A DNA stretch of 64,000 bases. Source: Streptomyces uncialis. GTDB taxonomy: Bacteria > Actinomycetota > Actinomycetes > Streptomycetales > Streptomycetaceae. The stretch lies in the NCBI RefSeq assembly GCF_036250755.1, contig NZ_CP109583.1, positions 1,364,001 to 1,428,000 on the forward strand, in the 5' to 3' direction. Position 1 is the first letter of the stretch. Every line of letters starts with the position of its first letter. Below, piece by piece: positions 1-64,000 of the stretch. The notes under the pieces were generated by a model. The model ran no database searches, was not told the DNA's origin, and saw only the letters and a list, made by a program, of their open reading frames with translations. The position numbers and the translations under genes are program-made.

Positions 1-692
1 CGGTAGGCGGCCAGCGAGTTGGCGACGGCCATACCGAGCATGTTGTGGGAGTGGATCTCGATCTCGGCGCCGTCGATCGCGGTGAGGTCGCCGATCACCC
101 GTTCCATCTGCCAGGGCGACAGACAGGCCACGGTCTCCGCGAGCCGGAACCGGTCGGCCCCGGCGGCGAACCCGGCGGTGACGTAGGGGACGAGCCGTTC
201 CCGTGGGGTGCGGGCGCCGTCCTCGCCGCTGAAGGTGACATGGAAGCCGCGTTCCTTGGCCTGCTCGATGGCGGCGCGGGCGACGGCGATGAGGTACTTG
301 GTGCTGCTGGAGCCGAGTTTCAGCGCGGCGTGCTGCTCCGAGGTGGGGATGGAGAACATCACCGACCGCACCCCGAGGCGCAGGGCCTCGTCCAGGGCGC
401 GCGCGCTCTGGCGCCGGTCGCGGACCACAACCAGGCTGAGGCTGCGTTCGGGGCCGACCGCGTCATGGGTGGCGTCGATGAGGGGGGCGTCCTTGGACGC
501 CGGTCCGGAGATCATGCCGACCTCGACCAGTTCGACCCCGGACCGCACCAGGAGCCCGGCGATCCGGCCGGCGTCCGCCGGGCCGAATTCCACCCCCGCC
601 ATATGGGCGGAGTCACGCAGGGTGGCGTCGGAGATACGAGGGAGTGGGCGTGCTCCGTTCGGAGGGCCGGCGTCCTTTTCTGTCACTGCCAT
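1..692 (-). CDS. HMGL-like (DRE-TIM metallolyase) enzyme, partial
   Basis: The gene runs off the left edge; about 230 N-terminal residues are visible. They form the start of a TIM barrel of the HMG-CoA lyase/isopropylmalate-homocitrate synthase/4-hydroxy-2-oxovalerate aldolase superfamily. Seen: a DATLRDS segment at residues 22-28 (the family metal-binding strand is usually TLRDG) and a metal-binding HSHN at about 213. By family, such enzymes condense or cleave acyl-CoA or pyruvate with 2-oxo acids using a divalent metal; the exact substrate cannot be read from this part. The ATG at 692 is chosen because AAGGAG lies 9 bases upstream. A racemase/decarboxylase-like gene is divergent, so this may be the edge of a larger pathway outside the window. 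Confidence 0.8.
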   Translation of the reverse strand, partial: MAVTEKDAGPPNGARPLPRISDATLRDSAHMAGVEFGPADAGRIAGLLVRSGVELVEVGMISGPASKDAPLIDATHDAVGPERSLSLVVVRDRRQSARALDEALRLGVRSVMFSIPTSEQHAALKLGSSSTKYLIAVARAAIEQAKERGFHVTFSGEDGARTPRERLVPYVTAGFAAGADRFRLAETVACLSPWQMERVIGDLTAIDGAEIEIHSHNMLGMAVANSLAAY

Positions 693-1042
693 GGCGTTCG
701 ACTCCTTCATCGCGCCGCTTGTGGGGGCGGCGTCCTCGAAACAGCGCCAGGAATATGCCGCGGACCCGGAAGGGTCCGGTCGGAATGGGGAGGGCGATCG
801 CGGCCGGAGGGGGGAGCCGCGATCACCGGTGTCCAGCCTCCGGGGGGCGGGTACGCGCCGTCAAGATTTCGCGCCTCAGACGATTGTCAGGGATTGTCAC
901 GGGAGTTCAGGTCAGGAAAGGAAAGGACGGGCCGGGGCAGAAGTCGGGTAATTGACTTCGCCGGACGGCGGTGGCCGGAGAATTCCCGGCTATGGTGGCC
1001 GCGTTCCGTTCGGCGTGGGTACGGCAGAAGGGTGGTCATCGC
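693..1042. other. Divergent intergenic region with short direct repeats
   Basis: This 350-base region separates the two divergent genes and must hold both promoters. GATTGTCA occurs twice in tandem at 882-889 and 892-899, one helical turn apart, a spacing suitable for a regulator that binds direct repeats. I see no convincing -35/-10 pair and no small gene with a ribosome binding site. Confidence 0.35.
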
Positions 1043-1789
1043 ATGGATCTGTTCTCCCTCCCTCGGCTCGGGGTGGTCGTCCCACCCGAGAACCCCACGG
1101 CCGAGCCGGAGTTCCACCGGCTCGTGGGCGGGGCGCTGAACGTCTACACCTCCCGCTTCCCGGTGCTGCCGGGGCTGGGCCTGCGGGACATGCTGGAGCG
1201 GTACAACGCCGTGCTGGCGGACACCCTCGCGGGCTTCGGCGGGATGCGGCTGGACGCGGCGGTGGTCGCGTGCAGCGCGTCGCACTATCTGCTCGCGCCC
1301 GCGGGCGACCGCGCGTTCTGCGAGCGGCTGAGCGAGCGGGCCGGGTTCCCGGTGCGTTCCTCGACGCAGGCGATCCTCGCGGCGTGCGAGGCGTTCGGGG
1401 CGGACGGGCTGACGCTGGTGTCGCCGTACGAGCCGTGGCTGACGGACACCTCGCGGGACTTCTGGCGGCGGGCGGGACTGCGGGTCGACGAGGTGGTGCT
1501 CGTCCCGGCGGGCGACCGCTTCGACCCGTACGCGGTGACCCGCGCCGAGATACTGGACCGGCTGTACGGCCGGCCGCTGCCGGGGGACGGCGCGCTGCTG
1601 TTCACCGGTACGGGGATGGCCACGCTGGCGGCGCTGGAGACCCTGGCGCGGGACACGGACCGGCTGCTGCTCACGTCCAATCTGGCGTCGGCGTGGTGGG
1701 CGCTGCGTGAGGTGGGCGCCTGGGGTCCGGGGACCGCCGCGGCCCATCCGCTGCTGGCGCGGCTGGCCCAGGTACCGGAGGCCGCCTGA
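1043..1789 (+). CDS. Asp/Glu racemase superfamily protein, maleate isomerase/arylmalonate decarboxylase-like
   Basis: 248 aa, the usual length for the maleate cis-trans isomerase/AMDase branch of the Asp/Glu racemase fold. Seen: a first catalytic-type Cys in VACSASHY (Cys77), and TSN at 211-213 followed by SAWWALRE, where two-cysteine members carry the second Cys. That second Cys appears to be missing here, so a two-base racemase or isomerase mechanism is doubtful; a one-Cys decarboxylase or an altered isomerase is more likely. Members act in the cytoplasm without cofactor on dicarboxylates or malonates. The ATG at 1043 has AGAAGGG upstream; an in-frame earlier ATG at 971 lacks a ribosome binding site. 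It is divergent from the DRE-TIM enzyme, so they may share a pathway (inference). Confidence 0.75.
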   Translation: MDLFSLPRLGVVVPPENPTAEPEFHRLVGGALNVYTSRFPVLPGLGLRDMLERYNAVLADTLAGFGGMRLDAAVVACSASHYLLAPAGDRAFCERLSERAGFPVRSSTQAILAACEAFGADGLTLVSPYEPWLTDTSRDFWRRAGLRVDEVVLVPAGDRFDPYAVTRAEILDRLYGRPLPGDGALLFTGTGMATLAALETLARDTDRLLLTSNLASAWWALREVGAWGPGTAAAHPLLARLAQVPEAA

Positions 1790-1882
1790 ACCGCCCGCGC
1801 CGCCGGTGGGGTGGGCGGCGGGCGGGACGGTACTGCCGGGCGGACAGGGCGGGGGTGCGCCCCGGCCGACGCGGGGTGGGGG

Positions 1883-2545
1883 TCAGCCCCGGCCGATGCG
1901 GTAGCCGACCCCTCGTACGGTGATGATCCAGCCGCCCGCGCCGAGTTTGCCGCGCAGGCTGCTGACGTGGGTGTCGAGGGTGCGGCTGGACTGGGCCCAG
2001 TTGATGCCCCACACCCGGGACATGAGGTCCTTGCGGGAGACGGCCGCCGTGGGGCTGGCGGCCAGGGTGAACAGCAGGTCGAACTCCTTGCCGGTGACCT
2101 CGACCGTCCGGTCGTGCAGCCGGACCTCGCGGGTCCGTTCGTCCAGGTGCAGCGGTCCCAGCGAGATGGTCTGGGCGACGGTCTGCCCGGGGTAGGCGCG
2201 GCGCAGCACGGCCTCGATCCGGGCGATCAGCTCGCGCGGGCCGCAGGACTTGATCACGCAGTCGTCGGCACCGGCCTGGAGGGCGAGCACCCGGTCGAGT
2301 TCGGTGTCGCGGTCGGTGAAGGCGATGACGGGGGTGGGTCCGGCGTCCCGGACGGCGCGGCAGATCTCCAGGCCGTCGATGTCGGACAGTTCGAGGTCCA
2401 GCAGCACCAGGTCGGCGCTGCGGTAGGAGCTCAGGGCCGCCGCCCCGGTGCCCACGCTGACGGCGGCGTACCCGCGCCGCCGCAGTTCACGCAGGAGGGC
2501 GTCGGCGAGAGCGCGGTCCTCCTGCACGACGAGTACGCGTTCCAT
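1883..2545 (-). CDS. Orphan OmpR/PhoB-family response regulator
   Basis: 220 aa: receiver domain (about 1-118) plus winged-helix DNA-binding domain (about 130-220). Seen: acidic pair Glu9-Asp10, phosphoacceptor-type Asp50 in VLLDLEL, Thr77 and Lys99, though the usual KP after the Lys is KS. The C-terminal half has the OmpR pattern TGKEFDLLFTL and ends RGVGYRIGRG. No histidine kinase lies next to it, so it is either an orphan or a cluster-situated regulator. It starts 73 bases after the flavin monooxygenase pair on the same strand and could be co-transcribed with it. The ATG at 2545 begins the receiver beta strand directly. Confidence 0.85.
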   Translation of the reverse strand: MERVLVVQEDRALADALLRELRRRGYAAVSVGTGAAALSSYRSADLVLLDLELSDIDGLEICRAVRDAGPTPVIAFTDRDTELDRVLALQAGADDCVIKSCGPRELIARIEAVLRRAYPGQTVAQTISLGPLHLDERTREVRLHDRTVEVTGKEFDLLFTLAASPTAAVSRKDLMSRVWGINWAQSSRTLDTHVSSLRGKLGAGGWIITVRGVGYRIGRG

Positions 2546-2618
2546 GGTGTGTGGTCGGCTTCCTTCGGTCGGTTCCCGGCCGGTCCGGGGCGTGAGCCGC
2601 CCGAACCGGCCGGGCGGC

Positions 2619-3818
2619 TCAGCGTGGGACCGCGTAGCGGCTTGCGGGACGGGACAGACCGAGGTGGCCGCGCAGGGTGGTGGCCGTGTAGGCGGTGCGG
2701 AACGCGCCGCGCCGCTGGAGTTCGGGCACCAGTCGGCGGGTGATGCCGCGCAGGTCGTGGGGCAGTGCCCCGGGCCGCAGCCGGAAGCCGTCCAGCCCGG
2801 CATCCCGCCAGTCGAGCAGCAGATCGGCGAGCCCGGCGGCACTGCCGGTGTAGATCCGCGCGTCGGAGGTGAGCGGGGTCCCGGCCAGCTCGTCGAGCCG
2901 CGCGGTGCGGCCGGCGGCGGCGCCGGGCTCGTCGTCGAGCAGGACGACGAGGTCGGCGAAGACCTTGAGCGGCGCCCCCGTCCGCCCGACGGTCCGCTGG
3001 GCTTCCTGGACCTGGGCGGTGACGGTGACGACCTCGTCGTGGGTGTGGGGGGTGATGTAGACGACGTCCACGGACCGGGCGGCGAACTCGTAGGGCGTCA
3101 CGGCGTGGGCGAGCGAGGTGACGACGGGCTGGCCCTGCGGTGAGCGGGGGGTGATCGAGGGGCCGCGTACGCGGAAGCGGTCCCCTTCGAAGTCGATGTG
3201 GTGCAGCTTGTCCCGGTCGATGAAGCGGCCGGTGGCGGCGTCCCGGATCTCGGCGTCGTCCTCCCAGCTGTCCCACAGCCGCCGGACCGTCTCGACCACG
3301 TCCGACGCCTCACCGAAGAGTTCGAGCAGCCGGGCCGCGATCAGAGTGGAGTCCTGGACGTCCTCGGAGGTGAGCTGGGGGGTGGCGCGGCGGCCGAAGT
3401 GGGCGGCGTCGGCGGCCCGGGAGGCGATCTGCGGGCGCCAGCCGGCGCGGCCGTGGCTGGCGTGGTCGAGGGTGGCGATACCGGTGGAGATGTGGAACGG
3501 CTCGGTGTGGGTGACGTTGGCGGTGGGGACGAGTCCGATCCGCGAGGTGAGCGGCGCGAGCCGGGCGGCGAGGAGCACGGCGTCCAGACGGCCCCGGACC
3601 TGGTCGGTGCGCTGGTCGGGGAGGTGCAGCGACGCGGTCTGGAGGGCCAGTTCGTCCTCGATGGTGACGAAGTCGAGCAGTCCGCGTTCGGCCTCGGTGA
3701 CCAGGTCGGCCCAGTATCCGGCGGTGAACAGTTCGGCGGGGCGGGCGTCCGGGGCGCGCCAGGCCGCCGGGTGCCACCCGGCGCCGTCGAGGGCGACGGC
3801 GAGATGGAGCGAGGTCAC
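2619..3818 (-). CDS. LLM-class flavin-dependent monooxygenase (second of a coupled pair)
   Basis: 399 aa, bacterial luciferase-like (LLM) TIM barrel. It begins TSLHLAVALDGAGWHP and contains typical segments such as LGLVPTANVTHTEPFHIS and an aligned RGPSITPRSPQGQPV block that matches its neighbour. Enzymes of this group use reduced flavin from a separate reductase plus oxygen to attack organosulfur, amine or aromatic substrates; the substrate here is unknown. The GTG start overlaps the stop of the upstream monooxygenase gene by 4 bases (GTGA), with AAGGAGG as ribosome binding site inside that gene, so translation is coupled. A flavin reductase gene is not visible nearby. Confidence 0.85.
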   Translation of the reverse strand: MTSLHLAVALDGAGWHPAAWRAPDARPAELFTAGYWADLVTEAERGLLDFVTIEDELALQTASLHLPDQRTDQVRGRLDAVLLAARLAPLTSRIGLVPTANVTHTEPFHISTGIATLDHASHGRAGWRPQIASRAADAAHFGRRATPQLTSEDVQDSTLIAARLLELFGEASDVVETVRRLWDSWEDDAEIRDAATGRFIDRDKLHHIDFEGDRFRVRGPSITPRSPQGQPVVTSLAHAVTPYEFAARSVDVVYITPHTHDEVVTVTAQVQEAQRTVGRTGAPLKVFADLVVLLDDEPGAAAGRTARLDELAGTPLTSDARIYTGSAAGLADLLLDWRDAGLDGFRLRPGALPHDLRGITRRLVPELQRRGAFRTAYTATTLRGHLGLSRPASRYAVPR

Positions 3819-5170
3819 GATGCCTCCTTCTCGGTGCGGGGGGCACCGGTGCGCGGGGCGAGTCCGAGGTGGTCGCGGAGGGTGGTGCCGGTGTAGTCGG
3901 CGCGGAAGACGCCCTTCTCCTGGAGCAGCGGGACGACGCTGTCGACGAAGTCGTCGAGGCCGGGGGTCAGGTGGGGGACGAGGACGAAGCCGTCGGCGCC
4001 GTCGGTCCGCACGAAGGTGTCGATCGCGTCGGCGACGGTGCGCGGGGTCCCCACGAAGGTCTGCCGTCCGGTGACCTCGATGACCAGCTCGCGGATGCTC
4101 AGCTTCCGCTCGTCGGCGATCCCCCGCCAGCGGCGGGCGGTGGCCGCGCGGTCCTTGCGGAAGGTCGAATGGCCCTTGAGGACGAGGTTGTCGGGGGCCG
4201 GTTCGATGTCGGGCAGCGGACCGTCGGGGTCGTAGCCGGACAGGTCGTGGCCCCAGACGGCCTCGACGAAGGTGAGCGCGGTCCGCGGGCCCACCTGGGC
4301 CCGGGTGATCGCGGCGGCGCGTTCGGCGGCCTCCTCCTCGGTGTCCCCGAGGACGTAGGTCGCGGACGGGATGATCAGCAGATCGCCGGGGGCGCGCCCG
4401 TACGCGGCGAGGCGGCGTTTCACGTCCCGGTAGAAGGCGCGGGCCTGGTCGAGGTCGTCGTACTTGCTGAAGATGACGTCGGCCTCGGCGGCGGCGAACT
4501 CCCGGCCTTCCTCCGACTCCCCCGCCTGGATGACCACCGGGTGGCCCTGCGGGCCGCGGGGGGTGCTGAACCGTCCGGAGATGTCGAAGTGCTGTCCCTG
4601 GTGGGTGAACTCCCCCGCGGCCGGGCGGATGAACTCGCCCGCCGCCCGGTCCGCGAGGACGTCCCCGGCACCCCAGCTGTCCCACAGTTCCCGTGCGGTG
4701 GCGAGGAACTCGGCGGCGCGGGTGTAGCGGTCGGCCTCGGCGAGGAAGCCGCCGCGCCGGAAGTTCTCGCCGGTGAACGCGTCGAAGCTGGTGACGACGT
4801 TCCAGGCGGCCCGGCCCTCGCTGAGATGGTCCAGGGTGGCCAGCCTGCGGGCCACCTCGTAGGGCTCGTTGAAGGTGGCGTTGACGGTCGCCGCGAGGCC
4901 GAGGCGGGTGGTGACCCCGGCCAGTGCGCTGAGCACGGTCAGTCCCTCGGGCCTGCCGACCACGTCCAGGTCGTGGACACGGCCCTTGTGCTCCCGCAGC
5001 CGGAGCCCTTCCGCGAGGAAGAAGAAGTCGAACTTCCCGCGTTCCGCGGTCCGCGCCAGCTTGATGAAGGATTCCACGTCGATCTGGCTCTCGGAGCGCG
5101 GGTCCGACCAGACCGTGGTGTTGTGTATCCCGGGGAGTTGCGCTGCGAGATGTATCTGTTTCACGGGCAC
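3815..5170 (-). CDS. NtaA/SnaA/DszA-family FMNH2-dependent monooxygenase
   Basis: 451 aa, the usual size of nitrilotriacetate monooxygenase component A, pristinamycin SnaA and desulfurising DszA/SfnG enzymes. Seen: the start VPVKQIHLAAQLPG, the family pattern NATFNEPYEVARRLATLDHLS, WNVVTSFD and QAGESEEGREFAA. It should oxidise its substrate with FMNH2 supplied by a partner reductase; family members serve sulfur or nitrogen scavenging or antibiotic tailoring. The GTG at 5170 is preferred because GGAGGAG lies 8 bases upstream; the longer open frame upstream has no support. It is coupled by a 4-base overlap to the second monooxygenase gene. A perfect 13-bp inverted repeat lies about 120 bases upstream. 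Confidence 0.9.
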   Translation of the reverse strand: MPVKQIHLAAQLPGIHNTTVWSDPRSESQIDVESFIKLARTAERGKFDFFFLAEGLRLREHKGRVHDLDVVGRPEGLTVLSALAGVTTRLGLAATVNATFNEPYEVARRLATLDHLSEGRAAWNVVTSFDAFTGENFRRGGFLAEADRYTRAAEFLATARELWDSWGAGDVLADRAAGEFIRPAAGEFTHQGQHFDISGRFSTPRGPQGHPVVIQAGESEEGREFAAAEADVIFSKYDDLDQARAFYRDVKRRLAAYGRAPGDLLIIPSATYVLGDTEEEAAERAAAITRAQVGPRTALTFVEAVWGHDLSGYDPDGPLPDIEPAPDNLVLKGHSTFRKDRAATARRWRGIADERKLSIRELVIEVTGRQTFVGTPRTVADAIDTFVRTDGADGFVLVPHLTPGLDDFVDSVVPLLQEKGVFRADYTGTTLRDHLGLAPRTGAPRTEKEAS

Positions 5171-5666
5171 GACGATTTCTCCTCCAACGCCACCGTACGC
5201 AAAGTGTTCCGCACCATTGACCGGCCGGCGCGGACCCTCCCGGAATTCCGCCGCCGACCGGGTGTGCGGTAATGACGCGCACTTGTGAAGCCGGGGAAAG
5301 AACCGCCCATTCTTTCCCCGGCCGTGCGCATTTCCCCCCGGCCGGGATTCCGTTCGGTGTCCGCAGCCGTTTCCGTCATTCAAGCTGCGATGATCCTGCA
5401 TTGCTTCCAAGGGCTACGCAACCCACCGCAATAGACTGTTCACAATCCGCGACGGCAAGGGATTGACCGAAAGCCGGACTTGTGCGCAGGGGGCCGCCGG
5501 AGTATCCACCGGGGCCGACGGCGTCCGGTCAGGGCTTCGACGCCCGAACTGATGGCCGAAAACCGTGCTCGTCAGGCCGCGTCCGCCGCATTCGACACAT
5601 TCCCGTCACACTCCCGACCGATGGCGCGATCCCGTCGTCCGCGACAGGTCCGCCCCGCCGGGTCGT
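5171..5666. other. 496-base intergenic leader/promoter region of the monooxygenase pair
   Basis: No gene with a ribosome binding site is visible. The stretch is less GC-rich than its surroundings and contains the perfect inverted repeat described separately. It probably carries the promoter and leader of the reverse-strand monooxygenase pair and the 3' end region of the epoxide hydrolase gene, whose stop is at 5667. Confidence 0.5.
5290..5322. repeat. Perfect 13-bp inverted repeat, candidate operator or attenuator hairpin
   Basis: Left arm 5290-5302 (GCCGGGGAAAGAA), 7-base loop, right arm 5310-5322 is its exact reverse complement. There is no T-run after it on the reverse strand, so an intrinsic terminator is only one option. 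Lying about 120 bases upstream of the monooxygenase start, it may be an operator or a leader hairpin controlling that operon (inference). Confidence 0.6.
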
Positions 5667-6902
5667 TCAGGGCCTGCGGCCGTGGAAGGTGCGGCGCAGA
5701 TCGCTCACCCAGGCGTCCGGGTTCTCCCAGGGGATGAAGTGGCCGCCATGGTCATGGGCGTTGACGTTGACGTGGTTGAACCAGCCCGCCTGCGGGCCGG
5801 ACCCGAAGGCCCGGACGCGCTCGTCGGCGGTGCGGACACCGGGCGGGTTCTCGTAGGTGACGAAGGTGAGGCCGACCGGGGCCTGCACGACCGGGGTCCG
5901 GTCATGGGCGGGGGTCCAGGAGTAGCGGTTGGCGTTGGCGTAATAACGCATCGATGTGGCGATGGAATTATTCACCCAGTAGATCGTGGCGTGGGTGAGC
6001 AGATCGTCCTTGGTGAAGACGGACTCCACGTCACCGCCGTTGTCACTCCAGGCGTCCCAGCGCTCCAGCAGCCAGGCGAGCAGTCCGGCGGGCGAGTCGC
6101 TGAGGCCGTGGGCCAGGGTGGCACCGTCGAGCATGTGCACGGCCAGGTGGGGCGCCCAGCGGTGGTCCAGTTCGACGATACGGGCGCGGACATCGGCGCT
6201 CTGTTCGTCGGTGAGGGGCCGGTTCCGGGCGAAGTCCCACGCGCGGGGGCCGTTGAAGAAGTCGAGCGGCAGCCCGGAGCCGATGTGGATGCCGTACAGC
6301 TCGTCGGGGTACTTGTGGCCCAGCTGGCTGGAGACGATCCCGCCGATGTCGCAGCCCCCGGCGGCGTACTTCCCGTATCCCAGGGTCTCGGTCATCAGGG
6401 TGTGCCAGAGGTCGGAGACCTTCCAGAAGTTGATGTCCGGGAAGCCGGTGAGCGGGCCGGGGAAACCGAAGCCGGGCAGGGACGGCACGATGACGTCGAA
6501 CGCGTCGGCGGGGTCACCGCCGAACGCGGCCGGGTCGGCGAGCGGGCCGATCACCTTCGACCAGTGCCAGAACGTCCACGGCCAGCCGTGGGTGAGGATC
6601 AGCGGGATCGGACGGGGTCCGCGCCCGGGTTCGCGCATGAAGTGCACCGGGACACCGGCGACGCCCACCTGGTAGTGCTCATGGACGTTGATGGCGGCTT
6701 CGGCCTCGCGCCAGTCGTATCCGTCCCGCCAGTAGGCGACCAGCTCACGCACACGGCTGCCGGGGACGCCGTAGGACCCGTCCTCGTTCCCCTCGTCCAG
6801 TGGCGGACGGGTCAGCGCGAGCCGGGTGCGCAGATCGTCGAGGACCGCGTCGGCCACATGGATCGGGGTGGGCTCCAGGGGGAAGGCGCGCGGGGTGGTC
6901 AT
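5667..6902 (-). CDS. Epoxide hydrolase (EHN-domain alpha/beta hydrolase)
   Basis: 411 aa, with an N-terminal epoxide-hydrolase lid domain (about 1-115) followed by an alpha/beta-hydrolase core. Seen: oxyanion motif HGWPW at 105-109, nucleophile Asp185 in GGCDIGG and a terminal HDHGGHF with the catalytic His. These match the microsomal-type (EphA/juvenile-hormone-like) epoxide hydrolase family, which opens epoxides through a covalent Asp ester. The ATG at 6902 follows GAGGAACC. It is monocistronic or the last gene in its direction. A second EHN-type enzyme lies at 34638-35813. The natural substrate is unknown. Confidence 0.9.
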   Translation of the reverse strand: MTTPRAFPLEPTPIHVADAVLDDLRTRLALTRPPLDEGNEDGSYGVPGSRVRELVAYWRDGYDWREAEAAINVHEHYQVGVAGVPVHFMREPGRGPRPIPLILTHGWPWTFWHWSKVIGPLADPAAFGGDPADAFDVIVPSLPGFGFPGPLTGFPDINFWKVSDLWHTLMTETLGYGKYAAGGCDIGGIVSSQLGHKYPDELYGIHIGSGLPLDFFNGPRAWDFARNRPLTDEQSADVRARIVELDHRWAPHLAVHMLDGATLAHGLSDSPAGLLAWLLERWDAWSDNGGDVESVFTKDDLLTHATIYWVNNSIATSMRYYANANRYSWTPAHDRTPVVQAPVGLTFVTYENPPGVRTADERVRAFGSGPQAGWFNHVNVNAHDHGGHFIPWENPDAWVSDLRRTFHGRRP

Positions 6903-7164
6903 GGTGTGGTTCCTCACCGGGTGAAGGAGGCGGATTCCTCGGCCTGTTGGGCTCCGACGGCCCGACGATTCCACATCCGCCCCGGGGGCACCGATTCCCT
7001 ATCCCGCGTGGGGGCGCTGCTCCCAGGTGTTCCCAGATGTCCGCTCGTGACGTCGTCACCGAGAGGCGCGGAGCAGGACCGGTACGCCTCGTCCACCACC
7101 GTCATACGGAGGCCACGTGGGCACGACCGCGTACGACGAGCGCGCCGCCATCGAGGCGGCGGGT

Positions 7165-7488
7165 TCAGACGAAGGGCCGGGGTGGGCGGGAGCTTCCCGC
7201 GCCCATGTGGCGCCGCAGCGCCAGGAAGCCGATACCGACCGTCAGCGGCCAGCACACGGCGAAGGCCCAGATCGCGGCCGGGCTGGCGGTGACGACGCCG
7301 AGGATCAGCAGCCCGAGCGAGGCGAGCCCGCACAGCGCGAGGATGCGCCCGCCCGCCGGCCGCTGCGGCAGTCTGAACCGCATGCCGAGCAGACCGAGCC
7401 TGCGGTGCAGCGCGCGGTCGCGGTCGAGCACGGACTCGATACCCCTGAGGGCTTGCTGTTCCCGGTCGGTGAGCCGGTCGGCGGCCAT
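7165..7488 (-). CDS. DUF3040-family small membrane protein
   Basis: 107 aa. The N-terminal pattern LTDREQQALRGIESVL is the hallmark of the DUF3040 family, followed by two hydrophobic segments (about residues 48-65 and 70-90). Function is unknown; in Streptomyces such proteins are small inner-membrane proteins. The ATG at 7488 is preferred to a GTG three codons upstream because GGGGTGATC sits at good spacing before it. No neighbour suggests a role. Confidence 0.75.
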   Translation of the reverse strand: MAADRLTDREQQALRGIESVLDRDRALHRRLGLLGMRFRLPQRPAGGRILALCGLASLGLLILGVVTASPAAIWAFAVCWPLTVGIGFLALRRHMGAGSSRPPRPFV

Positions 7489-8443
7489 GGTGATCACCCC
7501 GGTGCGCTTGTCCTGCGGCAGGGCCTTCCCTCTCCGGCGGGGCTTGCGCGGACGCGCTCCGCGCCCTGGGCGGGAGCGTCACCACGCACGGCACCCGGCA
7601 CCGCCGACGGCACCGCGGGCGGCACGTGTCGCGCCGCAGGGGACACACCACCACGCCGAAGCGCTGGCACTCCCTTGTCCACGTGCCATTTTGCCCGTGC
7701 AGACCGCTTTCAAACGCTTTGCCGGGAATGCCGGGAACGGCGGGGCGGGGGAGTTCCTGGCGGCCCGCCGGTCCCGCCCCCATGAACGTCGCAGAGCCGG
7801 GAACGGTTTCCGTGCGTGCCCGGAGCGCCGCTCTGCGTGTCCGTCGGGCATGGGCGCGTTCCGCCCGACGGACCGCCGCCATAGCGTCCCGGGACCCGGC
7901 GTCCCAGCCGCAGACCGGCCGAACTCCGCTCACCGGCCGGGGGTGGCCGAAGCCGCCCGTCCCGGGCCCGGCCCCGCGCAGGGCCCGTCGGCGGCGATGC
8001 GGGCCGGGCCCGACGGCCTGTCCAGCGGCGAGCCCGTCCGGGCGCATCCGCGCGGACGGTGACCCGGTGCGCGGCCGGCGCGGCCGGAACCGCCGTCCGC
8101 CGGGCCGAACATGACCGAGAACACCCGGGCGACCGCCGCTCCCCCGGGCGCTCTGGTTCTTTTCGGCGTCCGGTGCCCGTCGGAGCGTCCGGACGCCGGG
8201 CCGGGCGGCCGTCGGGGAGCGGTGGAGGGCAGGCGTCCCCTTTGCCCGGCGGTCCCGGCCGCGCCGCCGCGTCCGGCCGCGCCTCCCGGGGTCCGGGCGG
8301 TCCGCCTGACGGGCCCCCGGGACCCGTGTGGTCCGTGGGATGAGATCGACTTGAAGCCACCCATGGGACGTTCTTTACATGGCCATGACCACTGCATCAC
8401 CATTCCGTTGCCGGTACGGACACACCCAGAGCAAGGAGAGTTC
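7489..8443. other. Long 955-base GC-rich intergenic region
   Basis: No reading frame here has a plausible start, ribosome binding site and recognisable protein. The reading frames present are Pro/Arg/Gly-rich, as expected of non-coding GC-rich DNA. The last about 100 bases before 8444 must hold the promoter of the first subtilase gene; TTGAAG at 8351-8356 with TTTACA 17 bases later is a weak candidate only. Confidence 0.4.
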
Positions 8444-11400
8444 GTGGCCAGACGCACACCGGGGCGGCGCGGCAGGTTCGCCGCCCTGACGGCCGGGTTC
8501 ATGGCACTCCCCCTTCTCCTCGGCGCAGCGCCGGCGGCGGTGCCGCCGGACCCCGGCGGGACGGAGGCGGCGCCCCCGGCGTTCCGGGACAAGACGGAAC
8601 CGGGGCTCCGGGCGCAGCTCGGCTCCCGTGAACGGGCGACCTTCTGGGTCACCCTGGCCGAGGAGGCCGACTCCTCGGCCGCCCGCCGCGCCCGGGACAA
8701 GACGGCCAAGGGCCGTACGCTGCTGGCGGCCAAGCAGAGCCACGCCCGTGCGACCCAGGCCCCGTTGAAGGCGCTGCTGGACGGTGCCGGGGTCCGCCAC
8801 GAGTCGTTCTGGGTCACCAACACCCTCAAGGTCACCGCCGACGAGGCCCTCGCCCGGAAGATCGCCGCCCGCCCCGAGGTCGCGTCCCTGGCCGCCGACG
8901 ATCCGGTGGTCCTGCCCGATCCGCTGCCGGGCGACGGCAAGCCGCGGGTGAACGCCGTCGAGTGGAACATCGACCGGATCAACGCCCCCCGCGTCTGGTC
9001 CGAGTTCGGGGCGCGCGGGGAGAACGTCGTCGTCGCCACCATCGACAGCGGGGTCCAGCTCGGTCATCCCGCCCTGCACGACCGGTACCGCGGACTGAAG
9101 GCGGACGGCGGCTACGACCACGCGTACAACTGGTACGACCCGGGCTGGGTGTGCGGCCCGACCAAGCCGTGCGACAACACCGGTCACGGCACCCATGTGA
9201 TGGGCACGATGGTCGGGGACGGCGGGCCTGACCACACCATCGGGGTCGCGCCCGGCGCCACCTGGATCGCCGCCAAGGGCTGTGAGGACACCCGGTGCAC
9301 CCGTGAGTCGCTGCTGCGGTCCGGCGAGTGGATGATCGCGCCGACCGACACCAACGGTCTGAACCCCCGGCCGGATCTCGCCCCGCACATCGTGAACAGC
9401 TCGTGGGGCAACAGCTCGTCCGACCCGTGGTTCAAGCCCGTCGTCCAGGCGTGGCGGGACGCGGGCATCTTCCCCGCGATGTCCAGCGGCAACAGCGGCT
9501 CGCAGTGCCAGGCCACCGGGTCGCCCGGCGGCTACGCCACCACGTACTCCAGCGGCGCGTTCGACGCGAACAACGCCATCGCCTCGTTCTCGGCGCGCGG
9601 CAGCGGCGAGGAAGGCGCCGTCAAGCCGAACCTCGCCGCCCCCGGTGTCGATGTGCGTTCCTCGTGGTCGGACGGCACGTACCGCCCGCTGTCCGGGACG
9701 TCGATGGCCACACCGCACACCGCCGCGACCGTGGCGCTGATGTGGTCGGCGGCGCCGAGTCTGCGCGGTGATGTCGCGGAGACCGAGCGGCTCCTGAACC
9801 GGACGGCGATCGACACGGAGGATCTGAGCTGCGGCGGCACCCCCGAGCGCAACAACGTCTGGGGCGAGGGCAGGCTGGACGCCCACGCGGCCGTGTCCGC
9901 CGCGCCCCGGGGTCCGGTCGGCGCGGTCAGCGGCGGTGTCACCTCCGGTGGCGCTCCCGTCGCGGACGCGGTGCTGGACTTCGTGGGTCCGGTGAAAGCC
10001 CGGGCGCACGGTGACGCCCAGGGCCGTTACCACGCCAAGCGGCTGGCGGCGGGCGAGTACACGGTGACGGTGAGCGGATTCGGGTTCACCCCGGTCACCG
10101 GCACGGCGACGGTCACCGCGAACGGCACCGTCACCCGGGACTTCTCCCTGGAGCGGGCCCCGGCGGCCCGCCTCACCGGACGGGTCACCGGTGCTTCCGG
10201 GGCCGAGCGCCGGGCTGTCGTGGGTGTGGTGGACGCGCCCGCGTCGGCCACGACCGCCACCACGGGCGCCGACGGCACGTTCTCGCTGGATCTGCCGCAG
10301 GGCACGTACGACATCTCCGCGTCACCGGACCACCGGTGCGCCGCGGTCGCCACCGTACGGATCGAGGTCCGCGGGAACACCGTCCACGACTTCAGGACGC
10401 CGCCGCGCACCGACGGGTTCGGTACCAGCTGCACGGTCGCCACCGACGTGCCGTTCCCGCGCGGGACGAAGCCGATCACCTTCCCGCACACGGACCGGGC
10501 CGTCAGCACCATCGATCTGCCGTTCCCGGTGCCCTTCTACGGCCGGACCCATCGCGGCGCCGCCGTGTCCATCGACGGGGTGCTCGGCTTCTCGGATCTG
10601 CTCCACTCGGGCAACAACACCCTGCTGCCCCGGGCGGGCGCCCCCGACAACGCGCTCTTCCCGTACTGGGACGACCTCGTCCTGGGTGCGGGCTCGGGCG
10701 TCCACTGGGCTGCCTCGGGCACCGCGCCGCACCGCGAGGTCACCGTCGAGTGGCGGGACGTGGCGCTGGCGTCCTCGCGCGAGGTGCGGTTCTCCTTCGC
10801 CGCGGTGATCGGGGAGGACGGCACCGCGTCGTTCCACTACGAGAACGGGCCGGGCGCCGGCCTCACGAACGGGGAGAGCGCGACGATCGGCGTCGAGAAC
10901 CCCACGGGCACCGACGCGCTGATGTACTCGTTCAACAGCTCCGTGGTCCGGGGCGGGACGAGCGTCCACTTCCGGACCGGGGACACGGCCGTGCTCTCGG
11001 GGACGGTCACCGACGCCAACGACGGCAAGCCGGTCGCCGGGGCCACCGTGACGGCCGGGGGCCGGACCGACACCACCAGGGCCGACGGGGGCTATCTCTT
11101 CCAGCTGCCGCCGTCCGCCGCCCAGGATCTCGCGGTGGCCGCCCCGCACTACACCGCGGCGACCCGGCAGGTCCGCGGGGAGGCCGGCGGGGTCACCGTC
11201 ACCGATGTGGCGCTCGGCACCGCACGGATCACCTCCGAAGCCGCTTCGGCGCACCTGGTCGTCCCGCCCGGGGAGCGGCGCGCCCGTGACCTCACGCTCA
11301 CCAACACCGGCTCCGCCGGCGCGTACACCCTGACGGAGGCGACGGACGAGCCCTGGCTCACCGTCTCCCCCGCCGGCGGGGAACTGGCCGCCGGGGGACG

Positions 11401-12019
11401 GACGGCCGTCACCGTCACGGCCGACGCGTCGGGGGTCGCCCCGGGGACCGTCCTCACCGCGACGCTGAAGCTGGCCTCGGACAGCGGGCGCAAGCCGGTG
11501 ACCGACATCCCGGTCACCGTGGTCGTGCCCGCCTACCGGACGGCCGTGGACGCGGGAGCCGCCCGCGCCCTCACCGACGCGCACGGCGACACCTGGACCC
11601 CCGACCGCGCGTACACCGCCGGAAGCCACGGCCACCTCGGCGCCGGCACCCGGCTGACCACCAACCGGGCGCTGACCGGGAGCCCGCTCCACGACCCCGC
11701 CCTCTACCGCACCGCGCGCCAGGACATGCGGGAGTACCGCTTCGACGGGCTGCCGACCGGTACCTACCGGGTGGAACTGGGCTTCGCGGAGCTCGCGGGC
11801 AAGCGGCCGTCGCAGCGGGTCTTCGATGTGACGGCCGAGGGCAAGCTGGTCGTCCCCAACCTCGATCTGGCACTGGAGGCGGGCGTACGGACCGCGCACG
11901 ACCGGGCGTTCACCGTGCGGGTCACCGACGGACAGCTCGACCTGCGGTTCGACCGCACGGTGGGCAGGGCCCTGGTGAACGCGATCCGGGTGACCCACCG
12001 GCCCGATCTGACCGGCTGA
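8444..12019 (+). CDS. Secreted S8 subtilisin-like protease with carboxypeptidase-regulatory and malectin domains
   Basis: 1191 aa. Signal peptide (about 1-35, with Arg pairs then a hydrophobic stretch ending near AAPAA), inhibitor-I9-like propeptide (about 45-150), S8 catalytic domain (about 165-455). The triad is intact: Asp201 in TIDSG, His248 in GHGTHV, Ser420 in GTSMATPH. C-terminal half: beta-sandwich repeats of the carboxypeptidase-regulatory type (for example GTVTDANDGKPVAGATV), an Ig/BACON-like segment and a malectin domain from about 1031 (VDAGAARALTDAHGDTW). It should be an active extracellular protease with sugar-binding or anchoring modules. The GTG at 8444 has AAGGAG 7 bases upstream; an earlier in-frame ATG would add a non-signal extension. 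It is followed by an inactive-looking paralogue. Confidence 0.92.
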   Translation: MARRTPGRRGRFAALTAGFMALPLLLGAAPAAVPPDPGGTEAAPPAFRDKTEPGLRAQLGSRERATFWVTLAEEADSSAARRARDKTAKGRTLLAAKQSHARATQAPLKALLDGAGVRHESFWVTNTLKVTADEALARKIAARPEVASLAADDPVVLPDPLPGDGKPRVNAVEWNIDRINAPRVWSEFGARGENVVVATIDSGVQLGHPALHDRYRGLKADGGYDHAYNWYDPGWVCGPTKPCDNTGHGTHVMGTMVGDGGPDHTIGVAPGATWIAAKGCEDTRCTRESLLRSGEWMIAPTDTNGLNPRPDLAPHIVNSSWGNSSSDPWFKPVVQAWRDAGIFPAMSSGNSGSQCQATGSPGGYATTYSSGAFDANNAIASFSARGSGEEGAVKPNLAAPGVDVRSSWSDGTYRPLSGTSMATPHTAATVALMWSAAPSLRGDVAETERLLNRTAIDTEDLSCGGTPERNNVWGEGRLDAHAAVSAAPRGPVGAVSGGVTSGGAPVADAVLDFVGPVKARAHGDAQGRYHAKRLAAGEYTVTVSGFGFTPVTGTATVTANGTVTRDFSLERAPAARLTGRVTGASGAERRAVVGVVDAPASATTATTGADGTFSLDLPQGTYDISASPDHRCAAVATVRIEVRGNTVHDFRTPPRTDGFGTSCTVATDVPFPRGTKPITFPHTDRAVSTIDLPFPVPFYGRTHRGAAVSIDGVLGFSDLLHSGNNTLLPRAGAPDNALFPYWDDLVLGAGSGVHWAASGTAPHREVTVEWRDVALASSREVRFSFAAVIGEDGTASFHYENGPGAGLTNGESATIGVENPTGTDALMYSFNSSVVRGGTSVHFRTGDTAVLSGTVTDANDGKPVAGATVTAGGRTDTTRADGGYLFQLPPSAAQDLAVAAPHYTAATRQVRGEAGGVTVTDVALGTARITSEAASAHLVVPPGERRARDLTLTNTGSAGAYTLTEATDEPWLTVSPAGGELAAGGRTAVTVTADASGVAPGTVLTATLKLASDSGRKPVTDIPVTVVVPAYRTAVDAGAARALTDAHGDTWTPDRAYTAGSHGHLGAGTRLTTNRALTGSPLHDPALYRTARQDMREYRFDGLPTGTYRVELGFAELAGKRPSQRVFDVTAEGKLVVPNLDLALEAGVRTAHDRAFTVRVTDGQLDLRFDRTVGRALVNAIRVTHRPDLTG

Positions 12020-12059
12020 CGCCCCACCGGCACCTCATCGCCCGCACGGCACCGCCCAC

Positions 12060-12086
12060 GGCACCGGGGCCCGACACCCCGGTGCC
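12060..12086 (+). terminator. Hairpin terminator candidate between the paired subtilase genes
   Basis: Arms GGCACCGGGG (12060-12069) and CCCCGGTGCC (12077-12086) with a 7-base loop. There is no U-run, as is common for Streptomyces terminators. It lies 40 bases after the first stop codon and suggests that the second paralogue is at least partly separately transcribed. Confidence 0.5.
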
Positions 12087-12167
12087 CCGGTGACGGCTGC
12101 CGGGCGGTATCCCGCCCCGCCGCACGGGGGCCCGCGGGGACGGACACACTCACAGCTAGGAGAGTTC

Positions 12168-15100
12168 GTGGCCAGACGCACAAAACCGGGACGCGGCACG
12201 AAAGCCGTCCTGACCGCCGTGGTGACGGCGGGTTCCCTCGTCCTGGGCCTCGCCCCGGCGCACGCGGCGCAGCCCGGCCCGTCGCCGTCGGCCGCCGCCT
12301 ACCGGGCCAAGGCCGACAGCGGGGTCCGCGCGGACCTCGACCGCACCGGCAGGGCGACCTTCTGGGTGACCCTGGACGACGAGGCCACCCTGCCGTCCGG
12401 CGTCGCGGCACGGACCAAGGCGGAACGCGGGCGGACCGTGTTCACGGCGAAGCGGGCCCACGCCCGCGAGGCCCAGGCTCCGCTGAAGGCCCTGCTGGAC
12501 GGCGCGGGGGCGACGTACGAGTCGTTCTGGATCACCAACACCCTCAAGGTCACCGCCGACCGGGACCTCGCCCGGCGGATCGCGGCCCGGCCGGAGGTCA
12601 CCGCGCTGAACCCGGACGAGGCGGTCTCCGTCGCCGACACGGGCAAGGCGACCGCCCCTGTGAGGACGGCCACGCCTGCGAAGGCGTCCGAGGTCCGCAA
12701 GGCACCCAGGACGCCTGAGGCAGGCACGGCATCCGAGAACCGCGAGGCAAGCAAGGCATCCGGGGCGTCCGGGGCGGGGAAGGCGTCCGAGTCCCGTGAC
12801 GCCGCCGCGGGCAAGGCCGCCGCCGCGCCCGCCGACGAAGCGGTGTGGAACATCGAGCGGATCAACGCCCCCCGGGTCTGGTCCGAGTTCGGGGTCCGGG
12901 GCGAGGGCATCGTCGTCGCGGACATCGGCACCGGGGTCGGGCTGGAGCATCCGGCGCTGCGCGACCGGTACCGGGGGCTGACGGCCGACGGCAGCTACGA
13001 GCACGCGTACAGCTGGTACGACCCGATGAACTACTGTCCCGGGAACGCGCCCTGCGACACCTCCTTCGTGGGCACCTCGGCCGTGGGCGTCATGGTCGGT
13101 GACAACGGTCCGGGGCATCGGATCGGTGTCGCTCCCGACGCGGACTGGATCGCCGCCAAGGCGTGCCAGGCGATGGGCTGCGCCGTGGACTCGATCCTGC
13201 GGGCCGGGCAGTGGATGATCGCGCCGACCGACGCGAGGGGCGCCAACCCCCGCCCGGACCTCGCGCCGCACGTGGTGAACAACTCCTGGTGGGTGAACAA
13301 CACCAACGCCTGGTTCAAGCCGGTCCTCCAGGCGTGGCGGGACGCGGGCATCTTCGCCTCGTTCCCCAACGACGGGGGCGGCCCCCGCTGCGAGTCGGCG
13401 ATCGGTGTCAGCGGATACGCGGACGCCTATGTCACCACGACCTTCGGCGCCGACGGCGCCCTGCACGCCGAGTCGGCGCGCGGCTCGGGCGAGAACGGCG
13501 CGGTGAAGCCCAACATCGCGGCGCCCGGGGTCAACATCCGCAGCGCCGGACGGGACGGCGGCTACGCCCTTGTCACCGGGCCGGGGATGGCCGCGTCGCA
13601 CACGGCCGGGACGGTGGCGCTGCTCTGGTCGCTGGCGCCCGGCCTGCGGGGCAAGGTGGCGGAGACCGAGCGGGTGCTCGACGGCTCGGCGATCGATGTG
13701 GACGACACGAGCTGCGGCGGCACGCCGGCCGACAACAACGTCTGGGGTGAGGGCAAGCTCGACGCCCGTGCCGCCGCCGCGGCGATCCCCGCCGCGCTGC
13801 ACGGCTCCGCCGGTGGCACGGTGACCTCGGGCGGCGGACCGCTGGCCGAGGCGGCCGTGGCCTTCTCCGGTCCGACGAAGGCGCGGGTGCGCAGCGACGC
13901 CTCCGGCGTCTACCGCGCGCCGGTCCTGGCGCCGGGCGACTACACGGTCACCACCACGCTGTTCGGCTATCTGAGCCGTACGGCGCCGATCACCGTCGGC
14001 GCGGGCGGGCACGTCACCCACGATGTGGCGCTGGACGAGGCGCCGATGGCGCGGCTCACCGGACGGGTCACCACCGCGTCCGAGCCCGAGGGGAACGCGC
14101 TGGTCGCCGTCGCGGGGACATCCGCGTCCGTGCGCACCGCGCGGGACGGCACCTGGGCGCTGCGGGTGCCGCACGGTACGCACGGCCTGACGGTGACCGC
14201 CGACCACCGCTGTGCCGAGACCTCGACCGTCCAGGTCGGGGTCACCGGTGACACCGTCCGGGATGTCGGTCTCACCCGGCGGACCGATGTGTTCGGCACC
14301 ACCTGCACCGTGGAGAGCGGCAGGGCGTTCCCGACCGGGGACACGAAACTGCCGTTCCATATGCCCAGTTTCTCCATGTCCACCTTCGATCTGCCGTTCC
14401 CGGTCCCGTTCTACGGCCGTACGTACCGCAAGGCCACCGCGTCGCTCGCCGGGGTGCTCGGCTTCGGGCGGATGAGCACCCGGGCCAGGAGCGCGCCGCT
14501 GCCGGACATCAGCGTGCCCGACGGGGCGGTCTACGCCTTCTGGGACGATCTGGCCGCGGAGGCCGATTCGGGGGTGTACTGGTCGGCGGGCGGCACCGCG
14601 CCGCACCGCACCGTCACCGTCGAGTGGCGGAACATGCGGCTCATCATGAGCAATCCGCAGGAGCGGGTCTCGTTCTCCGTGGTGGTCTCGGAGGACGGCA
14701 CCGCGTCGTCCCACTACAAGAATGTGACCGGGGCGAAGGCCAACGGTTCCAGCGCCGGGATCGGCGTGGAGAACGCGACCGGCACGGACGCGCTGCACTA
14801 CTCCAACGACGAGGGTCTTCTGCGCGACGGGATGAGCATCCACTACCGCACGAACAGCGCGGTGGTCGCGGGCAAGGTCACCGACGGCAACGACGGCGAG
14901 CCGGTCGCCGGGGCCACCGTGACGGCCGGGGGACGCAGCGACACCACGGGACCCGACGGCCGCTACGCGTTCCAGGTCCCGGCGCCGGAGGCGCATCAGG
15001 TGACGGTGAGCGCCCCGGACCACACCTCCACCGAACGGCGGCTGACCGTCGAGCCCGGCGGGACGACCGTGACCGATTTCGCCCTCGACACCGGGCGGGT

Positions 15101-15890
15101 CACCGCCGACACGGCGTCGCTGCATCTCGTCGTCCCGCCCGGGGAGCGGCGGGTGCGGACCGTGGAACTGGCGAACTCCGGCTCCGCAACCCCGTACAAG
15201 ATCGCGGAACGCGGGGACCAGCGCTGGGTGTCGGTCGATCCGCCGTCGGGTGAACTGGCGGCGGGGGCGCGCAAGTCGCTCGGCGTACGGTTCGACACCA
15301 CGGGGGTGGCCCCGGGTACGACGCTCACCGGGACCTTGCGGCTGAGCACCTGGAGCGGACGGAAGCCGGTGATCGACATCCCGGTCACGGTGGTCGTGCC
15401 CGCCTACCGGGCGGCTGTCGACGCGGGAGCCACCGGCGCCCTCACCGACGCGCACGGCGACACCTGGACCCCGGACCGCGCGTACACCGCCGGAAGCCAC
15501 GGCTACCTCGGTACGAGCACCCGGCAGACCACGACCCGGACGCTCACCGGGAGCCCGCTCCACGACCCCGCCCTGTACCGCACGGCACGCCAGGGGATGT
15601 ACGAGTACCGCTTCGACACCGTCCCGAACGGCACCTACCGGGTGGAGCTCGGGTTCGCCGAACTCGCCGACCAGCGGCCTTCGCAGCGCGTCTTCGACGT
15701 GATGGCCGAGGGCGAGCTGTTCGTCACGGATCTCGATCCGGCGCGGGAGGCGGGCGTACGGGCCACGCATGACCGGGCGTTCACGGTACGGGTCACCGAC
15801 GGGCAGCTGAATCTGCGGTTCGTCACCAACTCCGGCAAGACACTGGTGAATTCGGTACGCGTCACCGAACGGTCCGATCTGACCGGCTGA
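12168..15890 (+). CDS. Secreted subtilase-malectin paralogue lacking catalytic His and Ser (pseudoprotease)
   Basis: 1240 aa with the same architecture as the preceding gene: signal peptide, I9-like propeptide, S8-fold domain, regulatory-type beta repeats, malectin domain from about 1081. The catalytic Asp is kept (Asp252 in DIGTG), but the His motif is replaced (aligned CDTSFVGTSAVG, Val301 at the His site) and the Ser motif reads TGPGMAASH (Gly473 at the Ser site). It cannot work as a normal serine protease. An Ala/Ser/Lys-rich linker of about 65 residues (about 158-224) sits between propeptide and S8 domain and is absent in the paralogue. The frame is intact over 3.7 kb, so it is probably kept for a non-catalytic role such as decoy, binding or partner of the active protease (inference). 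GTG start with TAGGAG. Confidence 0.88.
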   Translation: MARRTKPGRGTKAVLTAVVTAGSLVLGLAPAHAAQPGPSPSAAAYRAKADSGVRADLDRTGRATFWVTLDDEATLPSGVAARTKAERGRTVFTAKRAHAREAQAPLKALLDGAGATYESFWITNTLKVTADRDLARRIAARPEVTALNPDEAVSVADTGKATAPVRTATPAKASEVRKAPRTPEAGTASENREASKASGASGAGKASESRDAAAGKAAAAPADEAVWNIERINAPRVWSEFGVRGEGIVVADIGTGVGLEHPALRDRYRGLTADGSYEHAYSWYDPMNYCPGNAPCDTSFVGTSAVGVMVGDNGPGHRIGVAPDADWIAAKACQAMGCAVDSILRAGQWMIAPTDARGANPRPDLAPHVVNNSWWVNNTNAWFKPVLQAWRDAGIFASFPNDGGGPRCESAIGVSGYADAYVTTTFGADGALHAESARGSGENGAVKPNIAAPGVNIRSAGRDGGYALVTGPGMAASHTAGTVALLWSLAPGLRGKVAETERVLDGSAIDVDDTSCGGTPADNNVWGEGKLDARAAAAAIPAALHGSAGGTVTSGGGPLAEAAVAFSGPTKARVRSDASGVYRAPVLAPGDYTVTTTLFGYLSRTAPITVGAGGHVTHDVALDEAPMARLTGRVTTASEPEGNALVAVAGTSASVRTARDGTWALRVPHGTHGLTVTADHRCAETSTVQVGVTGDTVRDVGLTRRTDVFGTTCTVESGRAFPTGDTKLPFHMPSFSMSTFDLPFPVPFYGRTYRKATASLAGVLGFGRMSTRARSAPLPDISVPDGAVYAFWDDLAAEADSGVYWSAGGTAPHRTVTVEWRNMRLIMSNPQERVSFSVVVSEDGTASSHYKNVTGAKANGSSAGIGVENATGTDALHYSNDEGLLRDGMSIHYRTNSAVVAGKVTDGNDGEPVAGATVTAGGRSDTTGPDGRYAFQVPAPEAHQVTVSAPDHTSTERRLTVEPGGTTVTDFALDTGRVTADTASLHLVVPPGERRVRTVELANSGSATPYKIAERGDQRWVSVDPPSGELAAGARKSLGVRFDTTGVAPGTTLTGTLRLSTWSGRKPVIDIPVTVVVPAYRAAVDAGATGALTDAHGDTWTPDRAYTAGSHGYLGTSTRQTTTRTLTGSPLHDPALYRTARQGMYEYRFDTVPNGTYRVELGFAELADQRPSQRVFDVMAEGELFVTDLDPAREAGVRATHDRAFTVRVTDGQLNLRFVTNSGKTLVNSVRVTERSDLTG

Positions 15891-15911
15891 GCGAGGAGGA
15901 CACCTCACGAT

Positions 15912-15947
15912 CGTGCGGACCGGGCGCCTGGGCGGCTGGTCCGCACG
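15912..15947. terminator. Bidirectional hairpin terminator
   Basis: Arms CGTGCGGACC (15912-15921) and GGTCCGCACG (15938-15947) with a 16-base loop. It sits between the convergent ends of the pseudoprotease gene and the kinase gene, where it can serve both. Confidence 0.6.
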
Positions 15948-16000
15948 GTCGTTCCCGTCGGGTCCCGCCGTGGCCGCCCTGTCGTGTCCCAGGGGCGCGG

Positions 16001-17563
16001 TCAGTCCCGGCGCAGCACGGCCCGGCCGACCGCCGGGATCTCGAAGAAATAGCGCAGGGTGCCTGCCGGGGTGAGTGTCAGCTCGATCGGGATGTTGTGG
16101 TCGCAGCGGTTGGCGCGGTTGCTGTCGAGCTGCTCCCGGACGACGAGTTCGCCGCCGTCGCGTGATTCGAGGACCCATTCGCCCCCGCATTCCAGGGTGG
16201 GGTAGTCGACGGTGGCGACCGGCTCGCCCAGTTCCAGCTCCGTGCCGGGGAAGACGGCCTTGACGGGGTACGACAGGCCGTTGTCCTGTTCCACCGTGCC
16301 GCGCCAGGTGCCGCCGAGTGTGGTGTCCCCGGGCGGGGCGGAGCTGCCCGCGGTGGGCGCGGGACGCGGCGGTGAGCCGCCGTCCAGGCCGGTGCCGGGG
16401 TCCGTCTGACGCATCAGCAGGACACCGGTGAGCGCGCCCGCGAGCAGCAGCACCACGGTGGTCAGTCCGAGGACCACCACCCGCTGGCGGTCGGCGGTCC
16501 GTCCGGGCGCCGCTGTCGGCCCGTACCCGGCCGCCGGGGCGGGCGGCAGCGGCGGGAGGGGCGGCGGGGGCCGCCCGGGAGGCCCCGGCGGCTGCGGGAC
16601 GCCGGCGGGGAAGGCGGGGGCGGTCGGGCTGTAGGGCACGACCGTCGGCGCGGTGTCCAGGGTGTACGACAGGAGGTCCGGGTCGTGCAGCCGGGAGGCG
16701 AGACGGTCCACGTGCCCGGCGATGTCCGGGGGCAGATAGGACCGGGAGCCGCGGGTGGCGGTGTCCCGGGTGCGGTGCATGATGTCCGCCGAGGTGGGCC
16801 GCTGGGACGGTTCGGGGTCCAGACAGGACCGGACGAGGTCCCGCAGCCCGCCGGTGATCCCGTACAGGTCGGGGGCCTGGGACAGCACGGCGAGCAGTCC
16901 GGCGACCCCGGAGTCGTCGGCGGTGGTAAACGGGGTGCGGCCCGTCGCGGCGAACGCGAGGACCAGGCCGAGGCAGAACACGTCGCTGGCCCCGGTGATC
17001 GAGGCACCGGTCAGCTGCTCGGGGGACATGAAGCCCGGGGAGCCGACGACGATGCCGGTGCCCGTCATCCGTCCGCCCTCGACGGCACGCGCTATCCCGA
17101 AGTCGATCAGCGCGGGACCGTCCAGGCCCAGCAGCACGTTCGACGGTTTGACGTCCCGGTGGATCAGTGACCGCCGGTGCAGGGTGTCGAGGGCCTGCGC
17201 CAGACCGAACGCCAGGGCCCGTACCGAACCGCCGGGCAGCGGACCGAACCGCTCGGTGGCGTCCTGGAGCGAGATCGAGGGGAAGTACACGGTCGCCACC
17301 CAGGGAACGGCGGCCTGGGTGTCGGCGCCGAGCACCCGTACCGTCCAGGGGCTGGACGCCGTCCGGGCGGCCTCCACCTCGCGGGCGAACCGGCGGCGGA
17401 ACTCGCCGTCGACCGCCAGTTCGGGGCGGATCATCTTCACCGCCGCCCACTGCCCGCGCGCGTCCCGGCCCAGGTAGACCCGCCCCATACCGCCCGCGCC
17501 GAGGCGGCCGACCAGGGCGTAGGACCCCACGGTTCGCGGATCCTCGCCGCTCAGCCGTTCCAT
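16001..17563 (-). CDS. Membrane Ser/Thr protein kinase (PASTA-less, PknB-like)
   Basis: 520 aa. Hanks-type kinase domain about 14-275: glycine loop GRLGAGGMGRVY, Lys43 in AAVKM, HRDVKPSN at 135-142, DFG at 154-156 and SPE near 180. A Pro-rich juxtamembrane stretch (about 300-360) precedes one membrane helix (about 368-390). The remaining about 130 residues are extracytoplasmic, contain two Cys and resemble no PASTA repeat; they may be a sensor. It should phosphorylate cytoplasmic targets in response to an outside signal. The ATG at 17563 has GAGGGG upstream. It is convergent with the subtilase pair and divergent from the biosynthetic operon; a link to either is only positional. Confidence 0.9.
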   Translation of the reverse strand: MERLSGEDPRTVGSYALVGRLGAGGMGRVYLGRDARGQWAAVKMIRPELAVDGEFRRRFAREVEAARTASSPWTVRVLGADTQAAVPWVATVYFPSISLQDATERFGPLPGGSVRALAFGLAQALDTLHRRSLIHRDVKPSNVLLGLDGPALIDFGIARAVEGGRMTGTGIVVGSPGFMSPEQLTGASITGASDVFCLGLVLAFAATGRTPFTTADDSGVAGLLAVLSQAPDLYGITGGLRDLVRSCLDPEPSQRPTSADIMHRTRDTATRGSRSYLPPDIAGHVDRLASRLHDPDLLSYTLDTAPTVVPYSPTAPAFPAGVPQPPGPPGRPPPPLPPLPPAPAAGYGPTAAPGRTADRQRVVVLGLTTVVLLLAGALTGVLLMRQTDPGTGLDGGSPPRPAPTAGSSAPPGDTTLGGTWRGTVEQDNGLSYPVKAVFPGTELELGEPVATVDYPTLECGGEWVLESRDGGELVVREQLDSNRANRCDHNIPIELTLTPAGTLRYFFEIPAVGRAVLRRD

Positions 17564-17781
17564 CCGCCGTCCCCTCAAGAACCGCCGCCCCCGCCGCGCC
17601 GTCCCGGAGATCCTGACAGACCATCCGGGACGGTGTCAGTCGCTCCGCGCGCTTCCTGACGCGGTGTGTGCACCGCATGTGCGTATGCCCGGCCACCCGG
17701 TCCGGTACCCGGGGAGGACCCAGGGACGGCCTGAGTACCCGCACTCACGCCATGGCCGGATTCCGTTCCTAGTCTGCTGCC
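17564..17781. promoter_or_regulatory. Divergent promoter region, probable leaderless start for the six-gene operon
   Basis: TAGTCT at 17770-17775 has -10 character and is placed so that transcription would begin at or next to the ATG at 17782. That ATG has no ribosome binding site, so a leaderless transcript is likely for the first gene of the operon. No good -35 is visible. The kinase promoter reads the other way from the same 218 bases. Confidence 0.4.
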
Positions 17782-18810
17782 ATGAACAGACAGAAGGCGG
17801 TGGCCGACGACAGCGCGCGTGTCGGCATCACCGGTGTGGGGGCCTTCCTTCCCGGGCGTGTCGTGGATTCGGAGCGGTTGCGGCGGCGGGTCGCCCCGGC
17901 GGGCGGGCCGCCGCTGCCCGCCGGGATCTTCGAGCGGGCGACGGGCATCGTCAGCCGGCGGGCCGCGGGCCCGGACGAGTTCGCGTCGACCCTGGCGGTG
18001 GCCGCCGCGCGGGACGCGCTGCGCGGCGCCGGGCTCGGTCCGGCGGACATCGATCTGCTGGTCTTCGCCTCCGCGAGCCGCGACATGGTGGAACCGGCGA
18101 CCGCGCACATCGTGCAGGACGCGCTGGGCTCCCGGGCGCACGCCCTGGACGTCACCAACGCCTGCAACAGCTTCGTCAACGGTATCGACACGGCACGGGC
18201 GATGATCCTGGCCGGGCGGGCCCGGCGGGCCCTGGTCGTCACCGGGGAGACCCCGAGCCGGGCGGTGCGCGACACCCCGGCGGACCTCGCGGAGTTCCGC
18301 GACGGCTTCGCCGGGTACACGTTCGGCGACGCGGGCGCGGCCGTCGTACTGGAGCGCGTGACGCGTGGCGGCATCCTCGACGTGGACGGCGAGACGTACT
18401 CCGAGCACTGGCGGGCGGGAGGGATACCCGGCGGCGGCTCACGCCATCCGCGCGGCGACGAGCACTCCTACTTCCGGGGCGACGGCAGCGAACTGCGGGG
18501 GGTGTTCGAGCGGATCGGCCCCCCGGTGCTGGACCGGACACGGGCCCGTACCGGACTGGAGTGGACGGACTTCCGGTACGTGCTGACGCATCAGGTGACG
18601 GTGCCGTTCCTGGAGCGGTTCGTGGCACTCACCGGGGTGCCCGAGGACCGGCTGGTGGTCACGGTCGCGGAGCTGGGCAATGTCGCGAGCGCCAGCCTGG
18701 GCGTGCAGCTCGCCCGGGTGCACGGCACGCTGCGCGCCGGGGACCGGGTGCTGTTCGTCGGGCTCGGCGGCGGGGTCAGCATCATGACGCTGGTCTGGGA
18801 GCACGTATGA
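17782..18810 (+). CDS. Ketoacyl-ACP synthase III (KASIII/OleA-like thiolase fold)
   Basis: 342 aa, full length for KASIII. The Cys-His-Asn triad is present: Cys128 in VTNACNSF, His270 in LTHQ, Asn300 in ELGNVASAS; the C-terminal GLGGGVSIMTLVWE is typical. KASIII enzymes condense an acyl-CoA or acyl thioester with malonyl-ACP or, in OleA and related enzymes, with a second acyl chain. Here it probably forms or transfers the acyl core of the operon product. It starts the six-gene operon and its stop overlaps the next start by 4 bases (ATGA). No acyl carrier protein gene is in the operon, which favours CoA substrates (inference). Confidence 0.88.
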   Translation: MNRQKAVADDSARVGITGVGAFLPGRVVDSERLRRRVAPAGGPPLPAGIFERATGIVSRRAAGPDEFASTLAVAAARDALRGAGLGPADIDLLVFASASRDMVEPATAHIVQDALGSRAHALDVTNACNSFVNGIDTARAMILAGRARRALVVTGETPSRAVRDTPADLAEFRDGFAGYTFGDAGAAVVLERVTRGGILDVDGETYSEHWRAGGIPGGGSRHPRGDEHSYFRGDGSELRGVFERIGPPVLDRTRARTGLEWTDFRYVLTHQVTVPFLERFVALTGVPEDRLVVTVAELGNVASASLGVQLARVHGTLRAGDRVLFVGLGGGVSIMTLVWEHV

Positions 18811-19547
18811 GCACCCTGTGGGTGGTGGTGCCCGCACACCAGGAGGCCGGCCGGATCGGGGACACCCTGACCGCGCTGGCCGCGCAGCGGGACCGGGACT
18901 TCCAGCTCGTCGTCGTCGACAACGCGTCCGTGGACGGCACGGCGGCGATCGCCCGCGACTTCGCGCGGCGGGCGCCGTTCCCGGTGCATGTGCTCCAGGA
19001 ACCGGAGAAGGGGGTGGGCTGCGCGGTCGACACCGGGTTCCGGTACGCCATCGGGCACGGTGCCGAGCTGCTCGCCCGGACCGACGCGGACTGTCTGCCC
19101 CGACCGGGCTGGACGGCCGCCGCGCGGACGGCGCTGGACCGGGGCGCGCAGCTGGTGTGCGGGCGGGTCGACGCGCGCCGCGACGAGCACGGGCCGCTGG
19201 GACGGGCCGGGTTCAGGGCCCTGGTGCGGGTCGCCGCGTTCTTCGGGCGGATACGGCCCGCGCACCACCGGCGGCACGGCTATCTCACCCCGTACCGGAT
19301 GCACGCGGGCAACAACATGGCCGTCACCGCCGAGCTGTACCAGCGCGTCGGGGGCATGCCCCGGCGCCCCTCCCCCACCGACCGGCTGTTCCTGAACCGG
19401 GTACGCCGGCACAGTGCCGCCATCGTCCATGTCCGCGGCATGGTCGTGGAGAACTCCACCCGGCGGCTGCGCGCCTACGGGATCGTCGCCACCGCCCGCT
19501 GGTACCTCGACCGGGGACCCGGCCGTCATGGGGAGGACCCCCGCTGA
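18807..19547 (+). CDS. GT2-family glycosyltransferase (first of two paralogues)
   Basis: 246 aa, GT-A fold. Seen: STLWVVVPAHQEAGRIGDTL at the N-terminus, VVVDNASVDGT (nucleotide-sugar site), the metal-binding DAD in LLARTDADCLP, and RYAIGHGAELL between them. Family members transfer a sugar from a nucleotide-sugar to lipid, polyol or glycan acceptors; no membrane helix of a processive synthase is evident. It is translationally coupled on both sides (ATGA with the KASIII gene, 1-base overlap with the ligase gene). It is clearly a paralogue of the protein encoded at 21019-21792. Acceptor and sugar are unknown. Confidence 0.85.
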   Translation: MSTLWVVVPAHQEAGRIGDTLTALAAQRDRDFQLVVVDNASVDGTAAIARDFARRAPFPVHVLQEPEKGVGCAVDTGFRYAIGHGAELLARTDADCLPRPGWTAAARTALDRGAQLVCGRVDARRDEHGPLGRAGFRALVRVAAFFGRIRPAHHRRHGYLTPYRMHAGNNMAVTAELYQRVGGMPRRPSPTDRLFLNRVRRHSAAIVHVRGMVVENSTRRLRAYGIVATARWYLDRGPGRHGEDPR

Positions 19548-21022
19548 TGCTCGACGCCCTCACCCACGCGCTGCGCGCCGCGCCCGGCCGCCCGGCGCTC
19601 CTCAAGGCCACCCGCACCGGCCGGACCCGGGTGCTCGCCACGCGCGGGGACCTGGCCGAGCTCGCCGACCGGTACGCCGCCGCCCTGCACGCCCGTGGCC
19701 TGACGCCCGGCGGCACGGTCGGCGTCGCGGTCCGCCCCGGTCCCCGCGCGCTGGCGGTGCTGCTCGCCGCGCACCGGCTCGGGCTGCGCGCGGCGGTCCT
19801 CGACCCCGGCGCGGGACCCGAGGTGCTGCGGGCCCGGCTCGCGCTGGCCCGGCCGGACGTCGTGCTCGCGGACGCCGCCGCCCAGGCCGTCGCCGGGTGG
19901 GCCCGCCCCCTCGCCCGCCGGGCCCGGCTCGCGCTGCCCGACCTGGCGGACCTGGGCCCGGTGGCCACCGTCGGACCCCGGCTGCCGGGCTGCGCCCCCG
20001 CGCTGGACACCGGCGCGCGTACGGACGGGCTGCCGCGCCCGGTGGACGGGGACGGGGACGCGGTCGTCGTCTTCACGTCCGGCACCACGGCCCTGCCCCG
20101 CGCGGTGGTCCACACCCGGTCGTCGCTGGCCGCCGGGATGGCGACGGTCGCGGAACTGGTGCGTCCGGAGCCCGGCCGTCCGGTGCTGGGCGGGACGTTC
20201 TTCGTCCTCGTCCCGTCGCTGGCGAGCGGCGCCCCGGTCGCCCTGCCCGCCCGCTCCCCCCGGACCCTGGCCCGGCAACTGCGCCGACTTGCTCCGCAGG
20301 CCACCTATCTGACACCCCCTCAGCTCCGGGCGGCGCTCGACATGGGCGCGCGGTTCTCCGGGCGGGTGTGGACCGGTTCCGCCCCGGCGGGCGCCGCGCT
20401 GCTCGGCCGGGTACGGGCCGCGGGCGCCGACGAGGCGTGGGGGGTGTACGCGCTGACCGAGCTGTTCCCGGCGGCGGCCGTGGAGGCCGCCGAGAAGGCC
20501 GCGTTCACCGGGGACGGCGATCTCGTCGGCGCCCCACTGCCCGGGGTGGTGACCGGCTCCGGTCCGGACGGTGAGCTGCTGCTGTCCGGTCCCGCGGCCC
20601 GCGACCGCTATCTCGGCGCGGCGCCGGACCCCTGGGTCGCCACCGGGGACCGGGCCCGGCTGGAAGGCGGCCGGATCGTACTGGAGGGACGGTTGAAGGA
20701 CATGGTCCTGAGAGGGGCGGAGAACATCTACCCGGGACTCTACGAACCGGCGTTGCACATACCGGGCGTCGCGCTCGCCGTACTGGTGGGCGTCCCGGCC
20801 GGGGACGGCGACGAACGGCTCGTCGCCGTCGTCCAGCCCGAACCGGGCGCGGCCCCGGACCGGGTACGGGCCGCCCTGAGCGGACCGCTGGACCGGATGG
20901 GCGGGGCCCGGCCGGACGCGCTGCTGCTGGCGGACGTACCGCTGTCCGGACGCTCCTCGAAGCCCGACCGGGCGGCCACGGCCAAGCTCGCCGCGACCCG
21001 GCTGGCCGGAGCGGTCCGGTGA
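19547..21022 (+). CDS. ANL-superfamily acyl-AMP/acyl-CoA ligase
   Basis: 491 aa. Adenylation motifs in order: VVFTSGTTALPRAVVH (A3, residues near 170), GVYALTE (A5), ATGDRARLEGG (A7), GRLKDMVLRGAENIYP (A8) and a terminal GRSSKPDR with the A10 Lys. It should activate a carboxylic acid with ATP, then load CoA or another acceptor. In Ole-type pathways the equivalent enzyme closes a beta-lactone, but this A8 region looks like an ordinary acyl-CoA ligase. The ATG shares one base with the TGA of the preceding gene, so translation is coupled. The substrate is probably a fatty or hydroxy acid made in the operon (inference). Confidence 0.87.
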   Translation: MLDALTHALRAAPGRPALLKATRTGRTRVLATRGDLAELADRYAAALHARGLTPGGTVGVAVRPGPRALAVLLAAHRLGLRAAVLDPGAGPEVLRARLALARPDVVLADAAAQAVAGWARPLARRARLALPDLADLGPVATVGPRLPGCAPALDTGARTDGLPRPVDGDGDAVVVFTSGTTALPRAVVHTRSSLAAGMATVAELVRPEPGRPVLGGTFFVLVPSLASGAPVALPARSPRTLARQLRRLAPQATYLTPPQLRAALDMGARFSGRVWTGSAPAGAALLGRVRAAGADEAWGVYALTELFPAAAVEAAEKAAFTGDGDLVGAPLPGVVTGSGPDGELLLSGPAARDRYLGAAPDPWVATGDRARLEGGRIVLEGRLKDMVLRGAENIYPGLYEPALHIPGVALAVLVGVPAGDGDERLVAVVQPEPGAAPDRVRAALSGPLDRMGGARPDALLLADVPLSGRSSKPDRAATAKLAATRLAGAVR

Positions 21023-21792
21023 ACGCGACCGGCACGCCGTCGCTGTGGGTCGTGGTGCCCGCGTTCGACGAGGAGTCCGCGATCGGCGGCACGCTCGCCG
21101 CACTCGCCGCGCAGAGCGATCCGGGGTTCACCCTGGTCGTCGTGGACAACGCGTCGACCGACGGGACCGCCGGGCTGGTCCGCCGCTTCGCCGCCACGGC
21201 GCCGTTCCCCGTCCGGCTGCTGCACGAGCCGCAGCGCGGCACCGGATGCGCCGCCGACACCGGGTTCCGCTACGCGATCGGGCACGGCGCCACGCTGCTC
21301 GCCCGCACCGACGCCGACTGCCTGCCCGCCCGCGACTGGGTCGCCGCCGCGAAGGACGAACTGGCGCGGGGCACGGAACTGGCCTGCGGACGCAGTGTGC
21401 CCCGCCCCGACGAGTCACCGTCGTTCGCCGAACGCGTGGTGCTCCCGGCGGTGGTACGGATGACGGCGCTGTACGGGCGCTACCGCCGCGCCCACCGCCA
21501 CCCGCGCTACCGCGCCCCGTACGTGCTGTGCCACGGACACAACATCGCCCTCACCGCCGATCTGTATCTGCGGTGCGGCGGCGCGCCCCGGACCCCGCTC
21601 GCGGGCCCGCCCGAGGACGTCGTCCTGCTCAACCGGGCCCGTGAGCACAGCGACCGGATCGCGCGGGCCGAGGGGATGGTCGTCCGCGCGAGTCTGCGGC
21701 GGCTGCGGGCGTGGGGGCCGCGCCGGACCCTGCTGTGGTGCTGGGACCGGCGCTACCGGCCCGCCGACGAGCGGAAGGTGCACGTCCGTTGA
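21019..21792 (+). CDS. GT2-family glycosyltransferase (second paralogue)
   Basis: 257 aa, GTG start overlapping the ligase stop by 4 bases (GTGA). Seen: SLWVVVPAFDEESAIGG, VVVDNASTDGT, TGFRYAIGHGATLLARTDAD with the DxD-type metal site. It aligns along its whole length with the protein encoded at 18807-19547, so the pair arose by duplication within or before the operon. Two related transferases in one short pathway suggest two sugar additions or two acceptor positions (inference). No signal peptide; cytoplasmic or membrane-associated. Confidence 0.85.
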   Translation: MNATGTPSLWVVVPAFDEESAIGGTLAALAAQSDPGFTLVVVDNASTDGTAGLVRRFAATAPFPVRLLHEPQRGTGCAADTGFRYAIGHGATLLARTDADCLPARDWVAAAKDELARGTELACGRSVPRPDESPSFAERVVLPAVVRMTALYGRYRRAHRHPRYRAPYVLCHGHNIALTADLYLRCGGAPRTPLAGPPEDVVLLNRAREHSDRIARAEGMVVRASLRRLRAWGPRRTLLWCWDRRYRPADERKVHVR

Positions 21793-23219
21793 ACGCCGCC
21801 CCGGACACCGGCGCGCGCGCCGCGCGCCGACGCGACCGCCGGGTCTACACCCGCTCCCGTCCACTGCTGTTCGCCCTGCTCGCCGCCGCCCGGCGGCGGC
21901 CGGTGCTGCGCCTCGGCGGGACGGTCCTGGTGAACGGCACCGAGCCGTACCGGCACGCCCTGACCCGGATTCCGCTGGACCGGGCGGCGGAGGGCACCAC
22001 GGGCGGCGCCGCCCGTGAACTGTCCGGCGGGGGAAGCCTGTTCGACGAGGAGGGCGCCGGTCACCGCGCGGCCCGGCGGACCGTCGCCCTGGACCTGGGC
22101 GCGGCCGGGGTGGAACGGCTGCGCCCGGTGTGGCGCGCGGTGCTGAACCGCCGGCTCGCCCCGCTCGCCACCGGTGACGCCGTCGATCTGGTGCCACTGG
22201 CGCGGGAGTTGGCCGGGGTGACGGTCCGCGCGCTGCTGGACGTCACGGCCGATCCGGCCGCCCTGTCCGACGCGGCGGCCGAGGTGGCGGCGGTGGCCGT
22301 ACGCGGCCATCTGCCGGGCCCCGGCCGGTCCCGCGCGGCACGCGCCGCCGGACCGGCCGCCGCCCGGCTGGCCGCACTGCTGACGCCCGCCGGGCAGGAC
22401 GACCTTGACGAGCGCGTTCGGGACGAGCGCGTATCGGGCGAGCACGTATCGGGGGCGCACGTTCCGGGCGAGCACGAACCGGACGGGAAGCCGGGACGTG
22501 ACGGGAGCGGTGGCGTGGGACGCGAGGCGGTTGGCGAGGCGGCGGGTCACGTCGGACAGAGCGCGGGTGCCGACACGGGACGGGAGGCAGCTGGCGACAC
22601 GGGACGGGAGGCACGACAGGGCGCGGGCGGTGACGCTCGACAGGGCGCGGGCGGTAGCGCCGGTGGTCGCGCGGGACGGGACGCGGAGCGTGACGCGGCG
22701 CGGCGGGCGATGCTCGCCGTCGCCGCGGTGAACACCACCGTCGCGGCGCTGCCTCGGGCCGCCGCCTGGTGCGCGGACGCCGGGCTGTGGGAGCAGGCCG
22801 CCGACAGCCGGTCGCGGGCCGCCCTGGTGGACGAACTCCTGCGGGTCGTCGCGCCCTCGCCGCTGCTGCCCCGGGTCGCCGCCGCCGACGCCGACCTCGA
22901 CGGCTGCCCGGTACGGGCCGGGGACCGGCTGATCCTGGTCGCCCGGCACGCCGTCCACGCCGACGACACCCCGCCCGACGCCCGGTGCCCCGTGGCGCCC
23001 GCCGTCGCCCAGCTCGTCTTCGGCGCGGGCCCGCACGCCTGCCCCGGTGCCCGGCTCGCCCGTGCGCAGCTGGACGACATGCTCGCCGCGCTCGCGCCCT
23101 TCCGACCGTCCGTTGTGGCGGCCCGGGCCGACCGGCGGGCCGCGCTGCCCGGCTGGCGCACCCTGACCGTCCGGGCCACCGCCTTGGCGCCCGGACCCCA
23201 CGGAGGTTCCCCATGCTGA
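21789..23219 (+). CDS. Cytochrome P450 with a low-complexity insertion
   Basis: 476 aa. P450 signatures: Glu/Arg pair in DELLRVVAPSP (helix K), Thr pair in VAAVNTTVAAL (helix I) and heme-ligand Cys418 in FGAGPHACPGARLA. It is a monooxygenase for the operon product or precursor; redox partners are not encoded here. The TTG start overlaps the preceding stop (TTGA), a rare start kept by coupling. Residues about 206-304 form a Gly/Ala/Arg/Asp-rich insertion before helix I encoded by short tandem repeats; ordinary P450s lack it. The N-terminal part is shorter than usual, without a membrane anchor. Confidence 0.85.
   Translation: MNAAPDTGARAARRRDRRVYTRSRPLLFALLAAARRRPVLRLGGTVLVNGTEPYRHALTRIPLDRAAEGTTGGAARELSGGGSLFDEEGAGHRAARRTVALDLGAAGVERLRPVWRAVLNRRLAPLATGDAVDLVPLARELAGVTVRALLDVTADPAALSDAAAEVAAVAVRGHLPGPGRSRAARAAGPAAARLAALLTPAGQDDLDERVRDERVSGEHVSGAHVPGEHEPDGKPGRDGSGGVGREAVGEAAGHVGQSAGADTGREAAGDTGREARQGAGGDARQGAGGSAGGRAGRDAERDAARRAMLAVAAVNTTVAALPRAAAWCADAGLWEQAADSRSRAALVDELLRVVAPSPLLPRVAAADADLDGCPVRAGDRLILVARHAVHADDTPPDARCPVAPAVAQLVFGAGPHACPGARLARAQLDDMLAALAPFRPSVVAARADRRAALPGWRTLTVRATALAPGPHGGSPC
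22572..22655 (+). repeat. 24-base-period minisatellite inside the P450 gene
   Basis: GACACGGGACGGGAGGCA occurs at 22572-22589 and 22596-22613, then CGACAGGGCGCGGGCGGT at 22614-22631 and 22638-22655, both with 24-base spacing. The protein shows an 8-residue period (DTGREAAG, DTGREARQ, GAGGDARQ, GAGGSAGG). The period is a multiple of three, so copy-number change would keep the frame. Confidence 0.8.
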
Positions 23220-24130
23220 CGATCGCCGTCACCGGCGCCACCGGCTTCTGCGGCTCCTACACGGCCGTCACCGCCGCCGCCCGGGGCGCCCGGGTGCTGT
23301 GCGTGGGACGGCGGCCGGGGCCCGTCGGACGGCACGTCCCGTGGGACGCCGCGACCGGGGTGCCGGACCTCGGCGGCGCCGATGTCGTGGTGCACTGCGC
23401 GGCGGCGGTCGGGGACCCGGTGCCCGGGTCCCCGGCCGAGGCCACCATGCGCGAGGTGAACGTCGGCGGCACGGAACGGCTCCTGCGCGCCGCGGCCGGC
23501 CGCCCGGTGGTGTGGGTGAGCAGCGCCAGCGTCTACGCCCCGGGCGCCGACCGCTCACGGATCACCGAGGACCACCCGGTGCGCGACCAGCTGAACGCGT
23601 ACGGCCGCACCAAGGCCGAAGGCGAGGCCCTGGCGCTCGCCGCCGGGGCGGTGGCGCTGCGTCCGCGCGCGGTCTACGGGGAGGGTGACCCGCATCTGGT
23701 GCCCCGGCTGCTGGCACGGGTGCGGGCCGGGGTCCTGCTGCTCCCGGGACCCGATGTGCGGCTGAGCCTGACCGCGGTGGAGAACCTCGCCGACGCCGCC
23801 CTGGCCGCCGCGGGATGGCCGCCGGGCGCGTACAACATCGCCGACGCGCGGCCGTACCAGCGGGACGCGGCGATCCGGGAGGTCCTGCGCGCGCACGGGG
23901 TGCGGGCCCGGATCGGTCACGTTCCGCTGCCGCTGGCCCGTACGGCCGCGCGGACCGCCGAGTCCCTGGCCCGACGGCGCCCCGGCGCCGAACCCCCGCT
24001 GACCCGGTACGCCGTCGACCAACTGGCCCACACGGTCGTCCTGGACATCACCAAGGCGGGAGCCCAGGGCTGGCACCCCACCCACCACCTCACCACCCAC
24101 CTGAACACGCTCCCCGTCCCGTCCCCCTGA
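23213..24130 (+). CDS. NAD(P)-dependent epimerase/dehydratase/reductase (extended SDR, OleD/3beta-HSD-like)
   Basis: 305 aa. Rossmann motif VTGATGFCG at the N-terminus, catalytic SSASVY and YGRTK (YxxxK), and the extended-SDR segment LRPRAVYGEGDPHLVPRLL. It probably reduces a beta-keto or oxidises a hydroxy group of the operon product, or modifies a nucleotide-sugar. The start overlaps the P450 stop by 7 bases and has GGAGG, so it is the last coupled gene of the operon. By order and fold it is comparable to OleD, which reduces the OleA product, but sequence assignment to that family is not proven. Confidence 0.82.
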   Translation: MLTIAVTGATGFCGSYTAVTAAARGARVLCVGRRPGPVGRHVPWDAATGVPDLGGADVVVHCAAAVGDPVPGSPAEATMREVNVGGTERLLRAAAGRPVVWVSSASVYAPGADRSRITEDHPVRDQLNAYGRTKAEGEALALAAGAVALRPRAVYGEGDPHLVPRLLARVRAGVLLLPGPDVRLSLTAVENLADAALAAAGWPPGAYNIADARPYQRDAAIREVLRAHGVRARIGHVPLPLARTAARTAESLARRRPGAEPPLTRYAVDQLAHTVVLDITKAGAQGWHPTHHLTTHLNTLPVPSP

Positions 24131-24213
24131 CCCGACGCCCGCGTCCCGCGAGGCCGCCTGGCCCGGCGGCCACCCCCGCCGGGCTCAGCCGGACGCCACC
24201 GGCCACCCCGTGG

Positions 24214-25080
24214 TCAGAGGGGGAACCCACCCCCGGGAGCCGTCCCCAGCGGAGCGGTCGCGATGAACTCCCGGATCAGACCGGCCAGTAGCTCGGGCTG
24301 ATCGCGCATGATCCAGGTGCGGCTGTCGGGGATGCTCTCCAGCCGCGCGTCGGGCAGGGTCGCGGCCAGCCGCACCCCGTACCGGAACGGGAAGATCCGG
24401 TCCTCGCGCGCGAACGCGACCAGGGCGGGCGCGCCGAAGGCCGCGAGCCGTTCGGCGGCGTCCGTGAGGACGACCGGACCGAGTCCCCGGGTGACCTTCG
24501 CGCAGTCGCGCCGCACCCCCCGGTCGGCGAAGTACGCGCGGATCCAGGTGTCGATGAGGTCATGGGGCAGCGCCCGCCTGGTCAGCGGCCCGTACGCGAA
24601 CGGCAATCCGCGCGGGGCGCGCAGCCGCAGGGACTGGAAGGCCAGCGGGAGCAGCCCGGGCACCCTGGCCGCCGGGACGAGGGGCCTGAACACGGGCGCC
24701 GGGCAGTTGTCGAAGCTCTCGCCGCTGGTGAGCACCAGCCGGCCGATGTGCTCGGGGTGATCGGCGGCGACGAGCTGGGCGACGGCGGTGCCCAGGTCGT
24801 TGCCGACCAGGGTCACCCGGCGCAGACCGAGTCCTTCGATCAGGTCCGCGACGAGCCGGGCCACCCCCGGGAGGCTGAGGTCCGCGTCCGGCGCCAGCGC
24901 CTCGGAGTGGCAGCCGAACGGCAGGTCGGGCACCACGCAGCGCAGGCCCGGGGCGAGCCGGTCGACGAGCGGTTCCCACAGCCCGCCGCCCATCAGATAG
25001 CCGTGCAGCAGGACCAGCGGCTCGCCTTCCCCGGTGTCCTGATAGTGGACGGTCCCCTGGGGAAGCGTGATCTGCGGCAT
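24214..25080 (-). CDS. Alpha/beta hydrolase (haloalkane dehalogenase/epoxide hydrolase-like)
   Basis: 288 aa. Seen: oxyanion HGYLMGG, Asp nucleophile in GNDLGTAV (about residue 95), acid region FAREDRIFP. The usual catalytic His site reads SRTWIMRDQPE, with Thr where His is expected; several actinobacterial relatives share such a T-x-x-x-x-D-x-P pattern, so this may be a subfamily trait rather than damage. It could hydrolyse an ester, epoxide or lactone; it is convergent with the six-gene operon, not part of it. The ATG at 25080 follows GAGGGG. A divergent TetR gene and palindrome control it. Confidence 0.82.
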   Translation of the reverse strand: MPQITLPQGTVHYQDTGEGEPLVLLHGYLMGGGLWEPLVDRLAPGLRCVVPDLPFGCHSEALAPDADLSLPGVARLVADLIEGLGLRRVTLVGNDLGTAVAQLVAADHPEHIGRLVLTSGESFDNCPAPVFRPLVPAARVPGLLPLAFQSLRLRAPRGLPFAYGPLTRRALPHDLIDTWIRAYFADRGVRRDCAKVTRGLGPVVLTDAAERLAAFGAPALVAFAREDRIFPFRYGVRLAATLPDARLESIPDSRTWIMRDQPELLAGLIREFIATAPLGTAPGGGFPL

Positions 25081-25105
25081 GGCGTGACCCCTCACATCGG
25101 CATTC

Positions 25106-25122
25106 ACATACAGACTGTATGT
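25106..25122. promoter_or_regulatory. TetR operator, 8+1+8 palindrome
   Basis: ACATACAG-A-CTGTATGT is a perfect 17-base palindrome in the 86-base gap between the divergent hydrolase and TetR genes. Position and symmetry are those expected of an autoregulatory TetR site repressing both genes. Confidence 0.8.
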
Positions 25123-25166
25123 ATGTAGAGAGTGCATGCAGAATGGACGGAACTCAAGGGGGTCGG

Positions 25167-25778
25167 ATGGAATCCGTCGGCAGCAAGCACGTCCAGCGTT
25201 CCCAGGCGACCCGGGCGGCCCTGGTGGCCGCCGCCCGGCGGCTGTTCGGCGAGCGGGGCTACGCGAACGTCGGGACCGAGGAGATCGTCCGGGCCGCGGG
25301 CGTGACCCGCGGGGCGCTCTATCACCAGTTCCGGGACAAGACCGATCTGTTCGACGCCACGGTCCGGACGGTCGAGGCCGAGGTCACCGATCGGATCGCC
25401 GCCCGGATGCGGGCGGGTGCCGCCGACCCGGTCGCGGCCCTGCGGACCGGGGCCCGCGCGTTCCTGGACGCCTTCGCCGAGCCGGACGTGGAACGCGTCC
25501 TGCTGCTGGACGCCCCGGGCGTGCTGGGCTGGCGGCGCTGGCGTGAGATCGGCCAGGAGTACGGCCTGGGGGTGATCACGTCGGCGCTGGAGGCGGCGAT
25601 GGCGGCCGGGGTCATGACCGTCCAGCCCGTGGTGCCGCTGGCCCATCTTCTGCTCGGCGCCCTGGACGAAGCGGCACTCAAGGCCGCCCACGCCGAGGAC
25701 CCCGAGGCCGCCCGTACGGAGATGGCCGAGGCCCTGGACAGCCTGCTGACCGGCCTGCTCATCCGTAAGGACATCTGA
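25167..25778 (+). CDS. TetR/AcrR-family transcriptional repressor
   Basis: 203 aa. N-terminal HTH with TRAALVAAARRLFGERGY, GTEEIVRAAGVTRGALYHQF (helix-turn-helix), then a ligand-binding helical domain. The ATG at 25167 is chosen for the AAGGGGG just before it; an in-frame ATG at 25119 lies inside the operator. It should repress the divergent hydrolase gene and itself through the palindrome at 25106-25122, with release by a small ligand that may be the hydrolase substrate (inference). Confidence 0.88.
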   Translation: MESVGSKHVQRSQATRAALVAAARRLFGERGYANVGTEEIVRAAGVTRGALYHQFRDKTDLFDATVRTVEAEVTDRIAARMRAGAADPVAALRTGARAFLDAFAEPDVERVLLLDAPGVLGWRRWREIGQEYGLGVITSALEAAMAAGVMTVQPVVPLAHLLLGALDEAALKAAHAEDPEAARTEMAEALDSLLTGLLIRKDI

Positions 25779-26004
25779 CCGGCGCCCTCCCACGTCACCC
25801 CGCGCCCGGCGAGCGTCGGAGCACCCAACTCCGCCTCGACCGGGGCCGACAGCGCCTGCGGCCACACGCCGACACGGCCGGAAGCGGTGACTTCGCCGTC
25901 GGGCCGGACGAGACTGGGGACACCGCCGTCGGTTCCGCGCCGCGTCCGCGCGACCGGGGCCGCGCACCCCGGGGCCCCGGCCCCGTACCGGAAAGAGGGA
26001 CGCA

Positions 26005-26328
26005 ATGACAGGCAGAACCGGAAGGGCGCTCGCCGTTCTCGGCGCCGTCGCCGCACTGGGTGTCACCTTCCCGCAGGGCGCTCACGCCGCCACGGGGAAC
26101 TTCGTCTACCACACCCAGCCCGGGAACGTGACGCGCACCCTGGTCGACCCGATGGACGGCAACTGCTACCCGGTGGGCCGCCAGGCCCAGGGCCAGGTCG
26201 CCAACAACACCGACCGCCGCGCGGTCCTGTACGCCGACAAGAACTGCCGGCTCGTGGTCACCGAGGAGCTCGAACCGGGCCAGTGGACCAGCCACAGCGA
26301 GTTCATGTCGGTGCGGTTCGGCAGCTGA
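26005..26328 (+). CDS. Small secreted protein, unknown function
   Basis: 107 aa. Signal peptide about 1-28 (TGRTGRALAVLGAVAALGV, cleavage likely after AHA). The mature part of about 79 residues has two Cys, in GNCYPV and KNCRLV, able to form one disulfide, and a beta-rich pattern. GAAAGAGGG precedes the ATG at good spacing. It resembles other small Streptomyces exported proteins, but I cannot name a family. It stands alone between the TetR gene and the GAPDH gene. Confidence 0.7.
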   Translation: MTGRTGRALAVLGAVAALGVTFPQGAHAATGNFVYHTQPGNVTRTLVDPMDGNCYPVGRQAQGQVANNTDRRAVLYADKNCRLVVTEELEPGQWTSHSEFMSVRFGS

Positions 26329-26526
26329 TCCCCCACTCCCGGCGGGGCATCCGGCCACACCTCCGGTGTCCGGGCGCCCCGCAGCACGCCAGGCCCCCGA
26401 CATCCCGCGATCGCGCACGTATAAAACGCCACAAATCCCGGCATATCACATCCGTTGGACCGCCTGGACGATCAGATCATCGGTCGGGTTAGCATATGAG
26501 CGCCCCCTAGCTCGAAAGATGGATCT

Positions 26527-27972
26527 GTGACTGCCAACGAGGATTCGTTCACCAACTGGAAGAACCGCGAGGAGACCGCGGAGTCGATGATCCCCGTCAT
26601 CGGGAAGCTGCACCGGGAGCGTGACGTCACGATCCTGCTCCACAGCCGTTCCCTGGTGAACAAGTCGGTGGTCAGCATCCTCAAGACCCACCGGTTCGCC
26701 CGGCAGATCGCCGACGAGGAGCTGTCGGTCACCGACACGCTGCCGTTCCTCCAGGCGCTCACCACACTCGATCTCGGGCCGTCCCAGATCGACATCGGCA
26801 TGCTGGCCGCGACCTACCGGGCCGACGACCGCGGACTCACCGTGCGGGAGTTCACCGCGGAGGCCGTCGCCGGAGCCACCGGTGAGGACAAGATCGAGCG
26901 CCGCGAGCCGCGCGACGTCGTCCTCTACGGCTTCGGCCGGATCGGGCGGCTGGTGGCCCGGCTGCTCATCGAGAAGGCCGGCTCCGGCAACGGGCTGCGG
27001 CTGCGCGCCATCGTCGTCCGCAAGGGCGCCGGGCAGGACCTCGTCAAGCGGGCGTCGCTGCTGCGCCGCGACTCCATCCACGGCCAGTTCCAGGGCACGA
27101 TCACCGTGGACGAGGAGAACAGCAGGATCATCGCCAACGGCAACGAGATCAGCGTGATCTACTCCGACGACCCGACGACGGTCGACTACACGGCGTACGG
27201 CATCAAGGACGCCATCCTGATCGACAACCCGGGCAAGTGGCGTGACCGCGAGGGGCTGTCGAAGCACCTCCGTCCCGGTATCGACAAGGTCGTCCTGACC
27301 GCGCCGGGCAAGGGCGATGTCCTGAACGTCGTGCACGGCGTCAACCACGACATGATCAAGCCGGACGAGCAGATCCTGTCCTGCGCGTCCTGCACCACCA
27401 ACGCGATCGTCCCGCCGCTGAAGGCGATGGCCGACGAGTACGGGGTGCTGCGCGGTCATGTGGAGACGGTCCACTCGTTCACCAACGACCAGAACCTGCT
27501 GGACAACTACCACTCGTCGGACCGCCGCGGGCGCTCGGCGCCGCTCAACATGGTGATCACCGAGACCGGTGCCGCCTCCGCCGTCGCCAAGGCGCTGCCC
27601 GACCTCGACGCGCGGATCACCGGCAGCTCGATCCGGGTCCCCGTGCCGGATGTCTCGATCGCGATCCTCAGCCTCCAGCTCGGACGCGAGACCACCCGCG
27701 AGGAGGTCCTCGACCATCTGCGTGAGGTGTCGCTGACCTCGCCGCTGAAGCGTCAGATCGACTTCATCACCGCCCCTGACGCGGTCTCCAGCGACTTCAT
27801 CGGCTCGCGCCACGCCTCGATCGTCGACGCGGGCGCCACCAAGGTCGAGGGCGACAACGCGATCCTCTACCTCTGGTACGACAACGAGTTCGGTTACTCG
27901 TGCCAGGTCGTCCGGGTCGTCCAGTACGTCTCGGGCGTCGAGTACCCGACCTACCCGGCCCCGGCCGCCTGA
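26527..27972 (+). CDS. gap: Glyceraldehyde-3-phosphate dehydrogenase, long N-terminally extended form
   Basis: 481 aa instead of about 335. An extra helical N-terminal region (about 1-130) precedes the NAD-binding motif YGFGRIGRLVARLL; the active-site Cys289 lies in SCASCTTNAIVPP, with SIRVPVPDVSI and WYDNEFGYSCQVV downstream. It converts glyceraldehyde 3-phosphate to 1,3-bisphosphoglycerate with NAD(P) in glycolysis or gluconeogenesis. This long type usually coexists with a standard GAPDH elsewhere in actinobacteria. GTG at 26527, with AAAGATGG upstream. No operon partner. Confidence 0.9.
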   Translation: MTANEDSFTNWKNREETAESMIPVIGKLHRERDVTILLHSRSLVNKSVVSILKTHRFARQIADEELSVTDTLPFLQALTTLDLGPSQIDIGMLAATYRADDRGLTVREFTAEAVAGATGEDKIERREPRDVVLYGFGRIGRLVARLLIEKAGSGNGLRLRAIVVRKGAGQDLVKRASLLRRDSIHGQFQGTITVDEENSRIIANGNEISVIYSDDPTTVDYTAYGIKDAILIDNPGKWRDREGLSKHLRPGIDKVVLTAPGKGDVLNVVHGVNHDMIKPDEQILSCASCTTNAIVPPLKAMADEYGVLRGHVETVHSFTNDQNLLDNYHSSDRRGRSAPLNMVITETGAASAVAKALPDLDARITGSSIRVPVPDVSIAILSLQLGRETTREEVLDHLREVSLTSPLKRQIDFITAPDAVSSDFIGSRHASIVDAGATKVEGDNAILYLWYDNEFGYSCQVVRVVQYVSGVEYPTYPAPAA

Positions 27973-28032
27973 TCCGGCTGCCCGGTCCGGCCGCCTGATC
28001 CTGCCGCGCCTCACCGCGCGCCGCACCCAGCA

Positions 28033-28070
28033 CCACGTCCCGCCCCCGGTCACCCGGCGGCGGGACGTGG
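28033..28070. terminator. Hairpin terminator after the GAPDH gene
   Basis: Arms CCACGTCCCGCC (28033-28044) and GGCGGGACGTGG (28059-28070) with a 14-base loop, between the convergent GAPDH and DoxX genes. Confidence 0.6.
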
Positions 28071-28160
28071 CGTCTCACCCGGCCTACGGTCAGCCCGGCA
28101 CCTGATCACCCGGCCGACCAGGCATGCGCGTACGCGAGCAGGGGCCGCCCGGCCGGTCGC

Positions 28161-28751
28161 TCACCGCCCGGCGGGTGGCAGGGGCGGATTGCCCGAGTGC
28201 GGCAGCGCGCGCAGCCACGCGTCGGCCGCGACGACGAGACACGCGGCCACCAGGACGACGTTCTTGATGATGTACTGACCCAGCATCGTCGGGATCGGGG
28301 TGCCCGTCTTCCACATCTCCTCATGGAGGACGAAGAGCGCCGAGAACACCCCGACCATGTGCGCGAAGAACACGGTCAGGGTGAGGCGCAGCAGGAACCC
28401 GGTGACCAGCCCGATCCCGATCGCCGTCTCCAGGACGGCGAGCAGCGGGAGGATGGCGTCCAAGGGCAGCAGCCCGAACGTCAGCTTCGCCGAGGCCCGG
28501 ACGGCGACCTCCTCCGCCGGGCTGACCGCGGGGAACAGCTTGAGGACCCCGAACCACAGGAAGACCAGGCCCACGGAGACGCGCAGCAGCACCGGGCCGC
28601 TCAGGGCAATCCGGACGGCGAGGCCGTGGACGGCGCCGCTGACCGGCGGCCGGTCGGGGGCGGGGCGGGCGTGGGCGCCCGGGGTCCTCCGTACGAGGAC
28701 GGTGTCGACCGACGTGGGGACGCCGGGTCGGTGCGGGTTGGTTACCGTCAT
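28161..28751 (-). CDS. DoxX-family membrane protein
   Basis: 196 aa. A 45-residue polar N-terminus is followed by four hydrophobic segments: LLRVSVGLVFLWFGVLKLFP (about 58-77), then LPLLAVLETAIGIGLVTGF, LTVFFAHMVGVFSALFV and IIKNVVLVAACLVVAADAWL. The FLWFGVLKLFP element and four-helix layout are typical of DoxX proteins, inner-membrane proteins linked in some bacteria to quinone or thiol metabolism. The ATG at 28751 has AGGAGA at good spacing. No operon partner; function unknown. Confidence 0.78.
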   Translation of the reverse strand: MTVTNPHRPGVPTSVDTVLVRRTPGAHARPAPDRPPVSGAVHGLAVRIALSGPVLLRVSVGLVFLWFGVLKLFPAVSPAEEVAVRASAKLTFGLLPLDAILPLLAVLETAIGIGLVTGFLLRLTLTVFFAHMVGVFSALFVLHEEMWKTGTPIPTMLGQYIIKNVVLVAACLVVAADAWLRALPHSGNPPLPPAGR

Positions 28752-28996
28752 GCGCGCTCTCCTGCCCTTCGGCATCGTGAAGTTCCGGCATCCGTCCGCG
28801 GGGTCGGCTCGGCGGCCCGCACCGGGGGTCGCGCGTGGGCGCGCTCCGGTGGGGCGGTCGGTCGGGCCGGGTCCGGCGGCGGGGACGTCAGCCCGTCGCG
28901 CGAGTGCGCGGCGGGCTGTGTCGGGGCCTGCCGTACGTGCCCCTCGGCGGCTTCATGGCCTTGGGGGACCCGTCGGCGGCGGCAACTGCCGTCAGA

Positions 28997-29140
28997 TCAG
29001 CGGGTGTTCGTCTCCAGGCGGGTCCGGGAGCGCCGGGGGCGCGCCTGGTGGCCGCGGAAGGACCGCGGCGGCGGGTCCATGGCCAGGAGAGGGGCGGTGT
29101 CCGCGACGGCGGCGAGAGCGTTCCTGTGCTTGCCCGTCAT
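28997..29140 (-). CDS. Small hypothetical protein, 47 aa
   Basis: A short frame starting ATG at 29140 with AAGGAG 5 bases upstream, a very good ribosome binding site. The product begins MTGKHRNALAAVADTAPLL and ends Arg-rich (RPRRSRTRLETNTR). It has no signal peptide or membrane helix and no Cys. It could be a genuine small protein controlled from the dre-containing region upstream of it, or a chance frame; the ribosome binding site is the main argument. Confidence 0.4.
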   Translation of the reverse strand: MTGKHRNALAAVADTAPLLAMDPPPRSFRGHQARPRRSRTRLETNTR

Positions 29141-29287
29141 GGCAACTCCTTGGGTGTGGGGGGAGGTTGCACGTCAGCACGCGAGGTCACGCCTGGGCGG
29201 CGTGGGCCGACGGTACGGGGGCGCCGTCCGGCCGTCCGGTGGTGGGGGACCAGCGGCCGTTGAGTTGATGGCGCACCCGCGAGCGTG

Positions 29288-29303
29288 CTTGGTCTAGACC
29301 ATA
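29288..29303. promoter_or_regulatory. DasR-responsive element (dre), near-consensus
   Basis: The core TGGTCTAGACCA at 29290-29301 is a perfect palindrome and identical to the centre of the published Streptomyces dre consensus (ACTGGTCTAGACCACT). It lies about 236 bases before the large secreted-protein gene and 150 bases before the small reverse-strand frame. DasR represses chitin and N-acetylglucosamine genes, so GlcNAc control of this locus is expected. Confidence 0.75.
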
Positions 29304-29482
29304 CTCCTTGACGGTTTCCGGTCAAGACCGTCGACCGGGTCCGATGTTCCCGTTCGGGCCCCGAACCCCCGGAACGTCCGGTTCCGCCCCCAGGGCGGCG
29401 GTTCCGCGGCGGGACGGCGGGGGCTTCCGGACATGACGCGGAGCAACTGTGCGCGGGAGGTGAAAGTTGATCACATGCGCTG

Positions 29483-29498
29483 TGTGGACTAGACCTTG
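29483..29498. promoter_or_regulatory. Second, degenerate dre-like site
   Basis: TGGACTAGACCT at 29485-29496 differs from the dre core at two positions and sits 40 bases upstream of the ATG at 29537, where binding would block transcription start. Its pairing with the perfect site 195 bases upstream raises its credibility. Confidence 0.45.
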
Positions 29499-29536
29499 GG
29501 GGTCCCTCACCACCTCCCCACCCCTGAAGGTCACGC

Positions 29537-32500
29537 ATGCCACGCATACCGGGCTTCCGCAGACAGCCGCGCCCGATCCCGCCCGAACCCGGCCGCCACT
29601 CCCCCGGCGGCGCCCGCACCGCACCGCGCCTCGCGCGCCTCGCGCGCCACGGGGTGCGGCTGCTGGCCGTGTCGCTGACCGCGGCCCTGCTGGCCGCGAC
29701 CGTGCAGACGGCCGCCGCCGCCCCGCCCGGTGCGAGCGGACCGCCCACCGATGAGACGGTGGTCATCCAGAGCGTCGGCGACAGTGTCGCCGCCGACGGC
29801 GGCGGGGCCGGCCGGGGCGGTGGCGGCTACCAGATCTCCGGTACCGAGCTGCTGTTCCGGGCCGTGCCGCCCAAGGGCGACGAGGCCGACCAGTGGTGGT
29901 ACCTCCAGGCGTCCGCCACGGCAGGCGCCTACAAGGTCAAGAGCCGTACCAAGGCGGACCGTTGCATGGGCCGCGACTCCAACGCCGAGGGCGCGGCCCG
30001 TCTCGCGTTCCGGGACTGCGCCGGGTCCGGGACCGACTGGGTGTTCCAGCGGGAGAAGGGCGAGCGCTACAAGATCCGTCCGGTCGGGTACCAGGAGTCC
30101 TTGCAGACCCCGCTGACCGTCGACCACGACAAGCGCGAGAACGGCGGCGACGTGACGTTCGCCCCCGACCAGAGCCAGTCGGTGGACGCCCAGCTCTGGT
30201 ACGTCACCCGGGTGACCCCCACCCACCGGGCCATGCCGGCCGACCCCACGTTCGACCAGCGCACCTTCCTCACCACGCACAACGCGTACTACAACCAGGA
30301 CGACGCGAACGGCGGGGCGCCCACCCCGGCCCAGCCCAACTCCATCGCCACCCAGCTCAACAACGGCGTACGGGCGTTGATGCTGGACGCCCATACGCGC
30401 AACGGCCGGGTCCGGATGTGCCATATGCCGGGCAATATCGACTTCTTCTGTCTGCCGACCGGCCAGACCATGTCCGACGTGTTCACCGTCATCGGCGACT
30501 TCCTCAAGGCGAACCCGGGCGAGGTCGTGACGGTCTTCGTCGAGGACTACACGACGTACGACGAGCTGAACGCCGAGGTCGGTGACGACCTGAAGCCCGG
30601 CGGACAGCTGGACGGACTGCTGTTCAACCCGTCGGACACCGCGCCCGCCGAGCTTCCCGGCGCCAAGGCGTGGAACGTCAAGGCGAACGGCTGGCCCCGG
30701 GTCTCCGAGATGGTCAGGGAGAACAAGCGCCTCCTGCTCTTCTCCGACCGGGGGGACAAGACCGGCCTCGGCTTCATGCACGGCCAGGACTGGACGGCCG
30801 AGAACTACTGGGGGATGGGCGGCGGCGTCGGCAACTCCGACTGGACCTGCCGCAGCCGCTGGGACGGCATCCCGCTGGCCAAGGAGGAGCCGAAGTTCCG
30901 CCGGCTCTTCGTCATGAACCACTTCCGCACCCCGGCCATCGACGGCACCGCCGGGACCGACAACGAGAAGATCCTCAACCGCACCCAGCGGTTCTGCTCA
31001 CCGGCCGCCCGCAAGAAGCCCAACTTCCTGGCCGTGGACCGCTATCAGAGCGGCAACCCGATGAGCGCCGTCGACACCCTCAACACCTACGTCCACAGCG
31101 AGGACACCCCCGGTTTCGGCGGCACGCCCGACGAGCTGGGCGAGAACTGGACCGTGCCGCGGCTGACCGTGATGCCGCTCGGTGACTCCATCACCCAGGG
31201 CGCGGGCAGCTCCACCCGCTCCAGCTACCGCGCCGCGCTGTGGCCCCGGCTCCAGCCCCGCACCCCGGCGCTGGACTTCGTCGGCTCGCAGAAGCACGGA
31301 CAGCTCGCCGACACCGACCACGAGGGCCACTCCGGCTGGCTGATCGAGGGCCTCTCCGCGAACATCGACAGCTGGCTCGCGACCGCCAGGCCCAATGTCG
31401 TCCTGCTGCACATCGGCACCAACGACATGGACCGCGACCACCAGGTGGCGACCGCGCCCGCCCGGCTCGCCGCGCTGATCGACCAGATCACCACCGCGTC
31501 ACCGGACACCGCGATCGTCGTGGCCTCCCTCGTCCCGTCCACCTCGGCGGGGGTGCAGTCGAGGATCAACACGTACAACGCCGAGATCCCGGGGATCGTC
31601 GCCGCCCGGCAGGCCCAGGGCCGCAAGATCGCGCATGTCGGTATGGGCTCCCTGACCACCGCCGACCTCCGGGACCGGCTGCACCCGAACGACGCCGGTT
31701 ACGTCAAGATGGCGGGCGTCTTCGCCGACGGCATCGCCCAGGTCGCCCGCGCGGGCTGGATCAGCGAGCAGGTCGACGTCAGGCCCGCGCCGCCGCGCTC
31801 CGGACTCGGTGACTACCAGGTGGACCTGAACGCCGACGGCCGCGCCGACTACCTCGTCGTGGAGGACAACGGCGCCGTCCGGGCCTGGCTCAACAAGGGC
31901 GGCAACGGACGCGGCGGCTGGACCGACGCCGGACGGATCGCCTCCGGGGTGGGCGCGCCCGGTTCCTCCGTACGCTTCGCCGACCTCAACGGCGACCGCT
32001 ACGCCGACTATCTGACGGTCGACGCGAACGGCGCCGTACGCGCCTGGCTCAACAAGGGCGGCACCGGCGTCAGCGGCTGGACCGACGCCGGAACGGTGGC
32101 GTCCGGGGTGAACCTCGCGGGGGCGACCGTCCGCTTCGCGGACCTGAACGCCGACCGCTACGCGGACTACCTGGCCGTGGACGCGAACGGGGCGGTCCGC
32201 GCCTGGCTGAACAAGGGCGGTACGGGCACCGGCGGCTGGACGGAAGCCGGACCGATCGCCTCAGGGGTCGGCGTCCCGGCGGACCAGATCCGCTTCGCCG
32301 ACGTCAACGCGGACGGCTTCGCGGACTATCTGGCCGTGGACCCGAACGGCGCGGTCCGCGCCTGGCTCAACAAGGCCGGCACGGGTACCGCGGGCTGGAC
32401 GGCCGCCGGACAGATCGCCTCGGGTGCGAACGCCCCGGGCTCCTCGGTGCGCTTCGCCGACCTCGACGCCGACCGGCGCGCCGACTACCTGGTGGTCGAC

Positions 32501-33415
32501 GCGAACGGCGCGGTCCGCGGCTGGCTCAACAACGGCGGCGACGGAACCGGTGTCGGCGGCGGCTGGACCGCGGCGGGCACCTTCGCCCTGAGCGTCGGCG
32601 CCACCGGGGCCCAGGCACGCTTCGCGGACATCAACGCCGACCGCCGCGACGACTACCTCGTCGTCGCCGCCGACGGCTCCGTCCGTGCCTGGCTCAACAA
32701 CGGCGGTACCGGCAACGGCGGCTGGACACCCGCCGGGCAGATCACCGCGGGCGTCGGCGCCCCCGGTGACCAGGTGCGGCTCGCGGACGTCAACGCGGAC
32801 GGCCGCGCCGACTATCTCGCCGTCGCCCCCGACGGCTCGGTACGCGCCTGGCTGCACAACGGCGGCGACGGCAACGGCGGCTGGACCCCGCTGGGCGCGT
32901 ACGCGTCCGGCACCGGCACACCCGGTGACCAGGTCCGCTTCGCCGACATCGACGCCGACGGCCGCGCCGACTATCTCGCGGTCGCCGCCGACGGCTCGGT
33001 ACGCGCCTGGTCCAACAACGGCGGTGACGGCAACGGCGGCTGGGGAACCGGCTTCCGGCTGGCCACCGGTACCGGTGCCACGGGCGACCAGGTGCGCTTC
33101 GCCGACATCGACGCGGACGGCCGCGCCGACTATCTGGCGGTCGCCGCCGACGGATCCGTCCGGGCCTGGCGCAACAAGGACGGCAACGGCAACTGGACCG
33201 CCCTCGGCGCGTACGCCCCCGCCGTCGGCGCGCCCGGCGGACAGGTCCTCCTCGCCGAGGCGAACGGCGACGGCCGGGCCGACTACCTGGTGGTCGCCCC
33301 GGACGGCTCCGTCCGCGCCTGGCTGAACAACGGCGGGGTACTCACCGGAGGCTGGGCCGGACTCGGCACCATCGCGTCCGGCGCGGGCGCCCCGGCGAGC
33401 CAGGTCCGTATCTGA
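29537..33415 (+). CDS. Secreted PI-PLC-like / SGNH hydrolase / FG-GAP repeat fusion protein
   Basis: 1292 aa. A long Arg-rich signal region ends near TVQTAAAA (about residue 61). A ricin-like segment with paired Cys (about 80-225) is followed by a phosphatidylinositol-phospholipase-C-like X domain (about 235-500: FLTTHNAYY, LMLDAH and MCHMPGN with both expected His). Next is an SGNH/GDSL hydrolase domain (about 540-745: PLGDSITQG, IGTNDMD, and DRLHPND with the Asp-His pair). From about 756 there are ten FG-GAP/VCBS repeats of about 50 residues, each with an NADGRADYL-like calcium loop. It should be an extracellular two-headed lipid or ester hydrolase on a beta-propeller. GAAGG precedes the ATG. 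Upstream dre sites suggest DasR control. Confidence 0.88.
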   Translation: MPRIPGFRRQPRPIPPEPGRHSPGGARTAPRLARLARHGVRLLAVSLTAALLAATVQTAAAAPPGASGPPTDETVVIQSVGDSVAADGGGAGRGGGGYQISGTELLFRAVPPKGDEADQWWYLQASATAGAYKVKSRTKADRCMGRDSNAEGAARLAFRDCAGSGTDWVFQREKGERYKIRPVGYQESLQTPLTVDHDKRENGGDVTFAPDQSQSVDAQLWYVTRVTPTHRAMPADPTFDQRTFLTTHNAYYNQDDANGGAPTPAQPNSIATQLNNGVRALMLDAHTRNGRVRMCHMPGNIDFFCLPTGQTMSDVFTVIGDFLKANPGEVVTVFVEDYTTYDELNAEVGDDLKPGGQLDGLLFNPSDTAPAELPGAKAWNVKANGWPRVSEMVRENKRLLLFSDRGDKTGLGFMHGQDWTAENYWGMGGGVGNSDWTCRSRWDGIPLAKEEPKFRRLFVMNHFRTPAIDGTAGTDNEKILNRTQRFCSPAARKKPNFLAVDRYQSGNPMSAVDTLNTYVHSEDTPGFGGTPDELGENWTVPRLTVMPLGDSITQGAGSSTRSSYRAALWPRLQPRTPALDFVGSQKHGQLADTDHEGHSGWLIEGLSANIDSWLATARPNVVLLHIGTNDMDRDHQVATAPARLAALIDQITTASPDTAIVVASLVPSTSAGVQSRINTYNAEIPGIVAARQAQGRKIAHVGMGSLTTADLRDRLHPNDAGYVKMAGVFADGIAQVARAGWISEQVDVRPAPPRSGLGDYQVDLNADGRADYLVVEDNGAVRAWLNKGGNGRGGWTDAGRIASGVGAPGSSVRFADLNGDRYADYLTVDANGAVRAWLNKGGTGVSGWTDAGTVASGVNLAGATVRFADLNADRYADYLAVDANGAVRAWLNKGGTGTGGWTEAGPIASGVGVPADQIRFADVNADGFADYLAVDPNGAVRAWLNKAGTGTAGWTAAGQIASGANAPGSSVRFADLDADRRADYLVVDANGAVRGWLNNGGDGTGVGGGWTAAGTFALSVGATGAQARFADINADRRDDYLVVAADGSVRAWLNNGGTGNGGWTPAGQITAGVGAPGDQVRLADVNADGRADYLAVAPDGSVRAWLHNGGDGNGGWTPLGAYASGTGTPGDQVRFADIDADGRADYLAVAADGSVRAWSNNGGDGNGGWGTGFRLATGTGATGDQVRFADIDADGRADYLAVAADGSVRAWRNKDGNGNWTALGAYAPAVGAPGGQVLLAEANGDGRADYLVVAPDGSVRAWLNNGGVLTGGWAGLGTIASGAGAPASQVRI

Positions 33416-33439
33416 CCCGGCACGACCGTACGACCGTGA

Positions 33440-33468
33440 GGGCCCACCGGCACACCGCCGGTGGGCCC
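33440..33468 (+). terminator. Strong hairpin terminator
   Basis: Arms GGGCCCACCGGC (33440-33451) and GCCGGTGGGCCC (33457-33468), 5-base loop, followed by TT. It closes the PI-PLC/SGNH gene 25 bases after its stop. Confidence 0.75.
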
Positions 33469-33558
33469 TTCGCCGCCGCCGGACGCCCCGTCGCATCCGG
33501 AAGCCCGGCCGACCGCACCGCCCCGGGAGCCGGGATCACACGGCTCCCCCGGGCCGCG

Positions 33559-34574
33559 TCACTCCCGCACACCGCCCGCACCCTCCATGTCCCGCGCGCC
33601 CTCCGCGTCCTTGCCCCGCGTCGAACCGTTCGCGGCGTCCGCCAGCCGCTCCGCCAGTGTGCGCAGACGCTCGGTCAGCTCCGGTGGGCCGTGCACCTCG
33701 AAGGGTGCGTCCAGCAGGGCCACCCACAGGGCCAGTTCGTCCAGGGAGTCCGAGCCCGCCGTGACCGAGCAGCTCCGCGCGTCCAGCGGCTCGACCGTCG
33801 CCGCCGAGGGGGACATCTGTTCCGCGATCCGGGCGGCCGGGGCATGCACGGTGAAGCGGCCCTGATAGCGGTAGGGGGCGGTGGACAACCCGTGCGAGGC
33901 GTACCCGGCGAGGTCGTCGGCGGGCGGTTCACGCGGGGTGAAGCGCGGTCCGCCGGGGGTGCGCGGGGTCAGCCGGTCGACGCGGAACGTCCGCCAGCCG
34001 GCGCGGGACGGGTCGTACGCGACGAGGTACCAGCGGCGCCCCGAGGACACCAGCCGGTGGGGCTGCGCCTCGCGCCGGACTCGGTGCCGTCGTGGGAGCG
34101 GTAGTCGAACCGCAGGGTCTCGTGGTCACGGCAGGCCGCCGCGATCACCGTCAGGGTGTCCGGCGGGACCACCGGGCCGCCGTCGGGGAGCGGCACCGTC
34201 ATGGCTCCCAGCGTCCGGACGCGGTGCCGCAGCCGGGGCGGAAGCACCTGTTCCAGCTTGGCGAGCGCCCGTACCGAGCTCTCGGCGATGCCCTCGACCG
34301 TGCCGCCCGCCGCGGTACGCAGCCCGACGGCGACCGCCACCGCCTCCTCGTCGTCCAGCAGCAGCGGCGGCAGCTTCGTCCCGGCCCCGAGCCGGTAGCC
34401 GGACACCCCGGCGTCGGCGTGCACGGGGTAGCCGAGTTCCCGCAGCCGGTCCACGTCACGGCGGACGGTACGGGTGGTGACACCGAGGCGGTCGGCGAGT
34501 TCCGTGCCCGACTGTTCCCGGTGGGCCTGGAGGAGCGAGAGCAGTCTGAGCAGACGGGCGGAGGTGTCCAGCAT
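33559..34574 (-). pseudogene. YafY-type HTH/WYL-domain regulator, split by a frameshift
   Basis: Two overlapping frames together encode one HTH-WYL regulator of about 338 aa. The N-terminal part (from ATG 34574: LDTSARLLRLLSLLQAHRE, an HTH with GVTTRTVRRDVDRL) reads into the WYL domain to RFDYRSHDGTES and then leaves frame near 34077. The second frame continues with RREAQPHRLVSSGRRWYLVA and runs to 33559, covering the typical RTFRVDRL and C-terminal WCX region. A single missing base (a -1 shift) would restore it. It is either a real inactivating mutation or a sequence error; no slippery heptamer is seen. It should repress the divergent epoxide hydrolase gene via the palindrome at 34596-34616. 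Confidence 0.8.
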
Positions 34575-34595
34575 GTCTCCCACTGTGCCCCACAC

Positions 34596-34616
34596 CTAGG
34601 ACCGAACCTGTCCTAG
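34596..34616. promoter_or_regulatory. Operator palindrome of the YafY-type regulator
   Basis: CTAGGAC-7-GTCCTAG is a perfect inverted repeat in the 63-base gap between the divergent regulator and epoxide hydrolase genes. It overlaps the expected promoter of the hydrolase. Confidence 0.7.
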
Positions 34617-34637
34617 CCCCTGCCTAACGTGGTCCTC

Positions 34638-35813
34638 ATGAACAGCGACAACGCCACGCAGGGCGAGCAGCAGACGGACACCACCACCACGGCGCGGGCG
34701 GACGAGGCGATCACCCCCTTCCGGATCGCGGTCCCGCAGGGCGAGCTGGACGATCTGCGCGAGCGGCTCCACCGGGCCCGCTGGCCCCGGGAGGTCCCCG
34801 GCCAGGGCTGGAGCCGGGGGGTGCCGGTCGGCTATCTGCGGGAACTGGCCGCCCACTGGGCCAACACCTACGACTGGCGGGCGTGGGAGGCGCGGCTGAA
34901 CGCGTATCCGCAGTTCACGACCACCATCGACGGGCAGAACATCCATTTCCTGCACATCCGGTCGGCCAGGCCCGACGCGCTGCCGCTGATCCTCACCCAT
35001 GGCTGGCCGGGCTCGGTCGTGGAGTTCCTCGACCTCGTGGAGCCGCTGTCGCGGGACTTCCATCTGGTCGTTCCGTCGATCCCCGGCTTCGGCTTCTCCG
35101 GTCCGGTGGACGAGGCGGGCTGGGGCACCGAACGCGTCGCCGGGGCGTGGGCCCGGCTGATGCGACGGCTCGGATACCGGAGGTACGGGGCGCAGGGCGG
35201 CGACTTCGGCAGCGGGATCTCGCGGGCGCTGGCGCTGATCGCGCCGGACGAGGTGGTGGCCCTGCACGTCAACGGCGGCACCACGTATCCCAGCGCGACC
35301 GAGGACGACCCGACCCTCACCGAACGTGAGCGGGCCCGGGTCCGGCGGATGAACGAGTTCATGGGTGAGGCGGGCGGATACCTCGCCATCCAGTCGACCC
35401 GTCCGCAGACCCTCGCCTACGGACTCACCGACTCGCCCGTCGGACAGCTCGGCTGGATCATCGACAAGTTCCGGGACATGACCGACCTGGCCAAGGAGCT
35501 GCCGCACGAGGCGATCGACCGCGATGTGCTCCTGACCCACGCCACCCTGTACTGGCTGACCGCGACCGCCGGGTCGTCGGCGGCGCTGTACTACGAGGAC
35601 GCGCGGAGCTGGGGCGAGCAGCGGCGCTCGGAGGTGCCGCTGGCCGTCGCGCAGTTCACCGTGCAGGACATCGCGCTGCGCCGGGACGAGGAGAAGCTGA
35701 ACAATCTGGTCCGATGGACCGACCACGACCGCGGCGGTCACTTCGCGGCGATGGAGGCCCCGGACCTGCTGCTCCAGGACATCCGGGAGTTCTTCGCCGA
35801 CTACGGGGCGTGA
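34638..35813 (+). CDS. Epoxide hydrolase (EHN-domain), regulator-linked
   Basis: 391 aa. N-terminal EHN lid domain (about 25-115), then the alpha/beta core: HGWPG at 121-125, nucleophile Asp189 in GGDFGSG and a C-terminal [12 protein letters not shown] with the catalytic His. It hydrolyses an unknown epoxide through an ester intermediate. The ATG at 34638 is chosen; a GTG three codons before is possible. The pairing with a divergent HTH-WYL repressor and an operator is a common, probably stress- or xenobiotic-induced arrangement. If the regulator is truly broken, expression may be constitutive. Confidence 0.9.
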
Positions 35814-35969
35814 CCGGGACGGGGCGCGGCGGGCGCGGCCCTGGGATCGGGACGGGACCGGGGCGCGGCAGGCTCGGGGGCCCCGGGCGGACTGCGGCCC
35901 GGTCACGAGGCGGGTACGCGGCCCCGGGGGCGGGGCCGCGGCGGAGGGCGGGGAGCAGCCCTTACGGCT

Positions 35970-36377
35970 CTAGCGCTCGTCCCGCGCCGCGTCCTTCTCC
36001 GCCTTCTCCGCCTGCATCTCCTTGATCCGGACGGTCTCCTTGCGGACCCCGGCCTGGGTCTCGCGCTCCTTGCGGAGCCATCCGGGGAGCTCCTGCTTCA
36101 GGGCGTCGATCTGCTCGGTGGTGAGGGGCTCGGTGACCCCGCCGCGCGCGAGACCGGCGATGGAGACACCCAGCTTCGCCGCGACCACGGGGCGCGGGTG
36201 CGGGCCGTCGGCGCGCAGCTTGCGCAGCCACTCCGGCGGATCGGTCTGGAGGGCGTTCAGCTCACCGCGCGAGACGGCACCCTCCTGGAACTCTGCGGGG
36301 GTGGCCTCTAGGTACACACCCAGCTTCTTCGCCGCGGTCGCGGGCTTCATGGTCTGGGCGGTCTGGTGCGACGTCAT
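35970..36377 (-). CDS. DUF5997-family protein
   Basis: 135 aa. It begins MTSHQTAQTMKPATAAKKLG and carries PPEWLRKLRADGPHPRPVVA and KLGVSIAGLARGGV, hallmarks of a conserved actinobacterial family (DUF5997). The middle resembles a small HTH-like helical domain; the last about 35 residues are a charged helix rich in Glu and Lys. Role unknown. The ATG at 36377 has no ribosome binding site, and a TTACCC -10-like box sits about 7 bases upstream on that strand, so translation is probably leaderless. Divergent to the LysR-effector-domain gene. Confidence 0.75.
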   Translation of the reverse strand: MTSHQTAQTMKPATAAKKLGVYLEATPAEFQEGAVSRGELNALQTDPPEWLRKLRADGPHPRPVVAAKLGVSIAGLARGGVTEPLTTEQIDALKQELPGWLRKERETQAGVRKETVRIKEMQAEKAEKDAARDER

Positions 36378-36435
36378 GGTGTCAAGGGTAACGAGCGGGT
36401 GCGGTGTCTTCGACCACGGCCGGTAACCTGGCCAG

Positions 36436-37263
36436 GTGACAGTCTCGGAAGCCCCCTCCTCGTTCCGGCTCGCCTATGTCCCGGGAGCGACGCCCGCCAA
36501 ATGGGTGCGCGTCTGGAACGAGCGGCTTCCCCAGGTACCGCTGGCCCTGCTCCCGGTGTCCGCCGCCGAGGCGGAGGGGGTGCTGCGCCGCGGGGAGGCC
36601 GACGCGGGGCTCGTCCGGCTCCCGGTCGACCGCGCGGAGCTGAGCGCGATCCCCCTGTACACCGAGACGACGGTGGTCCTGGTCCCGAAGGACCATGTGG
36701 TGACGGCGGTGGAGGAGGTGTCCGTCGCCGATCTCGCCGACGAGATCGTGCTGAGCCCCCTCGACGACACGCTCGACTGGGAGCGTCCGCCGGGGGTGGC
36801 CGCGAACGAGCGGCCCGCCACCACGGCGGACGCCGTCGATCTGGTGGCGGCGGGGGTGGGCGTACTGGTCGTCCCCCAGTCGATCGCCCGGCTGCACCAC
36901 CGCAAGGACCTCACCTACCGTCCGGTGGTGGACGCGCCGGAGTCCCGGGTCGCCCTGTCGTGGCCGGAGGAGCGGACGACGGACCTGGTGGAGGAGTTCA
37001 TCGGGATCGTGCGCGGGCGGACGGTCAACAGCACACGGGGCCGTACGGCGGCGCAGGCTGCGGCACCGGCCGGCAAGAAGCAGCGCGGCCGTCCCGGTGC
37101 GGGTGCCGGGCGGGGGTCCGCCGGGGGCGCGGCGGGCGGCGGTGGCCGCCGGGGCGGTGCCGCGGGCCGGACGCAGCAGGGCGGTAAGTCCGGTGGTAAG
37201 GCCGGAGGCAAGAGCGGCGGCAAGGCCGGGGCCAAGCAAGGCAAACCGCGCCGCCGCCCGTAA
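36436..37263 (+). CDS. LysR-type substrate-binding-domain protein without HTH, with basic tail
   Basis: 275 aa. Residues about 8-195 match the two-lobed LysR effector-binding fold (FRLAYVPGATPAKWVRVW, GEADAGLVRLPVD, LVAAGVGVLVVPQSIARL), but no N-terminal winged helix is present. The last 80 residues are a disordered Lys/Gly/Arg tail (repeats such as GGKSGGKAGGKSGG) that could bind nucleic acid. The GTG at 36436 lies exactly 7 bases after TAACCT, a -10-like box, so the transcript is probably leaderless. Together with the divergent DUF5997 gene it may form a sensor pair in which another protein supplies DNA specificity (inference). Confidence 0.8.
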   Translation: MTVSEAPSSFRLAYVPGATPAKWVRVWNERLPQVPLALLPVSAAEAEGVLRRGEADAGLVRLPVDRAELSAIPLYTETTVVLVPKDHVVTAVEEVSVADLADEIVLSPLDDTLDWERPPGVAANERPATTADAVDLVAAGVGVLVVPQSIARLHHRKDLTYRPVVDAPESRVALSWPEERTTDLVEEFIGIVRGRTVNSTRGRTAAQAAAPAGKKQRGRPGAGAGRGSAGGAAGGGGRRGGAAGRTQQGGKSGGKAGGKSGGKAGAKQGKPRRRP

Positions 37264-37491
37264 CCCGCTCGCCGTACGCCCGTATCCCGCCGCGCCGCAC
37301 ACCCGAACCCACTTCGCCCGCCGCGCACGCGGACCCGGGACGGCCTGAACCCCTCGCACCCCGACGGGCGCGCGCGCCCGCGCGGCCGTGGTTTCGCGCC
37401 GTCCGGGGCGGGCAGCCGCTCCGGCACGGCGGCGGTCGGTCCGTCAGGTAACGAACCGGGACAACGGCCTTCACCACCCCACCGGTCGTAT

Positions 37492-37510
37492 TAAGGTGAG
37501 GTTTACCTAA
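37492..37510. promoter_or_regulatory. Iron box (DmdR/IdeR operator) for the siderophore-binding lipoprotein
   Basis: TAAGGTGAGGTTTACCTAA matches the actinobacterial consensus TTAGGTTAGGCTAACCTAA at 15 of 19 positions. It is 50 bases upstream of the ATG at 37560, so the gene should be repressed when iron is plentiful. Confidence 0.8.
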
Positions 37511-37559
37511 CTAACGTCTTGTTGGGTCAAGGGCCCTGTCAGGAAAGGCATTTCCACCC

Positions 37560-38513
37560 ATGTCGACCACTCGTACCCGTCGCACCGCAGCAGTCGCCGC
37601 CGTGGCCGCGCTCACCCTGTCCGCCTGCGGCTCCGACGGGGATGACGCCAAGAAGTCGGACGGCGGAGGCGACACGCGTACCGTGACGACCGTCATGGGC
37701 AAGGTGAAGGTGCCGAACGAGCCCAAGCGGGTCGTGGTCCTGGACACCGACGCCCTCGACTCGGCCGTCACCCTCGGGGTCACCCCGGTCGGCGCGGTCA
37801 CCTCCGAGGGAGGCGCGCCGCTGTCCACGTACCTCCCCGAGGACAAGCTGAAGGGCGTCAAGAAGGTCGGTCTCATCGCGGAGCCCAACCTTGAGGCGAT
37901 CCACGGGCTCGACCCGGACCTGATCATCAGCAGCAAGGCCCGTGACGAGAAGAACTACGACGAGCTGACCAAGATCGCGCCGACCGTCTTCACGGAGACC
38001 ACCGGGCCCGACTGGCGCAAGAACTTCACCCTGCACGCCGATGTGCTCGGAAAGAAGGACGAGGCCGCCAAGGCCGTCGCCGGCTACGAGAAGGCGATCG
38101 GCGAGGTCACCACCGCGCTCGGCGGCGCGGGCAAGGCCGCGAAGACGAAGGTCGGGTTCGTGCGCTTCCTGGAAGGCGCGGACACCCGGCTGTACATGAA
38201 CGACACGTTCGTCGGCAGCATCCTGAAGGATCTGAAGGTCGGCCGTCCCGCCAACGTCGACAAGACGGGCTTCTCCCTCGACGTCAGCCCCGAGCGGATC
38301 AACGAGGCCGACTCGGACGTCATCTTCTACTCCACCTACGGCGACCCCGCCAAGGCCAAGGAGACCTCCATCACCGGGGGCGCCCTGTGGAAGCGGCTCG
38401 GCGCGGTGAAGAGCGGCAAGACGTACAAGGTGGACGACAGCCTGTGGATGCTGGGCATCGGCTACACCGGCGCCGGTCAGATCCTCGACCAGATGCGTGA
38501 GCAGCTCTCGTAG
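37560..38513 (+). CDS. Iron-siderophore ABC transporter substrate-binding lipoprotein
   Basis: 317 aa. Signal peptide with lipobox (LTLSAC, Cys about 23), then a FecB/FhuD-type (PF01497) periplasmic-binding fold: KRVVVLDTDALDSAVTLG, LDPDLIISS, and a C-terminal WMLGIGYTGAGQILDQM. It captures a ferric siderophore outside the membrane and gives it to an ABC permease that is not encoded in this window. GGAAAGG precedes the ATG. An iron box lies upstream and the siderophore operon is convergent, so its likely cargo is the product of that operon. Confidence 0.92.
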   Translation: MSTTRTRRTAAVAAVAALTLSACGSDGDDAKKSDGGGDTRTVTTVMGKVKVPNEPKRVVVLDTDALDSAVTLGVTPVGAVTSEGGAPLSTYLPEDKLKGVKKVGLIAEPNLEAIHGLDPDLIISSKARDEKNYDELTKIAPTVFTETTGPDWRKNFTLHADVLGKKDEAAKAVAGYEKAIGEVTTALGGAGKAAKTKVGFVRFLEGADTRLYMNDTFVGSILKDLKVGRPANVDKTGFSLDVSPERINEADSDVIFYSTYGDPAKAKETSITGGALWKRLGAVKSGKTYKVDDSLWMLGIGYTGAGQILDQMREQLS

Positions 38514-38536
38514 TACCGCACGCGGCTCGAGAAGGC

Positions 38537-38578
38537 GGTGGGCCCCGGTCACGGAACGTTCCGTGACCGGGGCCCACC
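38537..38578. terminator. 42-bp perfect palindrome, bidirectional terminator
   Basis: Two 20-base arms (left arm begins GGTGGGCCCCGG, centre GAACGTTC) are exactly complementary around CG and followed by TCTTTT on the plus strand. It lies between the convergent binding-protein gene and the end of the siderophore operon, and can terminate both. Confidence 0.85.
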
Positions 38579-38596
38579 TCTTTTGCCGCTGTCAGG

Positions 38597-39955
38597 TCAC
38601 ATGCGTTCGAAGCCGCGGACCCGCTCCCAGTCGGTGACCGCCGTCTCGAACGCGGCCAGTTCGGTGCGCGCGGCCTGCGCGTAGTGCTGGACGACGGACG
38701 CGCCGAAGACCTTGGCGACGATCTCGCTGTTCTCCCAGCGGTGGACCGCCTCACCGAGGGTGGCCGGCAGCCGGGGCACCGACGCGTCCCCGAGCGCGTT
38801 GGCCGAGTGCGGTGCGGGGGGCGTCAGTTCGTTCTCGATGCCGTACAGACCTGCCGCGACCGCCGCGGCCGTCGCGAGGTACGGGTTGGCGTCGCCGCCG
38901 GGCACCCGGTGCTCGATACGCAGCGAGTGGCCGGAGCCGACCACCCGGATCGGGCAGGTGCGGTTGTCCCGGCCCCAGGCGATCCCGGTGGGCGCGAAGG
39001 CCCCGGGCTGAAGGCGCTTGTACGAGTTGATGTTCGGTGCCATCAGCAGCGCGAAGTCCGGCAGACAGGCGAGCTGTCCCGCGACGAAGTGCCGCATCAG
39101 GTCCGACATGCCGTCCTGGTCGGACGGGTCGGCCAGCACCGCCGAGCCGTCCGTGCCGCGCAGCGACAGATGGATGTGGCAGGAGTTGCCCTCGCCCGCG
39201 TCGTACTTGGGCATGAAGGTGAGGGCGACGCCTTCCTGCTCCGCGATCTGCTTCGCGCCGTACTTGAAGAAGACGTGGTTGTCGCAGGTGGTCATCGCCT
39301 CGTCGTAGCGGAAGACGATCTCGTACTGTCCGGCGTGGCACTCGGCCCGGGCGCTCTCCATGGTGAGCCCGGCGCGGACCATCTCGCGGCGGATGCGGCG
39401 CACCACCGGTTCGAGGGCGCCGAGCCCCTGGAGGGAGTAGTCGACGTTGTAGTCGGTGGCGGGCCGCAGTCCCGCGTAACTCCGGTCCCAGGACTGGCGG
39501 TACGTCTCGTCGAAGACCAGGAACTCCAGCTCGGTGCCCGCGAAGGCGGTCAGCCCGCGGGAGGCGAGCCGGTCGAGCTGGGTGCGCAGGACGTGCCGGG
39601 GTGCGACGTCGACCGGTTCGCCGTCCGGCCACACGGCGTCCGCGAGGACGAGCGCGGTGCCCTCGTCCCAGGGCAGGGTGCGCAGGGTCCCGGGGTCGGG
39701 GCGCAGCACGAAGTCGCCGAAGCCGCTGCGCCAGGCGTCGATGGCGTATCCCGGGCCGGTGTCCATGTCGACGTCGGAGGCCAGGAGGTAGACACAGGCG
39801 CCGACACCGTCACGGGCCGCCTCGTCGAGGAAGTAGGGGACGGACAGCCGGCTGCCCTGGATGCGGCCCTGGAGGTCGGGGACACCGACGATGACCTCCA
39901 GGGCGCGTCCCGCTTCGGCCTCGGCCCGCAGCCGCTCGTACGGTGAGTCGGTCAT
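38597..39955 (-). CDS. Glutamine synthetase-like ligase (GlnA4/PuuA type), last gene of the siderophore operon
   Basis: 452 aa. Seen: GTELEFLVF with metal Glu residues, ECHAGQYEIVF, GEGNSCHIHLSL, NINSYKRLQPG and RIEHRVPGGDANPYL, all GS catalytic elements. The sequence is of the gamma-glutamyl-amine ligase type, such as Streptomyces GlnA4 (glutamylethanolamide synthetase) or GlnA3/PuuA (glutamylpolyamine), rather than a true glutamine synthetase. The ATG overlaps the stop of the NIS synthetase gene (ATGA), so it belongs to the operon. It may attach glutamate to an amine building block or detoxify excess diamine (inference). Confidence 0.85.
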   Translation of the reverse strand: MTDSPYERLRAEAEAGRALEVIVGVPDLQGRIQGSRLSVPYFLDEAARDGVGACVYLLASDVDMDTGPGYAIDAWRSGFGDFVLRPDPGTLRTLPWDEGTALVLADAVWPDGEPVDVAPRHVLRTQLDRLASRGLTAFAGTELEFLVFDETYRQSWDRSYAGLRPATDYNVDYSLQGLGALEPVVRRIRREMVRAGLTMESARAECHAGQYEIVFRYDEAMTTCDNHVFFKYGAKQIAEQEGVALTFMPKYDAGEGNSCHIHLSLRGTDGSAVLADPSDQDGMSDLMRHFVAGQLACLPDFALLMAPNINSYKRLQPGAFAPTGIAWGRDNRTCPIRVVGSGHSLRIEHRVPGGDANPYLATAAAVAAGLYGIENELTPPAPHSANALGDASVPRLPATLGEAVHRWENSEIVAKVFGASVVQHYAQAARTELAAFETAVTDWERVRGFERM

Positions 39956-41787
39956 ATCCGCTCCTGGGGCGCTGCGGCCGTGTGCCCGGGGGCGGCGGCC
40001 GGTCGGAAGAGAGGGTTGTGGAGGGTGCCGTGGACGACGTCGAAGCCCTCGTCCTTCTCGGAGCGGTCGTGGAAGCCGCCGCCGAGCAGCTGTTCGCGGT
40101 TGAGCGCGACCCGGTCGAACTCGGGGGCGAGCAGTCCGAAGTCCGCGAAGCGGTCGGCCAGTTCGGGGAACCGGGCGTGGTAGCGCTCGATCTCGGCGCG
40201 TACCAGGGCCCAGAACTCGTCCTCGGGTACGCCGAGCTGGTCGGCGGCCAGCGGGGCGAAGAACCGGAAGTGACCGGCGAACACCGCGCTGAGCAGGGAG
40301 TGCGCCAGCTCGCCGGGCGGCCAGCGCAGCAGCAGGGCGTCCGCGCGTGCGGAGAGGGCCTCGTACTCGGGGTGGCTGCCGGGCAGCAGATTGACGTCCT
40401 CGGCGAAGTCCTTGACCGCGATGCCGATCGGCCGGTCGGTGGAGTCGTAGAGGACCACGGTGTTCTCGCCGTGCGGGCAGTAGGCCACCCCGTAGCGGTA
40501 CAGGTAGTGGAGCAGCCCGGGGAGGAGGGCCGCGAAGAACCGTTCGAGCCAGGCGCGGGGCGGCAGTCCGGAGCGGTCCACCAGTTCGGCCACCAGGGCG
40601 CGGCCGTCGGAGCCGACCTTGAGCAGGGCGGCCATGGTGCGGGCCCGCTCACCGTCGCGCAGCACCCCGGTGACGGGCTCCCGCCATACGGCGCCCAGCA
40701 GTTCGTGGTAGCGGTACGGGGCGTCCTCGACGGAGTCGTACAGCGGGTGGCCCACGGCGACGCCCGCGACCTCGCCCAGCGGGTGGAAGCGCAGTTCGTC
40801 GCGGAGGTACGGGTCGGCGTCGCGCACGGTGTGCAGCCAGGCGCTGACGTCGGGGGCCGCCTCGGTGGGCCGGGGCGAGAGTCCGCGCCAGACGAGGGTG
40901 TTGCGGATCAGCAGCGGCACCTTCACATTGCGGCGGTGCGGATGGTCGAGGTTGGCCAGGGTGCGGATGGACTGGAGGGGCCGGTAGCGGTCGGGGCCTT
41001 CGCCGAGGAGGACGATCCGGCCGTCCGCGAGGTACGGGGCGAACAGGGTCGCGACCGCCTCGTCCCAGTGGAAGGGGTGCACGGGCAGCCAGTGGAAGTC
41101 GGCCGGGTCGAGCCCGCCCGACCCGCACGCGGTGCGCAGGGTGCCCGCGAACGTCTCCCGGGTGGCCTCGGCCAGTTCCTCCGTGAGGAGGGTGTCCGCG
41201 TCGAGGCCGGGCACCCCGGCGTACGCGGCGATGCTGTGGTGGACGGCCGCCCACAGCAGTTGGACGGAGCCCGCGGACTCGGGGGCGTAGGCGGCGGCGT
41301 CGGACGCGGAGAAGCCGAGGCGTCCCTTGTTGAGGAGCATGCAGGGGTGGCCGTCCTGGTGCGCCTCCAGGTCCAGCTGGTCGAGGTCGGCGAGGGCCGC
41401 GGCGGGCAGGGCGCGGGAGATCAGCTGGGCCTCGGCGCGGCGGGTGGCGGTGAGTTCGCGCAGTACCTCGGCGGTGGTGGGGCCGTCCCAGCCGAGCCCG
41501 GGGCGGGCGTCGAGCAGGAGGTGTTCGGGTCCGGGCGCGCCGCCGTCGGCGGGTTCGGGGTGGCGGGCGAGGGTGCCGGGCACCAGCCGCCAGGTGGCGA
41601 AGGTGCCGCGGGTGGCGCGGAAGGTCCAGTGGACGCCTTCGGTGAGGTCCAGCCGGTACGCGTCGGGGGTGTCCGCGGAGGGGTCCGGGACGGGCACGAG
41701 CAGTTCCTCGTAGGCGAGTTCCTCCACGGCCTTGGTGAGCAAGCGTCGGCCCGCCTCGTCCCAGGCGTCGCGGACTGCGCTGTTCAT
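39952..41787 (-). CDS. NIS siderophore synthetase (IucA/IucC family, type C-like)
   Basis: 611 aa, IucA/IucC domain plus C-terminal FhuF-like region. Seen: LPVHPFHWDE, PLQSIRTLAN, KVPLLIRNTLVWRGL and CPHGENTVVLYD. The SIRT and NTxxxRGL patterns recall the AlcC/DesD group, which joins an amine or hydroxylamine to a mono-activated carboxylate. It adenylates a carboxylate with ATP and condenses it with the amine made by the other enzymes of the operon. It is coupled on both sides by ATGA overlaps (MFS gene before, GS-like gene after). The first NIS gene (44617-46497) is clearly different. Confidence 0.9.
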   Translation of the reverse strand: MNSAVRDAWDEAGRRLLTKAVEELAYEELLVPVPDPSADTPDAYRLDLTEGVHWTFRATRGTFATWRLVPGTLARHPEPADGGAPGPEHLLLDARPGLGWDGPTTAEVLRELTATRRAEAQLISRALPAAALADLDQLDLEAHQDGHPCMLLNKGRLGFSASDAAAYAPESAGSVQLLWAAVHHSIAAYAGVPGLDADTLLTEELAEATRETFAGTLRTACGSGGLDPADFHWLPVHPFHWDEAVATLFAPYLADGRIVLLGEGPDRYRPLQSIRTLANLDHPHRRNVKVPLLIRNTLVWRGLSPRPTEAAPDVSAWLHTVRDADPYLRDELRFHPLGEVAGVAVGHPLYDSVEDAPYRYHELLGAVWREPVTGVLRDGERARTMAALLKVGSDGRALVAELVDRSGLPPRAWLERFFAALLPGLLHYLYRYGVAYCPHGENTVVLYDSTDRPIGIAVKDFAEDVNLLPGSHPEYEALSARADALLLRWPPGELAHSLLSAVFAGHFRFFAPLAADQLGVPEDEFWALVRAEIERYHARFPELADRFADFGLLAPEFDRVALNREQLLGGGFHDRSEKDEGFDVVHGTLHNPLFRPAAAPGHTAAAPQERI

Positions 41788-43190
41788 ACGGTGTTCTCCT
41801 TGGATCGTGCGGGGGCCGTGAGGGCGGGGTCGGGGGCACGGCGGGCGGGCACGGGGCCCGCGATCGTGGTGCGGCCGGACCCGGTCGGCGGGTCGTTCGC
41901 AGGCGGGTCGTGCGGGGGCGGGGGCGTCCCGGCGACGGTGGCGCGTGAGCGCCGCAGGGCCAGCAGGACGGCGCCGAACTGTACTGCGGCGGCGACCGCG
42001 AGGGGCAGTGCCAGATCGTGGGAGACGGCCGCGGCGGCGGCGAGCGGGGCGGCGAGCAGTCCGGCGTTGCGGACGGTCTCCACGGCCGTGTACGCGGGTC
42101 CGGCGGTGCCGGTCGCGCGGAACACCCACAGTTCGACGGCGACCTGGCCGAGGCCGAGGCCGACCCCGTACAGCAGACGTCCGCCGACGAGGGCGGGCAG
42201 GGAGTCGGCGAGCCATGACCAGGCGAGCCCGACGGTGCCCACCGCGAGGGCGGCGGGCAGCAGCCGGTCACCGAGCCGGGCGTGGCAGCGGCGTACCAGC
42301 GGGAGCACCGCGAGGGCGGAGAGGCTCGGCAGGAAGAACAGCACCGCGGAGCCCACGGAGCCGCTGCCGAGTCCTTCGGAGAACTCGGTGAAGAAGGGCC
42401 GTGCCACGTTCACGGAGAAGTCGAACGCGACCCCGATCATCGCGACGAAGGCGAGCACGGTGAACCACGCCCGCCGGTCCATGGCCACGCCCGGCACCGC
42501 GGCGGTGCGGGGCGCGGTACCGGTGGCGGCGGTGTCGGTGGCTGTCGCCTCCGCGTCCAGCGGGACGGGAGCGGGTGCCGCCGCTCGGGCGCCGGAACGC
42601 CTGCCGAGGATGCGGTAGGTGAGGACGGCCAGCAGGATGTCGAGGACGGCGAACGCGGAGATGCCGATCCTGGGGTTGGGCAGCGCCAGCACCCCGGCGC
42701 CGACCAGGGTGGACACCACCACGGACAGATGGAAGACGACGACCAGGGTGCACACCCCGGCCAGCCGCCCGCCCTCCCCGTCCTCGGACTCGTCGCCGTG
42801 CTCGGCGATGAACGCCGGGTACGCCAGCAGCAGGGCGCTGTTGGTCGCCACGACGAGCGTCGACAGCACGGTGTACGCGGCGTAGCTGGGTGCCATGCCG
42901 AGCAGCAGGTCGAACACGGCGGAGCCGCACAGTCCGGCCAGCACCAGCCGGTGCAGGGTCCACCGGCGGGCCGCCAGACCCCAGAGCGGCAGGGCGGCCA
43001 GTCCGACGATGCGGCAGATCCAGATGTAGACACCCGTGGCCTGCGGGTCCTCGATGTCGTACAGCCGGTCGAAGAGCTGCGGCAGGAAGGGGGTCAGCGC
43101 GGTCTCGGCGACGAGGTGCAGCCCGATGACGGACAGGAGGACCGACCTGGCCTGCCGTCCCGTTCCGGCGGCGCGGTCCTTGACCGTCAC
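41784..43190 (-). CDS. MFS transporter, probable siderophore exporter
   Basis: 468 aa with about 12 hydrophobic segments. The two halves are separated by a Pro/Ala/Thr-rich loop of about 50 residues near 215-265. Seen: LLSVIGLHLVAETALTPFLP at the start and LLYGVGLGLGQVAVELW in the second half. Its place inside an NIS operon matches exporters such as YhcA, AlcS or PvsC, which release the finished siderophore. GTG start overlapping the hydroxylase stop (GTGA), end overlapping the second NIS gene (ATGA). Confidence 0.87.
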   Translation of the reverse strand: MTVKDRAAGTGRQARSVLLSVIGLHLVAETALTPFLPQLFDRLYDIEDPQATGVYIWICRIVGLAALPLWGLAARRWTLHRLVLAGLCGSAVFDLLLGMAPSYAAYTVLSTLVVATNSALLLAYPAFIAEHGDESEDGEGGRLAGVCTLVVVFHLSVVVSTLVGAGVLALPNPRIGISAFAVLDILLAVLTYRILGRRSGARAAAPAPVPLDAEATATDTAATGTAPRTAAVPGVAMDRRAWFTVLAFVAMIGVAFDFSVNVARPFFTEFSEGLGSGSVGSAVLFFLPSLSALAVLPLVRRCHARLGDRLLPAALAVGTVGLAWSWLADSLPALVGGRLLYGVGLGLGQVAVELWVFRATGTAGPAYTAVETVRNAGLLAAPLAAAAAVSHDLALPLAVAAAVQFGAVLLALRRSRATVAGTPPPPHDPPANDPPTGSGRTTIAGPVPARRAPDPALTAPARSKENTV

Positions 43191-44620
43191 CGCGGCCCGC
43201 CGGAGGATGTCGCCGCCGGGTCCGCGGGCAGCTGCGCGCCCGCCCCGGGACCGGCGGCCCCGGAGGCGTCGGGCCGGGCGGCGTCGGGCGGGGTGCCGAA
43301 GGTCGTGAACGCCTGCCGGGCGGCCATGGGCAGCACGTCGCGGCCGGTGGCGGCGTTCAGGATCGTCGCGGAGCGCCAGGCGCCGAGGGTGAGGTCGGGG
43401 GCGCCGACACCATGGGTGTGCATCTCGGCGTTCTGTACGTAGAGGGTGCCGGTGACGCGCGGGTCGAGGGCGACGCGGTAGTCGCCGTCCACCTGGTAGC
43501 GGCCCTTGTCGTCCCAGTCGACGAGGTCGGTCAGCGGCTTCAGGAACGCGGGCCGGGAGGCGCAGTAGCCGGTCGCGGAGACCACGGCGGAGGTGCGCAC
43601 CTCGAACGGCTCGTCCTGCTGCTGGGAACGGCAGGTGAGCACATAGCCGTCGCCGTCCGCGACGGCGCCGATGAGCTCCACACCGGGGTGCAGGGCCGCC
43701 CGGGGGTCGCCGCCGCCGATGGTGCGCTCGTACAGCTCGTCGTAGATCTCGCCCAGGGTGTCGCCGCTGACGCCCTTGTAGAGCTGCCACTGCTCGCGGA
43801 CGAGCCGCTCGCGGGTGGCCTCCGGCAGTCCGCGGAAGTAGTGGATGTAGTCCGGGGTGAAGTGTTCGAGGCCGATCTTGGAGTACTCCATGGGCGCGAA
43901 CGCGGTGGTGCGGGCCAGCCAGCGTACGAACGGGCCGCCCTGTCCCTCGCCGTCCTGGTGGCGCAGCAGGTCGAGGGCGACCTCGGCACCGGACTGGCCG
44001 GAGCCGATCACGGTCACGTCGTCGGCGGCGGCCAGCCGGGCGCGGTGGGTGCGGTAGTCGGCGCTGTGCATGACCCGGTCGGCGTGCGCCCCGGTCATCA
44101 GTCCGCGCAGCGCGGCGGGGACCACCGGGTCGGTGCCGACCCCGAGGACGACCTGGCGGGCCAGTACCCGGGTCTCGGTGCCCTCGGAGCGGTGGACGAC
44201 CGCGAAGGCGTCCGCCCGTTCGTCCCATTCCAGCGCGACGACCTCCGCGCCGAAGCGGCAGGAGTCGAGGCCCTCGGCGACCCAGCGGCAGTAGTCGTCG
44301 TACTCGCGGCGCGGTATGTGGAACCGCTCCGAGAAGAAGAACCGGAACATCCGGTCGTGGTGGCGCAGATAGTTGAGGTACGACCACCGGCTGGTCGGGT
44401 CGGCCATGGTGACGAGGTCCGCGAGGAACGGCACCTGGAGGGTGGTGCCCTCCATCAGCATCCCGGGGTGCCAGGAGAACCCGGGCCGGGAGTCGAGGAA
44501 CAGGGACCGGAAGCCGGGTACCGGATCGGCCAGCGCCGCCAGCGACAGATTGAACGGGCCGATGCCGATCCCGACGAGGTCGTAGGGGGAATCGTGGTCG
44601 GCGGGCGTGGGGGCGGTCAC
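43187..44620 (-). CDS. Flavin-dependent amine N-hydroxylase (IucD/RhbE/SidA family)
   Basis: 477 aa. FAD motif GIGIGPFNLSLAAL near residue 17, NADPH motif VIGSGQSGAEVA, and the C-terminal ATGY with NAEMHTHGVGAPDLTLG are typical of lysine/ornithine/diaminopropane N-monooxygenases. Given the aminotransferase and decarboxylase in the operon, its likely substrate is 1,3-diaminopropane, giving the N-hydroxy form used for hydroxamates. The C-terminus adds about 35 Ala/Pro-rich residues. GTG start and stop are both in 4-base overlaps. Confidence 0.9.
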   Translation of the reverse strand: MTAPTPADHDSPYDLVGIGIGPFNLSLAALADPVPGFRSLFLDSRPGFSWHPGMLMEGTTLQVPFLADLVTMADPTSRWSYLNYLRHHDRMFRFFFSERFHIPRREYDDYCRWVAEGLDSCRFGAEVVALEWDERADAFAVVHRSEGTETRVLARQVVLGVGTDPVVPAALRGLMTGAHADRVMHSADYRTHRARLAAADDVTVIGSGQSGAEVALDLLRHQDGEGQGGPFVRWLARTTAFAPMEYSKIGLEHFTPDYIHYFRGLPEATRERLVREQWQLYKGVSGDTLGEIYDELYERTIGGGDPRAALHPGVELIGAVADGDGYVLTCRSQQQDEPFEVRTSAVVSATGYCASRPAFLKPLTDLVDWDDKGRYQVDGDYRVALDPRVTGTLYVQNAEMHTHGVGAPDLTLGAWRSATILNAATGRDVLPMAARQAFTTFGTPPDAARPDASGAAGPGAGAQLPADPAATSSGGPR

Positions 44621-46497
44621 CGCTGGGCCTCCGTGAGGGGATTGGCGAGATCGATGTAGACGGACTGGGTGTGGACGTCGCCGACGAGTTCGTCCAGCCC
44701 GTCCACGCAGGTCAGGTAGTTGCCCTTGCAGCGCAGTACGGGGGCGTCGAGCAGCAGTCCGAGCAGGCCCTTGGCGGCGGGTTCGGCCGCGCGCAGCCGC
44801 TCCAGCACGGCGCGTACGACGCCCAGCAGGCGTTCCTCGTCGGCGAGCCCCAGCGCGCCGAAGGCGCCGACGAGGCCGAGGAGGTTGTTGACGCCGAGGT
44901 AGTAGGCGACGCGTTCGTCGACGAAGGCGTCGTCGAAGACGAGTTCCACGCCGTCACTCGCGCCGGGCAGCAGCCGTTCGACGTCGTCGGCCCGGGAGGC
45001 GGCCAGATAGTAGCCCTGGCTGTCGCGGTACCAGCCCGCGGACGGCAGTCCCTGGTCGTCGAGCGTCACGAGGACGTTCTGGTGGTGGGGCTCCAGGGCG
45101 ATGCCGTACCGGGCGTGCAGCCGGATCAGGGGGACGGCGAGCACGCGCAGATACCGTTCGACCCAGCGCTCCGACGCCTCGGCGACGGTGGTCCCGCCGG
45201 TCCGGGCGGCGTGTTCGACCGCCTGGCAGAGCTGGGCGCGGTACCGGGGCGGGCGGCCGTCGCCGGGGCCGGTGCGCTCGGCGAGCAGACCGGCCACGCA
45301 CAGGCCCTCGGGCTCGCCCGTGCCCCGGAAGGGGTTGTCGCGGAACGCGGTCTCCAGTCCTGTCTCCGGTCCTTCCGCGCCGACCGAGATCCAGGCGAAC
45401 TCCCGCAGGATGCCGAACTCGGGGTGCTCGGCGCGCAGCCAGTCCCCCGGCCCGGCGGCCAGCAGCTGGGTGGCCCGCACACCGAGACGCATCTCGGAAC
45501 GCAGGTTGTTGCGGCGGGAGTTGGTGATCCGCATACCGAGGGACAGTTTCAGCATCACCTCGGCGTCGGGCCGGTGGACGGTCCGTACGGAGGACGTGGG
45601 GTACCAGGCGGGTCCGCCCGCGCCGAGCGGGCGCAGGAGTCCGGCGTCCACGAGCGCGGCGACCTCCGGGCGGGCGAGCACGTCCCGGGCCTGCCAGGGG
45701 TGGGCGGGCACGGCGGCCCACCCGTCGGGCACGTCGAGTCCGGCGGCGAGCGGGGCCAGCAGGTCCCGGGGTGAGCGGGGGTCCGCGCTGTCACCGACGA
45801 CGACGTCCGGGTGCGCGGCGAACCAGTGCAGCGGGAAGGAGCCGCGCAACTCGGGTGAGTAGGACTCCAGTTCCGCGTCGGACGCCTCCTCACGGCTCTT
45901 GGGCGCCGGATGGAACGGATGCCCCAGGAGCAGTGCCTGTTCGGCGTCGAGGAACGGGGTCGGTCCCCGTCCGCCGTCGCCCTCCGTCCGGCGGCGGGCG
46001 AGATGGGCGGCCGTGCGCCGCGCGGAGTTCAGGACGCGGGCGGCGGCGTCGCCCCCGAGATGGGGGCCCACGCCGCGGCCCAGTGTCGTCTCGCGGATCA
46101 GGGCCGCCGCGACCAGTGAGGCGTCGGCGTCAGGCCCGCCGTCGGCGGACACCCGGGGCACGTCGAAGCGGTGCCAGCCGGTGGCCGAGCGGTGGCGTAC
46201 CGGCACGGACAGGGTGATCCCGCTGGCGGGCAGATCCAGCACCAGTACCTGCCCGGCCTCGGGCACCGGGGTGCCGGTCTCCCGTACATACGCGCGCAGC
46301 AGGGTCTCCGTGGCCGCCGCGTCGCCCGCCCGCAGCGGGTCGGGGTCGTCGAGCGGGTCGGGACGGGTACGGGGGTCGGCCGCCGTCCGGTCGTGCGCGG
46401 GGTCCTGCGTGGACGCGGTGCCCGGCGCGGGGTCCTGCGTCGGCGGGCCCGTGTCCGTGGGTGTGGGGACGGATGCGGGGGCGTCGTGGGGGGTCAC
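44617..46497 (-). CDS. NIS siderophore synthetase (IucA/IucC family, type A-like)
   Basis: 626 aa. A Thr/Pro/Asp-rich N-terminal tail of about 60 residues precedes the IucA/IucC domain. Seen: VPAHPWQARDVL, PTSSVRTVHR, MLKLSLGMRITNSRRN, and the FhuF-like C-terminal half with EPHHQNVLVTL. The LKLSL-x4-TN-x2-R pattern is closer to citrate-activating type A enzymes (IucA, AcsD, RhbC), so it may make the first citryl amide or ester. GTG start overlapping the decarboxylase stop, GTGA at its own end. Confidence 0.9.
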   Translation of the reverse strand: MTPHDAPASVPTPTDTGPPTQDPAPGTASTQDPAHDRTAADPRTRPDPLDDPDPLRAGDAAATETLLRAYVRETGTPVPEAGQVLVLDLPASGITLSVPVRHRSATGWHRFDVPRVSADGGPDADASLVAAALIRETTLGRGVGPHLGGDAAARVLNSARRTAAHLARRRTEGDGGRGPTPFLDAEQALLLGHPFHPAPKSREEASDAELESYSPELRGSFPLHWFAAHPDVVVGDSADPRSPRDLLAPLAAGLDVPDGWAAVPAHPWQARDVLARPEVAALVDAGLLRPLGAGGPAWYPTSSVRTVHRPDAEVMLKLSLGMRITNSRRNNLRSEMRLGVRATQLLAAGPGDWLRAEHPEFGILREFAWISVGAEGPETGLETAFRDNPFRGTGEPEGLCVAGLLAERTGPGDGRPPRYRAQLCQAVEHAARTGGTTVAEASERWVERYLRVLAVPLIRLHARYGIALEPHHQNVLVTLDDQGLPSAGWYRDSQGYYLAASRADDVERLLPGASDGVELVFDDAFVDERVAYYLGVNNLLGLVGAFGALGLADEERLLGVVRAVLERLRAAEPAAKGLLGLLLDAPVLRCKGNYLTCVDGLDELVGDVHTQSVYIDLANPLTEAQR

Positions 46498-48149
46498 CGG
46501 CCTTCCTCCTCGGCGAGGCCGGCCGCCACGACGGTCCGCACCAGCCGTGCGACGTCCTGCGCGGAGGTACGGGGGTTGAGGAGTGTCAGCTTGAGCCGGA
46601 CGCGTCCCGGGCCCTCGCCCGGCAGTTCGGTCCGGCCGACGACCGCCCGGCCCTCGCACAGCAGCCTGCGCCGCAGCGCCGCGTTGACCTCGTCGGTGTA
46701 CGCGGGGTCGGCGCCCTCGGGTACGTAGCGGAACAGGAAGGCGGTGAGCACGGGTTCGGCGTGCAGTTCGAGCCGGGGTTCCGCGCGGACGGTCAGCGCG
46801 CCCTGGCGGGCCAGTTCGTGGCAGGTGTCGACCAGGGCGCCCAGACCGGCGCGGCCCAGGGTGCGCAGGGTGACGGCGATCTTGAAGGCGTCCGCGCGGC
46901 GGGTGGTGCGCAGGGACAGCCCGAGCAGACTGGGGTACCCGGCCTCCTCGTCGTCCTGGGGGTTGAGGTAGACCGCGCGCCGGGCGAGGGAGGCGTAGGT
47001 CTCGGCGCGGCGGGCGAGGAAGACACCCGCGGCGACGGGCTGCCAGCCCAGTTTGTGCCAGTCGAGGGAGACGGAGTCGGCCCGTTCGATGCCGTCGAGC
47101 AGCGGGGCGAGCCGGTCGGACAGCAGGGCGCCGCCCCCGTAGGCGGCGTCCACGTGCAGCCAGGCGCCGTACTCCGCGGCCAGTTCCGCGCAGCGGCCCA
47201 GCGGGTCGACGGCTCCGGTGTCGGTGGTCCCGGCGGTGGCGACGACGGCGAGGGGCAGTTCCCCCCGGTCGACGCTCTCGCGCAAGGCCGCCGCGAGGGA
47301 GTCGGGCAGCATGCGCAGTTCATGGTCGACCGGGACGGACACGACCGCGTCCTCGCCGAGGCCCAGCAGCGCCGCCGAACGCGCCACCGAGAAGTGAGCG
47401 GCGGCGGAGGCGAAGATCCGGGGCCGGGCCCCGGTGGCGGGCACCCCGGCCAGCTCGACCTGGCGTCCGGCGGCGCGGCCGAGGACCCGGTCACGGGCGA
47501 GCATCAGGCCCATCAGATTGGACTCGGTGCCCCCCGAGGTGAGCACCCCGGCCGCGGCGACCGGATCGTAGCCGACGAGCGCGGCCAGCTCCTGGAGGAG
47601 CAGCGTCTCCAGGGTCGTCGCCGCGGGCGCCTGGTCCCAGGAGTCCTGGGAGGGGTTCAGCGCGGACACCGCGAGATCGGCGGCCACCGCGACGGCCAGC
47701 GGCGGGCAGTGCAGATGCGCGGCGCACAGCGGGTCGGCCGGGTCGGCGCTGCCGTGCGCCAGTACCTCGGTGAGCAGGCCCAGCGCCTCGTCGCCGTCGG
47801 CCGCGGTGAAGGCCCGTACGACCTCCGCCGCCAGCTCGCGCGGGGTGCCCTCGGGCAGCGGTCCGCCGCGGCGGGCGGCCCCCCGGGCGAGGGCGTCGAG
47901 CACGGTACGGATCAGCGGGTCGAGGGCGTCGGGGCCGTCCGCCCCACCGGACAGCGCGGGCGGCGGCGCGGCGGCCGGTGCGGCCGGGCCGGTGGCGCTG
48001 GTCCGCCCGGGCGGCGGGGCGAGGGGACGCAGGGGGGTCACGGGGACCGGGTCGGGGCCGCCGTCCTGGTGCGAGGCGGTGGGCGGGTCCGGCAGGGCTG
48101 TGGTGAGACCGCCGCCCGGCGCGGTCGCGAGGCCGAGGTCATGGGTCAT
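46494..48149 (-). CDS. L-2,4-diaminobutyrate decarboxylase (group II PLP)
   Basis: 551 aa. A Pro/Ala-rich extension (about 1-75) is followed by a glutamate/DABA decarboxylase fold: LTSGGTESNLMGLM, HVDAAYGGGALL, and the PLP Lys in SLDWHKLGW. It is the counterpart of RhbB/Ddc, which turns L-2,4-diaminobutyrate into 1,3-diaminopropane. It receives its substrate from the aminotransferase encoded directly upstream, with which it overlaps by 4 bases (ATGA). The ATG at 48149 fits that coupling. Confidence 0.9.
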   Translation of the reverse strand: MTHDLGLATAPGGGLTTALPDPPTASHQDGGPDPVPVTPLRPLAPPPGRTSATGPAAPAAAPPPALSGGADGPDALDPLIRTVLDALARGAARRGGPLPEGTPRELAAEVVRAFTAADGDEALGLLTEVLAHGSADPADPLCAAHLHCPPLAVAVAADLAVSALNPSQDSWDQAPAATTLETLLLQELAALVGYDPVAAAGVLTSGGTESNLMGLMLARDRVLGRAAGRQVELAGVPATGARPRIFASAAAHFSVARSAALLGLGEDAVVSVPVDHELRMLPDSLAAALRESVDRGELPLAVVATAGTTDTGAVDPLGRCAELAAEYGAWLHVDAAYGGGALLSDRLAPLLDGIERADSVSLDWHKLGWQPVAAGVFLARRAETYASLARRAVYLNPQDDEEAGYPSLLGLSLRTTRRADAFKIAVTLRTLGRAGLGALVDTCHELARQGALTVRAEPRLELHAEPVLTAFLFRYVPEGADPAYTDEVNAALRRRLLCEGRAVVGRTELPGEGPGRVRLKLTLLNPRTSAQDVARLVRTVVAAGLAEEEGR

Positions 48150-49528
48150 GAGGAGGCTCCGGAGGTGCGCAGCGCGGTCACCGTGGCGATGGCGTCGGTC
48201 AGCCGGTCCAGGACGGCCTCGACCTGCTCGTCGGAGATGATCAGCGGCGGCAGCAGCCGGACCGTCGAGTCGAACCGGCCCCCCAGCTCCACGATGAGCC
48301 CGCGCTCCAGGCACGCGGTGCGCACCTGGACCGCCGTCCGCGGGTCGACGGGACGCGCGCCGCAGGCGTCGGGCTCGGCGTCCGGGTCGACCAGTTCGAC
48401 ACCGATCATCAGCCCGCGGCCCCGCACGTCACCGATCGCGGGCAGCGAGGAGCGCAGGGCGTTCAGCCGCTCCGTCATCCGCGCGCCGACGACGGCGGCA
48501 CGCTCGGCGAGGCCCTGCTCCGTCACGTACTCCAGGGTCGCCGTACCGGCCGCCATGGCGAGGGTGTTGCCCCGGAAGGTGCCGGTGTGGGCGCCGGGCA
48601 GCCAGCCGTCGTAGTCCTCGTGGTAGACGAGCACCGCGAGCGGGAGGCTGCCGCCGATCGCCTTCGACATGACCATCGCGTCGGGGACGATCCCGCTGTG
48701 CTCGACGGCCCAGAAGGCGCCGGTGCGCCCGACCCCGGTCTGCACCTCGTCGATGATGAGGGGGATGTCGCGCTCCGCGGTGATCCGGCGCATCTCGCGC
48801 ATCCAGTCGTCGGGCGCGGGTACGGCGCCGCCCTCGCCCTGCACCGCTTCGACGATCATCGCCGCGGGCGGTACGACGCCGCCGTTGGGGTCGTCGAGCA
48901 GCCGCTCGGTGTAGGTGGCGGACAGCCGCGCGCCCTGGTCACCGCCGACGCCGAACGGGCAGCGGTAGGGGTACGGGTAGGGGAGCCGGGTCACATCGGC
49001 GGCGATGCCGGGCACCGGCGTCCGGGTGGTCACGCCGCCGGAGGCGGCCAGCGCGCCCGCGGTCATCCCGTGGTAGCCGCCGCCGAAGGAGAGGATTCCG
49101 CGGCGGCCGGTCGCGGTCTGCATCAGTTTGAACGCCGCCTCGACGCCGTCCGTCCCGGTGGGACCGCAGAAGTGGACACGGGCCTTGTCGGCGAAACCGC
49201 TGGGCAGGGTCGCGAACAGGGCGTCGGTGAATCGATCCTTCTCGGGGGTCGCCAGGTCCAGGACATGCAGCGGGGCCCCGCTGTCCAGGGTGCGCCGCAC
49301 GGCCTCCAGCACGACCGGGTGGTTGTGGCCGAGGGCCAGGGTGCCGGCACCCGACAGGCAGTCGAGGTAGCGGCGGCCGTCCACGCCCTCGACCCACATG
49401 CCTTCGGCACGGGCGGGGACGATCGGGAACGAGCGTGCGTAGGTACGGGCCGAGGACTCACGGGAACGCTGGCGCTCCAGGATCGCGGAGTGGCCGGTGC
49501 CGGTGCGCTCGGCGGGGTGCACGGTCAT
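48146..49528 (-). CDS. Diaminobutyrate-2-oxoglutarate aminotransferase (class III PLP)
   Basis: 460 aa. Seen: GTGHSAILERQRSRESSART, GPTGTDGVEAAFKL, FGGGYHGMT, VQTGVGRTG and the PLP Lys in MSKAIGGSLPLA, which match DABA aminotransferases (Dat, RhbA, AcsF, EctB-like). It makes L-2,4-diaminobutyrate from aspartate semialdehyde and glutamate. There is no ectoine synthase or acetyltransferase nearby, and the DABA decarboxylase gene follows, so the siderophore role is clear. The ATG has AGGAG 11 bases upstream. There is a 117-base gap to the PLP decarboxylase gene before it. Confidence 0.92.
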   Translation of the reverse strand: MTVHPAERTGTGHSAILERQRSRESSARTYARSFPIVPARAEGMWVEGVDGRRYLDCLSGAGTLALGHNHPVVLEAVRRTLDSGAPLHVLDLATPEKDRFTDALFATLPSGFADKARVHFCGPTGTDGVEAAFKLMQTATGRRGILSFGGGYHGMTAGALAASGGVTTRTPVPGIAADVTRLPYPYPYRCPFGVGGDQGARLSATYTERLLDDPNGGVVPPAAMIVEAVQGEGGAVPAPDDWMREMRRITAERDIPLIIDEVQTGVGRTGAFWAVEHSGIVPDAMVMSKAIGGSLPLAVLVYHEDYDGWLPGAHTGTFRGNTLAMAAGTATLEYVTEQGLAERAAVVGARMTERLNALRSSLPAIGDVRGRGLMIGVELVDPDAEPDACGARPVDPRTAVQVRTACLERGLIVELGGRFDSTVRLLPPLIISDEQVEAVLDRLTDAIATVTALRTSGASS

Positions 49529-49645
49529 GGGGAATCTGCTCCTGATGGGGGTTGTGAGAGGGAGCGGACAGCGTGGAGTACGACCGGGCCCCTGGTCGGG
49601 CCGGCCTGTCTGCCTCGCTTCGTGGCGGGTGGTGCGGGTGGTGCC

Positions 49646-50893
49646 TCAGATCAGATGGCGTTCGGCCACCGGGTGCCCAAGGAACCTGTGCATGGCGAAC
49701 TCCCAGCCGTAGGAGCCCGCGTAGGGGAAGACGACGAGGTCTCCGGCGCGTACCCGGTCCACCCGGACATCACGCAGCAGGGTGTCCTCCGGTGTGCAGA
49801 GTTCACCGACGACGGTGACCCGGGTGTCCTCGGCGGTGGGCCGGGGGCAGGACTCGGGCCAGCCGGGGACGGGGAGCACGGCGATGTTGTGCACGATGTC
49901 CCAGGACGTGGGGAGCTGGAAGTGGTTGATCCCGCCGCGCAGCACGACGAACGTCTCACCGTACGAGGTCTTCACGTCCGTCACCTCCGCCGCGTACCAG
50001 CCGCAGTCGGCGACCAGGTACCGGCCCGGCTCCAGGACGACCTTCACCCCGGGCGGGACCTCGACGGCCGCGGCCAGTTCACCGAAACGGGCGACGTCGA
50101 ATTCCTTCTCGCCCTCGAAGGCGACGCCTATCCCGCCGCCGATGTCGACGTGCCGCAGGGTGAATCCGGCCTCCTGGGCCGCCCGTACGCTCCACTCCAC
50201 GCACCAGCGCAGATAGGCGGCGTGGGCCTCGGCGTCGAGGTTGTTGGACGCGGCGTGGATATGGAAGCCGATCAGCTCGACGGCGGGCAGGCCCAGGGCC
50301 TCCCGCAGCACGGCCGGCACATCGGGTTCCGCCACGCCGAACTGGGAGGGCTCGCCGCCCATGTGCAGCGAGCCGGAGACGGGGATCTCCGCGGGGTTCA
50401 CCCGCAGCGCGACCCGGGCGCGCACACCTTCGCGCTGTGCGATCCGGCTGATCCGGTGCAGTTCGAGCAGGCTCTCGGCGTTGATGGCCTCGACGCCCGC
50501 CCTGATGAGCGAGGTGAGGACCGGTACCGATTTCGCGGGGCCCGCGGCGACCAGCGGGGCGGGGGCCCCGTCCGTCACCGGCAGCGCCTCCAGCGCCAGT
50601 TCGACCTCGGCGCGGGACGCGACCTCGAACCCGTCGATGTGCGGGGCCAGGGCCCCGAGCAGCGCCGGGAACGAGTTGGCCTTCACCGCGTAGTAGACGG
50701 CGGCCCAGTCGGGCAGCGCCTCGCGCAGCTGGCGGGCGCGGCCGATCGCCACCGAGGCGTCGTACACATAGGTCGATACGGGGGATTCGTCACGCGTCAT
50801 TTCCAGCAGACGGGCGCGGACTTCCCCGGGGAGCACGTCCACCGGGTAGACGGAGCGCGGGGCGGAGGACGGCGGCAACTGAATGGACAACAT
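49646..50893 (-). CDS. Fold-type III PLP decarboxylase (AcsE/SbnH/PvsE-like), first gene of the siderophore operon
   Basis: 415 aa, alanine-racemase-like barrel. PLP Lys71 lies in YYAVKANS, followed by HIDGFEVASRAEVE, GFHIHAASNN, DIGGGIGVAFEG and the active-site Cys in VGELCTPEDTL. Related to diaminopimelate decarboxylase, but of the type found in NIS clusters, where it removes CO2 from a citryl-amino acid (serine or diaminopropionate) to give an ethanolamine or ethylenediamine unit. With the DABA decarboxylase this gives the operon two different decarboxylated amines. The leader is about 240 bases from the iron box to the ATG at 50893. Confidence 0.9.
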   Translation of the reverse strand: MLSIQLPPSSAPRSVYPVDVLPGEVRARLLEMTRDESPVSTYVYDASVAIGRARQLREALPDWAAVYYAVKANSFPALLGALAPHIDGFEVASRAEVELALEALPVTDGAPAPLVAAGPAKSVPVLTSLIRAGVEAINAESLLELHRISRIAQREGVRARVALRVNPAEIPVSGSLHMGGEPSQFGVAEPDVPAVLREALGLPAVELIGFHIHAASNNLDAEAHAAYLRWCVEWSVRAAQEAGFTLRHVDIGGGIGVAFEGEKEFDVARFGELAAAVEVPPGVKVVLEPGRYLVADCGWYAAEVTDVKTSYGETFVVLRGGINHFQLPTSWDIVHNIAVLPVPGWPESCPRPTAEDTRVTVVGELCTPEDTLLRDVRVDRVRAGDLVVFPYAGSYGWEFAMHRFLGHPVAERHLI

Positions 50894-51133
50894 TCTGCCT
50901 TGGGTCGGAGCGGGCGCAGCGGGGAGCTGACGTCCGGGGTGGGGGGACGCCGTGAACTGTTCAGCGCCGAAGGTGGTTCGGCGTCACCGTCAGGGGGAAG
51001 TGTGTACGGGACAGACGCCCGGGCGCCGCGTCAGCTCGATGGCTGTACGCACTGACCTCGTATCGGTGTAGCCCGGTTGAGACACGTCTCTCCTACGAAG
51101 GGGCACGGGGAATCCCCGGCCTCGGTTCTGAAC

Positions 51134-51152
51134 TTAGGGTAGCCTAACCTAA
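51134..51152. promoter_or_regulatory. Iron box (DmdR/IdeR operator) of the siderophore operon
   Basis: TTAGGGTAGCCTAACCTAA matches the iron-box consensus almost completely (17 of 19 positions). It lies about 240 bases upstream of the first operon gene and should shut off the operon under iron-rich conditions. Confidence 0.88.
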
Positions 51153-51493
51153 CGGTACGCAGTTTGTCTCTCACGGGCCGTCCGGCGGGACGGCGGGCCG
51201 TGCATGGCCGGTCAACCTCCCTGGTCGCGAACCGTTTTGAAGACGCGTCAGCACCCGCGAACCGAATGTGACCACACACCCTCGGGTGGCCGCAACATCC
51301 CAATCATGGCGCTTTGCCTACGAAATGACGCCGTGGGTGCAGGGGTGCGACGCCAAGTCAACCCACCACCGGACGGGGCGCGAGGCGCCGGAGGCGGCGA
51401 ATACGCCCGGGGAACCGCACCGGTTGACCCGAATCGCCCGGAACATCCACCCCATATGGGCGGTGCGTGATGTGAGGAAGGTCGCAGCGGCGG

Positions 51494-51600
51494 CGGTGCG
51501 GTGCGGGTGCGCCACGCCTTGCGGTGCGGTGACGTGCGGTGACGTGCGGGTGCGATGCCCTGTGGTGCGGGTGCGGCGCTCATGCGAGGCGGGCGGCGGT
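51494..51600. repeat. GTGCGG-rich low-complexity tract
   Basis: Imperfect short repeats of GGTGCG, GTGCGG and GTGACGTGCGG units over about 100 bases in a non-coding stretch. No symmetrical operator or hairpin stands out. Confidence 0.5.
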
Positions 51601-51884
51601 GGGTCCTGCGGTGCGGAGGCGGGCGCGGTGGTGCGGCGCGCGGGTGAGGGCGAGGGCGCGGCAGGACTCGGTGGGGCGCGCGGGAGGGCCGGGGCGCGGG
51701 GACGCGCGTGGGCGGCACGGGACGAGGCCCGCGGGCGGGGGCACACGCCGGGCGGCCCAGGAGTCGGCCGGACCGGGCGTGCGCCGACCGGGACAGCCGA
51801 AGGTCCGCAGCAGCCGCGTGAGCGCGGGACCGCCCGCGTCACCGGGCCGGTCGGGCCGTCGTCAGGACGCCGGGCGGGGCGCGG

Positions 51885-52130
51885 TCAGGGGCAGGGGGCG
51901 CTGTCGTCGCGCCGGGTCACCCCGGGCCGGGTGTCGAGCGACCAGGCGTGCGCGCAGCGGGGGCACTGGAGATGGACGACGGGCCCGTCGTTGGAGATCA
52001 GGTAGCGCCAGTGCTCACGGCAGTTGCGCCGGTCGGCGCAGGTCGCGCAGGTACTGGCGTCGTCGCAGACGGGACACGCCACCCAGGCCCGGCGGGCGTC
52101 GTCCGCCTGGGGGTCAAGGGGAAGCCGCAC
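51885..52130 (-). CDS. Small zinc-ribbon-like protein
   Basis: 81 aa. Cys pairs in ACPVCDD, CATCADRRNC and LQCPRCAHAW form a likely two-site zinc ribbon, with REHWRYLISNDG between them. It is a conserved small Streptomyces protein type with unknown function, perhaps binding nucleic acid or a partner protein. The GTG at 52130 has GGGGGAGGGG before it and overlaps the end of the preceding gene by 17 bases, so the two are co-expressed. Confidence 0.65.
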   Translation of the reverse strand: MRLPLDPQADDARRAWVACPVCDDASTCATCADRRNCREHWRYLISNDGPVVHLQCPRCAHAWSLDTRPGVTRRDDSAPCP

Positions 52131-52398
52131 GGCCCGGCCCCTCCCCCGGCAGCACACCCGCCGCGACGAGCATGTCGTGGGTACGGCGCTGCTCGGGGTC
52201 CAGCCCCGAGTACAGCAGCGCGTACGCCTCGTCCTCGCCCCGGAGGACGGCGACCGGGTCCCATTCCGGCCCGAGGGCGGCCACGACCGAGGCCCGGCGC
52301 CGGGCCTCCTCGAAGGTGAGGTCGAAGGTGAGGTCGACGGTGAAGGGGGTGAGGCCGGTGGTGAAGGGGGTGGGGCCGGTGGCCCTTTCCTGATCCAT
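52114..52398 (-). CDS. DUF6400-like small protein
   Basis: 94 aa. Core: FDLTFEEARRRASVVAALG, then EWDPVAVLRGEDEAYALLYS and LDPEQRRTHDMLVAAGVLP. This resembles small conserved Streptomyces proteins annotated as DUF6400; function unknown. The N-terminal part carries short repeats (TPFTTGLTPFTVDLTFDLTF), encoded by a local GTGAAGG-type DNA repeat. The ATG at 52398 has GGAAG upstream; an earlier in-frame ATG at 52470 is less likely. Overlaps the zinc-ribbon gene. Confidence 0.6.
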   Translation of the reverse strand: MDQERATGPTPFTTGLTPFTVDLTFDLTFEEARRRASVVAALGPEWDPVAVLRGEDEAYALLYSGLDPEQRRTHDMLVAAGVLPGEGPGRAASP

Positions 52399-52875
52399 GG
52401 CGAGACTTCCGGAGTACTGACGGGACCCGTCCACCTGTACCAGAGCGCCTCCGCCGGAGGGAAGGGTCACCTAAGTCGCCGTATATGGCGCGTACGTCAC
52501 CCCCGGGGTGCGGAGCACCGGACCGTACGGCGAAACGCGCCGCCGCCGACGGCCGGTTGCCCGGGTCCGGCGGCAGCGCCCGGAGCCGACCCGGACCGGC
52601 CCGCTGTGACGTACTTCATCGCCGCGGTGCGGTCCTCCGGGGCGACGGCCGTCCGGGAGCGCCGTCGGCCGACCGCCGCCCCGCTCGCACGCCGGGGTGC
52701 GCGGGCTACTGTGTCGCGCGTCACGCGCGAAGGCGCGTCCGGTCGGCGGACGGAACGGGAAGGGGAACGGAGGCGCACCGCGCCTCCGGCCCCCGTGCCG
52801 TACCGGGGACGCAGAATCCGGGCCGTGCCACGCGACGCGCACACCGTCCGGCCCGCGAGCACCGTCAGGGGAGAC
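52399..52875. other. 477-base intergenic region upstream of the MMPL transporter
   Basis: Divergent promoter space between the DUF6400-like gene and the MMPL gene. A long open frame covers it in phase with the transporter, but it is Arg/Ala-rich with no ribosome binding site and is not taken as coding. No operator stands out. Confidence 0.4.
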
Positions 52876-55137
52876 ATGTCCGAGCCCGTACCCGCCGGTT
52901 CCCGCCGTCCACCGCGGCGGCGGCCGCCCCGGCTGCTGGTGCCGCTCCTGCTGCTGGCCGTCTGGATCGGGGTGGGCGGTGTGCTCGGCCCGTTCGCGGG
53001 ACGGCTCGGGGAGGTGGCCACCAACGACCAGTCGGCGTTCCTGCCGCGCAGCGCCGAGTCGACCAAGGTCGGAGCCGAGCAGCGGGAACTCGCCCAGGAG
53101 GAACCGGTACCGGCGATCGTCGTCTGGACGGCCGAGGGCGGCGGGCGGCTGGACGCGGGCGCCGAGGAGGCGGCGAACCGGGTGCTCGCCGCGGTCGGGG
53201 CGGACACGGAGGTCATCGGGCGGGTCCCGCCCGTCGTGCCCTCGGAGGACGGCGAGGCGCTGCGTGGGGTGGTGCCCCTCGACCCGGCTCTCGGCGACGC
53301 CCTGCCCACCGCCGTCGAGGACATCGGGGCCGCCGCGGGGAAGGTACCCGGGACCACCGCCCAGGTCGCCGGGCCCGCCGCTTCCCAGGCCGACCTCAAG
53401 GGTGCCTTCTCGGGCATCGACGGGCTGCTGCTCGTGGTGGCGCTCGTGACCGTGCTGGTGATCCTGGTGCTGGTGTACCGGAGCGTCCTGCTCCCCCTGG
53501 TGATCATCCTCAGCGCGGTCCTCGCCCTCGCCCTGTCCTGCGCGGTGGTCTACGCGCTGGCGGACGCGGGGGTGGTGCGCGTCGACGGGCAGGTGCAGGG
53601 CATCCTCTCCATCCTGGTCATCGGCGCCGCCACCGACTACGCGCTGCTGCTGACTGCCCGGCACCGGGAGGAGCTCGCCGTCCGCTCCGACGCGTACGCC
53701 GCGCTGCGGGCCGCGGTACGCAGGTCCGCCGGGGCCATCCTCGCGAGCGCCGCGACCGTCGCGTTCGGGCTGCTCGCCCTCCTCCTCAGCGATCTGACCA
53801 ACAACCGGGCGCTCGGTCCGGTCGGCGCCATCGGTATCGCCGGTTCCGTGCTCGCGGTGCTGACGTTCCTGCCCGCGGTGCTGATGCTGCTGGGCCGGAG
53901 CGTCTACTGGCCCGCGAAGCCCGAGACCGCGGCACCGGCACCGGCACCGACTCCGGTGGCCGCCGACGGCACGGGTGAGAGGACCCGAGCGGACCGGGTC
54001 CAGGAAGCGGACCAGGCGTCGGGGACGGCCGGGGTCCTGGCGACGGCCGGGGTCTGGGGGCGGGTCGCGCGGCTAGTGGACCGGGCTCCGCGACGGGTCT
54101 GGGCGACGAGCCTCGCCGTACTGGCCCTGTTCTCGGTGTTCGCCGGAGGACTCAGCGCCAAGGGCCTCCCGCTCGACGAGATCTTCGTGAACGACGCCCC
54201 TTCCGTCGCCGCCCAGGAGACGCTGGGCCGGCACTTCCCCGGCGGCTCCGGGACCCCGGCGGTGATCCTCACCGACGCCGACAGCGCCGAGCGGGTCGTA
54301 CGCGCCGCCGCGGACACCGAGGGCGTCGCCTCCGCGGCGCCCGCCCCCGGCCCGGGTGGACCGGGCAGCGCCGCGCCTTCCGCCGACGGCCGGGTCAGGA
54401 TCGACGCCGTACTGGCGGACAGCTCCGACAGCGCGGCGGCCGAACGGACCGTCCTCGCCCTGCGCGACACCGTGCACTCCGTGGCGGGAGCCGACGCGCT
54501 CGTCGGCGGCTGGACCGCGCAGCGCCTCGACGCCCGCACCACGGCCGAACACGACCGCGACCTGATCGTGCCGGTCGTCCTGCTGATCGTGCTGGTCATA
54601 CTGATCGGCCTGCTGCGTGCGCTGGTCCTGCCGCTGCTGCTGGTCGCGACGGTGGCGCTCAGCTTCCTGGCCACCCTCGGGGTCAGCGCCCTGGTCTTCC
54701 CGCTCGTGCTGGGCTCCGCCTCCACCGATCCCTCCGTACCGCTCTACGGCTTCGTCTTCCTCGTGGCCCTGGGCGTCGACTACAACATCTTCCTGATGTC
54801 CCGGGCCCGCGAGGAGTCCCTGGTCCACGGCGTCCGCACCGGCATGCTGCGGGGGCTGGTCACCACCGGCGGGGTGATCACGTCGGCCGGGGTGGTGCTC
54901 GCCGCGACCTTCGCCGCGCTGGCGGTGATCCCGCTGTCCTTCCTGGTGCAGATCGCGTTCATCGTGGCGTTCGGCGTGCTGCTCGACACCTTGATCGTCC
55001 GCTCGCTCCTGGTGCCCGCACTCGTCCGGGACCTGGGCCCGCGCGCCTGGTGGCCCGGTGTCCTCAGCCGTCCGGCGGAACGGGACCCGGGCGCCGCGCG
55101 GCCCGCGACGGGGAAGGGGGAACCGTCCGGCGGCTAG
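52876..55137 (+). CDS. MMPL-family RND transporter
   Basis: 753 aa, in the MmpL size range. Two repeats, each with one N-terminal helix, an extracytoplasmic domain and five helices: LLVPLLLLAVWIGVGGVLG (about 20-38), cluster about 175-345, second repeat from about 410 with helices about 560-725. Seen: GAATDYALLLTARHREEL and the matching VDYNIFLMSRAREE, the two Asp-Tyr motifs of proton-driven MMPL pumps. It probably exports lipids, siderophores or antibiotics; the cargo is unknown. The ATG at 52876 follows AGGGGAG. No regulator directly adjacent. Confidence 0.9.
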   Translation: MSEPVPAGSRRPPRRRPPRLLVPLLLLAVWIGVGGVLGPFAGRLGEVATNDQSAFLPRSAESTKVGAEQRELAQEEPVPAIVVWTAEGGGRLDAGAEEAANRVLAAVGADTEVIGRVPPVVPSEDGEALRGVVPLDPALGDALPTAVEDIGAAAGKVPGTTAQVAGPAASQADLKGAFSGIDGLLLVVALVTVLVILVLVYRSVLLPLVIILSAVLALALSCAVVYALADAGVVRVDGQVQGILSILVIGAATDYALLLTARHREELAVRSDAYAALRAAVRRSAGAILASAATVAFGLLALLLSDLTNNRALGPVGAIGIAGSVLAVLTFLPAVLMLLGRSVYWPAKPETAAPAPAPTPVAADGTGERTRADRVQEADQASGTAGVLATAGVWGRVARLVDRAPRRVWATSLAVLALFSVFAGGLSAKGLPLDEIFVNDAPSVAAQETLGRHFPGGSGTPAVILTDADSAERVVRAAADTEGVASAAPAPGPGGPGSAAPSADGRVRIDAVLADSSDSAAAERTVLALRDTVHSVAGADALVGGWTAQRLDARTTAEHDRDLIVPVVLLIVLVILIGLLRALVLPLLLVATVALSFLATLGVSALVFPLVLGSASTDPSVPLYGFVFLVALGVDYNIFLMSRAREESLVHGVRTGMLRGLVTTGGVITSAGVVLAATFAALAVIPLSFLVQIAFIVAFGVLLDTLIVRSLLVPALVRDLGPRAWWPGVLSRPAERDPGAARPATGKGEPSGG

Positions 55138-55200
55138 GAACCGCCCCCGGCCCGCGAGCAGGGAACCGGCCCAGCGGGACGACGCCCGGACCCCACCGCC

Positions 55201-56403
55201 TCACGTCGCGTTCAGCGCCACCGTCGGATGCGTCCGTGAGGCCCGGATCGCCGGATAGAGGCCCGCGACCACACCGATCACCAGGGTGGCCGCCAGACCG
55301 CCCGCGAGGGACCAGGGCGGGACGACAGCCGTCCACCCCTGGAACCGTGCGAAGCCGCCCGTGGCCGCCGCGCCCAGCAGCGCGCCACTCACCCCGCCGA
55401 GCGCAGACAGCAACAGCGACTCGGTCAGGAACTGGAGCCGGATCGCGCCCCGGGTCGCGCCCAGCGAGCGGCGCAGGCCGATCTCCTGACGGCGCTCCAG
55501 GACGGAGATGACCATGGTGTTGGCGACGCCCACACCACCGACCAGGAGGGCCACCGCGCCCAGGCCGAGCATCAGGTTCGTCAGCCCCTCGTCGGTGGCC
55601 GCCTTGGCGGCCAGCGCGTCCGACGGGCGGGAGACCGTGACGCCCGCCTCGTTGCCGGGGCTGACGGTGCGGGCCAGGACCGCCCGTACGTCCTCCACCG
55701 AGGCGTCCGTGGAGCGCTCGAAGACGGTGGTGGGGTGGCCGTCGAAGCCGAAGTAGCGTTCGGCGGCGGGGAAACCGATCATCGCGACCCGGTCCAGGGC
55801 GGGAACCAGTTCGATCGGCTTCAGGATGCCGACGACGACCACACGGATGTCGTCCATCATGATCGTCTCGCCGGTACGGGTGACCCCGAGACGGTTCGCC
55901 GCCCGGGCGCCGAGCACCGTCACCGGCAGGCGTTCCCCCGCCCCGTCGAGCCAGACTCCCCGGTCGACCTCACCGCCGAGCGTGGACAGCAGATCGGTAC
56001 GGGCCGCCTGGGCGATGACCCCGGCGGTGCGCTCCTCGGGGACCACGTCGCTGCGGCGGATACGGGCGTCGACATCGGCGGTGGCCGTGGCGTGCTGCAC
56101 CGGTCCGACGCGCTCGACCATCGCGACCGCCGACTTCGCGAGCTTGACCCGGGTGCCCGAGGGGTCCTCGGCCGCCTCGGCGGTGAGGAGGTTGGTGCCG
56201 AGGCGGTCGAGCCGGGCCATCAGGTCCGCGCGGCTCGACTCGGACAGCCCGACGACCGCGACCATGGTCGCGATACCGATGGCGATACCGAGCGCCGAGA
56301 GCACCACCCGGGCGCGCCGCGCCCGCAGACCGACCGCGCCGACCCGCAGGACGTCACGCGCGGAGAGCCGGGAGGGCTTGAGGTCGTTCCCCACGTTCCT
56401 CAT
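55201..56403 (-). CDS. MacB-type ABC transporter permease
   Basis: 400 aa. One N-terminal helix ([20 protein letters not shown]), a large extracytoplasmic MacB-PCD domain (about 55-270) and three C-terminal helices with the FtsX signature ([39 protein letters not shown]). Such permeases act as mechanotransmission pumps moving peptides, lipoproteins or toxins in the envelope. It is the third component of the export module and overlaps the ATPase gene by 4 bases (ATGA). Confidence 0.92.
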
Positions 56404-57203
56404 GAACCGACCCCTCCCCCACCGGACACACCCGACGACATGGACCCGTCCGACCCGCCGGACCCGCCGGACGCACCGGACCCGTCGGAACGGGAGTCCG
56501 AGACGATCGCGCCGTCCCTGAAGCGGACCCGGCGCGGCAGCGAGTCCGCGATCCCCCGGTCATGGGTGATCACACAGATGGTGGTGCCGGACGCGTGCAG
56601 CTCGTGCAGCAGCTCCATGACGATCGCGCCGGACGCGGTGTCCAGCGCCCCGGTCGGTTCGTCCGCCAGCAGCAGCGTGGGGTCACCCACCAGCGCGCGG
56701 GCGATGGCCACCCGCTGCTTCTCACCACCGGACAGCTCGTTCGGTGTGTGCGAGCGGCGGTGGTCCAGCCCCACCCCGGCGAGGGCCTCCCGTGCCAGGG
56801 CGCGGCGCCGCTTCAGCGGCACGCCCGCGTACAGCAGTCCGTCGGCGACGTTGTCCACCGCGTCGCGTCCCGCCGCCAGATGGAAGTGCTGGAACACGAA
56901 GCCGATATGGCGGGCGCGCAGCGCGGAGAGCCGGGAGTCGGGGAGCCGGGACACGTCGTACCCGGCGACCCGGACGGTGCCCGAGGTGGGCTTGTCGAGG
57001 GTGCCCATGACGTTGAGCATCGTGGACTTGCCGGAGCCGGACGGGCCGACGACGGCGAGCAGTTCACCCGCTTCGACGGTGAGGTTCACCGCGCGCAGGG
57101 CGTGGACGCCGCCCGGGTACGACTTGGCGGCGTCCCGCAGTTCGATCACGGGAGCGGGTGTGCCGATCGACGGGGGTTCCTCGATCACCTCAGGGTGTGT
57201 CAT
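56400..57203 (-). CDS. MacB/LolD-type ABC transporter ATPase
   Basis: 267 aa. Walker [10 protein letters not shown], signature LSGGEKQR, Walker [13 protein letters not shown] and H-loop THDR. It powers the permease encoded by the next gene. The C-terminus adds about 35 Ser/Gly/Asp residues from a GC-rich repeat ([18 protein letters not shown]), probably a flexible tail. The ATG overlaps the stop of the adaptor gene (ATGA). Confidence 0.93.
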
Positions 57204-58306
57204 GACTTCGCCACCCCGACCTTCATCCCCTCGCGCAGGCCGGAGCCGCTGACCTCGATCCGCCCGTCGGCGGTCATGCCCGTCTCCACCCGCACCATCC
57301 TCGACGCGCCGCTCTCGACGATCTGGAGGCCGTAGCCGCCGTCCTCACCGCGCAGGGCGACGACCGCCTCGACGGGCACCGCCAGGACCCCCTTCCGTGC
57401 CTCGCTGACGAACTTCACGCTCGCCGGTTCGTCGGGGTCCTCGCCGGACACGGCATCCGCGCCGCCGGTCAGGACGACCTCGACGGTGATGCCCTCCGGG
57501 CCGGGTTCACCGCCCTCGGCGGCGAGCTGGTCCGGCCGGACCGTCCCCGCGACCTTCCCCGCCACGGTCCGCCCGCTCGGCAGGGTGACCTCGACCTTGG
57601 TGCCGTCGGAGGTGAGCGCCCCGTCCCCCTGGTCCAGTTGTGCCCGGACGACGGGGTTGGTGGAGGCGATCGTCAGGACCTTCCCGTCCGGTCCGACCTG
57701 GTCGGCGAGCGCCGCGTCGGCGGAGACCACCTTGACCTGGCCGGGCTGGAAGACGACATGTCCGCGCCCAACCCGGCCGGTGACGTCGCGGTTCAGGGAC
57801 TTCTGCCACCGCTTGACGGCGGCCTCGGTGTCCTTGTCGTACCAGATGTCGACGTACAGCCGCGCCCCGTACCCCAGGTCGCGCAGATTGCGCTCCAGTT
57901 GGAGCACATCGCTACCGCGGTCGCCGTCCTTCATCTCGCGGAACATCGGGACGGGCCCGTAGAGCAGGGTGACGGGCTTGTCGTCCAGCTCGTACAGCGC
58001 CTGCCCCCGGGTCAGCGTCGCCCCTTCGGAGGCGGCCACCGTGACGGTGCCCTCCACCGCGGATCCGACGGGACGGCGCTGCGCGAAGTCGATTGTGCCG
58101 TCGACCGTCTTGGAGCTGACCAGGTCGGTGCGTACGACCGGCGTGGTGGCGGGCGGCAGACCGCCGCGCCCGGGGTCGCCCCCGTCCCCGCCACCACCGC
58201 CGAGGTACAGCGCGCCCCCGGTGACGGCGGCGCAGACGGTCACCGCGCCCAGCACCACCAGAGCGGTACGGCCCTTGACCGCGTGCCGTCCGGACCTCCG
58301 GGTCAC
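57200..58306 (-). CDS. Peptidoglycan-binding membrane-fusion (HlyD/MacA-like) adaptor
   Basis: 368 aa. One N-terminal membrane helix (about 12-32), a lipoyl/barrel-sandwich half ([19 protein letters not shown]), a PG_binding_1 domain ([18 protein letters not shown], about 130-185) and the second barrel half. In Gram-positive MacB-type systems such adaptors link the permease to the wall. GTG start overlapping the stop of the lipoprotein gene (GTGA), end overlapping the ATPase gene. It should be the wall-side part of the exporter. Confidence 0.88.
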
Positions 58307-58965
58307 TGCATCCCGTCCAGACCGTCGAGCAGCTTCGACGCGCACGCCTCGCGGGCCTTCTTGTACGCCGGTGACTCCTCGTCGAAGGCCGGGTCCATCG
58401 GGTTCGACTGTCCGCCCGGCTGGGCGTTGCCGCCGCTCATGGTCGGGTTGACGAACTTGGAGACGCCGTTGTCCCGCATGCAGTGGGCGTGCGCGAGCAT
58501 CGACTCGTACGCCTTCTGCTGGTCGATCTTGGGCGTGGCCGCCGAGACGGCCTGCAACTGTTCGACGCAGACGCCGTTCCTGCCGCCCCTGATGCCTTGG
58601 TTGCGGCCGGGCTGGGACCCGATGGCGTTGATCTTGTCCCAGTCGGGATGGCCGTTGAGCCTGGGGTCGGGGAAGTCCGGATAGCCGCCCTTGGCGCGCA
58701 TGCACTCGATGTACGTCATCTGGGCGTCGTAGAAGGCGCTCCTGCTGTCGGAACGGGCACCCGGCTTCTTATCGCTCTTGGTGGGGCTCGCGTCCGGCTT
58801 GTCCGGCGCGGCGGGCACCTCGGCGATCGCGGTGTCCTTCCTGGCGCCGTCCGCGTTGCTGTCGTCACCGCCGACACAGGCCATGGAGAAGGCGAGGACG
58901 GGCAGCACGACGAGCGCGGTCAGGCGCAGCCGGGCAGTCGTACGGGAGGTCGTGTTCACGCTCAT
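58303..58965 (-). CDS. Secreted lipoprotein with CMRxxG repeats, first gene of the ABC export module
   Basis: 220 aa. Signal peptide with lipobox (LAFSMAC, Cys about 30), a charged linker, then two related units, YIECMRAKGGYPDFPDP and HAHCMRDNGVSKFVNP. These are typical of a lipoprotein family encoded next to peptidoglycan-binding MFP/MacB modules. It may bind the exporter substrate or sense envelope damage. The ATG at 58965 has GAGGGTGG upstream. It is divergent from the two-component system, with a 134-base shared promoter region. Confidence 0.8.
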   Translation of the reverse strand: MSVNTTSRTTARLRLTALVVLPVLAFSMACVGGDDSNADGARKDTAIAEVPAAPDKPDASPTKSDKKPGARSDSRSAFYDAQMTYIECMRAKGGYPDFPDPRLNGHPDWDKINAIGSQPGRNQGIRGGRNGVCVEQLQAVSAATPKIDQQKAYESMLAHAHCMRDNGVSKFVNPTMSGGNAQPGGQSNPMDPAFDEESPAYKKAREACASKLLDGLDGMQ

Positions 58966-59099
58966 GGCCACCACCCTCGCCACGCCACGTGATGGCGATT
59001 CCATGGTCATATGATGAGCACGTAACAATGCCCCGACCTGCGACATCGACCCCCGGCCAGGGCAGCGGAGCAGCGATCGGGACGGCCATAATCGACCGC

Positions 59100-59801
59100 A
59101 TGCCGCATGTACTGCTGATCGAGGACGACGCGTCCGTACGGGACGGGATGGAGCTCGTGCTGCGCCGGCACGGCTACGACGTCGACACGGCGGCCACCGG
59201 CGAGGAGGCCCTCGACCTGCTGGACGGTCCGGGCGGCGGGAAGGTCGAACTGGCCGTGCTGGACCTGATGCTGCCCGGTATCGACGGCTTCGAGGTGTGC
59301 CGCCGCATCCGCGCCCGGACCACCGCCATGCCGGTCATCATGCTGACCGCCCGCGGCGACGACCAGGACATCGTGACGGGCCTGGAGGCGGGCGCCGACG
59401 ACTATGTGGTCAAGCCGGTCACCGCACCCGTGCTGGAGGCCCGTATCCGGGCGGCGCTGCGCCGCGCGGAGCCGTCACCGGCCGGACCGGCACCGGGCGC
59501 GGGCGCCGACCTCGCCGGGCTGGTGATCGACCGCGCCGGGCTGACCGTCACCAAGCACGGGGTCCCGGTCGCGCTGCCGCCCACCGAGCTGCGGCTGCTC
59601 CTTGAGCTGTCGGCCTCCCCCGGCCGGGTCTTCAGCCGTGAGCGGCTGCTGGAATCCATCTGGGACCACACCTTCCTGGGCGATTCCCGGCTGGTGGACG
59701 CGGCCGTCGCCCGACTGCGGGCCAAACTGGAGGACATACCGGGCAAGCCGCGCTACGTCCAGACGGTGCGCGGCTTCGGCTACCGCTTCGGACCGCTGTG
59801 A
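59100..59801 (+). CDS. OmpR/PhoB-family response regulator
   Basis: 233 aa. Receiver: acidic Glu8/Asp9/Asp10, phosphoacceptor Asp55 in LAVLDLMLPG, Thr83, Lys105 in VVKPV; C-terminal winged helix with LLELSASPGRVFSRERLLE and TVRGFGYRFG. The ATG at 59100 begins the receiver and has no ribosome binding site; CATAAT at 59087-59092 would place the transcript start at the ATG, so leaderless translation is likely. It forms a two-component pair with the kinase gene that overlaps it (GTGA) and probably controls the divergent ABC module. Confidence 0.9.
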   Translation: MPHVLLIEDDASVRDGMELVLRRHGYDVDTAATGEEALDLLDGPGGGKVELAVLDLMLPGIDGFEVCRRIRARTTAMPVIMLTARGDDQDIVTGLEAGADDYVVKPVTAPVLEARIRAALRRAEPSPAGPAPGAGADLAGLVIDRAGLTVTKHGVPVALPPTELRLLLELSASPGRVFSRERLLESIWDHTFLGDSRLVDAAVARLRAKLEDIPGKPRYVQTVRGFGYRFGPL

Positions 59802-61486
59802 GCCGGGGGGACGGACGCGGGGGTGGAGCGAAGCGGGGGCCGGGAGCGGCACGCGGGGACGGGGCAACAGGTGCGGACAGGGCGGCACGCGGGTCCGGGG
59901 CGGCACGCGGGGACGGGCGCGGCACCGCGCCGAAGCGGCGGCGCCCCCGGCGGCTGATCGGGCGGCTGATCGGCGGACTGCGCGTCCGGCTGGTCGTCGC
60001 CTTCGTCGTCGTGGCCCTGATCAGCGCGGTGACCGCGACCGCCCTCGCCTACCGGGACGCACGCACCGCCGTTCTCCAGCGCACCCAGCAAGCGGCCGTG
60101 CACGACCTCCGGGACCAGGTCACCGCGGTCGCCGCCGACTTCGAGATACCCCCCGACCAGCGGTCGCTGTCGCGGTTCACGGCACAGGTCGCGGACGGCC
60201 TCGTCAGCGACAGCCGTGTCGTGGTCGCCCGGTACCAGGACCTCGTCGCGGTCTCCGACTCACGCACCGACCCGGACGCCCGGATCTCCCCCGAACTGCG
60301 CACCGCCGTGCACATCGGGGACGAGGCCCGGTTCCAGCGGGTGATGTGGCGGGGCGAGCCCTATCTCGTCGTCGGCATGCCCGTGAGATACGCGGACGGG
60401 GACCGGGAGACCTCCGGTCTGGAGGTCTACGCGCTCACCGATCTGCGGGCCGAACGGGACGACATCGCCGCCCTGCTGGACTCGGCGCGGGAGGGCACCG
60501 TACCGGTGGTGGTGCTGGCCGCCGCCCTGGCGCTGCTGGCGGCGGGAACCGTGCTGCGTCCGGTACGCAAACTGGGGCGGGCCACCCGCGAGCTCGCGGC
60601 CGGGGACCTCGGCAGCCGGGTCGCCGCCACCGGGCACGACGAACTGGCTGAGCTGGCGAGGACGTTCAACGAGACGGCGGACGCGCTCCAGGCCTCCGAC
60701 GCGGAACTGCGCGAGCAGGAGGCGAAGGCGCGCCGCTTCGTCGCGGACGTGTCGCACGAACTGCGCACACCGCTGGCGGCGATGACGATGGTGGCGACCG
60801 TCCTGGAGGAGGACGCCGACCAGTTGCCGCCGGACGCGGCACACGCGGCCCGTACCGTCGGCGCGGAGACGGCGCGGCTGGCCCGGCTGGTCGATGACCT
60901 GATGGAGATCTCCCGCTTCGACGCCAAGGCGGTACGGCTGAACGCCGCCGAGACGGATCTGGCCGACACCGTACGGGCGTCGCTGGCCCTGCGCGGCTGG
61001 ACGGACCGGGTGGAGACACGGCTGGCGGAGGGTGTGCGGGCGGTGGTCGACCGGCGCCGCATCGACGTGATCGTGGCGAACCTGGTGGGCAACGCGCTGC
61101 GGCACGGGGCCCCGCCGGTCACGGTGACCCTCGCGACGGCCCCCTCGGCGGACGGGAGCGGCACGGAGTGGGTGACGCTGGCGGTGGCCGACCACGGCCC
61201 CGGACTGCCGCCGGGAGCCCGGGAGCGGGTCTTCGACCGGTTCTACAAGGCGGACGCGGCCCGCACACGCGGCGCGGCCGACGACAGCGGCCAGGGCAGT
61301 GGCCTCGGCACGGCGATCGCGCTGGAGAACGCGCGGCTGCACGGCGGCACGATCGAGGTGGCCGACCTGGCCGACGGGAACGACGGGAACGGCAAGGGTG
61401 GCGAGCGGGCGGCCCACGAACCGCGGGGCGGAGCGGTGTTCACGCTGCGGCTGCCGCTGCGACGCACGGGGGAGGACACGGAGTGA
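59798..61486 (+). CDS. Sensor histidine kinase with HAMP domain
   Basis: 562 aa. A Gly/Arg/Asp-rich N-tail of about 50 residues, helix about 60-82 (LVVAFVVVALISAVTATALA), extracytoplasmic sensor domain about 85-225, second helix about 230-250, HAMP about 250-305. HisKA with His320 in VSHELRTPLA, and HATPase with NLVGNALRHG, DHGPGLP and GSGLGTAI. It phosphorylates the upstream response regulator in response to an envelope signal. GTG start within GTGA overlap. The N-tail is encoded by repeats of a GCACGCGGGGACGGG type. Confidence 0.9.
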   Translation: MSRGDGRGGGAKRGPGAARGDGATGADRAARGSGAARGDGRGTAPKRRRPRRLIGRLIGGLRVRLVVAFVVVALISAVTATALAYRDARTAVLQRTQQAAVHDLRDQVTAVAADFEIPPDQRSLSRFTAQVADGLVSDSRVVVARYQDLVAVSDSRTDPDARISPELRTAVHIGDEARFQRVMWRGEPYLVVGMPVRYADGDRETSGLEVYALTDLRAERDDIAALLDSAREGTVPVVVLAAALALLAAGTVLRPVRKLGRATRELAAGDLGSRVAATGHDELAELARTFNETADALQASDAELREQEAKARRFVADVSHELRTPLAAMTMVATVLEEDADQLPPDAAHAARTVGAETARLARLVDDLMEISRFDAKAVRLNAAETDLADTVRASLALRGWTDRVETRLAEGVRAVVDRRRIDVIVANLVGNALRHGAPPVTVTLATAPSADGSGTEWVTLAVADHGPGLPPGARERVFDRFYKADAARTRGAADDSGQGSGLGTAIALENARLHGGTIEVADLADGNDGNGKGGERAAHEPRGGAVFTLRLPLRRTGEDTE

Positions 61487-61977
61487 GGGTCCGGCAGAGG
61501 GTGTCGGTCGGCGCGCTGGGGCTCGCCCTGATGGGCTGCGGCGTCCAGCCGACCGGGGTGATCGGCACGGGTGAGTCCGCGTCCGGGCCGACGCGGGGGG
61601 TGCGGATGTACTACGCGTCCGCCTCCGGTCTGCGCGGGGTCCCCACGCGTCACCAGGAATTCGACAGCCTCAGCGGGGTGATGAAGCTGTTCTTCCAGGG
61701 GCCGTCGGCCGACCAGCGGCGCGACGGGCTCACCAACCTCCTCGAACTCCCCGGCTTCCAGGTGAGCGGAACAGGCACCCGCGTCACCGTGCGCCTTGAG
61801 GACTCCTACGCGGGAACGGGCCGCGACCAGGGAACGGGGCAACTGGTGTGCACCCTGGCCCGCGCCCAGTCCGTGCTCGACCCGAAGGTCAGGACCGACG
61901 ACGTCGAGGTCACGGTGCGCCAGCCCGACAGCGCCGACCTGGGCCCCTACCGGTGCGCGGAGTTCCTCGACGGGTGA
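61483..61977 (+). CDS. Lipoprotein, third gene of the two-component operon
   Basis: 164 aa. Signal peptide with lipobox (LALMGC, Cys about 19). The mature part contains RGVRMYYASASGLRGVP and GVMKLFFQGPSADQRRDGL, which recalls GerMN-like lipoproteins, and two further Cys. It overlaps the kinase gene (GTGA), so it is probably an accessory sensor or modulator of the kinase, comparable in position to Cse-type lipoproteins, but not assigned to that family. Confidence 0.78.
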   Translation: MRVRQRVSVGALGLALMGCGVQPTGVIGTGESASGPTRGVRMYYASASGLRGVPTRHQEFDSLSGVMKLFFQGPSADQRRDGLTNLLELPGFQVSGTGTRVTVRLEDSYAGTGRDQGTGQLVCTLARAQSVLDPKVRTDDVEVTVRQPDSADLGPYRCAEFLDG

Positions 61978-62015
61978 GGGCGGGGACGGTACGGGGGCGG
62001 GCGCGCGCACAAGGC

Positions 62016-62048
62016 TCTGCCCCGCCGGACGGACTCCAGCGGGGCAGA
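62016..62048 (+). terminator. Hairpin terminator
   Basis: Arms TCTGCCCCGC (62016-62025) and GCGGGGCAGA (62039-62048), 13-base loop, between the convergent lipoprotein and cold-shock genes. Confidence 0.55.
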
Positions 62049-62090
62049 TGCGACCAGCGGTGCCCGCGAGGGGCGGTACGGCGTGTCCGG

Positions 62091-62294
62091 TCAGGCCGGG
62101 ATGACGTTCTCCGCCTGCGGACCCTTCGGGCCCTGGGTGACGTCGAAGGTGACCTGCTGGTTCTCCTCCAGGGACCGGAAGCCGGACGCGTTGATGGCGG
62201 AGTAGTGGACGAAGACGTCCGGGCCGCCGCCGTCCTGGGCGATGAAGCCGAAACCCTTTTCGGCGTTGAACCACTTCACAGTGCCCGTGGCCAT
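62091..62294 (-). CDS. Cold-shock domain protein (CspA family)
   Basis: 67 aa, full-length single cold-shock domain. RNP1 KGFGFIAQD and RNP2 VFVHYSAI are present, with [13 protein letters not shown] at the start. It binds single-stranded RNA or DNA and acts as an RNA chaperone. AAGGGG lies at good spacing before the ATG at 62294. The approx. 300-base region upstream probably carries its promoter and leader; no neighbour is co-transcribed. Confidence 0.95.
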
Positions 62295-62597
62295 GTCTGC
62301 CCCTTTGTCCAGGGTTGCGGGACACCGGCTTGTCAGTGCCCCTCGGTTGAGGTGATCGCCCTGGTCCTCGGGCATGCTGCACAGCGCAGCGCCCACGGCG
62401 CGAACCGCGGGCGCTGATGACTTCGAACCACGACTACCGGCAAGAAAGTTATCCGATTTGTGATCGCCTGGCTACATGACCCCGACCGGTGATCCCGGGC
62501 CCGGCTCCGGGGAGTCCGGGGCCGGGCCGCGGCGAGGCGGCCGGTGGGCCCGTGGTGCCGGCGGGGTCACGCCCCGCGCGACCGCGGGACGCCAGGC
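62295..62597. other. Intergenic region upstream of the cold-shock gene
   Basis: 303 bases, holding the leader and promoter of the cold-shock gene on the left. The stretch 62440-62475 is unusually AT-rich for this sequence (AAAGTTATCCGATTTGTGATC) and may include a promoter. No gene is seen. Confidence 0.4.
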
Positions 62598-64000
62598 TCA
62601 GAACGTCAGTCGGAAACTGTTGATGTGACCGGTGTCGTCCCACGCCTTGTCCTGCACGCGCAGCTTCCAGACGCCGTTGGCGACCTCCGACGAGGCATCG
62701 ACCCGGTAGGCCGTCCTGAGGTTGGGCGCCGTGTCGTACGGGCTGGACGCCTTCAGCGGGTACACGGTCCCGTCGGGCGCCAGCAGGTCCACCGCCAGGT
62801 CGCCGCGGAAGGTGTGGACGATGTCCACCCCGACGTGCAGCGTGGCCGGGGCGTTGCCCGTGATACCGGACACCGTGACCGAGGACGTGACCGCCGGACC
62901 GAGGTCCGGGATGGTGACGGGGGTCGTGTTCTCGAAGACCGTGCCCGGGGGGTTGGGGTCGACGCCACCGGGGCGGTCACCGACGTTGACACCGGCCCAG
63001 GCGTCGGTCACACGCGCGACCTCCGGACTGCTCGCCCCGTACAACTCGGCGGCGACCGCGAGGGTGCCCGCGCGCGCTCCCGCGTAGTCGGTGGTGGTGG
63101 TGAACTTGGTGGTCAGCGCCTTGAACCAGATCAGCGCCGCCTTGTCCCGGCCGATACCGGTCACGGGCAGTCCGTCGGAGGTAGGCGAGTAGTAGCTGAC
63201 CCCGTTGACGGTCTTGGCCCCGCTTCCCTCGGACGCGAGATAGAACCAGTGGTTCGCCGGGCCCGACGAGTAGTGGACGTCCTGGCTGCCGAGGGTGGGG
63301 TACCAGTAGTCCTTGGACGGCCCGTCCTTGCTCGGCTCGTCCATGTAGCGCAGCGGTGTGCCGTTCCCCCGGATGTCGATCTTCTCGCCGACCAGGTAGT
63401 CACCCACGTCCTGGGGGTTGTTGGCGTGGAACTCCACGGCCGCCGCGAAGATGTCGGAGGTCGCCTCGTTCAGTCCGCCGGACTCGCCGCTGTAGATCAG
63501 GTTCGCCGTGGCCGAGGTGACACCGTGCGTCATCTCGTGCGCGACCACGTCGATCGCGGTGAGCGGCTCGGCGTTGGCGTAGCCGTCGCCGTACGTCATG
63601 CAGAAACAGGAGTCCTGCCAGAACGCGTTGGAGTAGTTGTTCCCGTAGTGCACCCGTGAGGAAGCACCGGCCCCGTCACCGCGGATACCGTTGCGGCCCT
63701 GCACGTTCTTGAAGTAGTCCCAGGTCAGACCGGCGCCGTAGGCGGCGTCCGCGGCGGCCGTCTCGTTGTGGGCGGGCAGGCCGTCGCCCCACACGTCGTC
63801 GGTTCCGGCGAACAGGGTGGGGGTCCCGGGGGTCCCCTTGGCCAGGTCGTACGTCCGGTGACCGCCGCGTCCGGCGTCGGTGAGCTGGTACGAGGAGCCG
63901 GACCCGGAACTGCCGAGCGTCACCTGACCGCTGTACTGGGTGTTGCCGGTGCCGTTGTGCACCGCCTGCCATTCGAACAGCTTCTTGCCGTCGCCCGCGT
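62598..64000 (-). CDS. Secreted M4 (thermolysin-type) zinc metallopeptidase with P-domain, partial
   Basis: Cut by the right window edge; about 467 C-terminal residues are visible, without the signal and most of the propeptide. Zinc site VAHEMTH plus the third ligand Glu in GGLNEATSD, and the transition-state His in SSGPANHWFYL, identify an M4 peptidase. After GTVFENTTPVTIPD comes a proprotein-convertase P domain (about the last 110 residues: VSGITGNAPATLHVGVDIVH, FRGDLAVDLLAPDG). It should be an active extracellular protease. The coding frame continues unbroken to base 64000. Confidence 0.93.
   Translation of the reverse strand, partial: AGDGKKLFEWQAVHNGTGNTQYSGQVTLGSSGSGSSYQLTDAGRGGHRTYDLAKGTPGTPTLFAGTDDVWGDGLPAHNETAAADAAYGAGLTWDYFKNVQGRNGIRGDGAGASSRVHYGNNYSNAFWQDSCFCMTYGDGYANAEPLTAIDVVAHEMTHGVTSATANLIYSGESGGLNEATSDIFAAAVEFHANNPQDVGDYLVGEKIDIRGNGTPLRYMDEPSKDGPSKDYWYPTLGSQDVHYSSGPANHWFYLASEGSGAKTVNGVSYYSPTSDGLPVTGIGRDKAALIWFKALTTKFTTTTDYAGARAGTLAVAAELYGASSPEVARVTDAWAGVNVGDRPGGVDPNPPGTVFENTTPVTIPDLGPAVTSSVTVSGITGNAPATLHVGVDIVHTFRGDLAVDLLAPDGTVYPLKASSPYDTAPNLRTAYRVDASSEVANGVWKLRVQDKAWDDTGHINSFRLTF

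Follow-up and report, generated by a model that had tools for sequence, protein, structure and literature searches.

A conserved, overlapping six-gene operon of Streptomyces uncialis with an OleA-like KASIII and a ligase lacking OleC motifs, possibly directing synthesis of a glycosylated branched hydroxy fatty acid

The stretch of DNA analyzed here, which we call the window, comprises 64,000 nt of Streptomyces uncialis (GCF_036250755.1, NZ_CP109583.1, 1,364,001-1,428,000, forward strand). Positions 17782-24130 of its forward strand hold an operon of six genes (Table 1), each with Pfam domains that agree with its assigned kind. As read from the sequence, all five junctions overlap: KASIII and GT2a by ATGA, ligase and GT2b by GTGA, GT2b and P450 by TTGA, and P450 and SDR by 7 bases, with GT2a and the ligase sharing one base within TGATG. 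These are the same letters and lengths as given in a previous annotation made from the letters alone (hereafter the sequence-only reading). In the P450, the I-helix threonine is kept (T316) and the acid preceding it replaced (N315), and a low-complexity insert of ~100 residues occupies about residues 205-305.

Table 1. Genes and putative control elements of the operon, in window coordinates
Feature	Position	Strand	Details
Palindrome TGAGTACCCGCACTCA, presumed operator at activator position	17732..17747	+	centre about -43 from start codon
-10-like TAGTCT	17770..17775	+	6 bases before ATG; putative leaderless-type promoter
KASIII, OleA-like acyl-CoA condensing enzyme	17782..18810	+	C128, H270, N300; E104-P105
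GT2a, soluble GT-A-fold family 2 glycosyltransferase	18807..19547	+	DAD motif; predicted structure pLDDT 82.4
ANL adenylating ligase	19547..21022	+	CoA-ligase-type A8 loop residues 381-403; A10 Lys K472; without OleC signature
GT2b, paralogue of GT2a (58% identical)	21019..21792	+	
Cytochrome P450	21789..23219	+	heme Cys C418; ExxR E349-R352
Extended SDR, OleD-like	23213..24130	+	TGATGFCG, Y130xxxK134

Relatives of the operon were gathered as 80 loci from Streptomycetaceae and Micromonosporaceae, 12 of which are cut by a contig end, leaving 68 uncut. All six genes stand in order in 37 of the 68, and in another 26 GT2b alone is missing with the other five kept (absence being scored by tblastn at a threshold of 80 bits). 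One locus, L110, reads KAS-ANL-P450-SDR with no GT2 adjoining, and four (L060, L068, L076 and L102) are irregular, so that a GT2 directly follows the KASIII in the 63 uncut loci with regular orders. The order KAS-GT2-ligase-(GT2)-P450-SDR is found in 23 of the 24 Micromonosporaceae-type loci, 14 of which are titled Actinoplanes; the gene order is thus not peculiar to this strain and is kept in two families. Junctions in the relatives were counted with script-set starts, excluding pairs at least 400 bases apart or overlapping by at least 60, and overlap at KASIII/GT2a (72/76), GT2a/ligase (51/67), ligase/GT2b (28/31), GT2b/P450 (9/12) and P450/SDR (40/58), as well as at ligase/P450 where GT2b was not found (11/23). 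The coupling of the gene set put forward in the sequence-only reading therefore recurs beyond the window. Length-filtered family alignments, the window included, contain 79 (KAS), 78 (GT2a), 69 (ANL), 35 (GT2b), 68 (P450) and 68 (SDR) rows.

The KASIII carries the Cys-His-Asn triad that is common to other KASIII enzymes and, within VEPAT, the Glu-Pro pair of OleA, the Glu being conserved in at least 95% of the 79 aligned rows. Glu-Pro is present in 10/10 family rows, 4/4 divergent rows and 14/14 OleA references, in none of three aligned paralogues (of four) from the same genome, and is lacking in the compared structures that we take, in part, to be FabH-type and PqsD. In trees built from the window and nine hand-picked loci of the 80, the family stands apart from its own KASIII paralogues (support 100/100), and again (100/99) in a second tree with one more FabH-type row, from which row oleA_L129 had been dropped because of its long branch. 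The paralogues from which it is set apart are FabH-type; in the second tree its grouping with the Streptomyces Ole loci (63/41) is unsupported, as is the position of classical OleA with the FabH-type rows, away from the family (92/38). The FabH model TIGR00747 is not passed (135.5 bits against a cut-off of 292.1), and two KASIII models, the second presumably OleA-related, score nearly equally (165.6 and 159.6), both below their cut-offs. Judged by these motifs the KASIII is OleA-like, with its deep placement in the tree unsettled. Since KASIII acyltransferases such as CerJ are known in glycoside pathways, the HMM scores and deep tree leave the subfamily unsettled, and a GT2 so regularly follows the KASIII gene, the enzyme might conceivably be, rather than a Claisen enzyme, a CerJ/PqsC-like acyltransferase that transfers a fatty acid to a sugar or some different acceptor, in which case the ligase would provide the acyl-CoA. 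We regard this as quite unlikely in view of the conserved Glu-Pro and Cys-His-Asn residues, the OleD-like SDR and the occurrence in L110 of the KASIII without an adjoining GT2. In OleA itself the Glu (position 117 of the Xanthomonas enzyme) is the catalytic base and comes from the partner subunit (PMC7064751 for the role of the Glu).

The SDR has the cofactor motif and YxxxK, and its best two named models are both OleD, with scores of 79.8 and 76.7 bits that stay well short of the cut-off of 580; on these scores it is nearest to OleD among named SDR models. There is no OleB in the operon, as the sequence-only reading had noted from the gene content. An OleB-like gene of locus L202, used as query, matched only five hydrolase places in the S. 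uncialis genome (best 43% identity over ~120 residues, none of them close) and, in the DNA of the 80 family loci, whose flank lengths vary, nothing but a 49-residue piece in L031. An alpha/beta hydrolase at 24214-25137 (reverse strand) was considered as OleB and rejected: it shares 30% identity with the L202 gene over one piece and has generic model hits below cut-off. Among the 80 loci it recurs at 99% in L031, the locus with a 100% identical KASIII, and weakly, at 33%, in L049.

A cluster of this kind has been described from Actinoplanes atraurantiacus, where the region is given as OleA-glycosyltransferase-OleC-P450-OleD and a glycosylated hydroxylated beta-lactone is proposed as its product (PMC7064751); the earlier statement that no described pathway matches was thus too strong. 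Compared by description, the two agree in the kinds of genes and in their order, although one glycosyltransferase is named there and two are found here, and gene order and genus lead us to infer that they belong to one family. Within the mostly open-access literature on OleA, OleC and beta-lactones that was searched for a published product of such a cluster, PMC7064751 was the one paper recognized as relevant among those listed. Discussed so far for a single strain of Actinoplanes, the cluster proves to be a coupled cassette of many Streptomyces and Micromonosporaceae, found also on at least one linear plasmid; its ligase does not look like OleC, and the conserved control site is new here. With the OleABCD olefin pathway of Xanthomonas and Micrococcales, also represented by Streptomyces loci L198-L203, the operon shares a Glu-Pro KASIII, an OleD-like SDR and an adenylating ligase, but it lacks OleB and the OleC A8 and A10 signatures and adds GT2 enzymes and a P450. 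In L198-L203 the KASIII, with EPATAH or EPATSH, is 35-41% identical and is joined to OleC (RHN[AS]K), OleD and OleB-like genes. Likened by description, the operon also resembles the OleACD beta-lactone clusters of lipstatin and nocardiolactone, which have OleA- and OleD-like enzymes and no OleB (PMC7064751). Locus L205 consists of a tandem KASIII pair, OleC and OleD, the pair being distant (31-33% in matched pieces). Its layout resembles what we take to be the lipstatin arrangement.

The ligase differs from the OleC references in its motifs. The window enzyme and its family have GRxKDMxLRxAENIYPGLYEP at A8 and GRSxKPDR at A10, whereas in all eight OleC references A8 is without the Lys-Asp and NIYP, and A10 reads RHN[AS]K; we took these signatures from the alignments themselves rather than from a published definition. 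Another 20 PRK09274-like ligases from the genus include 18 with RHN[AS]K (the pattern gave no match in L177 and L178), and the curated OleC model NF045786 is not passed (45.6 bits against a cut-off of 900). The suggestion that the A8 motif is that of an ordinary acyl-CoA ligase is confirmed by this comparison, and of the likeness to OleA/OleC/OleD claimed for the set, the OleA and OleD parts are supported. These motifs count against the glycosylated hydroxylated beta-lactone proposed for A. atraurantiacus, whose presumed beta-lactone synthetase, there called OleC, would correspond here to a family without the motifs seen in that enzyme. The published proposal (PMC7064751) and the lack of a close OleB in the 80 family loci and the genome speak for a beta-lactone, as does a small tree that puts the window ligase on the OleC side (96/90), on which we do not rely because it holds only four other ligases as outgroup. 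Because the ligase has a CoA-ligase A8 loop and no OleC A8 or A10, a beta-lactone is not specially supported; we consider it a serious but doubtful candidate and, judging by the motifs, rate a glycosylated 2-alkyl-3-hydroxy fatty acid as no less probable. Should a beta-lactone be the product, the ligase would be a divergent beta-lactone synthetase, and a whole family of such synthetases would be missed by motif- and model-based detection.

Our preferred reading, to which we give a probability of roughly one half, is that the operon encodes a single polycistronic, OleA-initiated pathway without OleB that would lead to an oxidized, glycosylated, alpha-branched beta-hydroxy fatty acid. To judge from the gene set, such a pathway probably begins with the head-to-head coupling of two fatty acids, followed by reduction, oxidation and glycosylation; the reactions, their order, the product and its location are all inferred. 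The KASIII would condense two fatty acyl-CoAs to a 2-alkyl-3-keto acid, with no decarboxylation and with the Glu serving as the base, a role it has in OleA, the SDR would reduce the keto group to give the 2-alkyl-3-hydroxy acid, the P450 would hydroxylate a chain, and one or both GT2 enzymes would place a sugar on a hydroxyl. The ligase would then convert the carboxylate into an acyl-adenylate and, because its A8 loop is that of a CoA ligase and not of OleC, more likely hand the acyl group to CoA or another acceptor than close a beta-lactone; alternatively, it may provide the KASIII with an acyl-CoA. The final compound would have a mycolate-like backbone and may be tied to the envelope. As L110 keeps KAS-ANL-P450-SDR without an adjoining GT2, glycosylation probably comes late or as a side reaction. 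The glycosylated, oxidized lipid or lactone foreseen in the sequence-only reading is, as a class deduced from the genes, a sensible one. In these bacteria, glycosylated alpha-branched beta-hydroxy lipids would form a class that was not expected. Unreduced OleA products decarboxylate, and with a ligase resembling an acyl-CoA ligase that only recycled or supplied acyl-CoA, the condensed acid could be lost as CO2 to leave a ketone, 1,3-diol or other simple lipid; this appears improbable, as the overlap of the OleD-like SDR gene with the P450 gene in 40 of the 58 pairs argues that the keto acid is reduced within the pathway.

Counting against the preferred pathway, purified A. atraurantiacus OleA gave no reaction with the acyl-CoAs tested, although in vivo the enzyme hydrolyzed p-nitrophenyl hexanoate (PMC7064751). 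Also counting against it, no neighbor gene outside the operon forms a cluster reaching more than 10 of the 80 loci, among the clusters listed (crude gene calls, 77 loci); clusters with members in both groups (for example 1+9, 6+2, 1+6 and 3+3) lie at differing positions between loci. A more far-reaching version, which we hold to be unlikely, is that the KASIII initiates a glycosylated mycolate-like envelope lipid in mycolate-free actinobacteria, with an ordinary acyl-activating ligase replacing OleC, so that the 2-alkyl-3-hydroxy acid would be kept as activated acyl, and with the Streptomyces operon drawn into a genus-wide envelope regulon through the palindrome TGAGTAnnnnTACTCA at activator position.

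This palindrome, TGAG-N8-CTCA, lies ~51 bases before the KASIII start, and TGAGTANNNNNRCTCA has one match in the window (shuffles, mean 0.00). It is found at equal distance in 56 of the 80 relatives; their DNA, 1.5 Mb in all, contains 61 sites of this form, 56 of which stand at that place before the KASIII. Its perfect form is present in 40 of 41 Streptomyces genomes; the exact palindrome is absent from all 14 Actinoplanes-titled loci, which again counts against the preferred pathway. From this conservation we presume a control site of the operon, which would offer a direct handle on the timing of product formation. Downstream of it, 34 of the 80 relatives have a TANNNT placed 4-9 bases ahead of the start. 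Among known operators, the HspR HAIR element (CTTGAGT-N7-ACTCAAG) was set aside with its spacing off by one. BldM was rejected because its consensus TCACcCgnncGgGTGA differs (PMC4125116). The WhiJ9 repeats CGXXCTCAAC, kept as a candidate, are direct repeats with only CTCA in common (PMC10294661). Text searches of the literature for the letters of the palindrome showed no operator among the papers listed, the matches in PMC7480387 and PMC9045223 being oligonucleotides. In Streptomyces, the palindrome is also seen near genes that, by eye, resemble those of membrane proteins and acyltransferases.

Six plus-strand genes make up the operon, and on direct reading every junction between them overlaps, as the sequence-only reading had claimed; Pfam assigns them, in gene order, to KASIII, GT2 (GT2a), AMP-binding ligase, GT2 (GT2b), P450 and epimerase-type SDR. 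The most likely reading is a lipid pathway that starts with OleA, does without OleB and is tailored by a P450 and by sugar addition; we give this general route a probability of about one half. Such a pathway is already described in kind from Actinoplanes, in PMC7064751, according to which the OleA is active in vivo on p-nitrophenyl hexanoate and the purified enzyme gave no reaction with acyl-CoAs. A scan of all six genes found no TTA codons; the genome measures 9.26 Mb. The two adjacent very large frames upstream give weak serine-protease-like and S-layer-like model matches, and the hydrolase/TetR-type pair downstream is not conserved next to the operon in relatives.

Features of the operon and its surroundings (window positions)
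Feature	Position	Strand	Remark
Very large protein frame	8111-12019	+	1302 residues
Very large protein frame	12090-15890	+	1266 residues
AfsK-like serine/threonine kinase gene	16001-17578	-	divergent from operon; scores 278 bits with the AfsK model (cut-off 1300)
Palindrome TGAGTAnnnnTACTCA	17732-17747		upstream of KASIII start
Six-gene operon	17782-24130	+	KASIII to SDR
Low-complexity, repeat-like insert in P450	about 22401-22703	+	about 100 residues, N-terminal to I helix
Alpha/beta hydrolase	24214-25137	-	GNDLG nucleophile motif; divergent from TetR-type regulator gene
TetR-type regulator	25119-25778	+	divergent from hydrolase gene

Structures matched by the KASIII sequence include the FabH-type 4dfe and 4ryb, 3h76 (labelled PQS biosynthetic enzyme, which we take to be PqsD) and 3fk5 (labelled 3-oxoacyl-synthase III, presumably OleA). 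At the site of the OleA base, alignment sets VEPAT of the window enzyme against LEPST in 3fk5, VFPST in 4dfe, MQFPST in 4ryb and HDPSQ in 3h76. The glutamate stands in at least 95% of 79 aligned KASIII rows, in 10/10 sampled family rows, 4/4 rows of the divergent type and 14/14 OleA references (loci around actinobacterial ligases detected with model PRK09274, 13 of which also hold an OleD-like SDR, the exception being L135), and is absent from the three aligned own-genome KASIII paralogues, four having been found. PMC7064751 reports Glu-Pro in all aligned OleA proteins except two, with its Glu essential in Xanthomonas OleA. In the phylogeny against OleA and FabH, as earlier proposed, the own-genome paralogues separate from the family with branch supports of 100/100 (100/99 after one more row was added). 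The deep branches are unsupported: one, at only 63/41, has the Streptomyces Ole loci on the same side as the family and the divergent type, and classical OleA groups with FabH-type rows at 92/38.

The sequence-only reading had also called the ligase A8 motif that of an ordinary acyl-CoA ligase, and the comparison bears this out: the family motifs GRxKDMxLRxAENIYPGLYEP (A8) and GRSxKPDR (A10) are unlike those of eight OleC references (three single genes, five within long OleBC-like frames), whose A8 has neither Lys-Asp nor NIYP and whose A10 reads RHN[AS]K. This last pattern recurs in 18/20 further PRK09274-like ligases of the genus, missing L177 and L178. The OleC name published for such a ligase deserves testing. 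As a product, a retained 2-alkyl-3-hydroxy acyl group ranks somewhat ahead of a beta-lactone; the reasons are this ligase motif and, to a weak degree, what the other genes close to the palindrome look like. A beta-lactone would agree with the ligase tree, where the family lies on the same side as OleC (96/90), a placement given little weight since the tree has just four outgroup rows. Six loci of the genus (L198-L203) hold a KASIII that bears EPATAH or EPATSH and shares 35-41% identity with that of the window; near it lie an RHN[AS]K-type OleC, an OleD and a hydrolase whose OleB-like reading comes from its position and sequence rather than from library matches. Related KASIIIs of one genus thus stand in two settings, OleC plus OleB versus family ligase, P450 and GT2. 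Apparently complete ole sets (OleC, OleD, OleB-like hydrolase) extend over L198-L204, with KASIII matched in L198-L203; by eye, PKS-like large genes adjoin those of L202 and L203.

The two GT2 enzymes are 58% identical. GT2a is confidently predicted as a soluble GT-A enzyme (pLDDT 82.4; alignment of the window sequence, 18 of 78 GT2a rows and GT2b), and its best structural matches, which share 17-23% identity with it, are WrtF fucosyltransferase, PcManGT and chondroitin polymerase; they do not fix donor or acceptor. The P450 retains the heme Cys, ExxR and the I-helix Thr; family rows mostly read NT(T) in the I helix versus TET in two divergent P450s, so that the usual I-helix acid is replaced. 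P450 length ranges from 360 to 602 residues among relatives, one 189-residue fragment excluded. Alignment shows the cofactor and YxxxK motifs retained in the SDR, whose best named models are OleD, with scores far below cut-off.

A KASIII scan with one genome per species gave 156 relatives, of which the best 80 were analysed, 56 being Streptomycetaceae-type and 24 Micromonosporaceae-type as grouped via titles. Twelve loci end at a contig edge; among the other 68 the full six-gene order, whose conservation had been proposed as a check, is kept in 37, is complete apart from GT2b in 26, is irregular in four and is reduced to KAS-ANL-P450-SDR in L110 only. Overlaps recur in these best 80 at KAS/GT2a (72/76), GT2a/ANL (51/67), ANL/GT2b (28/31), GT2b/P450 (9/12), P450/SDR (40/58) and, where GT2b is missing, ANL/P450 (11/23), and no gene cluster outside the operon occurs in more than 10 of the 80 on crude gene calls. 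Streptomyces uncialis DCA2648 (L031) carries this operon as well, with the KASIII at 100% and the P450 at 93% over the longest piece. In the genus sample the ligase turns up in 22/199 genomes (E 1e-40, own genome counted), four of them of the divergent type; in the phylum sample the KASIII turns up in 3/396 (E 1e-70), namely the own genome and two more from its genus. S. viridifaciens has a five-gene copy on its linear plasmid pKVP2. The operon thus behaves like a transferable cassette.

The divergent type (L143-L146, from four genomes of the genus, G191, G157, G194 and G048, respectively) has a related set of P450, KASIII, GT2, P450, ligase and SDR, 46-48% (KASIII) and 39-42% (ligase) identical to the window. 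In L145, the only one scanned, a FAAL-type ligase precedes the set, which has purF on one side and a purM-like AIR-synthase gene on the other.

Between -150 and +60 of the KASIII start in the best 80 of 156 loci, TGAG-N8-CTCA, a presumed operator, occurs exactly in 51/56 Streptomycetaceae-type loci (53/56 with at most one mismatch), 49 of the exact sites lying at -52 to -43 and two, with uncertain starts, at -87 (L081) and +1 (L068). Background predicts 0.008 exact sites per region, and 56 of the 61 in the 1.5 Mb of these loci lie at -60 to -40. Micromonosporaceae-type loci have it exactly in 7/24 and with at most one mismatch in 9/24, including L103 at a different place; none of the 14 Actinoplanes-titled loci has an exact copy in this region. 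On pKVP2 the site lies at -51, none is seen in the divergent clusters L143-L146, and one of the six Ole loci L198-L203 has it, at another position. A -10-like box follows the palindrome in the window, as TANNNT does in 34 of the 80, and its placement predicts that transcription would begin at the KASIII ATG, a putative leaderless start.

Across whole genomes, TGAGTANNNNNRCTCA occurs at 9 places in the own genome versus 1 for the reversed control, and TGAGTANNNNTACTCA at 144 sites (summed from the table) in 40/41 genomes of the genus versus 14 sites in 12 genomes for its reversed control; TGAGTAnnnnTACTCA has 1-8 copies per genome in 40/41. Among 28 site neighbourhoods (L189-L195, L207-L226; 20 from seven other genomes, 8 from the own genome in addition to the operon site), a frame starts 43-58 bases from the palindrome on one strand at nine (scripted starts), and at several the script called no frame. 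By eye, PlsC-like acyltransferases lie near the palindrome in L189, L209 and L218, Maf-like frames 204-262 bases from it in L208, L217, L219, L223 and L225, and what look like small membrane proteins, lipoproteins and WXG/ESX-like proteins also near the sites.
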